Source: a virus. From it: 53,156 nt of DNA. Positions 1 through 53,156 of this stretch are shown piece by piece (positions within the stretch are counted from its first letter, which is position 1; the number at the start of each line of letters is the position of its first letter). The notes beneath the pieces are model-generated. The model saw only the letters and a program-made list of their open reading frames with translations. It made no database searches and was not told the origin of the DNA. Where the stretch lies: IMG/VR virus record IMGVR_UViG_3300035701_000044, positions 1 through 53,156 of that record. One strand, written 5' to 3'. The translations under genes and the position numbers were made by a program.

Positions 1-1
1 C

Positions 2-403
2 ATCCACGCGCGGGGGAGCGTCCTGGTCACGGGCTTAGGACTTGGAATGATGATTGCCCCGCTCTTGAAAATGAAAGAAGTGAAGAGCGTCACGGTCATC
101 GAGAAGTCGCAGGATGTCATCTTCTTGATTGGGCTTCCGCTGCACCACCCGAAGCTGGAGATCATCTGTGAGGACGCGTTCACCTGGCAGCCCGTGTACC
201 TGGGAAAAATTCGTGAACGGTTCGATTGCATCTGGCACGACATCTGGCCGAAAATCTCGCCGAGTAACTTGGCGGGGATGACTCTGCTGAAGAGGCGCTA
301 TCGGCGGTACTTGAAGCCAGGTGGTTGGCAGGGCTGCTGGTGCGAAGCCAAGTGTCGGAATGTCCGCCGGGCCGACAACTACTGGAAACGGAAGTGTGCA
401 TGA
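2..403 (+). CDS. SAM-dependent methyltransferase-like protein, 5' partial
   Basis: The frame is open from base 2, so the N-terminus lies outside the window; about 133 residues remain. Seen: a glycine-rich loop VLVTGLGLGMM after a beta strand, then VTVIEKS, where the acidic residue would bind the SAM ribose, then a DAF motif, and IWHDIWPKI with a C-terminal WQGCWC. Known: this order matches class I (spermidine-synthase-like) methyltransferase folds carried by many tailed phages, and the Trp/Cys-rich tail is typical of the phage versions. The substrate cannot be read from the fragment. Its TGA overlaps the next ATG (ATGA), so the two genes are translationally coupled. Confidence 0.7.
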   Translation: MHARGSVLVTGLGLGMMIAPLLKMKEVKSVTVIEKSQDVIFLIGLPLHHPKLEIICEDAFTWQPVYLGKIRERFDCIWHDIWPKISPSNLAGMTLLKRRYRRYLKPGGWQGCWCEAKCRNVRRADNYWKRKCA

Positions 404-1047
404 ACGCCGTGCAGAAAACAGTATGGTGCTGCTCCAAGTGTGGTCGAATACACGAAGATCAGTCTGTCGTAGACCAGTGTTGCGTGCCCCAACCCTGTGA
501 ACGCTGCGAAAAAGAACTGAGGCAAAGTCCGTATACGGTCTGCAAGGATTGCCGACACCAACTTGAGCGGGAACGTGAGCGCGAGCGGTTTGAGAAGGCC
601 GAAAAGATCCCCGAGGCTCAGTGGGCTGGACCTGTCTTCTCTGAAGACTGGGACGAGGAAGAGGGGTACGCGGAGTCGATTGCAGAGCTGCTTGGGGGCA
701 TCATCGACGCCAACTCCGGGATGTCTCGGGAAGAGAACGGCGAAAACTTAGACCGCGGCGACAACGAGACTGAATTCGAGTGGGCTTGCCGGTTCATCCC
801 GGAGTACGTGTGGTCCTGCGATGTTGTTCATCCGCACGTAGACGCCCAAAGTGTCATTGAGGGGGTCTGTGAACAGCTGTACGAAGACGCCTATGACGCC
901 ATCGTGGGTCACGACGACTTGCAGAAGGCCCTGGATGACTGGTGTGCGGAGCAGACCGTTGTTGGCTGGGAAATCAACTACAAGAAGGCCATCGTCATCG
1001 ATCGCGCTTATTGGATTGAAGAACTGAGAAAGAGTTCGGTGCCATGA
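400..1047 (+). CDS. Cys-rich zinc-ribbon phage protein, unknown function
   Basis: 215 residues; the ATG at 400 was chosen because it overlaps the upstream stop in ATGA. The N-terminal 60 residues hold several Cys pairs (WCCSKCG, CERCEKE, CKDCRH) spaced like one or two zinc ribbons. A charged helical stretch rich in Arg/Glu follows, then an acidic, Trp-containing C-terminal domain I do not recognise. No catalytic motif is visible. Possible roles are nucleic-acid binding or modulation of a host protein; this is inference only. The stop overlaps the next start (ATGA at 1044-1047). Confidence 0.75.
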   Translation: MNAVQKTVWCCSKCGRIHEDQSVVDQCCVPQPCERCEKELRQSPYTVCKDCRHQLERERERERFEKAEKIPEAQWAGPVFSEDWDEEEGYAESIAELLGGIIDANSGMSREENGENLDRGDNETEFEWACRFIPEYVWSCDVVHPHVDAQSVIEGVCEQLYEDAYDAIVGHDDLQKALDDWCAEQTVVGWEINYKKAIVIDRAYWIEELRKSSVP

Positions 1048-1343
1048 GCAAAGAACCAGACCGTTTGACGGAAATCGGTGCGGAGATTGGTGCCCTCCTG
1101 GAGGAGAAGAATCGGGCCTATGGTAGCGCCTTCGAGAAGGCACCCGAAATCCTCAAGGTACTGTTCCCTAACGGCGTACAACCGGCGCAGTACCAGGACC
1201 TGCTGGTCATCACTCGCATCATCGATAAACTGTTCCGGGTCGCTAACGACAAGACGGCCTTCAGCGAAGACCCCTGGAAAGACATCGCCGGGTATGCCAT
1301 TCTCAGCCTGTGGTCCCAACAAAAACGAGGAGGAATCAAGTGA
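1044..1343 (+). CDS. Nucleotide-modification-associated domain (Nmad1/DUF1599-like) protein
   Basis: 99 residues. The pattern EEKNRAYGSAF, then RIIDKLFRVAN, then EDPWKDIAGYAIL resembles the small all-alpha domain called nucleotide modification associated domain 1 (DUF1599), found in phages and often near nucleotide-metabolism or DNA-modification genes. The whole protein is about one domain long. Family knowledge links it to modified nucleotides, but the biochemical role is not established and no modification enzyme is visible here apart from the partial methyltransferase two genes upstream. Coupled on both sides (ATGA before, GTGA after). Confidence 0.65.
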   Translation: MSKEPDRLTEIGAEIGALLEEKNRAYGSAFEKAPEILKVLFPNGVQPAQYQDLLVITRIIDKLFRVANDKTAFSEDPWKDIAGYAILSLWSQQKRGGIK

Positions 1344-1762
1344 CCGAACCGACGCATCGTGCCTTTTTGTTGAGCGAGGAGGCACTCGAAGATGTGCTGA
1401 GGAAAGACCGCGGTATCTTTTCTCCAGAGCCGGGTGAACTCTACCGCGAGGTCGGCGGGAATTGGCACATGGTCGAGATGGACTACCCCGCCATCCGGTA
1501 CGAGGGTCGAGAGGATACCCGATTGCACGTTTCGGATGCCACGCTGGACCTCTTGCCAGGCGAGGATCTCGAGTCGTTCATGGTGTCGTTGAAGAACAAG
1601 TTCGTCGCAGTGCTCCTACTGGACGAGACGCGGCATTCGCTCTTCATGAAGGCCGAGTTGGAGTCCAATTCGATGGCTGCGGCCGGTCGGCAACTGCACC
1701 TGGGCAACCTGGTGGTTCACTACAAGCAGTCGTCGCATGGCTTCCGGCGCAGGGTTCCCTGA
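1340..1762 (+). CDS. hypothetical phage protein
   Basis: 140 residues if translation starts at GTG 1340, which overlaps the upstream TGA (GTGA) and has an AGGAGG about six bases before it; this beats the upstream ATG at 1310, which lacks a ribosome site. The protein is mixed alpha/beta and mildly acidic, with a basic C-terminus (FRRRVP). No known domain is recognised. Position in the coupled left-end operon suggests an accessory gene. Confidence 0.65.
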   Translation: MTEPTHRAFLLSEEALEDVLRKDRGIFSPEPGELYREVGGNWHMVEMDYPAIRYEGREDTRLHVSDATLDLLPGEDLESFMVSLKNKFVAVLLLDETRHSLFMKAELESNSMAAAGRQLHLGNLVVHYKQSSHGFRRRVP

Positions 1763-1771
1763 GTGGAACGG

Positions 1772-1784
1772 TTTACTGCGTAAA
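1772..1784. repeat. TTTACNNNGTAAA palindrome, site 1
   Basis: Exact 13-bp match (spacer TGC) in the 79-bp gap between two genes, about 57 bp before the start codon of the coiled-coil gene. It is the only one of the five sites that is clearly intergenic. A weak -10-like CCTATCATT lies at 1808-1816, so an operator role is possible. Confidence 0.6.
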
Positions 1785-1841
1785 GCTGGCGAAAACAGCG
1801 ACGATAACCTATCATTGGCTCACGTATCGGAGGAAAAAACC

Positions 1842-2417
1842 ATGACCGCGAAATTGACCCGTGCCCAGCGGGATACCATAGCCGACCTCGACCACAAGAT
1901 TTCGGCCCTGAACCACGAGTTTTCGAAGGGAAATGGAGCCATCGAAAACGCGCAAGCTGCCCAACTCAGCCAGGTGAGGCGCCGTTTCACCGATCAGGTC
2001 AAGCCAATCAACGAACGAAAGCAGAAGGAGTTGAACAAGCTTCGGTCTCTGCGGGAAAACGAGTTGAAGGCCGTCGACCAACGGTTTGATAACTTGGTAG
2101 TCGACTTGCACAAGGAGTTTTCGGGCGAGTTTCAGAAGCTCGAAGCCGACTACACCAAGGCGGAGACCGAGGTTTCCAGCAAGTTCAGCGCGCAGCTGAC
2201 GAGCAGAGAGAGCATCTTCCAGGCCAAGCTGCACGAGTTGCAGGCGCCGCGTGACGACATCATGCAGAAGGCAGAGAAGGCCGAGAAGCGCGAAGAGGAA
2301 GAGCGAGCCAAGCGGGAAGCCGAAGCCAAGGCCAAGAAAGAGGCTGCTGCCGTAGCGTCCGCGGCCCCCGTCGCTACTCCAGAGACCCCCAAACCGACCG
2401 TTTCGACTCCCGCTTGA
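1842..2417 (+). CDS. coiled-coil protein with Ala/Lys/Glu-rich tail
   Basis: 191 residues. ATG 1842 follows a GGAGG-type site. Nearly the whole protein has heptad-like spacing of hydrophobic residues among Lys, Glu and Gln, so a long coiled coil from about residue 5 to 150 is likely. It ends in a highly charged EKAEKREEEERAK-type helix and a low-complexity Ala/Pro/Thr tail. No enzyme motif. Could be a scaffold or spacer, or bind another coiled coil; function unknown. Possibly controlled by the palindrome and weak -10-like sequence upstream. Confidence 0.7.
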   Translation: MTAKLTRAQRDTIADLDHKISALNHEFSKGNGAIENAQAAQLSQVRRRFTDQVKPINERKQKELNKLRSLRENELKAVDQRFDNLVVDLHKEFSGEFQKLEADYTKAETEVSSKFSAQLTSRESIFQAKLHELQAPRDDIMQKAEKAEKREEEERAKREAEAKAKKEAAAVASAAPVATPETPKPTVSTPA

Positions 2418-2440
2418 GTCCATAAACCAAGGAGGATGAC

Positions 2441-2908
2441 GTGGATCCGCAGCGCAAGTCTCTGCCCATCAAGGAGTGGAAGGTTCTCGATACGTTCTTC
2501 ATCGCCAAGAAGCCCATTCGAGAGGGGCTCGACCTCGAGTTGGTCATTGAAAAAGAATGTCCAGTTTTCGAGGGGCGACAGGAGAACTTCGACGGAGATC
2601 CTAAAGTCTCCGTCCGAATGACGCGTGGAAACCTGAAACTTCGGCTGTCGTGGGCTGAGGCCAGCATTTTTGCCGACCTCATCCGGGAAGCTCAGGCTGC
2701 CTGTACAGACAAGGTGCAGGCTGTCGAAGAGGAGTGCGCCAAGAGGCGTGCTGAGCGTGCCCAGAAGCGCGCCGACCGCGAGATGGAAGCCAGCAGCGAC
2801 GATGAGGGTCCCCGTGGGAACGACCGCAAGGGTTTCCGTCGGACTGGCAAGACCGAGCGGGATCGAGCCAAGCGCAAGGGCAAGACCGAAAACGCTGGGA
2901 ACGCCTAG
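2441..2908 (+). CDS. hypothetical protein with basic C-terminus
   Basis: 155 residues. The GTG start at 2441 is preceded by AAGGAGG at suitable spacing; an ATG at 2436 is in another frame. The first 100 residues are a mixed alpha/beta domain (LPIKEWKVLD..., then RLSWAEASIFADLI). The last 50 are dominated by Lys, Arg and Glu (KRRAERAQKRADRE, then GRKRK-like runs), suggesting a nucleic-acid-binding or disordered tail. Not recognised. Confidence 0.65.
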   Translation: MDPQRKSLPIKEWKVLDTFFIAKKPIREGLDLELVIEKECPVFEGRQENFDGDPKVSVRMTRGNLKLRLSWAEASIFADLIREAQAACTDKVQAVEEECAKRRAERAQKRADREMEASSDDEGPRGNDRKGFRRTGKTERDRAKRKGKTENAGNA

Positions 2909-2949
2909 CCCTCCAGGATTCAAAAACTACCCCCCATTTCGGGTATAAG

Positions 2950-2987
2950 AAGATGACAACCATAGAGCAATCTAGGGATGTCATCTT
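2950..2987. promoter_or_regulatory. 9-bp inverted repeat in a 110-bp gap
   Basis: AAGATGACA at 2950-2958 is exactly repeated in inverse at 2979-2987, 20 bases apart, in the noncoding gap 2909-3018 upstream of the small membrane protein. The right arm runs into a TTT, so it could be a weak terminator; the long loop also fits an operator. TATAAG lies at 2944-2949. Confidence 0.35.
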
Positions 2988-3018
2988 TCTCCCCTAATCC
3001 CTAAGAAAGGAGACTGGG

Positions 3019-3201
3019 ATGAAAGCGTTCATGCTGCAGTTGGTGCTGGCGTTCCTGGCGCTGGTGCCCGCTCTCCTGGTCTTCAAGTCCATGGGGAGCG
3101 GATTCAGCGGATTCGCCGTTGGCACGGTCGTGGCCAGCGGCATCTACTACCTTTTCGAAATGCTCTGGAGGGAGCTTTCGGAGTCCGAAGAAGTGAACTA
3201 G
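3019..3201 (+). CDS. small membrane protein with two predicted helices
   Basis: 60 residues behind an AAAGGAG site. Two hydrophobic segments, about residues 4-21 and 29-46, flank a short Gly/Ser turn; the tail is acidic (LSESEEVN). Size and topology fit a small phage inner-membrane protein, for example a holin-like or superinfection-exclusion protein, but nothing specific identifies it. Set apart from its neighbours by noncoding DNA on both sides. Confidence 0.65.
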   Translation: MKAFMLQLVLAFLALVPALLVFKSMGSGFSGFAVGTVVASGIYYLFEMLWRELSESEEVN

Positions 3202-3207
3202 CCCTCC

Positions 3208-3255
3208 ACGGTGGGGGTGAAGGATCCGGCTATACGGGTCTTTCACCCCTGCCGT
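3208..3255 (+). ncRNA. 21-bp continuous RNA hairpin
   Basis: Bases 3208-3228 pair with 3235-3255 without bulge around a six-base loop (GCTATA); four of the 21 pairs are G-U. No T run follows, so it is not a standard intrinsic terminator. It sits seven bases after a stop codon and 106 bases before the next start. An RNase III-type processing site or mRNA-stabilising hairpin is plausible; this is inference. Confidence 0.55.
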
Positions 3256-3269
3256 TGAGCCCTGCATCA

Positions 3270-3331
3270 AGTCGCCGCCTTCACGTGGCGCGGGGTGAGC
3301 ATCCGGGATTCTCCGGGTGGCCAAGGCGACT
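3270..3331 (+). ncRNA. second structured element in the leader of the 3362 gene
   Basis: AGTCGCC (3270-3276) pairs exactly with GGCGACT (3325-3331). Inside, CATCCGG (3300-3306) pairs with CCGGGTG (3313-3319) around a six-base loop. With the preceding hairpin this makes most of the 160-base noncoding stretch 3202-3361 foldable. The outer stem ends 31 bases before the start codon. Confidence 0.4.
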
Positions 3332-3361
3332 AAGCGCGCTCGAAAGAGCAAGGAGGGACTT

Positions 3362-3589
3362 ATGGAACCCGTAACTCTCATCGTCATTGGTGGTGCTGTG
3401 GCGGAAGGTTCGCGCTGGCTGTACTTTCACACCCTGGAGCGGTTCGTGGATCCGGAGAAAGCGGCCATCCGGCTCCGCTGCCGGGCCTCGATGCTCGAAG
3501 CCTTCGTGGCTTTGAGCAAGAGCCGCAAGGAGGCCAAGGCCACCGTGAAGGCGGCCAAGGCCGCCAAGCCGGCCCTGGCCGGCGCCTAG
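3362..3589 (+). CDS. small Ala/Lys-rich protein with hydrophobic N-terminus
   Basis: 75 residues. ATG 3362 is chosen for its strong AAGGAGGG site; an in-frame GTG at 3317 would add 15 very basic residues but lies in the structured leader. A short hydrophobic stretch (PVTLIVIGGAVAEG) begins the protein, followed by an Arg-rich middle and an Ala/Lys repeat tail (KATVKAAKAAKPALAGA) resembling histone-H1-like tails. Possibly DNA- or membrane-associated; not recognised. A terminator follows directly. Confidence 0.55.
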   Translation: MEPVTLIVIGGAVAEGSRWLYFHTLERFVDPEKAAIRLRCRASMLEAFVALSKSRKEAKATVKAAKAAKPALAGA

Positions 3590-3593
3590 CGCT

Positions 3594-3651
3594 GAAAAAA
3601 AGAAACGCGTGTGAGCGCCCCCTTCGGGTGGGTGGAACACGCTTTTCTTTT
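3594..3651 (+). terminator. intrinsic terminator
   Basis: A-rich run, GCGTGT (3607-3612), a C/G-rich inner region with a TTCG turn, ACACGC (3637-3642), then TTTTCTTTT. It closes the unit containing the 3362 gene. Confidence 0.7.
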
Positions 3652-3677
3652 AGTTACCTGATTGGAAGGAGGTGTCT

Positions 3678-4652
3678 GTGTTCCAAACGAAAACCCACCA
3701 GGAGGCTTCGACGCTTGGCACCCTGCAAAAGCTCGGCCTCATCCGACCTGGGTGGGCGCCGACGTTTGAGGAATTCACGAAGAAGCTGGAACCGATGTTC
3801 CAGCAGCTTTTCCAGTTTGTCCCTTCGGCTGCCGATGTCAGTTCGATGGCCCAACTGATGTACGCCGTCTGCGTTGTCCACAGCGCTGGTGGCGCGACGT
3901 TCCAGCTGAAGCCGGGGCTCATCAAGCTTCTCCAGGAGACGGACCTGCCCCAGGACATGAGCATGGAGTTCCTGCGTCTGCCGTTCGAGGGCATCAACTT
4001 GGATATCCCAGCTGGGACGCTGCGCCCGCCGATGGATTCGGTGACTCGGCTGTTTTTGGTTCATGTTCCGGGCGACCGTTTTCGTATCATCTGTACCCCC
4101 GATGAGATTCACACGCATTTCGTTTCGATTCGGTCGACCAGCGAAGGGACGATAGAAGACGCCGTGGCCGATACCAAGGCCAGAGCTTTCGAGGGTATCC
4201 CGAAAGCGGCCGAAGACGAGATGCGGAATTCGTATATCTATGACGATTATTTCACCAGCGATTTCTTTGTCTTCCCGATCAACGCAGCGCTCTACATCAC
4301 CAGCGCTGGTGCCGATGTCGTTGAAAGCCGGGTTGCTGTTCACGAGCTGCACCAGCAGCTCCAGGGAGTCAAGAAGGGACTGAAGCGCGAGAAGCTCCAG
4401 GCCAAGCTCGCCGGGGCGAAGCAGCACAAGATCTATATCTGTGGCGAGAAGCTTGCCGTTCAGAAAGAGCTTACTGCGAACTTGACCGAGGAGGGTCGGA
4501 AGCTCACGAAACGTTTTCGTGTTCGAGGCTTCTGGCGGAATCAGGCCTGCGGTCCAAAGTGGACTGAGCACAAGCACCTGTTCGTGGCCCCCCATTGGAA
4601 GGGACCAACTTTCGCAGAACTTTTGGAGCGCAACTATATCGTCAAAGATTGA
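3678..4652 (+). CDS. conserved phage protein, unknown function
   Basis: 324 residues. GTG 3678 is preferred over GTG 3672 because AGGAGG at 3667-3672 is then correctly spaced. The C-terminal 45 residues (VRGFWRNQACG..., then HLFVAPHWKGP) match a short Trp/His-rich ending I associate with uncharacterised phage and plasmid proteins (usual form VRGHWRNQ.CG). The N-terminal two thirds shows no known motif; a Lys-rich helical stretch lies near residue 240. Comes right after a terminator, so it needs its own promoter, which I could not identify. Faces the convergent gene at 4747-5028. Confidence 0.65.
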   Translation: MFQTKTHQEASTLGTLQKLGLIRPGWAPTFEEFTKKLEPMFQQLFQFVPSAADVSSMAQLMYAVCVVHSAGGATFQLKPGLIKLLQETDLPQDMSMEFLRLPFEGINLDIPAGTLRPPMDSVTRLFLVHVPGDRFRIICTPDEIHTHFVSIRSTSEGTIEDAVADTKARAFEGIPKAAEDEMRNSYIYDDYFTSDFFVFPINAALYITSAGADVVESRVAVHELHQQLQGVKKGLKREKLQAKLAGAKQHKIYICGEKLAVQKELTANLTEEGRKLTKRFRVRGFWRNQACGPKWTEHKHLFVAPHWKGPTFAELLERNYIVKD

Positions 4653-4700
4653 ACCCGGATGCTGCGTGCGCTGGGGCCGGGCTCGGTGGGCGCGCACTCA

Positions 4701-4731
4701 CTCTCTGCTGTAGTCCCTCCTCAGCGGAGAG
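4701..4731. terminator. hairpin between convergent genes, possible bidirectional terminator
   Basis: CTCTCTGCTG (4701-4710) pairs with CAGCGGAGAG (4722-4731), ten pairs with one G-U and an 11-base loop, in the 94-bp gap between the plus gene ending at 4652 and the minus gene ending at 4747. A TTGTTTT follows on the plus side. A second GC-rich pairing (GTGCGC with GCGCAC) lies just before it. Confidence 0.45.
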
Positions 4732-4746
4732 CGTACGCAGCTTGTT

Positions 4747-5028
4747 TTAGTGGCGCATCAGGCGTTGTTGCGCAGGAGAAATGGGGGGCATTCCCAGCGC
4801 AGGCGTTGAGCCGTGCCCCTCGTCTCCGAGAACGCGGCCAGTTTCAGCGATACCCTTGTGTTGTAGGCCGTGCTTTCCGAGGTGCATGGCATCGTGCCCA
4901 AAGAACTTACTTCTTCGGATGAGGGGCATGAGAACGTCGTCGAGCGCCCCGAATGGAATCTCGATGGCCTGCTTCACAAGGCCTGCTTCTCGGAGGGCGA
5001 GGGTCATGCCGATCTTGTAGAAGTCCAT
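4747..5028 (-). CDS. lone minus-strand small protein with the N-terminal tag
   Basis: 93 residues from ATG 5028. The start is set by the N-terminus FYKIGMTLALREAGLVKQA, which closely matches tagged proteins elsewhere in the window (for example those starting at 7893 and 21940); this also argues that the gene is real although it runs against its neighbours. The rest is a His-rich, mixed sequence ending in SPAQQRLMRH, with no known domain. It has its own promoter-like sequence (TTGAAG-N17-TATGAT, 5036-5064), whose expected transcription start coincides with the ATG. An ATG at 5040 would add four residues but overlaps the -10 box. Confidence 0.75.
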   Translation of the reverse strand: MDFYKIGMTLALREAGLVKQAIEIPFGALDDVLMPLIRRSKFFGHDAMHLGKHGLQHKGIAETGRVLGDEGHGSTPALGMPPISPAQQRLMRH

Positions 5029-5035
5029 GTCGGTA

Positions 5036-5064
5036 ATCATAGGCCACTTGTGGCCTTTCTTCAA
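5036..5064 (-). promoter_or_regulatory. promoter, variant of the shared late motif, minus strand
   Basis: On the minus strand: TTGAAG, 17 bases, TATGAT, with CC before and T after the -10 box as in the six TACTAT promoters. The ATG of the 4747-5028 gene is seven bases after the -10 box, implying a leaderless message. The spacer contains a 7-bp inverted repeat (AGGCCAC/GTGGCCT, 5041-5056). Confidence 0.6.
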
Positions 5065-5076
5065 ATACCGTATTCT
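5048..5076 (+). promoter_or_regulatory. possible divergent promoter for the 5098 gene
   Basis: TTGTGG, 17 bases, TATTCT on the plus strand, overlapping the minus-strand promoter and the AGGCCAC inverted repeat. The -10 box departs from the family motif, so the call is weak. Confidence 0.3.
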
Positions 5077-5097
5077 TTGCCAGGACCAGGAGGCATC

Positions 5098-5307
5098 ATG
5101 GCGTACGACCCTGAACGGTTTGAACCTGTGAGAGTGGGCCACGAAGGCGTAGCTCACGAGACAGACAAGGCAAAGCTCTTCAAGATTGGTGAAGAGAAAA
5201 TCTGGGTTCCGAAATCTCAGATATCTTCAGAAGAGGGCGATGAAGACGGAGGCGCCTTCTGGGTGCCCAAGTGGCTCGCTGAAGATAAGGATTTAGAATA
5301 TGAGTAG
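5098..5307 (+). CDS. small acidic protein, unknown
   Basis: 69 residues from ATG 5098 behind AGGAGG. Strongly acidic in its second half (SSEEGDEDGG and EDKDLEYE), with two WVPK motifs about 25 residues apart (KIWVPKSQI and FWVPKWLAE) that suggest an internal repeat. Not recognised. Overlaps the next gene by eight bases, so it is part of the same coupled unit. Confidence 0.65.
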   Translation: MAYDPERFEPVRVGHEGVAHETDKAKLFKIGEEKIWVPKSQISSEEGDEDGGAFWVPKWLAEDKDLEYE

Positions 5308-5779
5308 CGATTGCCGTTGCTGTTGGCCCGGTTGCCACTTCCCTTCGGAGGGGACCGTCGAGGGCAAGCCGCTCTGTGACAAGCATGATGCGCTCGTGCT
5401 GTCCGAAGATCCGAAGGTTGTGGACCGCTCTCGGGCGAAGATAGGGCTCAAGCCCCATGCTGTCATTCGTGGGCGTGAGGCCACGTGGGATGAATTCAAA
5501 GTCATGTGCGCGGTGAAGAGTTGCGGCGGCGGAACGACCTACTGGGTCGAGAAAAAGATTCCCGTGTGTCTTTGGCACACGATGGGGGTGGCCGATCTCG
5601 AGAAGCTGGACTTGCGGGCGGAAGTCGCGTACATCAAGGGTAGTAAAGCAGTTCCTGCTGACGTTGAAATTCCGGACGCTCCCTCGGCTGAGCTCCCGGA
5701 GGAGCCCAGCCCACAGAGCGGCCAAGCTGCGGCAAGCGACGACTGGGAGTCGCGGCTTGCCAGCGGAGAGTTCGATTGA
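5300..5779 (+). CDS. Cys/His zinc-binding phage protein
   Basis: 159 residues. Two Cys clusters are visible: CRCCWPGCHFP followed by LCDKH in the first 30 residues, and CAVKSCGGG followed by VCLWH near residues 75-98. The CxxxC...CxxH form is typical of small treble-clef or zinc-ribbon folds. The C-terminal 45 residues are Pro/Glu/Ser-rich and probably disordered. Function unknown; a nucleic-acid or host-protein binder would be usual for such phage genes. ATG 5300 overlaps the upstream gene. Confidence 0.65.
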   Translation: MSSDCRCCWPGCHFPSEGTVEGKPLCDKHDALVLSEDPKVVDRSRAKIGLKPHAVIRGREATWDEFKVMCAVKSCGGGTTYWVEKKIPVCLWHTMGVADLEKLDLRAEVAYIKGSKAVPADVEIPDAPSAELPEEPSPQSGQAAASDDWESRLASGEFD

Positions 5780-6726
5780 TGGAGAACACAGAGATGAAGG
5801 TCTATCAATTTACCCACAAGGACTTGGATGGAATAGGCTGCGCAGTCGTCGCAGGCATTGCTTTTCGCAATTGCCTAGAAACGACGTACGTCAACTACGA
5901 TGACATCGACACCAAGATCCGTGGGTGGATGGCCCGGAGGTTGAGTCTTCCGAAGAACTCAAAGACGTTGCTGCTCATCACCGACATCTCCCCAGGGTAC
6001 GATGTGTGCGTTGCTCTGGACGATTTGCACCGTGGCGGCGAAGTTGTCATCTTGTGTGTTGACCACCACAAGACGGCAAAGGAGAAACTGCAGCGATTCG
6101 AGTGGGCACGGTTCGATGAGAAGGCGTGCGGAACTCGTATTTTATTTCAGGCTCTGCAGGCTATGTCGCACGCACGTGAGTCCCTCATGGCACACACGGA
6201 GCTTGAGGACTTCGTTGGCGCCGTTGGGGCCTATGACCTGTGGCTCCTCGAGGACCCACTGCGTGACCGGGGGGAGACGTTGAATCGTCTGTTGTGGTTC
6301 GTTGGGCTCGAGCGCTTTGCGCACGAGTTCTCCGAGAGCGCCGACTCCGACCAGTCGAGTTGGTTTCGCAGCGTGGCGCCAGTTTTGCGCGAGAAGGAAA
6401 TCGCCGACGTTGAGAACGTGGTCAGCTCTCAATCGCCGTGCATTGTCCGAACCGATCGGGACGGGAAGAAATACGGCGTAGTCGTTGCTCACCACAATAC
6501 GTCGCAGGTTGGGAATGCCGCTCTGAGCCGAAATCCAGAAATCGACTACGTTGCCATCGTCAATCCGATGTACCAGAAGTTTGAACTGCGGTCTCGGGTT
6601 GGCTCCGGTGTCGACGTGGGAGAAATCGCGAAGAGACTGGGCGGCGGTGGGCATTCCAACGCGTCTGGGTTTCCGTGTGCTCTGCATGAGTTTCTCGGAG
6701 AACTCGCCAACGAGAAGTTCCGATGA
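5779..6726 (+). CDS. DHH-family phosphoesterase
   Basis: 315 residues. Motifs of the DHH/DHHA1 family are clear: HKDLDG (residues 13-18, motif I), a metal-binding Asp in ITDIS (about 69), VDHHKTA with the name-giving Asp-His-His at 95-97, and GGGGHSNASGF near residue 290, the DHHA1 signature. Known relatives are manganese-dependent nano-RNases and single-strand exonucleases (NrnA/RecJ type); many large phages carry one, possibly to recycle short oligonucleotides. Length is normal for the NrnA type. ATG 5779 overlaps the upstream stop (TGATG); ATG 5794 is a possible alternative. Confidence 0.85.
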   Translation: MENTEMKVYQFTHKDLDGIGCAVVAGIAFRNCLETTYVNYDDIDTKIRGWMARRLSLPKNSKTLLLITDISPGYDVCVALDDLHRGGEVVILCVDHHKTAKEKLQRFEWARFDEKACGTRILFQALQAMSHARESLMAHTELEDFVGAVGAYDLWLLEDPLRDRGETLNRLLWFVGLERFAHEFSESADSDQSSWFRSVAPVLREKEIADVENVVSSQSPCIVRTDRDGKKYGVVVAHHNTSQVGNAALSRNPEIDYVAIVNPMYQKFELRSRVGSGVDVGEIAKRLGGGGHSNASGFPCALHEFLGELANEKFR

Positions 6727-7067
6727 GAGAAATCTACAAGTCGTGCATCCGGTGTCCGGCTGCGTTGCTTTGCCGGGTTTCTGCGATGCACGTGTCATGC
6801 ACGTGCCCAAAGTGTCAGCGGCACTGGCAGTATTTTAGGTTGCAGGACGACAGCGTGGGTTACTGCATCCGGATGCCAAACAACGAGTGCGAAGACCCCC
6901 TGCTGTATTGGGAACGTGCCAACACGTGCCCACGCTGCGCGGGATTTTCTACGCAGCTACTTCAGCCGTCTGACCTGGCCTGGTTGGGGATAGGGGACAG
7001 CGTTCGCGTTGCCTACTTCATGGACACGGAAGAATCCACGGAATCCTTGCCTAGCTCATCAAGCTGA
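6723..7067 (+). CDS. Cys-rich zinc-ribbon protein
   Basis: 114 residues, coupled to the DHH gene by ATGA. Cysteines occur as CIRCPAALLC, CTCPKC, YC, EC and TCPRC, enough for two zinc sites. One half resembles a classical CPxC ribbon (HVSCTCPKCQRHW). The Ser/Glu-rich tail (EESTESLPSSSS) is probably disordered. Third zinc-ribbon-type protein in this operon; partner unknown. Confidence 0.65.
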   Translation: MREIYKSCIRCPAALLCRVSAMHVSCTCPKCQRHWQYFRLQDDSVGYCIRMPNNECEDPLLYWERANTCPRCAGFSTQLLQPSDLAWLGIGDSVRVAYFMDTEESTESLPSSSS

Positions 7068-7098
7068 CCTACCTTTTCATTGGTTCATTGAGGTGAAG

Positions 7099-7275
7099 AT
7101 GACTGAGAAGAAGGACGATATTTCGGGTGGGCCTACGCCCTCTATTCGGGAGTCCGACGGCGATGTGCAGTTGGCTAAGCCGCTGACGCCGGATGAAATT
7201 TGTCAGCGGCGTCAGTTGGCCCTTTTGCAGGCCAGGATGCTTCTGGAACTGCTCGCAGACAAGTGCAAGACGTAA
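7099..7275 (+). CDS. small hypothetical protein, last gene of the left operon
   Basis: 58 residues from ATG 7099 with GAGGTGAAG just upstream. The first half is polar and acidic; the second half (PDEICQRRQLALLQARMLLELLADKCK) is a clear amphipathic helix that could dimerise. Directly followed by a strong terminator. Confidence 0.6.
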   Translation: MTEKKDDISGGPTPSIRESDGDVQLAKPLTPDEICQRRQLALLQARMLLELLADKCKT

Positions 7276-7280
7276 CAACT

Positions 7281-7316
7281 TGGCCCGGGTCCTCGAGACC
7301 TGGGCCAGTTTTTTTT
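7281..7316 (+). terminator. strong intrinsic terminator
   Basis: An 11-bp stem (7281-7291 with 7297-7307, one G-U) with a five-base loop, followed by eight T residues. It separates the left accessory operon from the promoter at 7333. Confidence 0.9.
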
Positions 7317-7332
7317 AGCCAGCACCAATCCT

Positions 7333-7361
7333 TTGCGCTCTGTAAAGATATGACCTACTAT
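7333..7361 (+). promoter_or_regulatory. promoter TTGNNN-N17-TACTAT (plus)
   Basis: TTGCGC at 7333-7338, 17 bases, TACTAT at 7356-7361, with CC before and T after. The start codon of the next gene is at 7369, seven bases after the -10 box, so the message should be leaderless. Confidence 0.75.
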
Positions 7362-7368
7362 TTGGGGT

Positions 7369-7896
7369 ATGAACTCGGAACACTTGAAGATTGCGTTCAT
7401 GCGTGGCGTTCAGGCCGCTGACCGCGAAGCCGGCGTTACTCTCCAAGATCACATGGGGATGCTCAAGACGGCCATCGGGTGGGGGGCGCTTGCGCTCCCC
7501 GCTTTAGGAGCTGGCGTCGGGGCGATGTCTTCTCCTGGTGAAGAAGTTCGGGGAGCCATGGGCGGTGGTATGGCGGGCTTGGGTGCGTATGCGCTGCTGC
7601 GCACGGCGGGAGGTTTGGGCAAGGGGATTGGGCGGCGTCTGATCGGCCGAGGGGCGGCTGCCGCGGCAAAGGCGGCTCCTGCGGTGGCTGAGAAGGTAGC
7701 CCCAGCTGCTTCAAAGGCGCTGAGCCCAGCTTGGAAGTCCGGTCTCCTTGGTGCAGGAATCGGCACTGGGTTGGGTGTGGGAGGGTATAGTCTGCTTAGC
7801 CCAAGTGGTGTTTCCCCTGAGGAACAGCAGCTGCTCGACCAGTACCGAATGCAGCAGATGCAGAGCGCGCCGGCGGGGTTGGAGGAGCAGCAATGA
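7369..7896 (+). CDS. tagged glycine-zipper membrane-type protein
   Basis: 175 residues. The N-terminus LKIAFMRGVQAADREAG aligns with the tag family and especially with the protein starting at 36898, which supports ATG 7369. A long Gly/Ala-rich hydrophobic region follows (about residues 35-90, with GxxxG-like spacing), then an Ala/Lys segment, then another Gly-rich hydrophobic stretch near residue 125-145 and a Gln-rich tail. Glycine-zipper segments pack tightly in membranes. No enzyme motif. Inference: a virion protein acting on or in a host membrane. ATGA overlap couples it to the next gene. Confidence 0.7.
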   Translation: MNSEHLKIAFMRGVQAADREAGVTLQDHMGMLKTAIGWGALALPALGAGVGAMSSPGEEVRGAMGGGMAGLGAYALLRTAGGLGKGIGRRLIGRGAAAAAKAAPAVAEKVAPAASKALSPAWKSGLLGAGIGTGLGVGGYSLLSPSGVSPEEQQLLDQYRMQQMQSAPAGLEEQQ

Positions 7897-8525
7897 GTCT
7901 GTACCACCTCGGGGTGCAACAGGCCCTTGTGGATGCGGGGCTGACCAAGCAGGCGGCGGGCTGGGGTTGGCCCCTCGCTGCCGGCGGGGCTGCGCTGTTG
8001 GGTGGTGGTCTGGGTGCGCTGGCGGGCGAAGACAAGAAGCGGGGCGCGATGATTGGAGCGCTCGGGGGCCTCGGTGCGGTCGGTGGGGCGCGGTATGGAA
8101 CCGGGAAGCTCACGAAGCTTCTTTCGAACCTTTCGAAGTACAAGGGGGCGGTTTCCCCTGAGGCGCACATGGAACGCATTCTGAAGAACCCGAATGGTAT
8201 GAAGAACCCGAACGTCGCGAATTGGGTGCTCAAGCACCTCGGTGCTGGTGCGGCCCTCGGTCTTGGTGGCTTGGGCGCTGGCCTTGGTGTGGGTTCTCGC
8301 CTCGTCCCCCACTCTGAAAGCTCTTCAGGTGGAGGAGAGGGCGGGTTGTTGGGGCTGAGCCCGGAACGCGCATCACAGCTTCAAGGTCTCCTTCCCATCG
8401 TTCAGCAAATGTACCAGGCCAGTCAGGGTGGGGCGCCGCTTCCGTCACTGGCGTCTTACTCCATGTTCCCCGAGCAGTCGTACGCCGGAGCTCCGGGTGC
8501 GATGGGGCCTGGGATGCCAATGTGA
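7893..8525 (+). CDS. tagged glycine-zipper membrane-type protein
   Basis: 210 residues. One of the clearest examples of the tag: YHLGVQQALVDAGLTKQA at residues 4-21. Next come two Gly-rich hydrophobic hairpin-like segments (about 25-47 and 52-70) separated by a charged turn (EDKKR), and a third near residues 115-135 (LGAGAALGLGGLGAGLG). The C-terminus is Ser/Gly/Pro/Met-rich. Layout matches its neighbours and the proteins at 21940 and 34364. Function not known from any family I recognise. Confidence 0.7.
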   Translation: MSLYHLGVQQALVDAGLTKQAAGWGWPLAAGGAALLGGGLGALAGEDKKRGAMIGALGGLGAVGGARYGTGKLTKLLSNLSKYKGAVSPEAHMERILKNPNGMKNPNVANWVLKHLGAGAALGLGGLGAGLGVGSRLVPHSESSSGGGEGGLLGLSPERASQLQGLLPIVQQMYQASQGGAPLPSLASYSMFPEQSYAGAPGAMGPGMPM

Positions 8526-8842
8526 TGAGCGGTTCCTTCTACAAGCTTGGCGTCGAACTCGCTCTCTGTGCCAGTGGCTTCCAGAAGTTCTCAAGCGTAC
8601 TTGGCAGCCTGGCGCGGTCAGCGGCAAAGAGTATCGGTATGAGCGAGACTCGTGACCTTTTGGGTGTCGAAACTCCCGAGTGGAAGCGTGTGTCTCCGCT
8701 GGATGCTGCGGTTGAGGCGGCGAAGGACGTGGTGGAAAAGATCACGGGGACAGAAGAGCCGACGGTAGTGCCGACCGAGGTCCCGCCCGAGGTTCCACCT
8801 GCAGCAGCGGCGGAGGCACTCCCTGAACCGAAACTTGAATAG
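8525..8842 (+). CDS. tagged protein with Pro/Glu/Ala-rich tail
   Basis: 105 residues from ATG 8525, which overlaps the upstream stop (TGATG). The tag FYKLGVELALCASGFQKF occupies residues 5-22. The middle is helical; the final 40 residues (TVVPTEVPPEVPP then AAAAEALPEP) are disordered-type. Unlike its two upstream neighbours it lacks a glycine zipper. Its stop codon touches the inverted repeat at 8841. Confidence 0.65.
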   Translation: MSGSFYKLGVELALCASGFQKFSSVLGSLARSAAKSIGMSETRDLLGVETPEWKRVSPLDAAVEAAKDVVEKITGTEEPTVVPTEVPPEVPPAAAAEALPEPKLE

Positions 8843-8925
8843 GGCGCGCCTACGTTCTCCTCTCCCAGAGTCTTGGTCATGGTCGATGGGAAGGTCGGTC
8901 ATCTCGTAGGCGCGCCCTTCTTTTT
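8841..8925 (+). terminator. 14-bp inverted repeat with 50-base loop, ending in a T run
   Basis: AGGGCGCGCCTACG at 8841-8854 is exactly inverted at 8905-8918 and followed by TTCTTTTT. The stem would be very stable, but a 50-base loop is unusual for an intrinsic terminator. It closes the 7369-8842 operon. Confidence 0.6.
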
Positions 8926-8949
8926 CACATTCAAAAATCCGAATTATAA

Positions 8950-9007
8950 GTGGTAAAATGATATGGGAAGTAATTCCCAATTGTGACAGCCGCAAGGTTG
9001 TTACCAC
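8950..9007 (+). ncRNA. candidate three-way-junction RNA with two GNRA loops
   Basis: GTGGTAA (8950-8956) pairs with TTACCAC (9001-9007). Inside, TGGGAA (8964-8969) pairs with TTCCCA (8974-8979) around a GTAA loop, and CAGCC (8987-8991) pairs with GGTTG (8996-9000, one G-U) around a GCAA loop. The two joining segments are seven bases each (AATGATA and ATTGTGA). Both loops are GNRA only on the plus strand. A small hairpin with a short T run (9012-9032) follows. No known ribozyme core is recognised. Confidence 0.45.
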
Positions 9008-9011
9008 GAAG

Positions 9012-9032
9012 ATCCCCACTACCGGGGGTTTT
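9012..9032 (+). terminator. weak terminator after the candidate RNA
   Basis: ATCCCC (9012-9017) pairs with GGGGGT (9024-9029, one G-U) around a six-base loop, then TTT. It would give the candidate RNA a defined 3' end. Confidence 0.35.
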
Positions 9033-9037
9033 CAGGT

Positions 9038-9050
9038 TTTACGAAGTAAT
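9038..9050. repeat. TTTACNNNGTAAA palindrome, one-mismatch site
   Basis: TTTAC-GAA-GTAAT, 12 of 13 positions, immediately next to the stop codon of the minus-strand gene ending at 9051. The following bases create a second overlapping inverted repeat (AAGTAA-T-TTACTT). Confidence 0.45.
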
Positions 9051-9830
9051 TTACTTGCCGTAGAGTGAGGTGTGGGCGCTGTCTGCAGCGCCGCTCGTCG
9101 AACCGGGGAACGTTCCGGAACTCGTGGGGGCGGGGGCCTTGTTCTTCAGCATCACCGGCTTGTCAAGGGCGCCACGGCTGATATCGCGCTTGAGGGTGTC
9201 CGCGACGTTCTTCACCGGTTCCATTGGGGGTGCGGCGTCCTGCTTCAACAAGTCAATGGCGGCTTCCTTCAGGGCCAGCTGCACACCCAGGGCGTAGGCT
9301 TCTTTCACGCCGCCCTCACGGAGCTTCATACGGATGAAGGCAGAGGGGCGCTTCTTTTTGGCAGCTATCTTTTCTCCCTTGTTTTCAATCATGGCCTTCT
9401 TGAACTTGTCGATGTGCATCGCGGTAATCGACCGAAAGAAATCTGGCCGGTCGTACTGCTTGAGGTACGCACGCTTGGCCGCTTCAGGAGAATCAAATCC
9501 GATCATGGTCTTGTCTTCGTCGTACTCACCAGGTTTCTTTGGGTGGTCGTTGGGGTGATTCTGATGGACGATGAATACGATCTTGGCGTTGGGGTTCGGG
9601 CCAATGTAGACGTCGAGCTTGTCGCCGTCGGTGCCCTTGCCTCGGACGATTTCGCCGTAGTGGTACTTCATCCGGGTGGACCACGGCTTGCCGCCGCTGT
9701 CTTTCCCCTCGCGGAGAGACCCTGCCAGGTTCTCGACGTTGATCTTGATGCCTTGGATGTCCGCCGTTCCAACGAATGGGAACTTGTCGCGATTCGGTGA
9801 AGGTGGCGGTCCTATATTGACTTCAGCCAT
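9051..9830 (-). CDS. inorganic-pyrophosphatase-like (InPase) polyvalent-type protein with internal tag
   Basis: 259 residues. Residues about 20-145 match the small pyrophosphatase-like domain known from phage polyvalent proteins: Gly/Arg-rich entry (KINVENLAGSLR), GEIVRGKGTDGDKLDVYIGP (residues 59-78) with the Asp cluster expected to bind metal, then FIVHQ and a GFDSPEAAKRAYL segment. Residues 178-198 (AYALGVQLALKEAAIDLLKQ) repeat the tag found at the N-termini of other proteins, here internal. A Pro/Ala/Ser tail follows. The start at 9830 is set by the promoter at 9837-9865, whose -10 box ends six bases before the ATG (leaderless). Confidence 0.75.
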   Translation of the reverse strand: MAEVNIGPPPSPNRDKFPFVGTADIQGIKINVENLAGSLREGKDSGGKPWSTRMKYHYGEIVRGKGTDGDKLDVYIGPNPNAKIVFIVHQNHPNDHPKKPGEYDEDKTMIGFDSPEAAKRAYLKQYDRPDFFRSITAMHIDKFKKAMIENKGEKIAAKKKRPSAFIRMKLREGGVKEAYALGVQLALKEAAIDLLKQDAAPPMEPVKNVADTLKRDISRGALDKPVMLKNKAPAPTSSGTFPGSTSGAADSAHTSLYGK

Positions 9831-9836
9831 GCCCAA

Positions 9837-9865
9837 ATAGTAGGGCAGTCGGGGCAACGATGCAA
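9837..9865 (-). promoter_or_regulatory. promoter TTGNNN-N17-TACTAT (minus)
   Basis: On the minus strand: TTGCAT, 17 bases ending CC, TACTAT, then TTGGGC and ATG. The sequence from the -10 box to the ATG is nearly identical to that at 7356-7371. Confidence 0.75.
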
Positions 9866-9866
9866 C

Positions 9867-10343
9867 CTAGATGATGGGTGTGACGACTGGTCCTGGGAAC
9901 GTTGCTGTGCCCCCCTGGTTGCAGCTATGAATCGCGGTTGCGAAGGCAAGACAGGCAGCTGGAGCGGGCACGTTGCCGGAGGTGTTGGCTAAAGCTACTT
10001 CAGTGATGTCTGCAGAAATTTTCGAGAGCGTTGGGGGAGGCGTGATTGCGGTGGCCAGGGGGAAGAACGCGACTGGTGCTGCGGACAGAGCTGCCCAGAA
10101 TGCGATGATGGCTTTCTGGATGGCCAGGGGGCCGGCGTCGGGGGCTGACATCCCAACAAGTGCTGCACGCATGGTTTGCGCTGGAGGTCCTGCGAGGGCG
10201 GGGGCAACAATGGGTATTCCCGCTGAGGCCATTCCGAAGTACTGAAGCCAGGCGAGCATCCAGCCCTCGAGTGCTTCGGGCTCGGTATTCTTGAAACCGA
10301 TTGCAACGAGCCCATCGGCCAGGTCTTTGGGGAGCATCGGCAT
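9867..10343 (-). CDS. hydrophobic Ala/Pro-rich virion-type protein
   Basis: 158 residues, rich in Ala, Pro and Gly with few charges. Several hydrophobic stretches (ASAGIPIVAPALAG, AIIAFWAALSAAPVAFFPLA) alternate with Pro-rich turns, and the end TATFPGPVVTP is a style seen in uncharacterised phage structural proteins. It contains no signal-peptide-like start and no catalytic motif. Its stop lies just before the promoter at 9837-9865. A promoter for it was not identified; a run of T/A (10379-10388) lies upstream. Confidence 0.6.
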   Translation of the reverse strand: MPMLPKDLADGLVAIGFKNTEPEALEGWMLAWLQYFGMASAGIPIVAPALAGPPAQTMRAALVGMSAPDAGPLAIQKAIIAFWAALSAAPVAFFPLATAITPPPTLSKISADITEVALANTSGNVPAPAACLAFATAIHSCNQGGTATFPGPVVTPII

Positions 10344-10431
10344 TTCCGAAGCATAGCCGATTCGAAAACTCGATGCACCTTTTTTTTTAGTTTAGTCTTG
10401 AGATCAATGAGTTACGACCAAGTGTCTGGGA

Positions 10432-10460
10432 TTGTGCTAAATCCGTGAATGACCTACTAT
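10432..10460 (+). promoter_or_regulatory. promoter TTGNNN-N17-TACTAT (plus)
   Basis: TTGTGC at 10432-10437, 17 bases ending GACC, TACTAT at 10455-10460, then T. It heads the 10.5-24 kb plus-strand unit; the 5' leader is about 20 bases and contains GGGAGGAAG as ribosome site. Confidence 0.8.
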
Positions 10461-10487
10461 TACCGTTGACCAAGATGGGAGGAAGAG

Positions 10488-10991
10488 ATGATGCCGAACG
10501 AGGAAAAAGTGCCGGAAAAACAGACCTCTAGCAAGCGTTCGAAGCTCAACATGATTGCCCTTTGGACTGCGGCACTTACAGCACTCGGTTCGCAGGGGAT
10601 TCCGAAGGTCGTCGAGCTGCTCAACAACAAGCCGTCGGTCGAGCAAGTCCAGCAGATGATTGCGACGCAGACCGAAGACCTGACGAAAAAGTTCAACGAG
10701 CTCGTCGATGCGCTCACAGGGCTCACTGGAAAGGTCGCTGACGCACAAAAACAAGCTGGGGACCTGACTGCCAAAGTCTCTCGCGTCGAGGGGGCTACAG
10801 AGCTGATTGAGAAGGTTCTTCCGGGGTGCTGCACGAAGACGCAGGCCGTAGAGCAGCTCAAGACTGCGGCGCCGGCGCCGTCTCCCGAGAAGGCAGTTGA
10901 GTTGAAGACCGCAGTGAAGGAAACCCGGGACATCAAGAAGAAGTTTCGCAAGGCAAACGAATTCAAAGCACAGCAGGTGCTGGGAGAATAG
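10488..10991 (+). CDS. coiled-coil protein with hydrophobic N-terminal segment
   Basis: 167 residues (ATG 10488; the adjacent ATG 10491 is equally possible). A basic start is followed by a hydrophobic stretch (LNMIALWTAALTALGS, about residues 21-36), then a long coiled coil (residues 50-105, EDLTKKFNELVDALTGL type), a CCTK motif and a Lys/Ala-rich end. A membrane-anchored coiled coil is the simplest reading, comparable in layout to the genes at 23363 and 25077. Not recognised. Confidence 0.6.
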   Translation: MMPNEEKVPEKQTSSKRSKLNMIALWTAALTALGSQGIPKVVELLNNKPSVEQVQQMIATQTEDLTKKFNELVDALTGLTGKVADAQKQAGDLTAKVSRVEGATELIEKVLPGCCTKTQAVEQLKTAAPAPSPEKAVELKTAVKETRDIKKKFRKANEFKAQQVLGE

Positions 10992-11000
10992 GAGAGAGCC

Positions 11001-11174
11001 ATGGCTACATGGGCAGCGACGAAAGTCGAAGTGGACAGGATGGCAACTCCTCCGGAGCAGCCGATGGTCAAGCTCGCGGCAGCGCTGCAGGCTGTTGCCA
11101 CGGCGGGTGGGACGCTTGTGGCGGTGTGCCAGGACATCACCGACAGTTCCTGGGTGTTGGTGTACTACACCTAG
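11001..11174 (+). CDS. small protein, first copy of a tandem pair (MATW type)
   Basis: 57 residues, starting nine bases after the upstream stop behind GGAGAG. Shares with the next gene the frame MATW..KV.VDR, a central LQA...GGT.V, and the end QD..D.SWV..YYT. The strict spacing shows a tandem duplication. Predicted all-beta. Function unknown; location at the head of the fibre operon suggests a virion or fibre-associated role. Confidence 0.7.
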   Translation: MATWAATKVEVDRMATPPEQPMVKLAAALQAVATAGGTLVAVCQDITDSSWVLVYYT

Positions 11175-11187
11175 TTAGGAGAGCGCC

Positions 11188-11358
11188 ATGGCAACGTGGC
11201 TGACGCGTAAAGTGAAGGTGGACAGGGCGGCTCTCGAAGAGCCACTGCCCAGGCTTGTGGTAGAGCTGCAGGCCATCGATGACGCCGGAGACACGGTTGT
11301 GGGGGTGCGGCAAGATGCCTCCGATGGCTCGTGGGTCATCTACTACACCACGCCGTAG
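11188..11358 (+). CDS. small protein, second copy of the tandem pair
   Basis: 56 residues from ATG 11188 behind AGGAGAG. Paralogue of the gene at 11001-11174: MATWLTRKVKVDRAA at the start and QDASDGSWVIYYT at the end. The middle differs more (acidic, LEEPLPRLVVELQ). Divergence at interior positions with conserved ends suggests an old duplication under selection. Confidence 0.7.
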   Translation: MATWLTRKVKVDRAALEEPLPRLVVELQAIDDAGDTVVGVRQDASDGSWVIYYTTP

Positions 11359-11367
11359 GAGGATGCC

Positions 11368-11871
11368 TTGTACCGCTACGCCTACAACCTCGGTTCGAAC
11401 TTGGCCCTCGCCGCTGCTGGCTTCAAGATGGCCGCGGCCGAGCGCATGGCTGAAGACGAAGCTCGGAAGCTTGGTGAGCGCATTGGCATCGACTGGGACA
11501 CGGCTGAGTTCACCGTTGCTGCTTTCGCCCAGGGCTGCCAGGTTGAGCTCGAGCACGGGAGCCGGGATCCCCAGACCAACGTAACCAGCAACGATGAGGA
11601 GGCCACGGGGAAGATAGCCTGGGCGCATCTGAAAGAGGACCCGGAGTACTACACCAAGTTGGCCAAGATGGAGAAGACGGCCAATACGCTTGACGGGGAG
11701 TCGAGCGAGGCCATTGACAAAACGAAGGTCATCGAGTGGTTCAAGAAGAACCCCAATCCCCAGGACTCGGCGGTGCACTCGTTCGCCAAAGAGATGGGGT
11801 ACAATCCGCACGCACTCGAGGGCGTCATCTACGAGTTGGCAACCAAGGCTGTGCAGGGAATGGGGATGTGA
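11368..11871 (+). CDS. tagged protein with DUF5661-like domain
   Basis: 167 residues from TTG 11368, preceded by AGGAGG at 11357-11362; the nearby ATG 11363 is out of frame. The tag YNLGSNLALAAAGFKMA is at residues 6-22. Residues about 45-105 (FAQGCQVELEHGS... TSNDEEATGKIAWAHLKE, then PEYYTKLAKME) match the small conserved domain DUF5661, seen in phage and bacterial proteins with no assigned function. The C-terminal 50 residues form a separate helical region. A clear case of the tag joined to a recognisable domain. Confidence 0.7.
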   Translation: MYRYAYNLGSNLALAAAGFKMAAAERMAEDEARKLGERIGIDWDTAEFTVAAFAQGCQVELEHGSRDPQTNVTSNDEEATGKIAWAHLKEDPEYYTKLAKMEKTANTLDGESSEAIDKTKVIEWFKKNPNPQDSAVHSFAKEMGYNPHALEGVIYELATKAVQGMGM

Positions 11872-11874
11872 ACT

Positions 11875-12348
11875 GTGCTGGAGCGCTACTACCAAATGGG
11901 AATCCAGAGCTGTTTGGAAAAATTCGCAGCAGCTGTCGCCAACATCGAGTCTGCGAAGATCAAGCCGATTGAGCTGGTTGGCTCCGCACTGACCGTTTGG
12001 TTGGTCGACGGCACGCGCATTCGCGACGAGATTTCTCCAGACTTCATTGGTGGTGGGCATCACTTCGTGTATCCCTGGATCCCCGAGAACGAGATTTTTA
12101 TTGAGGTAAGTACTCCTGCCGCGGACCGCGATGCTTATATCTTGCACGAGTTGCGCGAGCGGGCGATGATGATTCGAGGGATGGAGTACGAGGCAGCGCA
12201 TGAGATGGCGACACAACTTGAGCAACACGTCCGGGACAACCCCGGGGCGATGGCAGGGGCTTTGACCGCGGCCATTGCTCAGAACGAACGACTTCCGGCT
12301 GAGGGTGTGAAGCCAGTAAAAGAAGACGGCGCGAAGCGGAGAGCTTGA
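11875..12348 (+). CDS. HExxER-containing phage protein with tag-like N-terminus
   Basis: 157 residues from GTG 11875, three bases after the previous stop. The first 20 residues (YYQMGIQSCLEKFAAAV) are a weaker version of the tag. The middle holds HFVYPWIPENEIFI and then HELRERAMMIRGMEYEAAHEMA: two His-Glu pairs 17 residues apart, a spacing I associate with small metal-binding or peptidase-like domains in phage polyvalent proteins. The family is uncharacterised, so catalysis is not claimed. A Lys/Glu tail ends the protein. Confidence 0.6.
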   Translation: MLERYYQMGIQSCLEKFAAAVANIESAKIKPIELVGSALTVWLVDGTRIRDEISPDFIGGGHHFVYPWIPENEIFIEVSTPAADRDAYILHELRERAMMIRGMEYEAAHEMATQLEQHVRDNPGAMAGALTAAIAQNERLPAEGVKPVKEDGAKRRA

Positions 12349-12758
12349 TGGCGTTCCAGGCACGATTTGGGTTGAGGTACAACGATATCCGTGCGGCCGA
12401 CTGTTCGTCGTCTGAAGCGGTTGGTGATTTCGTTTACGTGTCGGGGCCGCAGGTGTCGAACCGGGACCAGGTGCGAAAGGCAAGCCCGGCGGACTACGAC
12501 AAGATGCCGGCAGTCGGAGTGATTATTAGCAAATCGTCCTCGACGACGTGCTTGGTGCAGTGGATGGGTGAGACCCCGCCGATTTTCTCGGGGCTCTCAT
12601 CGGGAGAGACCTACTTCTTGGGCGCCGACGCTCGTTTGGCCGAACGGCCGCCGGTGCCCGTGAGTGGGTACATGTTTGCGCAACCCATCGCTGTTGCTCT
12701 GGCGGCAGACCGTGCATACATCCGTCCAGAGAACACGATAATTCAAAGGATCGCGTAA
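12348..12758 (+). CDS. small virion/fibre-associated protein
   Basis: 136 residues; ATG 12348 shares a base with the upstream TGA. The pattern GDFVYVSG, then MPAVGVIISKSSSTTCLVQW, GETYFLGAD and QPIAVALAADRAYI is typical of all-beta domains that recur in phage tail-fibre and capsid-decoration proteins. Position just before the fibre array supports a tail role. Its stop abuts the next start. Confidence 0.6.
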   Translation: MAFQARFGLRYNDIRAADCSSSEAVGDFVYVSGPQVSNRDQVRKASPADYDKMPAVGVIISKSSSTTCLVQWMGETPPIFSGLSSGETYFLGADARLAERPPVPVSGYMFAQPIAVALAADRAYIRPENTIIQRIA

Positions 12759-13253
12759 ATGTCAAAGCGAGGAAAGACCATGACCAAAGAGAACCTGTAC
12801 AAGATTCCGGATGTGCCGCCTCCAGCGCCTGTAACGGCGCCAGCGCTGCCTGCGCTTCCCATTCCGGCCGTAGACGCCAATCCTCCGGAGGGTATCCCGC
12901 ACGCGGGCGGAGGGATATCGGATCCGCTGATGGCTCTTCGCCTGGCTTTCCTGCAAGAGAAGGTCACGAGGCTCCAGGCTCAGCTCTCGGGGTATAAGCT
13001 CTTGTTTGAACAGCGCCGCAAGGAGCTCGAAGAGATACGCTTCGCGACGTTGACCAAGGCTGACCGCGACCTGAGCACAGCGGGCGCAGAGTATAAGGCA
13101 ACGATAGACGAAATCGAAAAGAAGCACGGAATCGTGATGGATCACTACACGTTCGACCCCGACACGGGAATGCTCAATCTGATTGCGGACCAGACCGGGT
13201 CCACTTCTACCCATGACCAACCTGACGAGAAACCCAAGGAAACGCTCCAATAA
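12759..13253 (+). CDS. Pro-rich and coiled-coil protein
   Basis: 164 residues from ATG 12759, or 157 from ATG 12780, which has the better ribosome site (GAGGAAAG). Residues 15-50 are Pro/Ala-rich; residues 60-115 form a coiled coil (FLQEKVTRLQAQLSGYKLLF, then KKHG); the tail is polar. Possibly a linker or fibre-associated chaperone; this is a guess from context. No known domain. Confidence 0.55.
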   Translation: MSKRGKTMTKENLYKIPDVPPPAPVTAPALPALPIPAVDANPPEGIPHAGGGISDPLMALRLAFLQEKVTRLQAQLSGYKLLFEQRRKELEEIRFATLTKADRDLSTAGAEYKATIDEIEKKHGIVMDHYTFDPDTGMLNLIADQTGSTSTHDQPDEKPKETLQ

Positions 13254-13274
13254 CGGAGCGGAAGGAGTGGAATC

Positions 13275-14939
13275 ATGGCTGGCGAATACAGGATTCTTCG
13301 GATCACGACAGATGGGTACCCGGCGGAAATCAGCCCGTCGGGTGGCACCGCCATCGAAACCCCAGGAATTTTGCTGGGTGGCGACATCGTAGCGGGAGGC
13401 ACCCACAGCGTCACAGGGTTGGCCGCTGGCGATGCCGACGGCGACGCGCTGTCCTTCGGGCAGAGCGGAGCCAACTTGGCGGGTCTGAGCATCGACACCA
13501 GCCCGCTGAACATGAACGGGCAGGCGATCAACGACGTGGCGGCGCCCTCCGGCGCGGGTGACGCCACTAACAAGGCGTATGTGGACGCCATCGTGATTGG
13601 CGGCGGCCCCGTCAAGGAGCCGCTTTTCGACGCCATGCAGATGAGCGATGCTGAGGGCATTCTGGCTGGCGAGGCGCTGTACTTCACAGCACAACCCGCA
13701 GTCGGTGACCATGTGAAGATCGATGATGGCACGAACAGCGAGAACTACGTGTTCGTCGCCAACATCGTGGCCGAGGCGGGGCCGCTCGATGTGTCACGTG
13801 AGTCCAGCGCGGCGACCGCCCTGAACCGCCTGATGATTCGCATCAACGCGGGGAGCGCGTACTGGAAGGGCGTGTACGAGGCGACTGCCCACGCGGACAT
13901 CCACACCCCCTGTGCGTTCATCTACGATCAGACCACCGACGCCAGCCCGAGCACGAGCCGCATCTACGCGCCCACCCAGGGCAACGCCAACCTGATGCTC
14001 GTCCCGTTCACTTCGGGGACCACGACTCTCGTGTTCTTGCCGTACACCTACAAGACGGCGGGAGCCAGCTTGGCCACCGATCCTGGCTACCGGCGGTTCG
14101 GCTTGAACCGTGACACCGCCAGCCTCACCGACGGTGAAATCCACCTCGACCTGGGCACGGACAACCTGTACTCCTGGAACGGCGATGCGAGCACCTGGTT
14201 CCAGATGAGCGGTCCTGGCAGCATTCCGCTGGCGACCGCTGCCTCTGGTGGTGGTGTGGTCGGCCGGGTCGGGTTCGACAAGGACTACGGCTTGGATGTG
14301 ACCGTAGGCGGCATTGCCAAGGTCACCATCACCCCGAGCATGGGCTTGCAGTTCCACCCGGCAGCCGACGCCGACAAGGGCAAGTTGGAAATCCTGCTCG
14401 CCGGAACGCACCGGTTGATTCAGGGCGTCGCGGGCCTGGACGTGGAGGGGCTGCCCCTCTCGTTCTGGATCAACGGCGTCCAGGTCAGCGCGAACTTCAC
14501 GGCCGCTGCCGCAACCGAATTGACCGGCGGCGGGGCGACCACCCTGCACAGTCACGCGGGTGCGACCGCGGCGCAGAACATCACGAACAACTTCACGACC
14601 ACCGGTGCCTGTGCCAAGGGCGACCCGATGTTCTGGTCGAGCACCAACAACAAGATCGACGTGTGCGACGCCGCGACCGACGGCAAGCAGTGGGCGATTG
14701 GCGTGGCGATGGCCACTCTGGGCGTCGCTGGTACGGTGGACGTGGTGAGCAACGGCCACAGTGCGGCGGCAGTTCTGCCGGGTGCCGTCACGGCTGGGAT
14801 GCGTATCTTCCTGGCCGCGGGGCATGGCCTGACCAAGACCGCTCCCGTGGGCAGCGGAAACCACGTCATGCAGATGGGCTTCGCAGAGAACGCCGCGGAT
14901 CTGTTCGTACAGATCCAGTACATGGGCAAGAAGGCGTAG
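13275..14939 (+). CDS. tail-fibre protein
   Basis: 554 residues behind GAAGGAG. Low in charge, rich in Gly, Ala, Thr and Asp, and beta-predicted throughout. Residues about 75-110 (MNGQAINDVAAPSGAGDATNKAYVD, cut short here) have the form of phage fibre N-terminal repeats, with the NKAYVD motif common in trimeric fibres. A later part (near 280-320, LNRDTASLTDGEIHLD...DNLYSWN) also recurs in fibres. The C-terminal 120 residues resemble a small beta domain found in several phage surface proteins. First large gene of the fibre array. Confidence 0.7.
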   Translation: MAGEYRILRITTDGYPAEISPSGGTAIETPGILLGGDIVAGGTHSVTGLAAGDADGDALSFGQSGANLAGLSIDTSPLNMNGQAINDVAAPSGAGDATNKAYVDAIVIGGGPVKEPLFDAMQMSDAEGILAGEALYFTAQPAVGDHVKIDDGTNSENYVFVANIVAEAGPLDVSRESSAATALNRLMIRINAGSAYWKGVYEATAHADIHTPCAFIYDQTTDASPSTSRIYAPTQGNANLMLVPFTSGTTTLVFLPYTYKTAGASLATDPGYRRFGLNRDTASLTDGEIHLDLGTDNLYSWNGDASTWFQMSGPGSIPLATAASGGGVVGRVGFDKDYGLDVTVGGIAKVTITPSMGLQFHPAADADKGKLEILLAGTHRLIQGVAGLDVEGLPLSFWINGVQVSANFTAAAATELTGGGATTLHSHAGATAAQNITNNFTTTGACAKGDPMFWSSTNNKIDVCDAATDGKQWAIGVAMATLGVAGTVDVVSNGHSAAAVLPGAVTAGMRIFLAAGHGLTKTAPVGSGNHVMQMGFAENAADLFVQIQYMGKKA

Positions 14940-14976
14940 TAGTTCGACGCCTTTCGGTACAGATGGGATGAACCGG

Positions 14977-15003
14977 GCGTGGCGGAGTAACTCTCCGCCA
15001 CGC
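14977..15003 (+). terminator. GC-rich hairpin between fibre genes
   Basis: An exact 11-bp stem (GCGTGGCGGAG with CTCCGCCACGC) and a five-base loop, followed only by TCTTAG. The weak T run suggests partial termination or 3'-end protection rather than a full stop. It lies in the 84-bp gap after the 554-residue fibre gene. Confidence 0.5.
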
Positions 15004-15023
15004 TCTTAGCCCTGGAGTGTGGC

Positions 15024-15563
15024 GTGTCCCTGGACAAGATCCATCCCCTGAAAATGGAGTCCATCGCTTCTGGTGGGGATTCAGAGGACGACTACCCGAC
15101 CAGTGCGGATTCCAACCACGATTACATGGATGTTCGGGGCGTGGTCATTCAGAACGACGTGTCCAACGATGACACTGTTGTCGTTGGACGCGACTCTTCA
15201 AGCAATCTGACTCTTCAGGACGCAATCACCGGAGCAAAGACCCTGGCCCAACTTGCGGCTGGCACGGGCATGACTCCGGAAACCCACCGGGTGCTTGACC
15301 AGCTTGTTCATGATCTGGCTGAGAACTTCTTCGAGGAGTACACCTACTCGGGTGGGAACGTCACCAACGCCACGACCTGGGAGACTTCGGGCAAGCTGAA
15401 GAAGATCCGCGAGGAGCAGTACACCTACTCCAGCGGCAAGGTGTCCCAAGCCGTTACCATCCAGTACGATGGAAGCGGGAACGAGGTGGAACGCTTGACT
15501 GAAACCTACACGTACTCTGGGAGCAAGATAGCCAGCGTGACGGCGGTGAGGGCCACGCCATGA
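15024..15563 (+). CDS. tail-fibre-associated protein with YTYSG repeats
   Basis: 179 residues from GTG 15024 with GGAG at the right distance. The N-terminal 60 residues are polar and Asp-rich; a helical region (LAQLAAGTG, HRVLDQLVHDL) follows, which in related phage proteins precedes a conserved fibre-joining domain. The last 85 residues carry three YTYSG/YTYSSG units at about 30-residue spacing, suggesting a repetitive beta fibre. The end overlaps the next gene by ATGA. Confidence 0.6.
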   Translation: MSLDKIHPLKMESIASGGDSEDDYPTSADSNHDYMDVRGVVIQNDVSNDDTVVVGRDSSSNLTLQDAITGAKTLAQLAAGTGMTPETHRVLDQLVHDLAENFFEEYTYSGGNVTNATTWETSGKLKKIREEQYTYSSGKVSQAVTIQYDGSGNEVERLTETYTYSGSKIASVTAVRATP

Positions 15564-16084
15564 GCATAGTCCAAGTTATCATTGACGACAGCGCGAACAA
15601 GGTCATCACGGGCGTGTGGGTGTTCGATGGTGCGGGCAAGCTGGCCATACCCCACGGTACGAGCTTTCCAACTTCGCCAGAAGCCAACGAGGTTTTTTGG
15701 CGCGATGATGAATCTACGCTGTATAAGCGGAACGCCGACAACGATGCCTGGATGGCGGTGACGGGTTCAGGAATTACCGAGGCGCAGCATAAGGCGCTGC
15801 GGCACCTGATTCATTTCATAGATAACGGCCCTGCTGAGAGCTTTGCTTCTGGCGCGTACCGCGAGATGACCGGGACGGTGTTTCCTACGGCGGTCATCTG
15901 GTACGACAAGGCTGGGGTTGGGAAGAAGAAGATCGTTGAGAAGCTAATTACCTGGACCGGGGTGAACCCGACAACTATCGTGTGGAAAGTGTACGACGCC
16001 AGCGAGACCTTGCTGGCGACGGTCACAGACACGATTTCGTTTACTGGCGTGTTCGAGACTTCTCGGACCCGCACCATTGCGTGA
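15560..16084 (+). CDS. tail-fibre adaptor-like protein
   Basis: 174 residues, ATGA-coupled to the previous gene. The centre (ALRHLIHFIDNGPAESFASG then YREMTGTVFPTAVIWYDKAG) is a stretch I associate with phage fibre proteins, and HKALRHLIHFI parallels HRVLDQLVHDL in the preceding gene, hinting at shared ancestry. The last 60 residues are a beta-rich, Ig-like or jelly-roll-type tail. Likely links or extends fibres; this is inference. Confidence 0.6.
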   Translation: MSIVQVIIDDSANKVITGVWVFDGAGKLAIPHGTSFPTSPEANEVFWRDDESTLYKRNADNDAWMAVTGSGITEAQHKALRHLIHFIDNGPAESFASGAYREMTGTVFPTAVIWYDKAGVGKKKIVEKLITWTGVNPTTIVWKVYDASETLLATVTDTISFTGVFETSRTRTIA

Positions 16085-16094
16085 GAGGTAGACC

Positions 16095-18314
16095 ATGGGC
16101 GACTCCCCTGCTGCGATTTTACACAACACCAGTGGCACTGAGATTGCCACGGCGGCGAATCCAGCGCGGGTGGACCCGACTGGGACTACCACGCAACCTG
16201 TTTCTAATGCGGCTCTGACAAGCATCGACGGCAAGCTGGGCTCGCTTGGGCAGAAGGCTATGGCCGGATCTGCCCCGGTGGTCCTCGCTTCGGACCAGAG
16301 CGCAATTCCAGTGACGGGTTCATTCACGGCCAGCGTGATTCCCAACCCAGACGACACCACCGGGAACATTTCGGCCCTGAACGGAACAGTTTCGGCAGCG
16401 GTCGAGGGGTGGCAGTCGTGCGGGATCGTGCTGACCGGGACGTGGGTGGCGACCGTTGTACCCGAAGTTTCGTACGACGGTGGCACTACCTGGATTTCGG
16501 TTGGGTTTGTTGCACCCGCGTCGGCGGCTAATTCACTTCCGGTTATCACCGGGTACGTTTCCGCGAATGGCTCGTACCAGATCATGGGTATGGGGCCGAT
16601 GACCCATGTTCGGGTCCGGGCGCTGGCGTACACTTCGGGCACCGTGGCCGTTCGGCTGGTCTTTAGCGCCACCGCACCGGCGATGGGCTACTCGCTGACC
16701 CAGATGCTCCAGAACGTCATGGCCAGCGTGCTAAACAGTTCGACGGCGAACCTCGCGGCTTGGGCGTCTTTCACAGGCATTGCCGAGAGCACTTTGGGGA
16801 TAGCGGGGATTCAGGTCAATATCAAGGCCAGCCAACCCGTAAGCATTCAGGTTCAGCAAAGCCAGGAAGGCACCAATTGGGACACTGTTGACGAACAAAC
16901 TTTTCCGGCTGGGGAAGGCGACGCCCGCACTTTCCAGGCCGTGGGTAGCTACTTTCGGTTGGTCGTGACAAATATCGGCAACGCCACCACGACTTACTTC
17001 CGGCTCCAGACGGCGTTGTGCCCGGTGGTCGAAGTTGTTCCCCGTGCGCTGACCCCCGCAGGCCGGTTGCGCTTGGCGTCGATGACGTCAAGTTGGTCCC
17101 CCGACCCAAATGACTTCCAGGACCGTTCACAGCATCGCTCCCTGCTCATGGACAGGGACCGGAACCTTCGGATTCGTGGTGGGGTGTTTACCGATGCCGC
17201 GTCTTTCCGGGATGACTTCACGGTCGGGGAGAATTATTCGGATTTGACCGGGACGGTCTACTTCACCAATGGCAGCAAGATTGTAACGGGTGTGGGCACG
17301 GCGTTCGGCACGGAATTGAACAAGTGGCAGTACCTAAAACTCTCGTCCCACGCGGACTCCGCGTACAACCATGTCATTGATATTGTCAACGACACCCAAT
17401 TAGAATTGGAGAAACCTTACGCGGGGGCCACGGGGGATGGTACTGGGCGGGCGTCGTTCTGGAGGTACGCTATTGGCACGGGCGGATCGATTACCCAGAC
17501 CAACTCCGAGATTGCGCTGGCGAGCGGGACCACCAGCGGGACCCTCGTCCAGGCCAAACGCACAGGGGATTATCTGCCCTATGTTGGCGGGGCTCGGATA
17601 AAAGTTTCACAGCGGATCGCGAACCAGGAAGTTCACGTTGGCCTCGCCGACGGGGACATCGGAAGCGTCAACACGCAAGCTCTGATTGTGTTCACGGGAA
17701 CCGACAGCACCAAAGCGAAGCTCCGGACATCGTTCTCGGCAACAGACGTTGAGGAGACAGAATTTACCCTCCCCAATGCGATTGTTTCATCGACCTACGC
17801 CTACTACCAGATCGAGATTGGCGCGGGTAAAGTCACCCTTTGGGTCAATGACGTGAAAGTAGCGGAGCATCGGCTTCACATTCCTGGGCCGTACACGCCG
17901 ATGGATTGTCATGTTTGCATCAAGAACACGGCGGTCCCAGCCTCGACAACCACGTTGACCCTGGATACGTTCTACCTGACCAACTTCGACCAGGTGCAGG
18001 TAAACGGGTCTCTCAAGGGCGATCCGCTTCCCACAAAAGAGATGCGGGCGTCGAAGGCCACCTGCGCGAACGTCACGGCGGCGGTGGCGGACACCCTGGT
18101 GCTGGCGGCGAACGCCGACCGGCTCGGGGCGAGCGTAACGAACGACAGCGTGGCCACACTCTACCTGAAGCTGGGTACGGGGGCGTCTACTACCAGTCAT
18201 ACGGTGCAGGTACCCCGTGGTGGCTACTACGAGGTTCCGTTTGGGTACACCGGGGTTATCAACGGGTACTGGTCGGCGGCGACGGGTGCGGCCAGGATCA
18301 CCGAGGTCATGTAG
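16095..18314 (+). CDS. large tail-fibre protein
   Basis: 739 residues behind AGAGGTAG. Begins with the AAILHNTSG and PVVLASDQSAIPV motifs typical of phage fibre and neck proteins. Several beta domains follow: an Ig-like region (residues 100-200), a segment with SIQVQQSQEGTNWDTV, and, around residues 375-455, a GSKIVTGVGTAF...VIDIVNDTQLEL motif found in fibres. A lectin-like domain (about 455-630) and a C-terminal domain ending ITEVM complete it. Likely a receptor-binding or structural fibre. Confidence 0.7.
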   Translation: MGDSPAAILHNTSGTEIATAANPARVDPTGTTTQPVSNAALTSIDGKLGSLGQKAMAGSAPVVLASDQSAIPVTGSFTASVIPNPDDTTGNISALNGTVSAAVEGWQSCGIVLTGTWVATVVPEVSYDGGTTWISVGFVAPASAANSLPVITGYVSANGSYQIMGMGPMTHVRVRALAYTSGTVAVRLVFSATAPAMGYSLTQMLQNVMASVLNSSTANLAAWASFTGIAESTLGIAGIQVNIKASQPVSIQVQQSQEGTNWDTVDEQTFPAGEGDARTFQAVGSYFRLVVTNIGNATTTYFRLQTALCPVVEVVPRALTPAGRLRLASMTSSWSPDPNDFQDRSQHRSLLMDRDRNLRIRGGVFTDAASFRDDFTVGENYSDLTGTVYFTNGSKIVTGVGTAFGTELNKWQYLKLSSHADSAYNHVIDIVNDTQLELEKPYAGATGDGTGRASFWRYAIGTGGSITQTNSEIALASGTTSGTLVQAKRTGDYLPYVGGARIKVSQRIANQEVHVGLADGDIGSVNTQALIVFTGTDSTKAKLRTSFSATDVEETEFTLPNAIVSSTYAYYQIEIGAGKVTLWVNDVKVAEHRLHIPGPYTPMDCHVCIKNTAVPASTTTLTLDTFYLTNFDQVQVNGSLKGDPLPTKEMRASKATCANVTAAVADTLVLAANADRLGASVTNDSVATLYLKLGTGASTTSHTVQVPRGGYYEVPFGYTGVINGYWSAATGAARITEVM

Positions 18315-18316
18315 TA

Positions 18317-18931
18317 ATGCCTCTGTTCGCGCCACCCACATACCCGGACTTGCTCCGGGCAGTATTTTGGGACGATTTCGTTGCTGCTGGTTACAACACC
18401 CGCATCTGGGCGGTAACCGGGACTGGCAGCATCACGGCCCTGTCCGAGTTGGGTGGGCGACTTCGCGTTCGTGCCAACGCGGGAGCGAGCTACCGGTTCA
18501 ACCACGGGAACATAGGCGGCTTCAGCGTGGCGGGAAAGGGCATGGTGCTGTGGCGCGGGAAGATGACTCCCGCCACGGCGGCTGCGGGGCTCACGCACTG
18601 CGGATTTCAAGACGTAGCCAACCCAACGACGAACTACATTCGCTGGATTTATGAGCCTAATGCCCACGCTAACTTCCGGTGTTCGTGCATGTCGGGTGGG
18701 GTAGAAACGATTACGGACAGCGGAGTGGTGGGGGATAACAACGATCATGAGTTCAGAATCGAGTGCTCGACCGGGCAAGTGCTGTTCTTTTTGGACGGGC
18801 TGCTGAAAATCACAACGACAACCAATATCCCAGCGACACAGCTTCAACCGTTTGTGGGCGGCACGGGAAGCGCCGCTGTGGTCAGCGACTTCAACATTGA
18901 CTGGGTGTGGGGCTTCGGAGACAGAGCATGA
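18317..18931 (+). CDS. LamG/concanavalin-like fibre protein, first of tandem pair
   Basis: 204 residues from ATG 18317. Begins near the N-terminus with AVFWDDF, then VTGTGSI, GGRLRVRANAG, FNHGNIGGFSVA and WRGKM, in the order of a beta-sandwich carbohydrate-binding domain. The next gene has the same motifs at the same spacing. It probably binds host surface sugars or lengthens the fibre. Coupled by ATGA to its paralogue. Confidence 0.65.
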   Translation: MPLFAPPTYPDLLRAVFWDDFVAAGYNTRIWAVTGTGSITALSELGGRLRVRANAGASYRFNHGNIGGFSVAGKGMVLWRGKMTPATAAAGLTHCGFQDVANPTTNYIRWIYEPNAHANFRCSCMSGGVETITDSGVVGDNNDHEFRIECSTGQVLFFLDGLLKITTTTNIPATQLQPFVGGTGSAAVVSDFNIDWVWGFGDRA

Positions 18932-19545
18932 GTCTGAACGCAGAAATCAGGCAGGTAGACTACCCGGACGCGGTTCATGCCGTGTTTTTTGACGATTTCT
19001 TTGGCGACCTGTATGACAATCAGACCTGGGGAGTTACTGGAACTGGTTCTGCTATCATGCAGGACACCGATGGAGGGTTCCTTCGCATTCGCGCTACGGC
19101 GGGCAATATGTACGAGTTCAACATGGGGAACATCGGCAATTTCGCCGTGGCGAACAACTTCGTTTGCGAATGGCGCGGCAAGCTGCGCCCAGGTACTTCG
19201 GTCAGCGCCGAGTGCGGATTGGAAGGCGCTGGCGATCAGAGCAACAACTGGATTTGCTGGCAACGTGCCAATGGCACGGCTAACTTTCTGTGCCAAACGG
19301 GTGCTCCTAGCGGGACTACCACAACAGACAGCGGAGTCGCGGCAGACAACAACAATCACCTGTTCAAGATCGTGGGCAGCCCAGGCATTATCCAGTTTTT
19401 CTTGGACGATGTTTTGATCACTACGATTCTGGCCAACATCACGGCTAGCGCTCTTCAGCCATACGTGTGGAATAGCGCAGGCGGTGGAAGCGGCGCGTCC
19501 GATGCCTTCATGGACTACGTTTTGGTTACAGGAGATAGAGCATGA
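18928..19545 (+). CDS. LamG/concanavalin-like fibre protein, second of tandem pair
   Basis: 205 residues. Shares AVFFDDF, VTGTGS, GGFLRIRATAG, FNMGNIGNFAVA and WRGKL with the preceding gene, then TDSGV...DNNNHLFKI and LQPYVW; insertions are few. The two genes differ in their loops, where binding specificity would lie. Followed by ATGA coupling to the next structural gene. Confidence 0.65.
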   Translation: MSLNAEIRQVDYPDAVHAVFFDDFFGDLYDNQTWGVTGTGSAIMQDTDGGFLRIRATAGNMYEFNMGNIGNFAVANNFVCEWRGKLRPGTSVSAECGLEGAGDQSNNWICWQRANGTANFLCQTGAPSGTTTTDSGVAADNNNHLFKIVGSPGIIQFFLDDVLITTILANITASALQPYVWNSAGGGSGASDAFMDYVLVTGDRA

Positions 19546-20501
19546 TCCGCATTTTGAAGAACAAGACCAGCGAGGACGCTGACGTTCGGTTTGAAACCGT
19601 GACAGTTGTAGTTGAAGCCAACAGCCAGCGTGACCTGGCCGAAACATTCTTGCCCTGGCAGCTTGCCAGCATTGATGGGTTAGTCGAATTGCTGGGCCAG
19701 GGCACCGACAAGTTCCAGTTGAACGACGGCACAGAGGATTTGTCGGTGGCTCGCGCTGTGGACTTGGTGCGTGGGTACACTCCGCAGAAAGGCCCGCAGG
19801 CGGCCGATGGCAAGCTTTACGTGAGCCCGGACATGTGGCCATTGGGGACGCTGACTAACTTCTGCGGCGCGGCCGACGACGTGGCCAACGGGGTGGAGGG
19901 AACGGACTTCCTGGGGATCGAATCGACGGTCCAGGAGGACAAGACCAAGGCACTCCAGTTCATTGCGCCCAGCTATCTGGCCGGGGGCCACATCCAGTAC
20001 AAGGGCGCAGTGCTGGGTGACCATATCTCATTCTCGACCGTGGTGCCGGGGACGGTGGGCACCGACGTGGGCGCGGGCCAGGGCGCGTATGCGAAGTCCC
20101 CCATCGGCGGCGGGCTCAGCGTGTTCGTGCCCTATCCCGGCGGCGGCTGGAATCTTGACCTGGCTGAAAAAGAGAACGCCAACGTCGCGTTCACGAAAGT
20201 CCGCCCCGTCCCGTCCCCTGGCAACGCAGGCTTCTTCGACTGGAATCCGGTGACCGGGGTTGTCACGGTGAACGCCGCTCAGAAAGGCGGTTTCAACCTC
20301 ATTGACGGCGACCTCATGATCAACGAGTTGGTTTGTAAGGTCGGGATCATCGGGGACGATCACTTTCCGCTGACCGTTCCTGCCGTGCGGCCAGTCCGTT
20401 TGCTGCCGCACTGGAAATTTGTGATGACGTTGCATAACAGCACGGCCAAGACATTGCAAGTGGCGGCGATGCTCTATCGCGGGAAGGGGAACGTTCTGTG
20501 A
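19542..20501 (+). CDS. putative tail/fibre structural protein
   Basis: 319 residues. The first 60 residues have a small beta domain (IRILKNKTSEDADVRF, TVVVEANSQRDLA), a start I associate with phage tail proteins. The remainder is Gly-rich and beta-predicted with no enzyme motif, ending in LHNSTAKTLQVAAMLYRG. Its place in the coupled fibre operon supports a structural role. Stop overlaps the next start by GTGA. Confidence 0.55.
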   Translation: MIRILKNKTSEDADVRFETVTVVVEANSQRDLAETFLPWQLASIDGLVELLGQGTDKFQLNDGTEDLSVARAVDLVRGYTPQKGPQAADGKLYVSPDMWPLGTLTNFCGAADDVANGVEGTDFLGIESTVQEDKTKALQFIAPSYLAGGHIQYKGAVLGDHISFSTVVPGTVGTDVGAGQGAYAKSPIGGGLSVFVPYPGGGWNLDLAEKENANVAFTKVRPVPSPGNAGFFDWNPVTGVVTVNAAQKGGFNLIDGDLMINELVCKVGIIGDDHFPLTVPAVRPVRLLPHWKFVMTLHNSTAKTLQVAAMLYRGKGNVL

Positions 20502-21079
20502 AGCTGAAAACGAAATTATCGGATGTGGCGTTTGCCACTACCATTGTTGGCCCCGAGGAGACCAGCCGGGACATCCGGCTAGTCTTCACGGCCAGCAAGA
20601 CCTTCTTCGGAAAGATAATCCGATGGCTCACCGGCGGCAAGGTCAGCCACGTATTCCTGGAGTACGATTCCTCCCTCTGGGGCGGGCGTTGGGTTGCTGA
20701 GGCCACGGTTGGCGGAGTTCGAAAGGTTCCGTCCTACAAGGCTCGGCACAACGTCGTGTGGGAGTACCGAGCAGCGATGGACACCCGGGTAGCCTGTCGG
20801 TCCATCGCTAGGTACTTCGGCAACACGTACGACTACGCCGGCTTGCTCGTCTTCGCTTGGTTCATCATCGCCTGGCGCTGGCTCAAGCTGAAGGCCAAGA
20901 AGCCACACCGGAGCACCAAATCGCAGGTGTGCGCGGAACTCATTGCCCGCTGGGTCACTGCCTACGGCGTGCCTGGCAGCCAAGACTGGGACCCAGACAG
21001 GGTGACGCCGCAGATGATTGCTGACGCCTGCTTCACCAATCAACCGAAGTTCTTCGAGAAGATTGAGGGAGCGAAGTGA
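20498..21079 (+). CDS. permuted papain-like (NlpC/P60 superfamily, YiiX-type) hydrolase
   Basis: 193 residues from GTG 20498. Circularly permuted order of the catalytic residues is visible: His in KVSHVFLEY (H51), an acidic residue in VAEAT (E69), and Cys in SQVCAEL (C145), followed by WVTAYG. A hydrophobic helix (LLVFAWFIIAWRWL) lies between them, unusual for a soluble enzyme. Known family members cleave amide or thioester bonds, including in peptidoglycan or lipids. Location next to a VanZ-like membrane gene suggests action at the cell envelope or in the virion. Confidence 0.65.
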   Translation: MKLKTKLSDVAFATTIVGPEETSRDIRLVFTASKTFFGKIIRWLTGGKVSHVFLEYDSSLWGGRWVAEATVGGVRKVPSYKARHNVVWEYRAAMDTRVACRSIARYFGNTYDYAGLLVFAWFIIAWRWLKLKAKKPHRSTKSQVCAELIARWVTAYGVPGSQDWDPDRVTPQMIADACFTNQPKFFEKIEGAK

Positions 21080-21417
21080 TGTCGTGGCAAGGTTTTCGGT
21101 GGGAGCACGATACCTGGTGGTGGGAGAAAGTCCGGCTGGATGAACTGGGGCTGCCCGCAAGCTGGAACTTCATCATCCCCGACAAGCTTATGCACTTCTT
21201 GTCGGTCTTCTTGCTTGGCTGGTTGCTGTCCCGCTGGCTGGGCCGGCACTGGGGCGTTCTGCTGGCCTGGTTCGTCATGATGGTGCCCTGGGAGATGCTT
21301 TGGGATGGTTGCTTTCGGGGTGGTGCCAGCTGGAAGGACATGGTGGCCAATACTCTAGGAGGGCTGTGCCTCTGGTGGTGGCTCGGAAGCTCAACTATTG
21401 GGCAATCGCAGGTGTGA
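21079..21417 (+). CDS. VanZ-like small membrane protein
   Basis: 112 residues from ATG 21079 (GTG 21076 is an alternative). Very Trp-rich with three hydrophobic helices (about residues 42-57, 58-77 and 90-108). The pattern DKLMHFLSVFLLG, then PWEMLWD, then DMVANTLGG matches the VanZ-like fold: Asp-Lys...His in helix 1, Glu, and Asp...Asn-x-x-Gly. Known VanZ proteins affect teichoplanin resistance; phage versions are uncharacterised and could act as holins. Confidence 0.6.
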   Translation: MSWQGFRWEHDTWWWEKVRLDELGLPASWNFIIPDKLMHFLSVFLLGWLLSRWLGRHWGVLLAWFVMMVPWEMLWDGCFRGGASWKDMVANTLGGLCLWWWLGSSTIGQSQV

Positions 21418-21454
21418 ATGTGTGTGTCCGAAAGCCAGGAGAAAGCGCAAGCGC

Positions 21455-21931
21455 ATGCTGCTAGAGACTGTCAATCCGGCGCAGGTTGTTCTCCAGGTGC
21501 AGGCGCAGAACCTGGATGGCACGCCGAAGACGGCTCTGGCGTCGGCAACGGTTCGGGTGTACCACCTCGCTGGGGGGCTCGAGGTTGCCGACCTGGCGGC
21601 GACGCCGATGACTCAAGTCCCAGGAACCAGTACTTGGCGGTACGTGTGGGTGCCTGGGACTCTGGCAGTGGGGCACTACTTCGCAGAGTATTCGTTGGTG
21701 GACCTGGACAGTGCGGCATTCGTTGGTGCCGAGGATCTGGACATCCGCGATATCGCGAAGCAGGCGGATTTGGCGTTCGTCAAGCAGATTGAGCAGGGAA
21801 GGTGGCGTATCGTGAACGAGCAGATGATTTTCTACGCCGAAGACCGAGTGACGCCGCTTTTGGTTTTCAACTTGAAGGACATCAATGGCATTCCGTCCAA
21901 TGTGAACATATTCGAGCGCGTGCCTGTGTGA
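21455..21931 (+). CDS. Ig-like tail protein
   Basis: 158 residues from ATG 21455; the ribosome site (CAGGAGAAA) is somewhat far, and no better in-frame start is seen. The first 90 residues form an Ig-like beta sandwich (TVRVYHLAGG, STWRYVWVPGTLAVGHYFAEY). The end (RWRIVNEQMIFYAED then TPLLVFNLKD) is a beta segment that recurs in phage tail and fibre proteins. Ends just before the tagged gene at 21940. Confidence 0.55.
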   Translation: MLLETVNPAQVVLQVQAQNLDGTPKTALASATVRVYHLAGGLEVADLAATPMTQVPGTSTWRYVWVPGTLAVGHYFAEYSLVDLDSAAFVGAEDLDIRDIAKQADLAFVKQIEQGRWRIVNEQMIFYAEDRVTPLLVFNLKDINGIPSNVNIFERVPV

Positions 21932-21939
21932 GGTGGAGC

Positions 21940-22299
21940 ATGAACGAGGAGTACAAAATCGGAGTGGAGTTGGCGCTCAAAACCATGGGGCTCACGAAAC
22001 AGGCCGGTCTCCCCATGGGGCTGGTCAATCGGCTGCGAGCAGCCGCGGCGCATCCAGTTACCATTGGAGCTGGCCTCGGGGCTGTTGGTGGGTTGCTGTC
22101 AGTTGGTGAGGAACCGCTGTTGCACCGAGTTCTTCAGAACGCGGCCATGGGTGGAGTCATTGGTGCTGGCATCAAGTACTTGCCGAAGTATACCGACAAG
22201 ACGATGCCTGGGCACGTCTTGGCGAAGGATATCCCTTGGCTGGCGCCGTCGTTGTTGGCGCCGGCGTTGGTTTCGCGGATGTCTCCGAGAAAGTCGTAG
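21940..22299 (+). CDS. tagged glycine-zipper membrane-type protein
   Basis: 119 residues from ATG 21940 with GAGGTGGAG before it. The tag YKIGVELALKTMGLTKQA fills residues 5-22 and is among the best matches. A glycine-zipper pair follows (about residues 40-55, VTIGAGLGAVGGLL, and 67-80, AAMGGVIGAGI) separated by a charged loop, then a third hydrophobic stretch near the C-terminus. Embedded in the fibre operon but similar in layout to the 7.4-8.5 kb proteins. Confidence 0.7.
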   Translation: MNEEYKIGVELALKTMGLTKQAGLPMGLVNRLRAAAAHPVTIGAGLGAVGGLLSVGEEPLLHRVLQNAAMGGVIGAGIKYLPKYTDKTMPGHVLAKDIPWLAPSLLAPALVSRMSPRKS

Positions 22300-22316
22300 G
22301 AGAGGACTCGAACGTT

Positions 22317-22958
22317 GTGCCGACGATCATCACAAGAGGCCTTGGGTACGACGAGCCGACCATCATCTACCATGATGTGGCGTCGTTCCTTGTGGGAGAA
22401 GTTGTTGTTGAGGCGCGCCTGTACGGCACCGTCATCGTCGAAGCGCCGCCTGTGGGGCGCGTTGCTACCGCGCCTATTCCGGTCTTTGGTACTGTCGTTC
22501 TGCTCAACGAGCTGCGGGGTCTGGTTAGAACAGCCCAGGCTATCTTCGGCGTTTTGAAGGAGGAGGGACCGCTCATGCCCCTCGAAGTAAATACGATTAC
22601 CATGTACATCCGGGATGACCGGACCCTCTCGGTTTCGGTGAATACCGATGCTGGGGCTCCGGTAGACCTGACCGATGCCAAGATGTGGTTCACGGTCAAG
22701 CAGCGGTCGACCGACCCGGACGATCAGGCTCTCATCCAGAAGCGCACGGCCAACGCCGGCGGGTCGGATGCCCAGGTGAAAGTCATCACTCCCGCCACCG
22801 GGAAAGCGGAAATCTACATTGTTCCGGCTGACACGCTGTCGATGAACCCTGGGACTTACATCTACGACATTCAGGTGACGCTGGCCAGCGGGAAGACCTA
22901 TACCATCACGCGGGACAAGATCACGTTCAAAGAGGACGTGACGAAGGCCACCGCGTAA
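22317..22958 (+). CDS. fibre/baseplate protein with BppU-like domain and a probable internal start
   Basis: 213 residues if started at GTG 22317. The first 86 residues (IITRGLGYDEPTIIYH...) resemble small Gly/Ile-rich phage tail proteins. Residues 87-213 (MPLEVNTITMYIRDD...MWFTVKQRSTDPDDQALI...GTYIYDIQVTL, abridged) match the N-terminal domain of phage baseplate upper proteins (BppU type), including the closing TITRDKITFKEDVT. A strong GGAGGAGGG lies just before the in-frame ATG 22575, so a separate 127-residue BppU-like product is likely, alone or in addition. Confidence 0.6.
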   Translation: MPTIITRGLGYDEPTIIYHDVASFLVGEVVVEARLYGTVIVEAPPVGRVATAPIPVFGTVVLLNELRGLVRTAQAIFGVLKEEGPLMPLEVNTITMYIRDDRTLSVSVNTDAGAPVDLTDAKMWFTVKQRSTDPDDQALIQKRTANAGGSDAQVKVITPATGKAEIYIVPADTLSMNPGTYIYDIQVTLASGKTYTITRDKITFKEDVTKATA

Positions 22959-22971
22959 GGTACCATGGGCC

Positions 22972-23373
22972 ATGGAACGAGTACTTCTCATCGATGACGA
23001 CCGAGCCATTCGGCGCATGTACGCCGACTGTCTTCGCGCTGAAAAGTTCGAAGTCGTTGAAGAGGATTCTGCAGAAGCCGGGCTCGAACACTTGCTGAAA
23101 GGAGAGGGGTTCGATCTGGTCATCACCGACATCATGATGGCCAAGATGGATGGGTGGGAACTTTTGGATACCATCCGGAAGAAGCTCAGCTTGGACGACG
23201 TGAAACTCCCGGTCATCGTGATCAGCGCCTTCGACAGCGCCGAGCTCGAGGCTAAGGCGTTTCACCGGGGGGCCAACGGGTGCTTGGTAAAACCCATCTC
23301 TCCTCTGGCCAAGCTGCTCAACATGGCAAAGATTCAGACGGGGCGGGTGAGGAGCAAATACAATGAGCCCTGA
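22972..23373 (+). CDS. free-standing CheY-like response-regulator receiver domain
   Basis: 133 residues. All key receiver residues are present: acidic pair D9-D10 after VLLI, phospho-acceptor D53 in LVITDIMM, the Ser/Thr position S85 in VISAF, and K107 in CLVKPIS; MDGWELL also fits. There is no output domain. Known stand-alone receivers act by protein-protein contact, as in chemotaxis or stress phosphorelays; a phage copy could intercept a host kinase or motor. Sits between the BppU-like gene and a membrane coiled-coil gene; overlaps the latter by 11 bases. Weak ribosome site. Confidence 0.85.
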   Translation: MERVLLIDDDRAIRRMYADCLRAEKFEVVEEDSAEAGLEHLLKGEGFDLVITDIMMAKMDGWELLDTIRKKLSLDDVKLPVIVISAFDSAELEAKAFHRGANGCLVKPISPLAKLLNMAKIQTGRVRSKYNEP

Positions 23374-23794
23374 CACTGCTATCCCTTGGGGGACAGTCGT
23401 CGCAGTAGGGGCGCCAGTTCTAGCGGCGTTCGGGGGGATTCTGGTATTCTTCGTGAAGCGGTTGCTTCGTGCAACCGAGAAGGTCTATGAACTGAAGTTC
23501 GACCAGCTGGCCAAAGACGTGGTACAATTGAACCAGAGGGGCGATCAGCTGGTCGCCGCCCACGACCGTATTCGTGACAAGTGGGATGAGTTCTTGAGGG
23601 AGTACCTCAAGATTGACAGTACGCGCGGGCAGAAGATCGACGCACTCTTTCGGGTGGTGGATCAGATGCAAGACGCCGTGCGAGAACTCAAGCCTGCTCT
23701 AAACTCCAAAATCGAGGATTCGTTCTGTCGTGCCCTCAGTGAGCTGAAGGTTTACGTCAGGGACCAGATCCGGGAGGAAAATAAAGATGCCTAA
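23363..23794 (+). CDS. membrane-anchored coiled-coil protein
   Basis: 143 residues from ATG 23363, inside the end of the receiver gene. One clear transmembrane helix (about residues 11-31, TVVAVGAPVLAAFGGILVFFV) with few residues outside, then a basic stop (KRLLR) and a long amphipathic or coiled-coil domain. Layout fits spanin-like or holin-associated proteins, or a membrane partner of the receiver domain. Not recognised. Overlaps the next gene by eight bases. Confidence 0.6.
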   Translation: MSPDTAIPWGTVVAVGAPVLAAFGGILVFFVKRLLRATEKVYELKFDQLAKDVVQLNQRGDQLVAAHDRIRDKWDEFLREYLKIDSTRGQKIDALFRVVDQMQDAVRELKPALNSKIEDSFCRALSELKVYVRDQIREENKDA

Positions 23795-24005
23795 CGGACT
23801 ATGTGGCGAAGGGGTGGGGCCAATGGCCGACGAAGCTGTGTCCATGACACCGACGCAGCTGAACGAGGTCATTCTGGAGAAACTGACGCTCTTAGCGCCC
23901 CGATTCGAGAACCTGCGGGACGACTTGGTTCGCTTCCAGCGGGATCTCACGAACGGGATGATTCACTGGAACGCCATCTTGGAGCGGGCGAAGCGGGAGT
24001 GCTAG
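23787..24005 (+). CDS. small helical protein, last gene of the plus unit
   Basis: 72 residues from ATG 23787 with GGGAGGAAA upstream; ATG 23823 is possible. The C-terminal 50 residues are a helical bundle type (TQLNEVILEKLTLL, LRDDLVRFQRDL). Its TAG overlaps the stop of the convergent amidase gene in the shared CTAG palindrome at 24002-24005. No terminator fits between the two genes. Confidence 0.6.
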   Translation: MPNGLCGEGVGPMADEAVSMTPTQLNEVILEKLTLLAPRFENLRDDLVRFQRDLTNGMIHWNAILERAKREC

Positions 24006-24820
24006 GGGATCAGGGCTGCGACGGCAGCTTTGAAATCGGCGACAACCTCTTTGGTCATCAGCGTGCACTTCATCCAATCCATCTCTTCCACTAGGGGTGT
24101 AAAGCTGAAAGCCAGCTTGTTCAACTCCTTCATGGGCCACAGCGGGCCGCAGTCGACCTTGCCCTTGGGGTCGATGACCTGGTGGTCGGTAAACTTGCCG
24201 GCCTGAAGCGTGGGGAGCGCCTGGATGAGCAACCGTTTGATGGCTAGGTTGGAGAGCAGCTGAGCGACCGTGAAAGGCTCCCAGAGCTGGCCGTTGACCT
24301 CCTGTAGGGCCGGGACGAGGTTTTCGGGGTAGAGTGACTTCTCCAAGTAGATGAACTTCCCCTCTGGCGATTTACGAAGTAAACCAGTGCAGACGTGTTC
24401 CACGCCGATGTGGGTGGGGTTCGACCAGGTAGCGTGCCAAGCCACCGTGGTCAGCGGATCCACCATCGTCATGGCAGTTCCATCTCTGTCGACGACGTAG
24501 TGGGAAGACGAGTTGCCACCGTTGGGTCCGCGGTCCATGTTGGAGAACCACATCAGGGTTCCCCGAGCACCCAGCGCAGCGGTGTAGTGGTCGACCCATC
24601 CGGTTGGCTGATCAGTTGCCCAGGCTTTCCCGTGGCGGTTGGTTGGGAGGTTCTTGGTGTAGAAGCTGTCGCCTACGATGCGGCGCATGTGGGCGATGCC
24701 TTCTTTGGTGAGCAGATTGATTGAAGCCGCAGCCGAGTCTTGACTGACTCGAGCTCCAGCGATGGCGGCTTGTAGGGCTGACTTGACAACCTGATCCTGT
24801 GCCCAGGAGAACAGTTCCAT
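24002..24820 (-). CDS. endolysin: N-acetylmuramoyl-L-alanine amidase (Amidase_2 type)
   Basis: 272 residues. ATG 24820 is chosen for the GGAGG eight bases ahead. Features of zinc amidases: H78 in VDHYTAA, SSSHYVVDRDGTAMTMV (residues 104-120), AWHATWSNPTHIGVE (127-141), and H213 with D223-C224 in TDHQVIDPKGKVDCGP; H78, H213 and C224 are the expected zinc ligands. It would cut the bond between MurNAc and L-Ala in host peptidoglycan. No signal peptide or wall-binding repeat. An intrinsic terminator lies directly upstream, which probably limits expression. Confidence 0.85.
   Translation of the reverse strand: MELFSWAQDQVVKSALQAAIAGARVSQDSAAASINLLTKEGIAHMRRIVGDSFYTKNLPTNRHGKAWATDQPTGWVDHYTAALGARGTLMWFSNMDRGPNGGNSSSHYVVDRDGTAMTMVDPLTTVAWHATWSNPTHIGVEHVCTGLLRKSPEGKFIYLEKSLYPENLVPALQEVNGQLWEPFTVAQLLSNLAIKRLLIQALPTLQAGKFTDHQVIDPKGKVDCGPLWPMKELNKLAFSFTPLVEEMDWMKCTLMTKEVVADFKAAVAALIP
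24371..24383. repeat. TTTACNNNGTAAA palindrome, site in endolysin gene
   Basis: Exact match (spacer GAA), inside the amidase coding sequence; on the minus strand it reads GGTTTACTTCGTAAA. Confidence 0.6.
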
Positions 24821-24830
24821 GATTGCCTCC

Positions 24831-24870
24831 AAACAAAAACGGCGGTGCCCGTTGACCGAACACCGCCGTT
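24831..24870 (-). terminator. intrinsic terminator just upstream of the endolysin
   Basis: AACGGCGGTG and its exact inverse CACCGCCGTT (24838-24847 and 24861-24870) with a 13-base loop; on the minus strand followed by TTTTTGTTT and then the endolysin ribosome site. Confidence 0.85.
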
Positions 24871-24889
24871 GGTTTCACGCCCGAAGAGA

Positions 24890-25075
24890 CTACTTCTTTT
24901 CCACCAGGGCGGACTTCAGCCTCACGGGGAGCTTGGCGCCCACGAAGTAACCCAGGACGTTCTTGCCGTCGCGATCCTTGCGGGTAAACTTCCACAGTCC
25001 GTGTTCGCGATCCTTGGCGGCGCGCTTCGCGTCGTTGTACTCCTTGGTCTCGTACCAGCTTTTCGGTCGGGGCAT
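24890..25075 (-). CDS. small basic protein
   Basis: 61 residues, strongly basic (PRPKSWYETKEYNDAKRAAK at the start). Predicted helix then a short beta region (NVLGYFVGAKLPVRL). May bind nucleic acid; not recognised. ATG 25075 has AGGAGGA just upstream. Followed by the terminator before the endolysin. Confidence 0.6.
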   Translation of the reverse strand: MPRPKSWYETKEYNDAKRAAKDREHGLWKFTRKDRDGKNVLGYFVGAKLPVRLKSALVEKK

Positions 25076-25076
25076 C

Positions 25077-25418
25077 TTACGGTCCTCCTCCTATGGGTAA
25101 ACGTTTTGACCGGCCTTTCCACCGGCCCTTGGTCTGATGCTTTTCGTTATACCGCTGGATATCGTTTATTGTCAAGCGCAATTCGTTGCTATTCGTAACG
25201 GTGTCTTCCAGACTGGTTTGGCGGTTTTCAATAACTTCCAGGGTGTGGAGGTACTTGCCCAGGGTTGTTGCCACGGTTTCTTCGAACGCGTCCTGCTGCT
25301 TTTTTGATTCGGTGAGACCCCAGAACGTGAAGATGCACAGGGCTAGGCTAATCAGCACGCAAGCCACGCCAGCAATAATCACGTAGATACCAATTCGTCG
25401 TTCCAGCACACACCCCAC
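25077..25418 (-). CDS. membrane-anchored coiled-coil protein (possible lysis accessory)
   Basis: 113 residues from GTG 25418 (GTG 25409 also possible). One transmembrane helix near the N-terminus (IGIYVIIAGVACVLISLALCIFTF, abridged: residues about 9-31), then a helical coil with few charges reversed, ending basic (KGRWKGRSKRLP). Placed two genes upstream of the endolysin in transcription order, the layout suits an inner-membrane spanin-like or holin-accessory protein; no lipobox partner is seen. Confidence 0.55.
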   Translation of the reverse strand: MGCVLERRIGIYVIIAGVACVLISLALCIFTFWGLTESKKQQDAFEETVATTLGKYLHTLEVIENRQTSLEDTVTNSNELRLTINDIQRYNEKHQTKGRWKGRSKRLPIGGGP

Positions 25419-25481
25419 AGGACAGTTTCATCGATGGCACACACGCTCTATCGGAAGGGCGCTGAGCGCCCGGTTGTAGTT

Positions 25482-25625
25482 TTAGCGCTTCCCCCGGCGG
25501 ATGAAGGTCTCACTCGTTTTGTCGAGCATTCCACGCTTTTTGAGCCAAGAGATCATTTGCTCCTTACGATACTTGTCTTCGCCCGCGATGACAACATATT
25601 TTACCGTTGGCGTTGTTCGAGCCAT
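25482..25625 (-). CDS. 47-residue basic protein
   Basis: ATG 25625 to TAA 25482, eight bases after the large baseplate gene and behind GAGGTGA. The product begins MARTTPTVKYVVIAGEDKY and continues with a basic helix (RKEQMISWLKKRG) and FIRRGKR. One beta strand and one helix are likely. No recognised family; good ribosome site and tight spacing argue it is real. A GGGCGC-TGA-GCGCCC hairpin (25457-25471) follows without a T run. Confidence 0.55.
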   Translation of the reverse strand: MARTTPTVKYVVIAGEDKYRKEQMISWLKKRGMLDKTSETFIRRGKR

Positions 25626-25633
25626 GGGTCACC

Positions 25634-27370
25634 TCATGAAGTGCATTCTTTTCCGTCGTTCTGCTCGTCCGCCGGTTCCAAATCGGGGCCTATTCCCTTG
25701 GGTGTTTCTTCGACTACTGCAGGTGCTTCAGGAGACAGTTCCAGGTTGGCCAGCAAGTCGATTTCACGTTGGACCGCCGAAATTCCGGAGTCGATGGAAG
25801 CCGCCGCGGCGTTGTAGGTTGCCACTGTGGCGCTTTCCATGGCAGAACCGGAGCTAAAAAATAGGAAGTCGAGCATGTTCTTGAAGGCTGTCAGCTTCCC
25901 AGCTGTCGCTGATCCAGCCATGAGAACGAACCCAGTGACCACTTCGCTTCCCTGGTCGAAGGGTGGGCGATTGGGGTCAGCAGTATTGTTTAGCGCCTTC
26001 CCCAGTTCGTTGATGAAGAAGTTGTTGCCGCCCTTCCCCGCGAATGCGTAGGCGCCAATATAGACGTCGGGAGGAAAAGTGAGCAGGTCGATGAGCTCTT
26101 GTAGAAGACTTAGGAATTCCCGAGCGAGCGCGATGTAGCGGTCTATCTCCCTGCCTAGCGCCTCGATGTACTTCTTGTACTTGGACGCCGAATCGTCCAG
26201 GCGTTTTTCCAAGTTGTCGAGGAATAGATTGATCTCGGCAACCAAGTCTTCGATCCCGGGAATGAGAGACAGAGGGCTAGGAAGCATCATCCAGTCAGGC
26301 GGCACGCCCTTCCGGGGCATCGTGTTGAACTTGGGCGGGATGTAGATGTGGGTGACGGGCAAGAAGAATGAGACGTACTCTATGGGTGGGTTGTCACCCT
26401 CAACGCTTTCGGTCTGGTACCCCACTGCGTAATAGTAGGTCTTGTCGAGAGCGATGGAGTCGTCGTAGAACTCGTTGGTCCAGCCATCGTAATCGAACTC
26501 TGCCAGGAGTCCGACATTTTCGTCCTGCTCGAGTTGAGTGTAGGTCGCCGAGGGCAGAATGGGGGATTCAGATCGGAAGATTGAAACCTTCTTGATGGTC
26601 ACGGTGACTGGCTCGCTGAAATTCTGTATCACAGTTTGGCGGTCGTCCCGGTTCCATTGCAGCCGTACTCCGCAGATGTGCTCTCCGCTATCACCGGTCA
26701 CGCGGTTCGTGAGCTTACGAAGGCTGGTGACGGCGGCGGGAACCAGGGTTGCGCGAAGACCCTTGGGGCGGGGGAAATTGAAGTCCATCATCCCTTCGCC
26801 CGCTCCGGAGTTTTTGTTTCCTGAGAAGAGCTTGACGAACTTTTCGACGAGCGGCAGAAGGTCCAAGTAGGTGCTGGAACCTGCCAGCACTACCAGCCCG
26901 GCGACGTGAGCGTCTTTGTCGAGCTGGGGGCGAAGGACATCTCCCCGGTCGTTGAGGGAGTCTACGATGGCTTTCATGAAACCATAGTTGCCGCCTGAAC
27001 CTCCGGTTATCGGTGGGAGCATCAGCTCAGGAATGGACGACCAATCTTCTGGCTGGGGCTCGTATAGGATGGCTTCTTCAGGTATCACATTTACGATTTG
27101 GATGGGAACGGCCAGGAAGAAGCATCCGGAAGTGTCGGTCAGATCCTTCAGGATGGCACGGATGGCTTCGATGGCGCCCTTGAGAGCAGCCGTTTCGATA
27201 TCCGGGATGCTGACGAGGAAGTTTTTCACGATATCGAGAACAGCCTTCACTACGCTCAGAAGGGTGCTCATCGTCTGAACAATGGAGGTTGCGCCCTCGT
27301 TGACACCTTGCAGTGCTTGGATGGCGCTGCTGTCGGCGATGTCCAATTTTCCCCAGCCGCTGGTGCTCAT
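25634..27370 (-). CDS. large baseplate/tail structural protein
   Basis: 578 residues from ATG 27370, coupled by ATGA to the small gene before it. N-terminal 120 residues are helical and hydrophobic (SIVQTMSTLLSVVKAVLDIV, then ILKDLTD). A central fibronectin-like part contains VTVTIKKVSIFRSES and YYYAVGYQTES. A helical coil near 390-450 and a domain (DVYIGAYAFAGKGGNNFF) follow. This mix of FnIII-like and helical segments is common in baseplate wedge or hub-associated proteins of large myophages. Exact role unknown. Confidence 0.6.
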   Translation of the reverse strand: MSTSGWGKLDIADSSAIQALQGVNEGATSIVQTMSTLLSVVKAVLDIVKNFLVSIPDIETAALKGAIEAIRAILKDLTDTSGCFFLAVPIQIVNVIPEEAILYEPQPEDWSSIPELMLPPITGGSGGNYGFMKAIVDSLNDRGDVLRPQLDKDAHVAGLVVLAGSSTYLDLLPLVEKFVKLFSGNKNSGAGEGMMDFNFPRPKGLRATLVPAAVTSLRKLTNRVTGDSGEHICGVRLQWNRDDRQTVIQNFSEPVTVTIKKVSIFRSESPILPSATYTQLEQDENVGLLAEFDYDGWTNEFYDDSIALDKTYYYAVGYQTESVEGDNPPIEYVSFFLPVTHIYIPPKFNTMPRKGVPPDWMMLPSPLSLIPGIEDLVAEINLFLDNLEKRLDDSASKYKKYIEALGREIDRYIALAREFLSLLQELIDLLTFPPDVYIGAYAFAGKGGNNFFINELGKALNNTADPNRPPFDQGSEVVTGFVLMAGSATAGKLTAFKNMLDFLFFSSGSAMESATVATYNAAAASIDSGISAVQREIDLLANLELSPEAPAVVEETPKGIGPDLEPADEQNDGKECTS

Positions 27371-27543
27371 TTCGGTTTCTCCTGGGGAGCCTGGCGTGAA
27401 GCTTGGAGCATGACTCCCTGCTGCTTCGCGCGGTCGCATTGCTGCCTTACCTTGAGTTCAACTATTTTGCTGTGGAGCTTGGCCAGCTTGGTCAGCAACT
27501 CGGCGAGCCCTACTTTTCTGATGTTGGACCAGGCCATGGTCAT
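27367..27543 (-). CDS. 58-residue helical protein between baseplate genes
   Basis: Starts at ATG 27543, overlapping the upstream stop in ATGA, and ends at 27367, overlapping the next start in ATGA. The product (MTMAWSNIRKVGLAELLTKL..., then HSKIVELKVRQQCDRAKQQG) is one long amphipathic helix with a polar tail. Double coupling makes it convincing despite its size. Possibly a small assembly factor of the baseplate. Confidence 0.65.
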   Translation of the reverse strand: MTMAWSNIRKVGLAELLTKLAKLHSKIVELKVRQQCDRAKQQGVMLQASRQAPQEKPK

Positions 27544-29015
27544 AGCCCCACGAGTACGCGCTTCGAGGGAATAAGTTCGAGAGTGGGAGTCAGCATCGCG
27601 TCAGGGGTTCCCAGGGGGAGTGTGGACGGCCCCGAGGGTCCTACGCCGGTTGGGTGAACATGCGCTGTCAGCCACTTGATGAGGTTTTGGAGGAACACCT
27701 GGAGTCCGAGTTCCCATTTGACGGTGTGGAAAGTAGCGATGCCAGCGCTTGCTCCAAGAAGAACGCTGTCCGGAAGAATGTTGTTGGCTATGATTTTTCC
27801 TGCCAGAGACCCCAGAACGATGTCACCTTTGGGTGCGTACGTGTTCATCTGGATACCGCTCAGAGCTGTTCCGAGATCGGTTCCTGGGAAGCCAACGTCG
27901 ATGACAAGCGAGCCGTTCGAGAACATCCACTTGGCCGCGGCAGCCGTTGGCACTGCGGGGACGGCTCCTGAGACGGTCATGTTCATGTTTCGTCCGACTG
28001 ACATATCCCAGTTCCGATTCACAAAATCGGTGCGGTCGTTCATGACCTGTGACAGCAGGTTCTGGCTGATGGCGGATTCAACACTACCAGCGATAGATTC
28101 GATTCGGTCGCCCACGACGTTCAGAGACTCGTTGCCACGTACGTCGATGGCGCGGTTTCCCCCAATCGTTTCTACCCAATCTTCTTTACAATCCAGGAGG
28201 GTAGGCCCCGTCAAAGACTTCGTGACAGCGCCGGCCGGAGAGATGCTTTCTCGGTAAACCACAGTTCCTCGCCGGTCAGTGATCTGGTAGTCGACCAGTC
28301 CCTCTGCTTCTCCACCCATTCGGAAAGTCAGGGGCCAGTTTTCTTTGCCCGAACCGGTCTCGGTCATTTGGTCGGTGCCGAGCTGCAGTAGGAGCGATTG
28401 TGTTCCACCGTAGTCCTTGCTGATTAGGTTCATCCCGCCTGTTCGCAGGTTGAGGTTGCGCCCTGCGATGTTCAAGGTGTCGTCCTCAAGGGTGGCTATG
28501 ACGTGCGACCAGGGGCCGGCGTACAGGCCCACTATGCCCTGATCGAATAGTCCGATGAACTGCCCCTGGTTGCCCAGGTGGAGCCAGTCGCCTGGCTGAA
28601 GCCCCGTGGGGAGCGCCCCCAGGTAAGCCGCGGTCGAAGATTTGGGTGAGGCTGCCCCCTGACCACTCAAGCCAAGAAGCACGGGAGAAGTCAGGCGGGA
28701 AGCCGTATTGCTCATTGAGATGGGCTGGTAGCCTGTGATGAAGGGGGTGCCCAAGCCGCGTGCAATGAAGACCTGCATCCCAGGGCGGGGGACTTCAACG
28801 TGCCCCCCAGAGCCCTGGGGGTCTTGCATGATGTTGGGGAACGCTACCCCGGACAGCATACCTCGAGTCTCTGTTGCAACGTCGCACGTGAGGGTGTTGG
28901 GGTTGACGGCTACGATGGTGCCCCGTTCGAGCCACTGGGTGTCGTAGCCTTCTTCACAAGGATTGCCGGTTCGGAGTGCTCGGGAACCGGGGGTTATGGG
29001 GTTCTGGCGTCCCAT
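27540..29015 (-). CDS. baseplate spike/hub protein with OB-fold
   Basis: 491 residues. The N-terminal 100 residues (LERGTIVAVNPNTLTCDV, GVAFPNI, HVEVPRPGMQVFIARG, then GTPFITGY) form the OB-fold seen in gp5/gpV-type spike and hub proteins. The centre is a beta domain, and residues 270-340 hold repeated short strands (IDVRGNESLNVVGDRIESI, then DMSVGRNMNMTVSG) that resemble the triangular beta-helix of VgrG/gp5 spikes. The C-terminus is Pro/Gly-rich. It probably forms or caps the membrane-piercing tip. Confidence 0.7.
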   Translation of the reverse strand: MGRQNPITPGSRALRTGNPCEEGYDTQWLERGTIVAVNPNTLTCDVATETRGMLSGVAFPNIMQDPQGSGGHVEVPRPGMQVFIARGLGTPFITGYQPISMSNTASRLTSPVLLGLSGQGAASPKSSTAAYLGALPTGLQPGDWLHLGNQGQFIGLFDQGIVGLYAGPWSHVIATLEDDTLNIAGRNLNLRTGGMNLISKDYGGTQSLLLQLGTDQMTETGSGKENWPLTFRMGGEAEGLVDYQITDRRGTVVYRESISPAGAVTKSLTGPTLLDCKEDWVETIGGNRAIDVRGNESLNVVGDRIESIAGSVESAISQNLLSQVMNDRTDFVNRNWDMSVGRNMNMTVSGAVPAVPTAAAAKWMFSNGSLVIDVGFPGTDLGTALSGIQMNTYAPKGDIVLGSLAGKIIANNILPDSVLLGASAGIATFHTVKWELGLQVFLQNLIKWLTAHVHPTGVGPSGPSTLPLGTPDAMLTPTLELIPSKRVLVGL

Positions 29016-29066
29016 GCAGAGAAATTATAGGACACCGGAACGAGAACTTCTAGGTTTTTCGTGGGA

Positions 29067-29852
29067 CTAGAAGCCGGCCAGGTTCTGAGTGGTGACGGTG
29101 GCCTCATCGTCGAAGATGGCGTCGTACAACTTGCCACCCTGCTCGGCTACCCCATCTTCTGCTGGCGTGTATGTGCCGCTGGCATACTCGTTTGTCTTCC
29201 CGAGACCACGGGTCGAAATAGGGCGCAGCCGGTCGCACATGAGGTTCACGTTTTCGAGAATCATGTTCTGACCGGCGCCAACGGCGATGGCCCAGGTGTT
29301 GATCATGCAGAGTTCCATGTAGAACGCACCGAGTTCGTCGTGGATTTTATCTCGGAAGAGGACCGCCATCCCGAACGGGATCAGGAATAGCTCGGAGTCC
29401 AGGTTGGCGAAAAACTGGTTCCCTTTTCCGACCGCGGCGATGTCGTCGAATCTGCTGACGTCGATGCCGGCTTGGACGACGTTGGTGTACAGCACTCGTA
29501 GCAGGTTTCGGCCGTTCACGAAGAGCCGGGCGATGGACGCCGCGATCTGTGCCTTGCCGCTGACGAAGAACAAGCGTCCGGAGCCGATGGCTTGCATCGG
29601 AGTCGTCGGCTTGGTCTGGGTCACTTGCATCTGCTGAACCATGCCGATGGGCAGCATCTTGGCGAGTGGAACCAACCCCTTCTTTGTGATGGCTCGGGGT
29701 GGCCCCGCCAGGATCAGCGTGTCGTCAGGGTGAGCCGCCGTCAGGGCGTTGTGGTCCATCAAGCGCTCAATGTAGCGCTTCTGGAACATCCATTCCTCCG
29801 AGGCAGCTCCGCTCGTTACCCAAGGGTCTTGGATGGGGGCATTGTCAGACAT
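29067..29852 (-). CDS. putative tail-tube protein
   Basis: 261 residues, downstream of the sheath in transcription order, with two small tagged or helical genes between. Mixed alpha/beta: LFFVSGKAQIAASIARLFV, FLIPFGMAVLF, then YMELCMINTWAIAVGAGQNM and a strand-rich end. The tube gene commonly follows the sheath gene in contractile-tail phages, and the size is normal for tube proteins; I see no signature strong enough to be certain. A neck or other virion protein is the alternative. Confidence 0.5.
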   Translation of the reverse strand: MSDNAPIQDPWVTSGAASEEWMFQKRYIERLMDHNALTAAHPDDTLILAGPPRAITKKGLVPLAKMLPIGMVQQMQVTQTKPTTPMQAIGSGRLFFVSGKAQIAASIARLFVNGRNLLRVLYTNVVQAGIDVSRFDDIAAVGKGNQFFANLDSELFLIPFGMAVLFRDKIHDELGAFYMELCMINTWAIAVGAGQNMILENVNLMCDRLRPISTRGLGKTNEYASGTYTPAEDGVAEQGGKLYDAIFDDEATVTTQNLAGF

Positions 29853-29879
29853 TGTCGCACTCCTTACTGAAAAGAGCGG

Positions 29880-30191
29880 TTACTCCGCCGGAGTCTGGTA
29901 GTACGCCATGTGCTGCGCTACCTCGGGCGGAAGTCCCTGCGTCAACATTTCCTGAAGCGCGCTCGGTGGCGTCGTCATCAGGCTTTCGCGAATCTTGTCA
30001 GCGGTCGATGCAATCTCATCTGTCTTGACGCTCTCCATGATGGCAGCGCCCAGAGCTATGCCGCCAAGCCCAGGGATGAGGTACTTCAGAATCTCACCGG
30101 TACCGGCTTCTTTCTCGATGGCAGCTTCGTGGGCCGCTTCAACGCGCCCCAGATCGGCTGCCATCTTCAGAAGAAGTTCGGTCCGGGGCAT
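29880..30191 (-). CDS. small protein with single Gly-rich membrane segment
   Basis: 103 residues from ATG 30191 with GGAGA upstream; one base after the stop of the preceding gene. The N-terminal helix ends in IEKEAG, like the ends of tagged proteins, but lacks the full tag. A hydrophobic Gly/Ile stretch (LIPGLGGIALGAAIM, about residues 40-54) follows, then a helical, polar C-terminus. Probably of the same functional class as the 30193-30654 gene. Confidence 0.6.
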   Translation of the reverse strand: MPRTELLLKMAADLGRVEAAHEAAIEKEAGTGEILKYLIPGLGGIALGAAIMESVKTDEIASTADKIRESLMTTPPSALQEMLTQGLPPEVAQHMAYYQTPAE

Positions 30192-30192
30192 C

Positions 30193-30654
30193 TCAATCTC
30201 CAAACGCTTTCGGGTATAGCTTCTTGGCGGTCAAGTAACCGCCGCCGCCTAGAGCACCGAGTCCGCCCACGGTGGCGTAGGGGGCGAGTGACTTCAGCAG
30301 CTCTCTCTTGGTCGCTTCATAGGGGGTCTTCTGCAGCGCTGGCTCCAGCATTTTGATGGCTTCGAAGAGCTTTTCCTTTTTCGCAGTACCCTCAGCGACA
30401 CCGCGCACGTGGCTGAGGGCCGATTCGACAAGACTTCTATCGATTGGTCCAGCGGACGTTGTTCCTGCCTTGGCTGCTTCGGGTAACTTTGCCAGGGCCG
30501 TTCGCACTTTGGCGCCGGTGAAGAAGTCCTTGAGGTGTGAACCGGCACGCTGCCCCAAGTGCTTAGCACCTTCCCACGCTGGGCCGGCTTCCTTGACCAG
30601 GCCGACTTCAGCCAGGGCCATCTGCACACCGAAGTTGTAGGCCTCGTGAGCCAT
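30193..30654 (-). CDS. tagged protein between sheath and tube genes
   Basis: 153 residues. Tag YNFGVQMALAEVGLVKEA at residues 6-23. A Lys/Ala-rich helical domain follows (about 30-120), and near the C-terminus a Gly-rich hydrophobic segment (VGGLGALGGGGYLTAKKLYP). The gene is inserted between sheath and putative tube genes, so tagged proteins are produced with tail genes as well as with head genes. No recognised domain outside the tag. Confidence 0.7.
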   Translation of the reverse strand: MAHEAYNFGVQMALAEVGLVKEAGPAWEGAKHLGQRAGSHLKDFFTGAKVRTALAKLPEAAKAGTTSAGPIDRSLVESALSHVRGVAEGTAKKEKLFEAIKMLEPALQKTPYEATKRELLKSLAPYATVGGLGALGGGGYLTAKKLYPKAFGD

Positions 30655-30664
30655 CCGCGGTCCT

Positions 30665-33559
30665 CTAAGCCTTCAGGTGCAGGCCAATCTTGTTGAGGAC
30701 GTTCGGCATGTCGATTTCCATGTAGACTTCGACCATGTCGGACTCGGTCTGTTCGACGAGGCCGATGACGGCGTCGAGCAGTGGGGGACCGATCTTCGCG
30801 AACGAGCGCGCCCGAAGGAACTTCGACCGGCTTTCCAGTGAGGCTACGATGCTCGTGATGGTTTCCGGCATGATGTTGTACCGGCCCAGGAACTCCTGGA
30901 GGACGACCTTGTAGGAGTTGGCGATGTAGTCGAAGTTCTTGACGTGCATCAGCTCGCCGAACTCGTAGGCGCTGACGTCGGTGGTGACTTCGTGAATGGT
31001 GTACGGCAAGCTGGACTCACCGTCCTGCACGAACACGTACCATCCGCCGTTGCGCAGGGCGGTCAGCTGGTCGTCGTTGAAGTAGAAGTTCGAGTTGAAC
31101 AGCTGCGCGATGCCGCCGATGCCGATGTAGGTGAAGCCCTGCTGGGAGGGCAATCCGGCGACGAGGCCGCCTACGGCGCAGGCCAGGTACTGGCCCTTCT
31201 GGTGGCTGCGGACGCCGGTCAGGTTGTTCATGATCTCGGTCGGCAGCAGCACCTCGTTCGGCCACACCATGACACAGCGCATGTTCTTCACGCTGGTCGT
31301 GATGGTGTTGAGCTCCGTGACCTGAGCGGCCTTGTCCAGGGTGATGGCGATGCGGTAGTGGCAGTTCCCCGAGAAGCCCGCGATGAAGGCGTTCGGCCCC
31401 AGTTCTTCGAGCGTCTCGAGATCTGCCCCCAGCAATTCGTTGCTGATGACGGTGTCGATGGGCCAAGCGGTCTTGGCGGTGTCCCACAGGGTCGGATCGG
31501 TGTTCGCCGGGTATGGGATCTCGATGAGCTCACCCGGTAGAACGGTGGTGAGGAACGTGGCGGTGTTGTCCCGCAGCCGGGTTAGCCGCTTGCGGGTGGT
31601 AATGCCTGCAACGCCGTGCGCTGCCTTCATGTGGAAGACGGCGACGTTTGTGATGTCGGACCCGGGGTCCACGAGCTTGTAGGTGCCATCGTAGGCCACG
31701 GTGATGCTGTTGACGTCGGCGGCAGTGACGACCCACATGCCGCGACTGGCAGTTGTGCCGTCCGTCGAAGGTGTGACGACTGCGAGGTCGCCCACAGCGA
31801 CGCCGGCGAACGCAGCGGCCTTGGTGAGGGTGTGGTCATTCGTCCAGGTGGCGCTAGTGACGCCAACCACGGGGCGGTAGACCCTGACGTTCATGGAGCC
31901 AGAGTTGGCATCGGCACCGTAGGCCAGGTTGATCTTCACCGAATCGGCGGTCTTCGACAGTACCAGGAAGCCGTCGTTGTGTGCCGCCGTTGCGCCGCCG
32001 GTTACCTGGGCGACGTCTCCTGCCTGAACGGTTGAAAACGCGCCGCTGCCGGCCTTCGTGATGGTCGTGGAGGCTCCGGCGTCGCTGCTGGTCCAGTTGC
32101 AGGCGTCGGCCGACGCCACGACGGTTCCACCTTCGGCTTGCAGGATGGCTTCGCGAATGAAGTAGTCGCAGCGCTCGGCACCGGAGGTGGCTCCGGCGAA
32201 TACGGCGGAGGTGCGCAGGCGCTTTTCGCCCATGGCGCCCAACAGAGCCTTGGCGGCGTACGCCGGGGTCTGTTCCGTGAAGAGGTTCTTGCCGTTGGCG
32301 GCGGTCAGGATTGCCGGGGTGCCGTCGGCATGCGTGATGTCGAGCAGATGGCTTGAGCCGATGCCCTTGGTCACGAATTCGGCGCTGGCGTGCGGGTCGA
32401 CGAAGACGTCGATGCCGTCAGTCGGGCCTGCTTCGGTGGAGCCCACCAGACTCGGCGGAGCCGAGCTCTTCTCGGAGGGCAGGATGTCGTAGGAGCCGAT
32501 GACGATGCGGAACTTCGACTTCGCGGGATCGGCGAAAGCGACGCAGTGAGTCTTCCACAGGGCGATGACGCTGACCCAGTCGGCGCCGCTGAGCGAATCG
32601 GTCAGCGGTACGAGGGCGTAGATGTCCTCGCGGGTGGTCATCCGGTCCCGGGCGCTGGTCTGCCCTGCCAGGGTGTCGGCTCCGACGCCGAAGACCTGAA
32701 TCGGAGTGTTGGTGTTCGCAAACGTGGTCTGGGCGCCTACAGCGAGCGGATTCCGCTCGTCGACGGTGCCCAGAAGCGCCTCGATGGCGTCGGTGTTGTC
32801 GAGGACCTTCACATCCTGCAGGTCGGTCCGCAGTTCACGGTAGCCGATATACATCTGGGCGTAGTTCACCTTCCAGGTGAGGCTCTCGTACGCCAGGACG
32901 ACGGATGTCGGTGTGGTGTTGAGGTTGATGACGTTGCCCACTACGGTGACGTAGGTGGCCATGTCGATACGCTGGTCGGACAGCGCGTGCTCCACGCGCC
33001 ACCGGATGGTGCCAACGCCAAGGTCGTCAGCGGTTTTGTTGGTGCTGGTGAGTTCGAGGGTTGTGGCGCCAGTCGGTGTGGTCTTGACGTACTTCACCAC
33101 GGTCTTGGACAGGTCGGCCTTGGTGAGCACGATGCGATCGCCGGCCTTCACTTTTTTGTTGACGAAGTCTCCGCTAGCCGAGGTGAACTCGTTGGTATCG
33201 AGCACCATGGCGCCGTCTGCTCCGTATTGGAGCTCGATCAGGACTTCGTTGAAAACGAAGTCGACGCTGTTTTCATCCAGGATTCCGCCCGCGGTGTGCC
33301 CGGGAGGGGTGCTCCAGGTCTTGAAGGTGATTCCCGCGTCTGGGCGCCCAGAACTCGTTCCGGTGGTGCCGCAGGGTGCGTCTTTGGTCAGACCGGTCTT
33401 GGTGAACTCACCCCCAGCGATGTCGGCGATGTCAGCCGGGTAGTCCTCGATGTGGTAGCATGGACCGACCAGGCAGCAGTTGAGGTCCGGGACTGCCGGG
33501 GCCACAACGACTTTGGCGAATTCCTGGTAAACGTACACGATGGGGCGAACGAATGGCAT
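30665..33559 (-). CDS. tail sheath protein, very large
   Basis: 964 residues, against 659 for T4 gp18. N-terminal 30 residues and the YRELRTDL/ADWVSVIALW regions fit the sheath core. Residues about 465-640 carry two or three repeated beta domains (CNWTSSDAGASTTITKAGSG, then TNDHTLTKAAAFAGVAVGDL) that look like surface insertions. The C-terminus (YKVVLQEFLGRYN, then IMPETITSIVASLES and a final DMVEVYMEIDMPNVLNKIGL) is the conserved sheath C-domain. Contracts to drive the tube into the host. Preceded by a late promoter. Confidence 0.8.
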   Translation of the reverse strand: MPFVRPIVYVYQEFAKVVVAPAVPDLNCCLVGPCYHIEDYPADIADIAGGEFTKTGLTKDAPCGTTGTSSGRPDAGITFKTWSTPPGHTAGGILDENSVDFVFNEVLIELQYGADGAMVLDTNEFTSASGDFVNKKVKAGDRIVLTKADLSKTVVKYVKTTPTGATTLELTSTNKTADDLGVGTIRWRVEHALSDQRIDMATYVTVVGNVINLNTTPTSVVLAYESLTWKVNYAQMYIGYRELRTDLQDVKVLDNTDAIEALLGTVDERNPLAVGAQTTFANTNTPIQVFGVGADTLAGQTSARDRMTTREDIYALVPLTDSLSGADWVSVIALWKTHCVAFADPAKSKFRIVIGSYDILPSEKSSAPPSLVGSTEAGPTDGIDVFVDPHASAEFVTKGIGSSHLLDITHADGTPAILTAANGKNLFTEQTPAYAAKALLGAMGEKRLRTSAVFAGATSGAERCDYFIREAILQAEGGTVVASADACNWTSSDAGASTTITKAGSGAFSTVQAGDVAQVTGGATAAHNDGFLVLSKTADSVKINLAYGADANSGSMNVRVYRPVVGVTSATWTNDHTLTKAAAFAGVAVGDLAVVTPSTDGTTASRGMWVVTAADVNSITVAYDGTYKLVDPGSDITNVAVFHMKAAHGVAGITTRKRLTRLRDNTATFLTTVLPGELIEIPYPANTDPTLWDTAKTAWPIDTVISNELLGADLETLEELGPNAFIAGFSGNCHYRIAITLDKAAQVTELNTITTSVKNMRCVMVWPNEVLLPTEIMNNLTGVRSHQKGQYLACAVGGLVAGLPSQQGFTYIGIGGIAQLFNSNFYFNDDQLTALRNGGWYVFVQDGESSLPYTIHEVTTDVSAYEFGELMHVKNFDYIANSYKVVLQEFLGRYNIMPETITSIVASLESRSKFLRARSFAKIGPPLLDAVIGLVEQTESDMVEVYMEIDMPNVLNKIGLHLKA

Positions 33560-33658
33560 GAGCGTTCTCCTTTAGGCAGATTCACACCCAACCAAGGTGT
33601 TGGAAGTTGCAGCGGTTACAGCCATTTTTTTCCTTGGCGACGTGGCATCTTGTCCATA

Positions 33659-33687
33659 ATAGTAGGCCAAATCCACTTACCTCACAA
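33659..33687 (-). promoter_or_regulatory. promoter TTGNNN-N17-TACTAT upstream of the sheath
   Basis: On the minus strand: TTGTGA, 17 bases ending CC, TACTAT, T. The expected leader to the sheath start is about 90 bases and contains a possible 17-codon leader peptide (33572-33625). Confidence 0.75.
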
Positions 33688-33691
33688 GCAG

Positions 33692-34363
33692 TTATCGGGG
33701 CAGCTCCGTGTGTAACGTGATGTCCCGGAAGTACTTTTCGGGGTCCGTTTTGTCGCCGATCTTTAGCAAAATGTCGCGCAGCATAGTGGCGATGGGCCGA
33801 GTTACCCAACGGTTTTCGTACTGAACTCGGAACATCACCGGCGACGTCCAGAGCTTGGTGTCCTTGTCGAAAGGTGTTGTTCTGTTCAGGACAATCGGGG
33901 TCATGCTCCGGAAGCTGAACACGGCCTGGATTTCGTCCGAGGACATCTGCAGAAAGTCCTGCACCAAGCTCCCCAGAATCATGCTTTCGCCGCGGGTCGT
34001 GGAGGTGCATTCGAGCATCATGTCGGTTTCGCCAATGCCGTAGTAGAGCTGCAAGCGCACGTTCTGGTAAACCGGCATCTGGTCCCGATCGCCGATGGAA
34101 ACTTGCTGGTAGATGTTCTGGTCGCGGTCTACCCAGATTCCTGGGCGAACGTTGCGGCTTTCTAGGTTTTCGTTCCAGCCACTTTCGATGAAGAGCCCAG
34201 TGTCCTTGAGGCTTGGAACCCAATGCCATTTCAGGGGCGGGTCGCTCGGGGTCGCGGGAGAGAATCGTTCACGCAGAATGGCAACGAAGACGCCGATGAT
34301 GACCAGCGACGTTGAAAAGTGAACGTTGGGGTTCGCAGAGTCTACAGGTTTCGGTATCGTCAC
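33692..34363 (-). CDS. neck/tail-completion-type protein
   Basis: 223 residues from GTG 34363, directly after the previous stop. A hydrophobic start (STSLVIIGVFVAILRERF) is followed by a mixed domain with PGIWVDRDQNIYQQVSIG and a long YENRWVTRPIATMLRDILLKI end. Position between connector-type genes and the sheath fits a tail-terminator or neck protein (gp15 role in T4). I cannot confirm the fold by eye. Its stop is upstream of the sheath promoter. Confidence 0.45.
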   Translation of the reverse strand: MTIPKPVDSANPNVHFSTSLVIIGVFVAILRERFSPATPSDPPLKWHWVPSLKDTGLFIESGWNENLESRNVRPGIWVDRDQNIYQQVSIGDRDQMPVYQNVRLQLYYGIGETDMMLECTSTTRGESMILGSLVQDFLQMSSDEIQAVFSFRSMTPIVLNRTTPFDKDTKLWTSPVMFRVQYENRWVTRPIATMLRDILLKIGDKTDPEKYFRDITLHTELPR

Positions 34364-34837
34364 CTAGTACTCCGGGTAGAAATTGTCGAGCCCCATGGCA
34401 CCGCGCATTCGGTTATCTGGCGTCATCCCATAGATTTCCGGAAGCAACCCCAGCGACGTTTCGCTCTCTGCCTGGTCGGCAATAGGTTGGGCTGCGGCTG
34501 ATCTGTGCTTGGCCGGGGCCTCTCGATTCAGCCACTTGGGCACTTGCGCGCCGGCGTACCCACCAACTCCTCCCCCAGCCAAACTGCCCAGCAGGGTACC
34601 GATGAGCTGGCCACGCTCGATCTTTTGTGGGTCGACTCCGCCGAAGAACCCCTTGTCGGAGAACGTTTCAGCAGCCCGGCCCCCGAGGTATTTACCAAGT
34701 AAACCTCCGCCGGCAGAACCAGCAAGGCCTCCGCCGATTCCTGATAGGCGTTGGGCCGCTGCCATTTGCTGGGGGGTTAGCCCCTCTTCTTCTTCGTAGG
34801 CCCGCTTCACTCCCAATTGAAATGCGACTTTCAGCAT
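34364..34837 (-). CDS. tagged glycine-zipper membrane-type protein
   Basis: 157 residues from ATG 34837 (GAGGAG upstream). The N-terminus VAFQLGVKRAYEEEEGLT is a diverged form of the tag in which acidic residues replace the usual AL.EAG. Two strong glycine-zipper segments follow: GIGGGLAGSAGGGLLGKYLG (about residues 32-51) and LIGTLLGSLAGGGVGGYAGA (about 73-92). The C-terminal half is polar. Contains one palindromic TTTACNNNGTAAA site. Confidence 0.7.
   Translation of the reverse strand: MLKVAFQLGVKRAYEEEEGLTPQQMAAAQRLSGIGGGLAGSAGGGLLGKYLGGRAAETFSDKGFFGGVDPQKIERGQLIGTLLGSLAGGGVGGYAGAQVPKWLNREAPAKHRSAAAQPIADQAESETSLGLLPEIYGMTPDNRMRGAMGLDNFYPEY
34691..34703. repeat. TTTACNNNGTAAA palindrome, site in the 34364 gene
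   Basis: Exact match (spacer CAA), in coding sequence; minus strand reads GGTTTACTTGGTAAA, very like the endolysin site. Confidence 0.6.
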
Positions 34838-34849
34838 GGTCGGCTCCTC

Positions 34850-35752
34850 TCACAGGGTCACTGGTATTTCGTATTCAATGGCTTGGCGCTCTAGCTCCGA
34901 AGCTGTCACTGTTTGATGCACAGTGACGGTCTTCAAGGATGTGTAGTAACGCTGCTTCACTAAAAATCGGTGATTGCGCGCCCGTTCAATGAGGAGGTCT
35001 CCCTCGTCAATTCGAGGAAAATCCAAGAACTCAATTCGCCGGATTCTGACGTCGTCTTTGGTCTGTGGGCTGAGGTCCGTTTGGATCTGGCTGGCGTGTT
35101 GCGATCCGCCCAGTATTGCCACGGGAGTGAAATAGCCTCCGGTCCAAGATGTTCCGTAGCAAACGGGGCAACGTGACCGGGTGACCTCGCGGGTTGCCGG
35201 GTCGTAGCAGTCTGGGCAGCGTACCCCGAAGTGACGGCGCTTCAGCAGCCAGAAGTCCATACCTGCTAGGCGGCGCAGCCGAACGTACTCATCCCGAAGT
35301 ATCTTCCGGCGGAGGAGCCGCAGGCGCCCAGGCTGTTTGTCGCGAGGCCGAACGCTCTCTCCCGTCAGGGGGTCAGGTTCGAATTGTGCGGGGTCGAGAA
35401 CCTGAAAGCCCATGACCGGGCGGGGTCCGATGGCTTCGGTTTCGGCTTGGCCGTCCAGGTTTGTGATGGCAGAGTAGATGGCGTTCAACACCCCACTTGG
35501 GGGGGTAACGCGGATGCGGTAGTAGATGTCACGGGCGAGCGAGAGGTCATTTGCCTCTTCCTGGTCCAACGGGTCGCTGTAGAGATACGTGTCGGCCAAG
35601 TTGGCAACGATGGTTGCCCACGGGCCACCTGGGGAACCGGAGCGTTCAACGTCGAAGTGGAAGACACCGCTTTCAGTGACCTCGTCGAGGTCCCACTGAA
35701 TTTGAACCCGCTTGGGAAACCAAGGGGTAACGCTGGTGATGAGCGCTTTCAA
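34850..35752 (-). CDS. baseplate/neck protein with FnIII-like domain and zinc ribbon
   Basis: 300 residues, ATGA-coupled to the preceding gene. Residues 1-105 are a fibronectin-III-type beta sandwich (VQIQWDLDEVTESGVFHFDV, then YYRIRVTPPS). Residues about 175-205 hold CPDC and CPVC 17 residues apart, a zinc ribbon, followed by GTSWTGGYFTPVAI. The combination of such a ribbon with a beta C-domain is known from uncharacterised virion proteins of large phages, probably at the baseplate or neck. Confidence 0.6.
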   Translation of the reverse strand: MKALITSVTPWFPKRVQIQWDLDEVTESGVFHFDVERSGSPGGPWATIVANLADTYLYSDPLDQEEANDLSLARDIYYRIRVTPPSGVLNAIYSAITNLDGQAETEAIGPRPVMGFQVLDPAQFEPDPLTGESVRPRDKQPGRLRLLRRKILRDEYVRLRRLAGMDFWLLKRRHFGVRCPDCYDPATREVTRSRCPVCYGTSWTGGYFTPVAILGGSQHASQIQTDLSPQTKDDVRIRRIEFLDFPRIDEGDLLIERARNHRFLVKQRYYTSLKTVTVHQTVTASELERQAIEYEIPVTL

Positions 35753-35970
35753 TCATCCTCATCCCGGCCTAGAGCATCCAGGAGCGAAATGTTGTTCGCA
35801 TAGGCGGTCTTCATGAGCTTGTCACGTTCAACTGCCGGAGCCCTGGACCACCACTGCTGAAATTCGATACCAGCATCGGTGGCTGGGATGTCGAAGCTGG
35901 CCGCTTCCTTCAGCATCATCTCATCCCGGAGACGCGGAGGGATGCCGATGCGAATGAGAACCTTAGGCAT
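35749..35970 (-). CDS. small structural-region protein
   Basis: 73 residues. Starts with a beta strand (PKVLIRIGIPP), then helices (DEMMLKEAASFDIPATDAG, ERDKLMKTAYANN). Acidic C-terminus (GRDEDD). Overlaps its downstream neighbour by ATGA and its upstream one by eight bases. Function unknown; size and place fit a head-tail joining accessory. Confidence 0.6.
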   Translation of the reverse strand: MPKVLIRIGIPPRLRDEMMLKEAASFDIPATDAGIEFQQWWSRAPAVERDKLMKTAYANNISLLDALGRDEDD

Positions 35971-36148
35971 GGGAACCTCCCGGGGGTTCTGCCGCTCCCG
36001 AGGTTGGGGACTTCGGCTTCAGCGAACCCAGGTCTCCCTTTGCTTTGGAGGCCATGGGGTTGGGTAATGGCTTGGGTAGCCGCATGTCAACTGCTTCTTT
36101 TCGTAGCCGAGTTGCCAGCTCTCGCAATTTTTGGCTCAGGGGGGACAT
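35963..36148 (-). CDS. small helical/Pro-rich protein
   Basis: 61 residues. The N-terminal helix (LSQKLRELATRLRKEAVDM) ends in the LRKEA form of the h-x-K-x-A motif; the rest is Pro/Ser/Gly-rich. Overlaps the next gene by eight bases. Possibly a short relative of the tagged proteins, without the FxxGV core. Confidence 0.55.
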   Translation of the reverse strand: MSPLSQKLRELATRLRKEAVDMRLPKPLPNPMASKAKGDLGSLKPKSPTSGAAEPPGGSHA

Positions 36149-36157
36149 CCGGGGCTC

Positions 36158-36898
36158 CTAATATGCGTAGCGTGCAGTCGGAAATTGACGGTATGCGGAA
36201 GCAACAGCCGGGGCGGCAACCCCTGCGGCTTGTGCTTCGGGGGAAACGCCCCCACCTAGAAGTGAGCTGGCCGCTCCTTCTCCTTTGGCGCCACCAATGA
36301 AGCCGGCTGCCGCCAGAGGAACTCCTCCGGCGGCGTACATGCCAAAGCGCTTAGCAGATTCACCCATCGTACCTGGTCCACTTTTGGCGTACTGCATGAT
36401 CCCGCCAAGTGTCGAATGGGCCTTATCTTGCTTCGCAAAAGAACCCAGGCGCTTTGCGAAGTCCGGAGCGTGGGATCCCAACCACTTTCTTCGGGACGCG
36501 ACCCCCATCAGACCGCGGGTTCCTTCGATGCTCCCACGGAACGCCAAGCCACCGGCAGCGCCACCCAGGGCTCCCCGAGCGTAGCGTTCGTACCACGGGT
36601 CTTCTCCGCCGGCCAGGGCGTTCATTGCTCCACCGGTGCCAGCACCAAACAAGGTGTCGCGCAGGTAGCTCTTGGCACCCTTGGGTACGCTAGCTACGAG
36701 TGCGTCGTGCCACGGACCGCCACCGTATGTTCCCATGCGCCCGGCACTGAGGGCTTTCCCAAGAACGCCCTGCCCTTTGTTCCGGGCGTTGCCAATATAC
36801 TTGAGGAAATTGGGGACGGCAGTCTTTTCGAGTCCAGCATCTCGGCTGGCTCGTATCACGCCGAGCACGAAAGCCTGCTTGAGAAGCTCCTCGTTCAT
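36158..36898 (-). CDS. tagged protein with Gly-rich regions
   Basis: 246 residues from ATG 36898, four bases into the upstream gene (ATGA-type overlap). The tag LKQAFVLGVIRASRDAGLEKTA spans about residues 5-26 (abridged) and resembles the protein starting at 7369. A Gly/Arg-rich basic region follows, then AGTGGAMNAL, a long helical part, and a hydrophobic Gly/Ala stretch (MYAAGGVPLAAAGFIGGAK) near residue 200. Function unknown. Confidence 0.7.
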   Translation of the reverse strand: MNEELLKQAFVLGVIRASRDAGLEKTAVPNFLKYIGNARNKGQGVLGKALSAGRMGTYGGGPWHDALVASVPKGAKSYLRDTLFGAGTGGAMNALAGGEDPWYERYARGALGGAAGGLAFRGSIEGTRGLMGVASRRKWLGSHAPDFAKRLGSFAKQDKAHSTLGGIMQYAKSGPGTMGESAKRFGMYAAGGVPLAAAGFIGGAKGEGAASSLLGGGVSPEAQAAGVAAPAVASAYRQFPTARYAY

Positions 36899-37344
36899 CG
36901 GCGGCTCCGTGCTCCGGGGTAGATGTACCGGTACCCTGAGGACAAGCTGTCGTACCCAGACTCCATGTTGAGTTGCTGCTTGAACTTCTGAGCCGTAGCC
37001 TTCCACTCGGCTTTCAGGTTCTGCCCCAGTTGGGAATACTGCGCGTGCTTGTCGTCGATTCCAATGTTCTGGATATCGCCGTCTTGGTAAGTGGCCATGT
37101 TGCGGAGCTGCAGGATGGATTCGCTCATCATCAAGTGAGCCGCGGTTCCCAGGAGGAGAATCCAGTCGTTGGGGAAGCCCTCGCCGGTGTAGCTGCTGAT
37201 GGGGGTCATCGCGTTGAACTCGGCTAGCGCGAACATCATGGCGTCAGAGATGTCTTCTTCCGTGAACTGGACTTCGGCCAGCAGGATATTGTTGTCGGCA
37301 AAATCGCGTAGGAATCTACTGACCTGCCCAGACGTGATGGACAC
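36895..37344 (-). CDS. head-tail connector/neck protein
   Basis: 149 residues. Starts SGQVSRFLRDFADNNILLAEVQFTEED (abridged), then LLGTAAHLMMSESILQLRN, YQDGDIQNIGIDDK and a Lys-rich helical end. This pattern (RFLRD...NN.LL...F, lqlRN, DDK..Y) is one I associate with short, helical connector or neck proteins located downstream of the capsid gene in large phages. Role inferred from position and pattern. Confidence 0.55.
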   Translation of the reverse strand: MSITSGQVSRFLRDFADNNILLAEVQFTEEDISDAMMFALAEFNAMTPISSYTGEGFPNDWILLLGTAAHLMMSESILQLRNMATYQDGDIQNIGIDDKHAQYSQLGQNLKAEWKATAQKFKQQLNMESGYDSLSSGYRYIYPGARSRR

Positions 37345-37448
37345 GGCTCACCTCGCTTGAACTGAAGTGACAGAGGGTGGTCGACGGGTCAGGTCGCGTA
37401 GTTGAACGTTTTCCCAAATGTCGACCATGCCGGAAGCACCACGCGCTC

Positions 37449-37895
37449 CTAGTGCCGACCACGACGCCGGGGGCGGTCCTCATGCTCGGAAGGCCCCTCT
37501 TCGGGCTTCTCTTCCGGCTTCTCTTCCGGCTTTTCCGGAGGCGGAGGGGGTGCCTCGGTATTCATCGCTTCGATCGGCGCTGCCGGGGATATGGCATCTG
37601 CCGCAGCTTTGGCCACACTCGCTGCCTTGTCGGCCTCTTTCGTGGCCTTCACGGCGATGGTGGCCCTGACGTCGGCAATGCCTCTGAGGGCAACGGCGTC
37701 GCGCTTCGCCGCTTCCTCGAGGGGCAGGACGCTGATCTTCCCGAGTTGGGCGAAGCGCTTCACATCTGGGAGCTCCGCGACCGAATCGGAGATCTGGCGC
37801 CGGTCCTTCTGCCCCGGCGAGCCCTTGGGATGCAACTCCAGACGACCGTTGTTGAGAATGACGGTCGTCTGGGTTTCGTTGAATGCAATCTTCAT
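37449..37895 (-). CDS. capsid-region protein with Pro/Glu/Lys repeat tail
   Basis: 148 residues from ATG 37895; the next gene after the major capsid gene. The N-terminal 60 residues form a small beta domain (KIAFNETQTTVILNNGRLEL). The central helix is Ala/Lys-rich, and the C-terminal 45 residues have PPPPPEKPEEKPEEKPEEGP, an acidic low-complexity run, then RRRGRH. Could be a head-completion or minor head protein. Confidence 0.55.
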   Translation of the reverse strand: MKIAFNETQTTVILNNGRLELHPKGSPGQKDRRQISDSVAELPDVKRFAQLGKISVLPLEEAAKRDAVALRGIADVRATIAVKATKEADKAASVAKAAADAISPAAPIEAMNTEAPPPPPEKPEEKPEEKPEEGPSEHEDRPRRRGRH

Positions 37896-37905
37896 CACTC
37901 ACCCC

Positions 37906-38805
37906 TTAGACCAAGGTGACGCGGGTGATGGCGGCGGTGTTTCCGATACCGATGCCCGGAGCGCTGTAGCTCCAGAACTCGATCATGTCGGCTTCCTGCT
38001 TGATGAACAGGGTCGCATCCTGCAGGAGGTAGAAGTTGCCGAGGAAGTTCTCCGGCCCGAACACCCAGAACTCGTCGTTCTGCACGATGTCGTTCTTGAT
38101 GGTGGTGATGACCGGGAAGCCCCACAGCTTCTCCTCTTCTTCGATACCCTGGTCGTAGTGCCGGCTGGCCACTTCACCGATGGTGGTGAAGGGGATGTTC
38201 AGCAGGTCGTAGTAGAGCTCTTTGGTCATCAAGAGCTTCCCGATGGGGATCTTCCGGGCGATCTGCTTCTGCAGGGCGGTGACGATGTTGCTGCTGCCCA
38301 GGGGGCCACCGAGGGTCAGGTCCTGGTTCGGCTTGCCGGCGACGCAGGCGACGCAAGTCTCGTAGAACTTGCTGTCTTCCTGGTCCGCCATGTCCTTCAC
38401 CGAGTTGTCGCTCAGGATCTTCCGGATGTCGTTCTGGTAGGTCATGAGCTCGAACTTGCTCTTGTTGAAGCGCTGGCTTTCGACCTTGCCGAAGTAGACG
38501 GCGTAGCGCGGCCCGCTGAACCAGGTCCGGTCGCCGGTGCCCTTGAAGGTCACGAACGTGGCGACGGAGTCGGGCTCCTTCTCCACGATCTTCTTCGGGA
38601 GGTCGGTGTCCTCAGAGCGGTCGATCTCATCGTCCGCCAGGACGAGTGGGGTCAGGATCTCGCGTGCGAACGAGGTCTGACGGAGCTTGGAACGGATGAA
38701 CGCAGAACCCTCGGTCTGGGCTTCCTTCACCCGGCCCTCCTCGATCTTCCGGAGGAAGTTCGAGTTGATGAACTGCGCGGACACCTGCGAGGTTTCGGTT
38801 CTCAT
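37906..38805 (-). CDS. major capsid protein (HK97 fold)
   Basis: 299 residues, AAGGAGA ahead of ATG 38805. The pattern ADDEIDRSEDTDLPKKIVEK, KVESQRFNKSKFELMTYQND, IRKILSDNSVKDM and a C-terminal region with FGPENFLGNFYLL matches major capsid proteins of large contractile phages: an N-arm, E-loop, P-domain and A-domain in order. Length is typical for the mature-size class. It would form the shell with the tandem decoration-like proteins encoded immediately before it in transcription order. Confidence 0.75.
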   Translation of the reverse strand: MRTETSQVSAQFINSNFLRKIEEGRVKEAQTEGSAFIRSKLRQTSFAREILTPLVLADDEIDRSEDTDLPKKIVEKEPDSVATFVTFKGTGDRTWFSGPRYAVYFGKVESQRFNKSKFELMTYQNDIRKILSDNSVKDMADQEDSKFYETCVACVAGKPNQDLTLGGPLGSSNIVTALQKQIARKIPIGKLLMTKELYYDLLNIPFTTIGEVASRHYDQGIEEEEKLWGFPVITTIKNDIVQNDEFWVFGPENFLGNFYLLQDATLFIKQEADMIEFWSYSAPGIGIGNTAAITRVTLV

Positions 38806-38860
38806 TGCGAATTCTCCTTGAGAGTAAGCGTTTTAGCTTTCCTGTTTCTGTTGGGACTGC

Positions 38861-39310
38861 CTACGACTCCACAACGATCCAGCCGTTGACGGAGTCGACT
38901 TGAATCACCTTGCCCAAGCTGAAGATCCCGGCTCCGGGGTTGACGTTGGTCAACTTGCCGTTGACGTCGGACCACAGGCGGTCGCCCACGACCATGGCGA
39001 GAACGGTCGGGATCTTGAAAATGACCCCGGTGCGCAGCTTGATGCAGCTCAGGGTGCCAGTGAACCGGCCATCGTACTGGTCGCGCCCCTGGATGACCAA
39101 CCAGGGGTTGTCGAGGTTGCCGCTGGCCGGCAACGCCGACTGGTAGCGGTCGACCACCGGCTTGCCTGGGATGGTCCCGGCTTCGACATCGACGATGGTT
39201 CCTTCTTCGATGTTGGGGGTGACCAGGTCTTTTTGCTTGAACTCATACCAGAGCGCGCAGCTGTTGGGCCATCCGCGGAGGATGTCGAAGTTGGAGTTGA
39301 GGTTCGACAT
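38861..39310 (-). CDS. decoration-like protein, tandem copy 3
   Basis: 149 residues. Starts MSNLNSNFDILRGWPNSCAL, like the other two copies. A middle beta domain (PWLVIQGRDQYDGRFTG, then SCIKLRTGVIFKIPT) and an end with GDRLW...GKVIQVDSVNGWIVV parallel the other two. Small all-beta proteins encoded beside the major capsid gene often bind the capsid surface; this is inference. Last of the three before the capsid gene. Confidence 0.6.
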   Translation of the reverse strand: MSNLNSNFDILRGWPNSCALWYEFKQKDLVTPNIEEGTIVDVEAGTIPGKPVVDRYQSALPASGNLDNPWLVIQGRDQYDGRFTGTLSCIKLRTGVIFKIPTVLAMVVGDRLWSDVNGKLTNVNPGAGIFSLGKVIQVDSVNGWIVVES

Positions 39311-39322
39311 GTCGGTTCTCCT

Positions 39323-39787
39323 TTACACCCCGGACCCGCCGGCTGCGATGACGAGATAGCCGGAGGTCGCGTTGATTTCGATGACTTGTCCGATGGATTG
39401 CTGGGCGGCGACGACCTTGGCGATGATGCCATTGTTGGCGTACACCAGGTCGCCTACGGCGAAACCACCGGGACCGGCTGTGGCCACCTTGAAGATCACG
39501 CCCGACTTGAGGGCCAGGGCGGTGACCTTGTTGGCGGTGACGGCGTCGGAGGTGTCCATGCCCTCGATGACCAACCAGGGATAGTCCGGGGGGATGACGA
39601 CGCCAACGTTGGCGCTGGTCAGCTTGGTCAGGACGGGCACGCCGGCTTCGTTTACGACCTTGCCGATCATGCCCTCGATCAGGATGGGGGCCTCGGCCGC
39701 TTTCTGCTTGAAGTTGTACTCCAGGGCGCTCTTGCCGTGAGGCGGGAGGCCTGCGAGCACATCGAACAGCGAGTTCAGTTGCGACAT
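39323..39787 (-). CDS. decoration-like protein, tandem copy 2
   Basis: 154 residues. MSQLNSLFDVLAGLP at the start, PWLVIEGMD in the middle, VTALALKSGVIFKVAT, GDLVYANNG and IGQVIEINATSGYLVI in the order seen in the other copies. It is the most diverged of the set at its N-terminus (HGKSALEYNFKQK). Each copy is preceded by its own ribosome site, so all are translated separately. Confidence 0.6.
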   Translation of the reverse strand: MSQLNSLFDVLAGLPPHGKSALEYNFKQKAAEAPILIEGMIGKVVNEAGVPVLTKLTSANVGVVIPPDYPWLVIEGMDTSDAVTANKVTALALKSGVIFKVATAGPGGFAVGDLVYANNGIIAKVVAAQQSIGQVIEINATSGYLVIAAGGSGV

Positions 39788-39799
39788 GGCAATTCTCCC

Positions 39800-40933
39800 T
39801 TAGTAGGTGGCGATGACAACCCAGCCCGTGGCGCCGGCGATCCCATTGGACAGCAGCACCTGGCCGAGAGGCCATTCCATCCCCCCGCCTGCGGTGAGCT
39901 TCTGCAGCGCGCCCGCGTTGGCGCACACACGATCACCAGGAACGAGGGTGTCAGCGATGGCGGTTGCGACCTTGAGGACAGCGCCGCTTGAGCACTTGAC
40001 GCAGGTGACCCGGTTGACGAAGCGGCTGTCGTACTGGTCGTTTCCTTGGATAACCATCCAGGCGTCGTCCTTAGGGGCGCTGGCGACGACACCGGAGGTC
40101 AGAGCCTTGATGAGGGCCGGGGCCTCCATCTGCCGAGCGGATTTGTACCACGCTCCGCCCGGGTGAGTCCCGGTGTAGTCGTAGTACTTGTTCTCGTAGA
40201 TGCTGTCGACGCCGTTGATCTTGATGCGGTTGCCGCTGATCGGAACGGTCGCGGCCCAGGTGGCGCCGGCAGGCGTGGCACCGGTGACGGTACCGAAGGG
40301 GATGGGGACCGTTGTGGTGCCCGTGATGGCCAGCGTATCGGCGACATGGAAGACGTCAGCAGGCGTGGTCGGGTCGATGACCCAGGTGCGCGACCCGTCG
40401 GTCGTGTAGGATACCAGCTTTCCGGTGTGGCCCGAACCGGTGGCCACTACAGTTTTCCCGATGTCGCTGGTGCCAGGGCTCTCGTAGTTGAGCGCGGCGC
40501 TGACCACCGAGACGGTCTTCTTGGTGTACTGCAGCACCTTCTCTTCGTGGCCAGCGAAAGCGCCGGCCGCGGCGGCTTCGATAACCACGACGCGGGTGCC
40601 GGTGGCCACTTCGGACTCGATGCCAGCGACGACGGCGTTCCACGCGGTGCCATCCCACTCAACGATGTCGCCGATGGCGAAGCCAGCCCACGCGCCGCCT
40701 AGCCCAGCAACCACGTACGACTTGCCGCGGTCGGCGGCAACCAAGGCGGGGGCGGCCACCAAGGAGCTGTCCTTGATGCGCAGGACCTTGGCGGGGAGCA
40801 ACTCGCGCGTTGCTACATACACCAGAGTTCCCTCGGGGAGGGTGGCGCCGGTATCGGGGTCGAAGCCCGCTTCGAGTGCCGACGAATCGGGCCAACCGCG
40901 CAGGATGTCAAAAACAGAATTCAGGTTCGACAT
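39800..40933 (-). CDS. decoration-like protein, tandem copy 1, with large insertion
   Basis: 377 residues. Same start (MSNLNSVFDILRGWPDSSAL) and same closing domain (AWMVIQGNDQYDSRFVNR, CVKCSSGAVLKVAT, GDRVCANAG, GQVLLSNGIAGATGWVVI) as its paralogues, but about 220 residues of extra beta-rich sequence sit between, roughly residues 25-250. That insertion (YVATRELLPAKVLRIKDSSL, GDIVEWDGTAWNAVV) itself looks like several small strands-rich domains. The insertion could project from the capsid. Confidence 0.6.
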   Translation of the reverse strand: MSNLNSVFDILRGWPDSSALEAGFDPDTGATLPEGTLVYVATRELLPAKVLRIKDSSLVAAPALVAADRGKSYVVAGLGGAWAGFAIGDIVEWDGTAWNAVVAGIESEVATGTRVVVIEAAAAGAFAGHEEKVLQYTKKTVSVVSAALNYESPGTSDIGKTVVATGSGHTGKLVSYTTDGSRTWVIDPTTPADVFHVADTLAITGTTTVPIPFGTVTGATPAGATWAATVPISGNRIKINGVDSIYENKYYDYTGTHPGGAWYKSARQMEAPALIKALTSGVVASAPKDDAWMVIQGNDQYDSRFVNRVTCVKCSSGAVLKVATAIADTLVPGDRVCANAGALQKLTAGGGMEWPLGQVLLSNGIAGATGWVVIATY

Positions 40934-40945
40934 GAAGTTGTCTCC

Positions 40946-41302
40946 TTACTCAATGATCCACTGGAGGAAGCGATCACCGGCGATCTCGGCTGCTTCCTTC
41001 TTGTTTTCGGGCTCCGCGGAGAAGTCGCGCTTTTCGCTCGGCTCCCCCATGGTCATTTGGTCGGTGTCCTTCTTGGTTTCGGCGACCTTCTCCATCGCTT
41101 CCAACAACGGTACGTCCGCTCCCGAAAACTTCTTCAGGAGGTCGTCTGAGATGGTTTCGCCAGTGGCGGCGGCGTACTTCTCACCGATGGAAACGATCAG
41201 CGACTCCTTGGCGGCGTTGACTTGGGCCTGCTTTTCGGACTCGTTGGCTTCGACGTAATCCGCCATGGCGTCCAGTACGTCTGCGATCTTGGTTAGTTCC
41301 AT
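40946..41302 (-). CDS. small acidic head-region protein
   Basis: 118 residues from ATG 41302 (GAGG in the overlapping upstream end). Begins MELTKIADVLDAMADYVEAN, an amphipathic helix; the middle is a helical domain (LIVSIGEKYAAATGETIS). Acidic/Lys-rich end. Lies between the small helical genes and the decoration-like genes. Possibly a scaffold or assembly factor. Confidence 0.6.
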   Translation of the reverse strand: MELTKIADVLDAMADYVEANESEKQAQVNAAKESLIVSIGEKYAAATGETISDDLLKKFSGADVPLLEAMEKVAETKKDTDQMTMGEPSEKRDFSAEPENKKEAAEIAGDRFLQWIIE

Positions 41303-41307
41303 GATCC

Positions 41308-41445
41308 TCACCCAATCTTGCGCTTCAGGAGAACCAGGGCGGTAGCCGCCTGGGCGACCTGTGCGCACTTCACGAGTTTCTTGTCCTTGTGCTCTTCGCT
41401 CATCTTCCGAAGAAGGGCGGCGAGCTTACGAAGTTCAGCGTGCAT
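41308..41445 (-). CDS. 45-residue helical protein
   Basis: ATG 41445 lies 11 bases inside the previous gene and has GGAG before it; TGA at 41308-41310. The product (MHAELRKLAALLRKMSEEHK, then KLVKCAQVAQAATALVLLKR) is two amphipathic helices with Lys/Leu repeats. Too short for default gene finding, but the overlap and spacing fit the coupled operon. Related in style to the LRKEA-containing small proteins. Confidence 0.6.
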   Translation of the reverse strand: MHAELRKLAALLRKMSEEHKDKKLVKCAQVAQAATALVLLKRKIG

Positions 41446-41665
41446 TCGCCACTCCATCCAGGAAAGCTTTGACGTCGTCAACGGTCACATCGGTGGAACC
41501 GGAACGGAGTTCTACGGCGAGTTTTTGCAGCCCTTCGCCTAGAGTTGTCCGCGCTGTTGGGTGCGCCGAAGCTTCTTTCACGATCTGCCGGGCTGCCAGG
41601 TCCGTGAGCTTGGCGGTCTTCACTTCCGCCAAAATGTCGTTCACGATTTTGGAGATCGAGTTCAT
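41435..41665 (-). CDS. small helical head-region protein
   Basis: 76 residues from ATG 41665, ATGA-coupled to the upstream gene. All-helical, with VNDILAEVKTAKLTDLAARQ and IVKEASAHP (the h-x-K-x-A motif) followed by GLQKLAVEL. Ends in DDVKAFLDGVANA. Could be a scaffold partner. Not recognised. Confidence 0.6.
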   Translation of the reverse strand: MNSISKIVNDILAEVKTAKLTDLAARQIVKEASAHPTARTTLGEGLQKLAVELRSGSTDVTVDDVKAFLDGVANAR

Positions 41666-42018
41666 ATCGACGTGAACTCCTCTTCACCCGCGCCCCCAGG
41701 GACAAGCCCCAGACCCGTAGCTTTCGAGAGAGTCCTCAATATCGGAGGCGCTACGAGCCCCGAGGCGACTCCTGCACCGAAAGCCAGGTTTCGAGTACGG
41801 AGCCGCTCATCTTCTGCCGACGACTCTGCTCGGGACTTGGCGATAAGAGCGGCAGGGATTCCTGCGCCGGCGACGGTAAGAGCGCCCAACCCAAACATGG
41901 CCGCGGGATGCCGTAAAACCTTGCCCAGGGCTCCCTGAGCAAGCTTCTTGATCTCCTGCACTTCGGAGGAAGCCGAAGCCAGCTTGAACAGCTGGGCGTA
42001 TGTCTCGGCTGCGTTCAT
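41662..42018 (-). CDS. small protein with Gly-rich membrane segments
   Basis: 118 residues. The N-terminal 30 residues form a helix with LFKLASASSEV and EIKKLAQGAL. A Gly/Ala hydrophobic stretch (AAMFGLGALTVAGAGIPAAL, about residues 40-59) and a second one (LAFGAGVASGLVAPPIL) are separated by a charged loop. Layout like the tagged zipper proteins, but without the clear FxxGV tag. Confidence 0.6.
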   Translation of the reverse strand: MNAAETYAQLFKLASASSEVQEIKKLAQGALGKVLRHPAAMFGLGALTVAGAGIPAALIAKSRAESSAEDERLRTRNLAFGAGVASGLVAPPILRTLSKATGLGLVPGGAGEEEFTSI

Positions 42019-42027
42019 CCGCCCTCT

Positions 42028-42789
42028 TTACATCGCCCGGATCACGTTGATGGTGTCGCCGTAGCCCCGGTCGAACGTGTCGCCAGCCATCTTGGTCAGC
42101 TCGTTCATGGTGTCGCTGTAGCCGCGCTTGATCTCGGCCAGCTTCTCGCGTCCTTCGGGGGTCTCGGCCAGCTTCTCGAGCTCGGCGGCCAACTGGTTCT
42201 CGGAGTTGAATTCCGTAGCCACCTTCTGAAGCTGAGTCTGCCCTGCGGCGGTCTTCTGGAGTTCGACGATCTGCTTCTGGGTGTCCGCATAGCCCTTTTC
42301 GAACGCGGCGACTTTCAGTTGTTCGATCTGGGCCTTTCCGTGGAGGTAGCCCAGGTCGATGGCTTGCTTGGTCAGGTCCGGGTTCTCAGAAGCGAACTTC
42401 TCGAACTCGGCCTGGGTCGGCACACCGTCCGCGCTAGCGGTCTTCAGAGTCGGGACCGGCTCCTTGGCGGCGGCGGACTCGTACTGCCCGAGGCGAGACA
42501 TGAACCCGTCGGCGACGGCGGCGCCGTAAAACTGCGCCTCCTTCACCAGGGCCGCGGACTCGCTGTTGGCCAAGTCGGTGGCCATCTTCACGAGCTCGCC
42601 GGTGGCCGGCTTCGCACCTGGCTGCGCGGCGGCAGTTTTTTCTCCTGGGGTGAGCACACCGTCCAGCGCGCTGAGCAGCTTGTCACGCGCCCCGGCGGTT
42701 TTTGCGCCAGGAGCTGGGGCGCTGGCGGTCTTCGTCAAACCGTCGGTGCTGGTTCCCTTGATCTGGGTCATGATTTCGTGGAGCTCCAT
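42028..42789 (-). CDS. putative scaffold/core protein with many h-x-K-x-A motifs
   Basis: 253 residues, first gene after the promoter at 42826-42854 and directly downstream of the protease gene. Helical and Ala/Glu/Lys-rich throughout, without Cys. Contains about nine copies of a h-x-K-x-A form (LTKTA, EKTA, LVKMA, LVKEA, LKTA, LTKQA, LQKTA, LQKVA, LTKMA) and tag-like FYGAAVADGF and FDRGYGDTINVIRAM. A gene next to the protease with low complexity and helical content is the usual place of the scaffold or internal core protein, which the protease digests. Confidence 0.55.
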   Translation of the reverse strand: MELHEIMTQIKGTSTDGLTKTASAPAPGAKTAGARDKLLSALDGVLTPGEKTAAAQPGAKPATGELVKMATDLANSESAALVKEAQFYGAAVADGFMSRLGQYESAAAKEPVPTLKTASADGVPTQAEFEKFASENPDLTKQAIDLGYLHGKAQIEQLKVAAFEKGYADTQKQIVELQKTAAGQTQLQKVATEFNSENQLAAELEKLAETPEGREKLAEIKRGYSDTMNELTKMAGDTFDRGYGDTINVIRAM

Positions 42790-42825
42790 GTCGAAACTCT
42801 CCTTTTTGTCCCCGATTCACGAGGA

Positions 42826-42854
42826 ATAGTAGGACGTTTTATTTACCTACACAA
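42826..42854 (-). promoter_or_regulatory. promoter TTGNNN-N17-TACTAT upstream of the scaffold-like gene
   Basis: On the minus strand: TTGTGT, 17 bases ending CC, TACTAT, T. Leader about 30 bases with AAGGAGA as ribosome site. It sits in the 72-bp gap behind the protease gene. Confidence 0.75.
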
Positions 42855-42861
42855 GCCAAAG

Positions 42862-44676
42862 TCAAAGACAAATGGCGTCTCCGACTTTTAGGGCTGCAGC
42901 ATCGAAGTTGGTTCCGCCCTCGTCCAGGATAATGGCGGCGACTTTTTTGTTACGAGCCCGAGGGCGATGAGCGAACTCCATGGCCATTTTGATGACTGCG
43001 TCCGAGATTCCAAATTCGGCGCTGGCCGATTGCTTTTCCACCAACTCCGTCCCCGGGAAAATGGTCTTGCCGTGGTACTGTGTGGGAAGGTAGATGTTTT
43101 CCCCCGTCTCCGCCCGAATGTGGGGGTAGCCCTGGCTTGCCCGGGACAGCCTCCGAACGCCGGAAAGCCCAAGTAGTGGGGCTGCCATGCGCGCTCCACG
43201 GAATGGCGCGAGCGCCAGGCCACCGGCGAGCAGCGCACCGCCCCCCAGAATTTTCTTCAGCTTTTGCATCTTGGCAAGACCCTCAGTCCGCCGTGCAACA
43301 GAGTGGGTGGTCTGGTATTCTTTTCCGGTGTTCGGGTCACGCACGTTCACCAGGTCAAAATCACCGGGGGTGTATCCTGTTGTAGGATCCGGCGTCGTCT
43401 GCCGGAGCCCAAAAAATGAACGCTTGACCAGCCAATCTCGGTGCTGTGAACGCTTCTCCACCCAGGAGCTCATCTTTTCGGCCAGAGCCTGGTTTATGTT
43501 CTCCGGGGACAATTCCAAGCATCCGGTTTCTTCCATGCTGTCGAGCAACTCAGGGTTTTCGGCAAGGGCGCTGAACACCTGGTGCTGCGCTGCGACTGCA
43601 CGGTCGAGGTACTCTTCGGGGATGTCAATGTCTGGAGCGAACTTCCAAACGAAGTACTTGAGGAACTCCGGCGTGGTCAGCAGGATGCCCATTGAGGCCA
43701 GCGTCGACAGCACTTCAGCTGGTCGGTAGGAAATCAGTTGTCGGATCGTGGCGTCGTCGATTGGCGGCATACTCGCAGCTGCAGGAGCAGCGACGGCGTC
43801 ATTGAATTGCTTGACCTCGTGAGTTGTGCCGGAATCGGTCTTGGCTGCGGGGATGCTCCCGTTCAGTACTTTCTGAATGAGGGATAGCTTTCGCAGGTTA
43901 GCGACTTTCTTGGAGGCTTCCGCGACGTATTCGCCCAACTCGGAGCCACTGTGCAACTCTGGAACCGACTCGGCAACTTTCTTCATCATGAAGCCGAGCC
44001 GGTCAGCTGGACGACGAACCATCGAGATGTCGAAGAACTTCGGTGATGGGTTCCACACGCCAACGGGTTTGCCATTTGAGAGTGTTTCGCCGAGTTGGTA
44101 TTTGGCGTGGTCGCAGTACTCTTTCCGGCTGGGGGCGCAGTTGCCGCAGATGTTGCAGACGTCGTACTTGACCTTGCACCCCATACTGCATGCCGGATAT
44201 TTGCCGCTTTCAATTTCCTGGACGATGTCTTCGGCTTGTTGGTTGTCCAGGGCGAGGAGCAGCTCGACGCGGTGCATGGGCCAGTTGTAGAAGGCCCGGA
44301 CTACCTGGCCGATTCGCTTCTCGGGGTCCTTGTTGATGTGGTGCCGAAAAACGTTCGCGCTGTTTTCGAACGATTGGTAGTGCTTCGGGAGGACCTCATC
44401 AGGGCCGATGATGGTTTTACCGATACGCATCGGTCTTTCAGACCAACCATCTCCGTTCCTGTTGAATCCGTAGAACTCGCCTGCGGTCATCGCCAGAACC
44501 AGGATGATGGTCTTCCCTGGCATCGGTTTGACGTTCTTGATGTAGTCGAGTGCCTCGCTTGCGGTCTTTACGTGCGCGAGCTTGTTGAATTCGTGGGGCC
44601 GGACGATTTGAATCGTCGGTTCGCCATACTTCGAAAGCTCATCAAGCTCGATGAACTTGGGGAAGAGTTCTATCAT
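42862..44676 (-). CDS. prohead protease (T4 gp21/S80-like) with long C-terminal extension
   Basis: 604 residues from ATG 44676 (ATGA coupling). Residues 1-240 match the phage prohead core protease family: H112-H113 in FRHHINKDPEK, S164 in ACSMGCKV, a Cys cluster (C163, C167, C174, C177, C180, C188) around CNICGNCA, and FFDISMVRRPADRLGFM. T4 gp21 has about 212 residues; here about 360 more follow, helical, with a Gly-rich hydrophobic stretch (LGGGALLAGGLALAPF near 480) and a tail ending VGDAICL. It would cut capsid precursor proteins during maturation. Confidence 0.75.
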   Translation of the reverse strand: MIELFPKFIELDELSKYGEPTIQIVRPHEFNKLAHVKTASEALDYIKNVKPMPGKTIILVLAMTAGEFYGFNRNGDGWSERPMRIGKTIIGPDEVLPKHYQSFENSANVFRHHINKDPEKRIGQVVRAFYNWPMHRVELLLALDNQQAEDIVQEIESGKYPACSMGCKVKYDVCNICGNCAPSRKEYCDHAKYQLGETLSNGKPVGVWNPSPKFFDISMVRRPADRLGFMMKKVAESVPELHSGSELGEYVAEASKKVANLRKLSLIQKVLNGSIPAAKTDSGTTHEVKQFNDAVAAPAAASMPPIDDATIRQLISYRPAEVLSTLASMGILLTTPEFLKYFVWKFAPDIDIPEEYLDRAVAAQHQVFSALAENPELLDSMEETGCLELSPENINQALAEKMSSWVEKRSQHRDWLVKRSFFGLRQTTPDPTTGYTPGDFDLVNVRDPNTGKEYQTTHSVARRTEGLAKMQKLKKILGGGALLAGGLALAPFRGARMAAPLLGLSGVRRLSRASQGYPHIRAETGENIYLPTQYHGKTIFPGTELVEKQSASAEFGISDAVIKMAMEFAHRPRARNKKVAAIILDEGGTNFDAAALKVGDAICL

Positions 44677-45281
44677 TCGTGACAAATCTCGTACAACAGG
44701 TTCATACCGTACCCACGGTTGAGGAGACGAATCTCCGCTGCAAGTTTCAGGGTGTCCTCAGGCGTTGTTTCCGGTAGGCCAGACAACATGCCCTCGATGA
44801 GCCCAACGGTAGCCAGCTTTTCGATGGCGTCTTCCGAGAGAAGATTGCTGGAGGCCTGCTTCGCTTCAGCAGGCGGGTAGCCGCCCAGAGGCGCTCCGCC
44901 GGTCAATCGATGCAAGCCGTAGAGCCCACCGCCGATGCCGGCTAGCCCCAGCGCGGTCTGAAGAACTTTGTTTCGGACGTCAGCGGTAGCTTCTTCGCCG
45001 CGGTCGTAGAACTTGTTGATGAGGTGTCGTCCACCCAAAACGGCGGGGGCTCCTAGCCCCAAACCCCACGCCAGCGGTTTTCCGATCGTCTTGAGTGCGT
45101 TCAGGTCCAGGGATTCCTTGACGATATCGAACACTTGGTTGTCGACGCCCAACTTTACGGTAAGGGCCTTGGCCAGAATTTCTGGATCGTCCTTATAGGC
45201 CGCTGCCGTCTTCCCGAGCTTGTTCGAGAGTTCGACAAGACGGTAGACCTGGGCAAGCTTGGGGTGCAATGCGGGAACCAT
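44673..45281 (-). CDS. head-region protein with Gly-rich membrane segments
   Basis: 202 residues. N-terminal helix with LVELSNKLGKTAAAYK carries the K-T-A motif. Two hydrophobic Gly/Ala segments lie near residues 70-85 (AWGLGLGAPAVLGG) and 108-126 (TALGLAGIGGGLYGLHRL), separated by a charged part. It precedes the protease and may be an internal head protein; function unknown. Confidence 0.6.
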   Translation of the reverse strand: MVPALHPKLAQVYRLVELSNKLGKTAAAYKDDPEILAKALTVKLGVDNQVFDIVKESLDLNALKTIGKPLAWGLGLGAPAVLGGRHLINKFYDRGEEATADVRNKVLQTALGLAGIGGGLYGLHRLTGGAPLGGYPPAEAKQASSNLLSEDAIEKLATVGLIEGMLSGLPETTPEDTLKLAAEIRLLNRGYGMNLLYEICHE

Positions 45282-45282
45282 C

Positions 45283-45519
45283 TCAGACCTCCTGGGTCAA
45301 CTTGTCCAGGCTCACCAGCCCCGCGAGAATCTGCTTGTACTCGGCGTTCTTCACGTAGAGATTGGTGCCGAGGGCCTGAACCGCAGTTTTGAGGTCCAGG
45401 TCGCCGGGGATGTCGTGCCCTTCGGCGCGAAGCCGCGCGGCGGCGATCTTGTGAAGCCCCAGTGTTCGCAACTTGCGGGCGCTCTCAGGTCCGAGCAGAC
45501 GTTCCAGGTTCACGTTCAT
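45283..45519 (-). CDS. small helical head-region protein
   Basis: 78 residues from ATG 45519 (GAGGAAC upstream). Helical: ERLLGPESARKLRTLGLHKIAAARL, abridged, then a small domain ending DKLTQEV. LHKIA is another h-x-K-x-A. Not recognised. Confidence 0.6.
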   Translation of the reverse strand: MNVNLERLLGPESARKLRTLGLHKIAAARLRAEGHDIPGDLDLKTAVQALGTNLYVKNAEYKQILAGLVSLDKLTQEV

Positions 45520-45526
45520 GGGTTCC

Positions 45527-46171
45527 TCACTTTGACGGTCCAGCTTGGGCTCGAGCCACGGAAGCTTCGGCGTCGGCAATGCCTTTGATAGTGTTGTAGT
45601 CCAGCCCACCACCGCTGACGACGGCCTGTGTCAGGAACGAACGAACGGCGTTCTTGTCGGTGGCCAGTGTCGGCGCGACCTTGGACATGGTGTGGTAGGC
45701 TTCGAGCAACGTTTTGTTGTCGGCTTCGTTCAGAATGGGGTCTTCCTTCTTCAGGGCTTCGAAGATGGCAACGCGGGCCGGGCTGACGACCATGTTGTCC
45801 TTGAGGGTATCGTACGCCTTGCCAAACATATCTGTCGTGAGTCCGATGAGCTGTTTGGCGCTCTCGGAGCCAACGGTTTTTCCGAACGACTCGCCAATGA
45901 TTTCATCGGCACGAATACGGTCTGTCAGGGTGTTGAGCCCACGGTTGATGCGGTAGCTTAGGGTCTTGGATTGGTTTTCGCCTTCGGTGATCCCACCGCC
46001 TCCCAAACCGTGCCACAGTGCCGACCCGGCGGCCAACGTGGGGATACCAATGAGGGCGGCCTTCCCCACCGGGGCCTTCCAGAGCGTCTTCATCAGCTCG
46101 CTGAAGGCGGTGGCAACGCCGCCGGCTGCCTTTTCCAGGTACTCGTCGACCGATGACAGTTTCGTTCTCAC
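45527..46171 (-). CDS. head-region helical protein
   Basis: 214 residues from GTG 46171, GTGA-coupled to the upstream gene and behind GGGAGAG. Begins SSVDEYLEKAAGGVATAF (YLEKA motif), then a hydrophobic Gly/Ala stretch (AALIGIPTLAAGSALWHGLGGGG, about residues 36-58) and a long helical domain with DRIRADEIIGESFGK and a variable end. May contact the membrane at infection or sit inside the head. Not recognised. Confidence 0.6.
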   Translation of the reverse strand: MRTKLSSVDEYLEKAAGGVATAFSELMKTLWKAPVGKAALIGIPTLAAGSALWHGLGGGGITEGENQSKTLSYRINRGLNTLTDRIRADEIIGESFGKTVGSESAKQLIGLTTDMFGKAYDTLKDNMVVSPARVAIFEALKKEDPILNEADNKTLLEAYHTMSKVAPTLATDKNAVRSFLTQAVVSGGGLDYNTIKGIADAEASVARAQAGPSK

Positions 46172-47010
46172 AGATACTCTCCCACGCCGTTTTTCAGCTG
46201 AGTTCGCGCCTCGTCGAGAGTTTGCCATTCGTCGCTCAGCTTGATGAGCTTATCCAGACTGCGTATCTCGCGAGTTTTGGAATCGACGACTCGAGCAGTC
46301 TTGACAAACTGGGACTCAACCGGCCTCGGCAGCCGCAGGCAGTGCCGTAAATCGGCGATGACAGGAACCGCCAACTCACCGCGAAGCGCAAAAGCGTCCT
46401 TCTCGAACTCATTGAAGTCGGAGCCGTATAGCTTGGCAAAATCTGCCGCCAACTTGTCGAGTTCGTCCTTGTACTCGTAGGCAGCCTGGTGCTGTTTGCT
46501 TTCCAATTCCGAAGCGACCTTACGGATCTTGATGATGAGCATCTGGCGCTTCGCCGGCGAAACTTCCGGATTCTGCGGCTGTTCAGTGGCGACCTCTTGC
46601 TCGGTTGAAGCCGGAGTGTCGGCGGCAGCCGCGCCGCTGCCCTTCAGCACCGCCTTCACCTTGTCGAGGACGTCGCCCAAGTCACCAAACATGTCAGAAG
46701 GATCGCTGGCGGACGATTCGGACGAGTCGGGGGTGACCGGTTCGCCGTTCACGAACACCTTCTTGATGACCGTGGCGGGATCCGCCGGGTCGAACTCGAC
46801 GATCTTGTCGCCGTCGTTCTTCTGGTCAAATAGCGTCAGGTGGGCCATGGTGTTGGCCAGCTGCACCAGATTTTTGACCTGCTCTGGGTTGAGCGCATTG
46901 TCCAGCGCTGTTTTCGCTAGCCCATCGTCCAGCGGTACAGAGCGCTTCAGAAATGCGTCCACTGCATCTTGGGCCAACTTCTTGAATTCGTCTGGTCGGA
47001 TCACGCGCAT
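46168..47010 (-). CDS. head-region helical protein
   Basis: 280 residues from ATG 47010 (GTG 47022 also possible). Begins RVIRPDEFKKLAQDAVDAFL and continues with GLAKTALDNALN (K-T-A). Residues 105-150 are an acidic Ser/Ala-rich linker; the C-terminal half is helical (KRQMLIIKIRKVASELESK). Contains QFVKTA near 230. No known family; could be part of the internal core. Confidence 0.6.
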   Translation of the reverse strand: MRVIRPDEFKKLAQDAVDAFLKRSVPLDDGLAKTALDNALNPEQVKNLVQLANTMAHLTLFDQKNDGDKIVEFDPADPATVIKKVFVNGEPVTPDSSESSASDPSDMFGDLGDVLDKVKAVLKGSGAAAADTPASTEQEVATEQPQNPEVSPAKRQMLIIKIRKVASELESKQHQAAYEYKDELDKLAADFAKLYGSDFNEFEKDAFALRGELAVPVIADLRHCLRLPRPVESQFVKTARVVDSKTREIRSLDKLIKLSDEWQTLDEARTQLKNGVGEYL

Positions 47011-47024
47011 TTTTTGTCCCACCT

Positions 47025-47708
47025 TCAGTGAAGAATTTCGCTTTCAGCGATTCCACTTTGCTCTGCGTTTGTGGCTTCTTCACGCGTCTGCAGGGTCATC
47101 TTCAGCTGATCAAACGCGCTGCTTTCGTCCACACCGTCATCATTTTCAACGGCCTTGAGTGCAACCTGCGCCCAACGGAGCGCCGCGTTCGCCAGGGCGG
47201 AATCCACCTGGTTGATGCGGACGAGGCTGGCCATCATATACGCCGTCGTCCGAACGCTGTTTTGCACCGTGATGGGATCCACGATGTGGCTGCCCTTTGA
47301 CAGGCGCACTTTCAAGCACTCCTTCCCCAAATCAATGGCTGAGCGCTTCAGCTCTTTTCCAAACAGGCTCTTGGCGTAGGTGTACGCGTAGTCGGTCCTG
47401 TCGAGCTCGTCGAGAAAGGCTGACGCATCAAAGAAAAGATAGGTGTAAATCTCAGTCACCGCAATGGGGACTTGGAGAATGTCCTGAACTTCGTCGGGCT
47501 CGAAGTTTACAAGCAGAACTGCTTCCAGGGTTTCTTGCTTGAACTCGTGCGTGAAGATGTCGTATGCGCGCTCGACAGCTTCAGAGTGGGGTTGACCTGA
47601 AAGGAGGTGATAGAGGTCGGCCTCATGCTTGTCCCGCGGACAAGCACCCTTGGCTTCAACGGTGGCCAGTACCGTTTGGTACCGGTGATCAGGCGTTGTC
47701 GACTTCAT
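47025..47708 (-). CDS. head-region protein, helical
   Basis: 227 residues, start within the end of the previous gene (20-base overlap). Helical, with LYHLLSGQPHSEAVERAYDI and EVQDILQVPIAVTEIYTYLFF, which resembles small phage assembly proteins, then LVRINQVDSALANAALRWA. Encoded next to the 897-residue protein. Function unknown; a tail-like ruler or chaperone is possible. Confidence 0.55.
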   Translation of the reverse strand: MKSTTPDHRYQTVLATVEAKGACPRDKHEADLYHLLSGQPHSEAVERAYDIFTHEFKQETLEAVLLVNFEPDEVQDILQVPIAVTEIYTYLFFDASAFLDELDRTDYAYTYAKSLFGKELKRSAIDLGKECLKVRLSKGSHIVDPITVQNSVRTTAYMMASLVRINQVDSALANAALRWAQVALKAVENDDGVDESSAFDQLKMTLQTREEATNAEQSGIAESEILH

Positions 47709-50382
47709 CCTTCTCCCGCGTCGTCAATGCGGTCTGGTTGATCTTCAAGATCACACTGCCCAGGTTGTTGAACACCGAGCGCAGCCTGCGTTCCAAATCC
47801 GAGAAGTCCTGCTCTCCGAGCTCAGGGCGAAGTTCGTGCTCACGCATCCAAAGAGAAAGCATGACGCGCCCGAGGCTGTCGAGGGCATTCTCCAGGCTCG
47901 GCACGTAGTTGGAAACTGTTTCGCTGAGATCTGAGTTCGTCGCCATAGAACCGATGGCTGTGGCCTCGAACGCTTCGGGGTCGTTGAGTTCGGCAGCTTG
48001 CGACATGCTCGGGCCAGCCTGACCGGCGAGTTGCTCCGCAGCCTGCGCCTCTTCGACGCCACCCGGAGGAACGCCCGGAATGCCCGACGGCCCCGGGGCG
48101 GGGACACCGCCGCCAGGAGCGCCACCGGCCATTTCCGGGGGCATACCCGGCTGCGCACCAGGCGCTCCGCCAGCCATCTGCGGCGGCATCCCACCAGCAG
48201 GATCAGCACCCACGCCAGGGGGAACTCCCGCTGCCATCTCTTCCGCCGAGCCGGGCTGTTGGGGCACTGGACCCTGCGGACCACTCGGGGGCATACCGCC
48301 CGCTTGTTCAGCGGCGATTTGCGTTGCACGCTGTTTCACCGCGTCGATGGCCGACAACTGATTGGCCAAGTCGCGCTGCTTCTCAGCGAGTTGCCTGGCC
48401 ACATCAGCTGCTTGGCCAGCCAAATCTGCGCCGACTTCGGCCGCAGCAATCTCCACGGGATTCGGCGGCGGAGGAGGCGGGGGCGCCATCATCTCAGGAG
48501 GCGGCATCCCGCCGGCCATTTCCGGTGGCATCCCACCAGCCATCTCTGGAGGCATTCCGCCAGCCATCTCTGGAGGCATTCCGCCGGCCATCTCAGGGGG
48601 CATTCCACCTTGAGCATCGGGGGGCGGGGGCGGAGCCATCGGAGCGCCTTGGGCGGTTTTCGCCCAGGAGGCAAACTTCTTCATTTGCTCCGGATTTACG
48701 AGGTAAAACTCGTGGATCCGGGCAGCGGCAGTCTTGTTCAGGAGCTTCTCGGCGTCTCCTGCACGGAGGTCGAGATCTCGGACGAGACATTGCAGCGCCG
48801 ACATCTTGGTGTAGTGCTCAGGGAGTCCACTGATGGTGTACCCACCGTTGCCGTCGTTCTGCAGCCGAACGCGGAGCGCCCCAGTCTTCTGGAGTTCGCG
48901 CACGTACGTCAGGGTGTCGTCGGCTCCTTGCAGAACGTTGTCGTCGCCGTACTCGCCCTTCAGGAACTTGAAACCGCCGGGGACATAGGTCACGTTCCCA
49001 CCGGTCGGGGCGACGATGACGTTCGTCGGATTGTTCGGGTCGGTCACGAGAGTGTTGCCGTAAGTCTTCATGCGGCGGACACCCTTGCTGTCGGTCGTGA
49101 CTTCAAGGACATCAGCCGGCTCAGTTCCCTGTAGGCGCCCAGCTTTGAAGCGAACGAAAATGCCCAAGCCTTTGCCGACGGGCATCACGCTGTCGTCGAG
49201 GACCTTCGAGAACGTCTCGCCCTTGATGTCGGAAGCGTGGATGAGCCGCCCGACGGGGCGCCGACTGGTGCGGATGATTTTTTCGTCTTCGGTGAAGAGG
49301 ATGTACTCCTTGTGCCCGTCAGGGATCTGGAAGCCGTCGTCGCTGGCGCCGGATCCCGGAGTGGTGCACATCTGATCTTCGTTTACACCGTGCAACGTTT
49401 TGGCCTGCTGCTTCTTGACGTGCTTGCGGTACTGGTCCGGGTAGCGCCGAATGTCGCCACGCACGCCGGCGTACAACGTCGAATGCAGCGTCTGCGGGTT
49501 CGGGATGACGATGGCCTTCTTCGTGGTTCCGTCGGACATCCAGATTTCGTAGAAGCCTGGTTCCTGGGCGGTGGTCCGAACCATGCGTTCCTGAGTCTCG
49601 ACCGGCGTGTTGGCGGTCGCGCGTGCGTCGCGCACAACAAAACCGTGCTTGACGGCTTCTTGCCACGCCTTCGAGGCTTCTTTGCCGAAGTGCTTTCGGA
49701 AGTCATCGGCGGAGTTGTCGGGCGTCAGAAACTCCACCACCGGCTGGGCTGCGGCGGTCTTGGTGCGCGTCGGGCGAATCGCGGTCAACAGCATTTTGTT
49801 GTCATAGTTCTCGAACGCAAACTTCAGGACCTTCTTGTTCCGTTCAAGAACCTTAGCGAAGGCCATCTTCACGTAGTTCGGGGCCTCGTCCAGGAAGCGG
49901 GCCAGCTTCTCGCCCGGGAGATCGTTTGCGGAGGCGTAAGCGTACCGGCCAGTCGTCGGGGGGACGACCAAGTTGCGGATGTCCGCGTCGGGTTCGAGGG
50001 TCTTCGGAGCTTCGACACCGGCGCCGAGTTCGTCCAGCGTGCTACGCGAGAGTTCGTCGACCCAGTTCTTGTCGAGCGGCAGGAAGATGTCCTTCTTCGG
50101 GTAGTACATCACTTCAAGCGGTTTGACCTGGTTGTTGGCGAGGACGACGGGCACGTGCAGAGCGTCGCCATCGAGAGATACGATGAAGGCGCCCACGCCG
50201 GAGCCGTTGTCGATGTCGCTGCTGAGGACCTTGAAGGTCACTACCCGTTCGACCAACTCGGGGAACTTGTTTGCCAGGGCGCTGTGGGCCATCTGCCCAA
50301 AGCCCTGCTCAAAGGCCATAGTGGCGTCTTCGCCAGTCGGGGGCGGCTGCATGAACGCTTGAGTTCTCGGCGACAGCGGCAT
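47689..50382 (-). CDS. very large head/virion protein with GGMPPEMA repeats
   Basis: 897 residues from ATG 50382 (GAGGGAGAG upstream). The N-terminal 550 residues are a mixed domain with no motif I know (LVVPPTTGRYAYASANDLPG, TSRRPVGRLIHASDIKGE). A Met/Pro/Gly-rich region (about 590-750) contains four exact-length GGMPPEMA units, then PPPPPPP and more GGMPP copies. A helical C-terminal part follows (SLENALDSLGRVMLSLWMRE). It may be a virion protein or portal-associated; nothing identifies it as a portal. Confidence 0.55.
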   Translation of the reverse strand: MPLSPRTQAFMQPPPTGEDATMAFEQGFGQMAHSALANKFPELVERVVTFKVLSSDIDNGSGVGAFIVSLDGDALHVPVVLANNQVKPLEVMYYPKKDIFLPLDKNWVDELSRSTLDELGAGVEAPKTLEPDADIRNLVVPPTTGRYAYASANDLPGEKLARFLDEAPNYVKMAFAKVLERNKKVLKFAFENYDNKMLLTAIRPTRTKTAAAQPVVEFLTPDNSADDFRKHFGKEASKAWQEAVKHGFVVRDARATANTPVETQERMVRTTAQEPGFYEIWMSDGTTKKAIVIPNPQTLHSTLYAGVRGDIRRYPDQYRKHVKKQQAKTLHGVNEDQMCTTPGSGASDDGFQIPDGHKEYILFTEDEKIIRTSRRPVGRLIHASDIKGETFSKVLDDSVMPVGKGLGIFVRFKAGRLQGTEPADVLEVTTDSKGVRRMKTYGNTLVTDPNNPTNVIVAPTGGNVTYVPGGFKFLKGEYGDDNVLQGADDTLTYVRELQKTGALRVRLQNDGNGGYTISGLPEHYTKMSALQCLVRDLDLRAGDAEKLLNKTAAARIHEFYLVNPEQMKKFASWAKTAQGAPMAPPPPPDAQGGMPPEMAGGMPPEMAGGMPPEMAGGMPPEMAGGMPPPEMMAPPPPPPPNPVEIAAAEVGADLAGQAADVARQLAEKQRDLANQLSAIDAVKQRATQIAAEQAGGMPPSGPQGPVPQQPGSAEEMAAGVPPGVGADPAGGMPPQMAGGAPGAQPGMPPEMAGGAPGGGVPAPGPSGIPGVPPGGVEEAQAAEQLAGQAGPSMSQAAELNDPEAFEATAIGSMATNSDLSETVSNYVPSLENALDSLGRVMLSLWMREHELRPELGEQDFSDLERRLRSVFNNLGSVILKINQTALTTREKDEVDNA
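48514..48609 (-). repeat. four tandem 24-bp repeats coding for GGMPPEMA
   Basis: Four consecutive 24-bp units (48586-48609, 48562-48585, 48538-48561, 48514-48537) encode GGMPPEMA; the middle two are identical in DNA. A fifth, altered unit follows (GGMPPPEMM). Confidence 0.85.
48695..48707. repeat. TTTACNNNGTAAA palindrome, site in the 897-residue gene
   Basis: Exact match (spacer GAG) inside the coding sequence; here the codon phase differs from the endolysin and 34364 sites, so the match is not explained by a shared peptide. Confidence 0.6.
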
Positions 50383-50393
50383 GGTTCTCTCCC

Positions 50394-51002
50394 TCACATG
50401 AACTTTCCAAGTTGGTAGACGCCAACCGGCATCGAAGACGTCAATGCGTGTTGGAGAAACGCCGGTATCAGCGTCTTGATGGCTTGGAGTTTGTTCGGAG
50501 CGTTTTTCACAGCGGCTGCGGAGGCTCCAAACTCTTCGACGAGTCCGGGAGCCGCGACGGCTGCTGACGTGCCCGCCAGGATATTCAAGATCTCGCGGCG
50601 AGTTTCCGGGTCCCCGACAAAAGCACGGATGGCCAACATCGCGGGGATGGCGGCTATATTGTTGATGCTCGCGACCGTGTTGGCAATGCTCAGTATCTTA
50701 CGGTAGAGCGGAGCCTTTCGGACATTTTCAGCGTGTGCTGTCTCGTGGCCTACGACGGCGGGGTTTACCACACCAAGCGTGATGGTGTCCTTGCCAGGAT
50801 AGTAGCCTCCCGGGATGTCAGGATTGGATTCGATCTTGACGTCGGCGAGAGATGGATTTTGTTTCAGGAAGCGCGCAATGGTGGCGGGGATTTCCTGGGC
50901 GTGTTCAGGATCGTGGAAGAAGCTGTCAACACCGCCCAAGCGCGACGCCAGCGCCGCTAGGCCCGGAGCACTTTGAAGGCTTTGTAGCGTGTTGGTAGCC
51001 AT
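50394..51002 (-). CDS. HExxH-containing protein, possible zinc metallopeptidase
   Basis: 202 residues. Contains VVGHETAHAEN near residue 85: HETAH fits the HExxH zinc motif of gluzincin-type peptidases, and the surrounding NPAVVGHETAHAENV suits an active-site helix. A likely third ligand is not obvious. Two hydrophobic helices follow (IAAIPAMLAIRAF, AAVAAPGLVEEFG). Encoded in the head cassette before the 897-residue protein. Could act in virion maturation or on the host; function inferred. Confidence 0.55.
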   Translation of the reverse strand: MATNTLQSLQSAPGLAALASRLGGVDSFFHDPEHAQEIPATIARFLKQNPSLADVKIESNPDIPGGYYPGKDTITLGVVNPAVVGHETAHAENVRKAPLYRKILSIANTVASINNIAAIPAMLAIRAFVGDPETRREILNILAGTSAAVAAPGLVEEFGASAAAVKNAPNKLQAIKTLIPAFLQHALTSSMPVGVYQLGKFM

Positions 51003-51024
51003 TTCTTCCCATCGTCAGAGCCAC

Positions 51025-51450
51025 TTACTTCTGCGGGGTCAGCACCCGTGGAGCGTTTTCTTCTACAATGGGCGTCTTCAGTTCTGGCCTTCGCAACTGA
51101 TTGACGACCGTGGCCAGGCTGTTGGCCTGCTGGCTGACTCCCACAGGAGGTTTTCCATCCTCGGGTCTGATGTCCGCCGATGTTTTGCTGTAAGGGGCCA
51201 TGTGCTTATCGTACAACCCCTTCAGCGCTTCGTAGTACTTCGGATTGGTGGCGAGCCCTGCCTCAATATCTTCGGGGGTGCTGTACCCGAACTGCTTCCA
51301 GAGGTTCCGCATCCCAGAGTTATACTGGGCACTCGCGCGGTTCAGGTCCACCGGGTGTGGTCGCTTCTCAGCAGCCACCGCGGCAGCTTTCTCTAGTGCT
51401 GCTTCGATGTACCTGATACCCAACTGGCGCAGGAGGGGCGAGGCCACCAT
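51025..51450 (-). CDS. head-region protein, helical
   Basis: 141 residues. Begins LLRQLGIRYIEAALEKAAAV, a helix with IRYIEAAL and LEKAA similar in style to the tag but not matching it fully. The rest is polar with helix and a Pro-rich end. Function unknown. Confidence 0.55.
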   Translation of the reverse strand: MVASPLLRQLGIRYIEAALEKAAAVAAEKRPHPVDLNRASAQYNSGMRNLWKQFGYSTPEDIEAGLATNPKYYEALKGLYDKHMAPYSKTSADIRPEDGKPPVGVSQQANSLATVVNQLRRPELKTPIVEENAPRVLTPQK

Positions 51451-51463
51451 CGACTTCTCTCCA

Positions 51464-52720
51464 CTAGGCGCGAGCGTTCATCCGGCGCAGGCGGGCCAGA
51501 ATGTCGCCGTCCTTCGGCCGAGCGGAGGCTTTCTTCGCCTCCTCTTCCTTCTTCTCTTCCTTCTTCTCTTCCTTCTTCTCGCCCTCGTCCTCTTCCTTCT
51601 CGTCCTTCTCCTCGCCGCCCTCGCCCTTCTTGGCCTCGAGGTAGTTCTTCAGGCCCTCGGGCATCTCAGCGGTCTTTTCGAGGTGGTTCATCACCAGCTC
51701 TCGCTCGGACGGCGGAAGACCCTTGAGGTACTGGAGCGCGGCCACCTTCTCGTTGTCCTTCATATAGAAGGGCAGCCGGGAGGCGTACTTCTGGCCGAGC
51801 ACGCGCAGCTCGCGGATGTACTGGGCATCTTCGGACTGCTTGATGGCGGTGTTGGTGCCACCCTCGTGCGGCTCCTGCCCCGGGTGCGGGCTCTCGTTTC
51901 CGATGGCGGCGGCGCGAGCCGCGGCAGCCTGATCGGACTCGCCAGGGCGGTCCTCACCCTTCACAGCGTAGCCCTCGGGCCGGCGCTGCTTCTCCATCTG
52001 ACCCTCGCCCGTGATGGTCTCGGGAGGGGTGTTTCCCGGGGCGATGGTAGCACCCATCGCGTCGGCAGTCTTGCCCAACGCAGCGGCGTGGATGATCCGT
52101 CGCAGGCTGGCGCCCTTCACCGCTTCGGTTGCGGAGTTGGAGCCACCTTCGGCCGGACCCATGGCGTTGTCTTCGCGCTTCTTCTCGGAAGCGATGGCAC
52201 CCTGGCCGGAAGCTTCCTGCTTGCCGACGCCGTCTTCACCGACGTTGGCGTACGCGTCGCCACCCGGGCGGTTCTTCTCGTCCAGCCGAGCTTCGGCGTT
52301 GGTCGAGTTCGCCGACCGGTTCTCCTGCTCGGGACGGTCGCCGACGATGGTCGAACCGGTGTCGACCGACAGCTTCTGTCGGAGCAGGCGTGCACCAATG
52401 CGCAGAGACGCGGCCTTGGCAGCCTCGGCCTCCGGGGCGACGGGGGCAGCTTCCGGATCAGCGCCGGCGGCCGGACCAGCGACCGCAGACGCGGCCTGGG
52501 CTGCGCTCTCGGAACTCTGCTGAAGTGAGTTCGAGAGGTCGACCAGGTTGGCCGCGAGTTCTGCCGTGGCTTCGGGAGCGACCTCGCCCATGGGCTGTTC
52601 GGGCAGACGCTCGGCGACTTGATCGGCAGCGGCGATTGCCTGGTCCTCGTTGGCGAACTTGACGGCGCCGCAGTCCATCAGCGCCTTAGCGATGCCACGA
52701 ACGTAGGCTTTCTTGAACAT
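51464..52720 (-). CDS. large tagged Ala/Glu-rich protein
   Basis: 418 residues from ATG 52720; leader and promoter lie upstream. Tag form KKAYVRGIAKALMDCGAVKFA at residues 3-22 (abridged). The rest is mostly disordered-type: Ala/Glu/Gln/Ser-rich, with LGKTADAMG, VAALQYLKG and LEKTAE helices; the C-terminus is an acidic/basic charged repeat (about residues 365-405, EKKEEKKEEKKEEE). Possible internal core or packaged protein with a long charged tail. Confidence 0.65.
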   Translation of the reverse strand: MFKKAYVRGIAKALMDCGAVKFANEDQAIAAADQVAERLPEQPMGEVAPEATAELAANLVDLSNSLQQSSESAAQAASAVAGPAAGADPEAAPVAPEAEAAKAASLRIGARLLRQKLSVDTGSTIVGDRPEQENRSANSTNAEARLDEKNRPGGDAYANVGEDGVGKQEASGQGAIASEKKREDNAMGPAEGGSNSATEAVKGASLRRIIHAAALGKTADAMGATIAPGNTPPETITGEGQMEKQRRPEGYAVKGEDRPGESDQAAAARAAAIGNESPHPGQEPHEGGTNTAIKQSEDAQYIRELRVLGQKYASRLPFYMKDNEKVAALQYLKGLPPSERELVMNHLEKTAEMPEGLKNYLEAKKGEGGEEKDEKEEDEGEKKEEKKEEKKEEEAKKASARPKDGDILARLRRMNARA

Positions 52721-52777
52721 GCGAGACTCCTTTTCGAGTTTTGGTCGCTTTACGCTTTCAACGTAAATTCGACTGTA

Positions 52778-52806
52778 ATAGTAGGTTGGTAGACACAAAC
52801 TTTCAA
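52778..52806 (-). promoter_or_regulatory. promoter TTGNNN-N17-TACTAT at the right end (minus)
   Basis: On the minus strand: TTGAAA, 17 bases ending CC, TACTAT, T. The best -35 of the set. Leader about 50 bases, with AAAAGGAG before the 52720 start. An inverted TTTACG/CGTAAA pair with a seven-base gap lies downstream. Confidence 0.8.
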
Positions 52807-52818
52807 GGGCTTTTCCTG

Positions 52819-53154
52819 TTAGTACCGACCCTTCGGTCCGGTTCCAAACTCCTTACCATAGGCAAAGGCGGGTATAGGATTGGTCCCGTGGATGTCCGCT
52901 TTCTCGGCAAAGTGCGCCCCTTCTAGGATGGAGGCTTTGAGCTTGCGGTGTCCAAGGCGGGCCATCCAATCTGGGTTCAGCAGAGGATTGCTGGTGATGG
53001 GCTGCATGTGGAACGACAGCGAGGGAGGTTTCATCGCAACTTCGACTGTCTTGATGCCCTGCCGTTTCAGGTCGTCTACGATTTCGGGGGTCACCAGGGT
53101 ACCCGCGGTATGCTGCAAATATCCCTGTGCCAAGACTTGCCCAGTCGCTGACTT
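52819..53154 (-). CDS. C-terminal part of a large unknown virion-region protein (partial)
   Basis: 111 residues, open to the window edge. Contains AGTLVTPEIVDDLKRQGIKT, VEVAMKPPSL, and near the end MARLGHRKLKASILEGAH followed by NPIPAFAYGKEFG. The GxLVTPEIVDDLxxQGIxxVEV rhythm recalls a motif in the C-terminal region of RNA-polymerase beta' subunits, but that is only a resemblance. Ends 13 bases before the promoter at 52806. Confidence 0.45.
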   Translation of the reverse strand, partial: KSATGQVLAQGYLQHTAGTLVTPEIVDDLKRQGIKTVEVAMKPPSLSFHMQPITSNPLLNPDWMARLGHRKLKASILEGAHFAEKADIHGTNPIPAFAYGKEFGTGPKGRY

Positions 53155-53156
53155 CA

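Follow-up and report, generated by a model that had tools for sequence, protein, structure and literature searches.

A scaffold-like N-terminal tag and weakly hydrophobic glycine zippers in likely capsid cargo of a contractile-tailed phage

The DNA analysed here, called the window throughout, is a viral record of 53,156 bases that encodes a contractile-tailed phage, the probable sheath gene being 30665-33559, so read from its own sequence and its position among the genes, while the family libraries returned nothing useful for it. At positions 7369-8842 three successive genes encode proteins that begin with the same kind of short tag, and in the first two the tag is followed by glycine zippers, here defined as stretches that contain one required G-x-x-x-G. 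Tagged proteins with and without zippers are encoded across the window:

4747-5040, minus strand: tagged protein without zipper, 97 aa; tag score 27.4
7369-7896, plus strand: tagged protein, 175 aa; tag 7369-7473 ending MLKTA; zippers 7474-7533, 7546-7599 and 7738-7797
7893-8525, plus strand: tagged protein, 210 aa; tag 7893-7955 ending LTKQA; zippers 7968-8027, 8040-8099 and 8238-8294
8525-8842, plus strand: tagged protein without zipper, 105 aa; tag 8525-8593 ending FQKFS; tag score 22.2
11368-11871, plus strand: tagged DUF5661 protein without zipper, 167 aa; tag score 21.8; Pfam DUF5661 E 2.5e-16
21940-22299, plus strand: tagged protein, 119 aa; tag 21940-22005; zippers 22054-22104 and 22135-22182 flanking a charged turn
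29880-30191, minus strand: zipper protein with a tag-like motif, 103 aa; motif 30105-30176 ending IEKEA; zipper 30036-30083
30193-30654, minus strand: tagged protein, 153 aa; tag 30586-30654 ending LVKEA; single C-terminal zipper 30226-30288
34364-34837, minus strand: tagged protein, 157 aa; tag 34760-34837; zippers 34682-34741 and 34547-34606
36158-36898, minus strand: tagged protein, 246 aa; tag 36818-36898 ending LEKTA; zipper 36287-36346
51464-52720, minus strand: tagged protein without zipper, 418 aa; tag score 22.2

Relatives of the phage were gathered through its capsid protein and are mostly metagenome contigs, the largest of about 198 kb; the comparison set comprises 19 genomes, the window counted among them. 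No phage matched the head region of the window at the DNA level. The cultured relatives are of two kinds: Salmonella phage Arash, which electron microscopy shows to be a myovirus, and Vibrio phage D69 with its close kin. Their capsid proteins belong to one family with that of the window (43% identity with Arash, 38% with D69). The closest large relative, G001, has a GC content of 48%. A capsid gene 72% identical to that of the window occurs in a contig (L229) of an Archaeoglobales MAG, where the host assignment is doubtful: when bacterial and archaeal genomes were searched, this one short contig was the outcome, and it is probably a binning artefact.

The tag is about 20 residues long and has the form A-F/Y-x-L-G-x-x-x-A-L-x-x-x-G-L-x-K-x-A. 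Ninety tagged proteins were found in the 19 genomes at a tag score above 12, a threshold that lets through about 0.1 chance matches over the whole set. Most cores behind the tag are unrelated to one another, those of the length-matched set forming 63 clusters, and the N-terminal sequence is what these proteins share, as expected of cargo of the T4 internal protein (IP) kind. When the tag is scored blind to K-x-A, this motif follows it in 67 of 113 proteins, against 157 of 2966 elsewhere, a count with some circularity in it, since sequences containing K-x-A went into the training of the tag columns. The score overlooks variants with an extra residue, among them 34364, whose tag is one residue longer and without K-x-A, and the weaker tags of G001; such variants sit among the proteins counted as untagged, and the zipper enrichment given below is therefore, if anything, understated. 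The motif of 29880 occupies residues 11-29 and scores 15.4, and in the protein encoded at 9051-9830, to which Pfam assigns an InPase domain (PF18823), residues 178-199 resemble the tag, away from the N-terminus. Neither Arash nor D69 has a clear N-terminal tag, the K-x-A-blind model included; Arash gp29 scored 12.5 but failed the blind model and is taken as chance.

The original prediction had placed one to three Gly/Ala-rich stretches with GxxxG-like spacing behind the tags of six proteins, and this description holds. All six reading frames (7369, 7893, 21940, 34364, 30193 and 36158) have coding support and contain such stretches: 7369 and 7893 have three each, 21940 and 34364 have two each and, of the two proteins said to carry a weaker form, 30193 has a single clear stretch and 36158 has a clear one together with two weaker Gly-rich ones (36605-36652 and 36539-36580). 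Pairing around a short charged turn, also proposed, is seen in 7369 (PGEE), 7893 (DKKR) and 21940 (GEEPLLHRVL), but the linker of 34364 is longer. Because the zipper definition itself contains G-x-x-x-G, glycine spacing was tested on stretches picked regardless of spacing. Compared with shuffles within the same stretches, glycine pairs at spacing 4 number 201 against 137 expected (z 8.0), pairs at spacing 8 are also in excess (z 5.1) and spacing 1 is depleted, which establishes a genuine i,i+4 zipper register beyond mere composition.

Zippers go with the tag. In the 19 genomes they are present in 37 of 87 tagged against 242 of 3130 untagged proteins (OR 8.8, p 5.5e-18); the enrichment persists after length matching, after homologue clustering (36/63 versus 115/1547, OR 16.6, p 1e-22) and with the K-x-A-blind tag model (46/113 versus 233/3107, p 2.7e-21). 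That the zippers arose by chance from the Gly/Ala-rich composition of proteins encoded by a high-GC genome is extremely improbable: glycine and alanine are common, and whole-core shuffles still give a zipper in 12.2 (SD 2.7) of the 87 tagged proteins, but 37 were observed, the spacing-4 excess speaks against composition as well, and the pattern is not a GC effect, since it is present in 8 of 12 tagged proteins of G001 at 48% GC. Tag and zipper are associated yet separable. The original prediction, in which the tagged proteins commonly carry zippers, stands as a strong enrichment, but more than half of the tagged proteins have no zipper, including 8525, 11368, 51464 and 4747 in the window; proteins similar to 51464 are tagged in G001, G002 and G003. 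One tagged protein of G002 (176298-178193, 631 aa) combines LigD phosphoesterase-like, DNA ligase and GNAT domains and is a possible injected repair enzyme. Given the many tagged proteins without a zipper and this one tagged enzyme in a relative, the tag would mean cargo rather than conduit.

The zipper stretches have a mean length of 23 residues, of which no more than one in 18 is charged or strongly polar. Their description as membrane segments was overstated. A segment of 19 residues with a Kyte-Doolittle (KD) value of 1.6 or more, the classical transmembrane criterion, is rarer in tagged (3/87) than in untagged proteins (346/3130), and the highest value among the six tagged proteins named at the outset is 1.49, while 29880 reaches 1.69; this low hydrophobicity rules out ordinary transmembrane helices. 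A weakly hydrophobic zipper would suit a protein that avoids the membrane of the producer cell and enters another one later. T7 gp16 is soluble when purified, with its membrane helices folded up before ejection (PMC8954989), and is a precedent for such switching from a soluble to a membrane state.

Further zippers or zipper-like segments lie in the head module, whose genes also bear on the origin of the tag:

37906-38805, minus strand: major capsid protein; N-arm 38719-38805 ending RVKEA; PHROG major head protein, E 2.7e-4
41662-42018, minus strand: untagged head-module protein, 118 aa; hydrophobic Gly stretches 41839-41901 and 41737-41787
42028-42789, minus strand: probable scaffold, 253 aa; 15 K-x-A sites; family with tag-like repeats
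42862-44676, minus strand: probable prohead protease, 604 aa; PHROG head maturation protease, E 7.6e-9; hydrophobic Gly-rich C-terminal segments 43201-43254 and 43156-43188
44673-45281, minus strand: untagged head-module protein, 202 aa; zipper pair 45030-45086 and 44913-44966
45527-46171, minus strand: untagged head-module protein, 214 aa; Gly/Ala stretch 45995-46063

The 15 K-x-A sites of the probable scaffold compare with 3.6 expected (p 0.002), and 42% of the members of its family have an internal tag score above 6, against 2% of shuffles; in twelve other families at most 4% exceed this score, save 3 of 12 in the family of 9051. In the N-arm of the capsid protein, K-x-A/S (K-E-A or a variant) stands near residues 27-29 in 80 of 80 relatives, and K-x-A is enriched in Arash gp220, gp223 and gp225 too. 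From the K-x-A of the capsid arm, the K-x-A excess of the scaffold and its tag-like repeats, the preferred reading of the tag is that of a propeptide which targets proteins to the capsid. A tag followed by K-x-A looks like a single scaffold repeat plus a putative protease site, and the tag may derive from scaffold repeats bounded by K-x-A sites. The pattern of K-x-A occurrence is also the basis on which K-x-A is predicted to be the cleavage site of the prohead protease, and on which the specificity of this protease is tentatively assigned.

The original prediction had noted similar hydrophobic segments in untagged head-region proteins, and 41662, 44673 and the C-terminus of the protease bear this out, but 29880, listed with them, has the tag-like motif described above. 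The protein 41662 has a KD value of 1.81 and relatives in about 10 loci; it sits between the scaffold and capsid genes, as Arash gp224 does, a likeness of position only that leaves homology with gp224 unsupported. The zipper pair of 44673 is kept in most relatives, while the C-terminal segment of the protease is variable. An AlphaFold model of 44673, built from 13 sequences, has confident helices flanking the zipper pair and the pair itself at a pLDDT of about 34; a fold search with this model gave no viral match below E 0.7, and a profile search of solved structures gave nothing below E 0.1. Homology of 44673 with Arash gp221 is unsupported (2.6%), the homologue of gp221, a virion protein, being 45527 (hhalign probability 88.9%, E 2.4e-6), and 46168 has Arash gp220 as its homologue (hhalign 97%).

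Two other readings link the zippers to the head. In one, which we consider rather unlikely, they pack together or with head proteins as a soluble inner capsid core and are never membrane-bound; the tagged segments are indeed less hydrophobic than classical transmembrane helices (KD 1.6 or more in 3/87), some zipper proteins are encoded in the head module adjoining scaffold and protease, and T4 delivers its internal proteins although they lack segments of this kind. Stretches of 23 residues are, however, long and apolar for an exposed soluble helix, the zipper pattern is common to podophage ejection proteins, and the pair of 44673 falls outside the confident helices of the model, so that no buried Gly-rich soluble core, which the original prediction had named as a refutation, is predicted, although low confidence proves little and does not amount to evidence of membrane insertion. 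In the other, an improbable reading, the zippers tether the prohead core, along with its protease, to the inner membrane of the cell that makes the phage. The untagged zippers of the protease C-terminus, 44673, 45527 and 41662 all belong to head-assembly genes, and T4 proheads are membrane-attached until proteolytic maturation and then detach (PMC9026906), which would agree with a tether of this kind. But the zippers of the tagged proteins follow the presumed cleavage site and would stay in the mature virion, accessory tagged genes such as 7369 and 21940 lie far from the head module, and weak hydrophobicity is a poor fit for stable anchoring.

That the tagged proteins are virion components, as had been proposed, is indirectly well supported by the scaffold-like tag, K-x-A and the untagged zipper proteins of Arash. 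Mass spectrometry of Arash virions detected gp221, gp220 and the zipper proteins gp213 and gp224 (PMC10585845), all four of them untagged, and it is for the untagged zipper proteins of this distant cultured relative that a virion location is shown. The Arash list holds 116 proteins, including enzymes that its authors call possible carry-over (PMC10585845), so that detection alone is no proof of a structural role. The Arash virion has RNA polymerase beta and beta' (L089 and L148) among its most abundant proteins.

The tagged zipper genes diverge fast, and searches found few homologues: direct searching returned one for 34364 and none for 7893 in viral contigs, and tblastn of 7893 against phage records gave no match. 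Nor did the tagged zipper proteins have a convincing match in Pfam or PHROG. The curated cut-offs of Pfam Gly-zipper_Omp and Rick_17kDa_Anti were not reached; 34364 scored 16.5 against 25 (Gly-zipper_Omp, E 0.0079), its weak Pfam and PHROG matches being of the kind typical of Gly-rich sequence, and the other tagged proteins had no match to these two families. AlphaFold of 7893 from four sequences gave a mean pLDDT of 46 and no usable model. Similarity is detected nonetheless by position and by alignment against shuffles. The alignment of 7369 with 7893 beats shuffles (z 5.4; z 3.8 outside the tag), and the likeness of 7893 to two tagged proteins elsewhere in G001 extends past the tag: 121074 (core-shuffle z 4.6) and 121467 (z 4.2). 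G001 retains tagged genes at the positions of 21940 (1391-1831, core-shuffle z 7.7), 34364 (14313-14831, z 13.3) and 30193 (10207-10629, z 4.5), the first two with clear zippers; as these genes beat shuffles of the sequence after the tag, the architecture is kept while the sequence drifts. At 115275-117554 of G001, zipper proteins with weaker tag-like N-termini are encoded in tandem, which suggests expansion of a gene family. The accessory, fast-evolving and scattered nature of the tagged genes would also agree with their encoding virion-delivered membrane proteins for host takeover or superinfection exclusion, with no role in DNA entry. The tag on the LigD-like ligase with a GNAT domain in G002 points the same way, since a tag that carries an enzyme may deliver varied effectors. 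We regard this as unlikely, because several zipper genes keep their place in G001, some of them beside sheath or structural genes, which suggests a structural role.

We favour a reading in which a large contractile-tailed phage packs the tagged proteins into its capsid as cargo, which is likely, and in which the zipper proteins act on a membrane after ejection, which is plausible though just short of an even chance. The tag, resembling a scaffold repeat, would probably dock the protein in the prohead core, and the prohead protease would usually remove it at K-x-A, leaving in many cargoes one or more weakly hydrophobic glycine-zipper helices, often paired, which would be too weak for ready insertion during synthesis and able to pack as helical oligomers. 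Ejected with the DNA, the zippers would probably insert in the host envelope and there assist the passage of DNA or cargo, like podophage ejection proteins; insertion and assistance are the least certain steps. A DNA conduit in particular, as originally proposed, is less certain because a contractile tail can cross the envelope mechanically and may suffice, a podophage-style conduit thus not being required. The explanation as a whole, from loading by the tag to insertion in the envelope, is evenly balanced in our estimate. A broader reading, tentative and on the doubtful side, is that largely uncultured myoviruses load cargo in modular fashion, a detached scaffold repeat with K-x-A tagging unrelated proteins and a zipper class assembling in the envelope, by which a contractile-tailed phage would gain a podophage-like membrane stage. 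If the explanation is true, the virion cargo of this lineage could be listed from N-termini, by sequence alone, and there would be specific candidates for the passage of contractile-phage DNA or protein through the inner membrane.

The likeness to podophage ejection proteins, which the original prediction had invoked, survived testing. The ejection proteins of podophages (P22 gp7, gp20 and gp16; T7 gp14, gp15 and gp16; Sf6 gp11-13; PMC8954989, PMC10883804) often have weakly hydrophobic Gly-zipper helices like those of the tagged proteins. Zippers are found in 8 of 18 podophage ejection proteins, whereas a single one of the 43 other virion or packaging proteins has them (p 1.1e-4), although the 18 represent few homologous families and the effective sample is smaller. 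Their hydrophobicity is in the low range of the tagged-protein zippers, and P22 gp7 and Sf6 gp11 have two zippers in close succession, as do 7369 and 7893. On the same measure T7 gp14 has no zipper, so the signature is not universal among ejection proteins. Searches of the literature brought up no paper on ejection proteins with glycine zippers; in this small test the signature split podophage ejection proteins from other virion proteins, and it may aid annotation. No sequence homology was detected between the tagged and the ejection proteins, and the leader of P22 gp7 was rejected as the same tag (score -0.6, shuffle p 0.12). The podophages have three fixed proteins, whereas here many small tagged ones accompany a contractile tail.

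SPN3US and phiKZ, myoviruses with ejected head proteins (PMC10052503, PMC5694885), are similar in their large head with many internal proteins, and the removal of propeptides by their prohead protease would have its parallel in the predicted loss of the tag here; the Arash virion, too, contains RNA polymerase beta and beta'. They differ in having a gp245-type cleavage motif in place of the short shared tag with K-x-A. Arash shares a related head module and the capsid-protein family, with K-x-A-rich head proteins and zipper proteins in its virion, and D69 shares the capsid-protein family; both differ in having no clear tag. In T4, a short N-terminal capsid targeting sequence (CTS) loads internal proteins and is removed by the prohead protease, and the CTS has been proposed as a route for loading varied proteins (PMC9026906). 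As in IPI, IPII and IPIII of T4, an N-terminal targeting peptide would be common to otherwise divergent accessory cargo. T4 differs in its cleavage site at an acidic residue, against a putative K-x-A and a tag resembling a scaffold repeat here, and in internal proteins that have no zippers on the same measure, whereas the tagged cargo here often has them. If the proposed reading is true, the capsid targeting sequence of T4 would gain a useful counterpart in this short cargo-loading tag.
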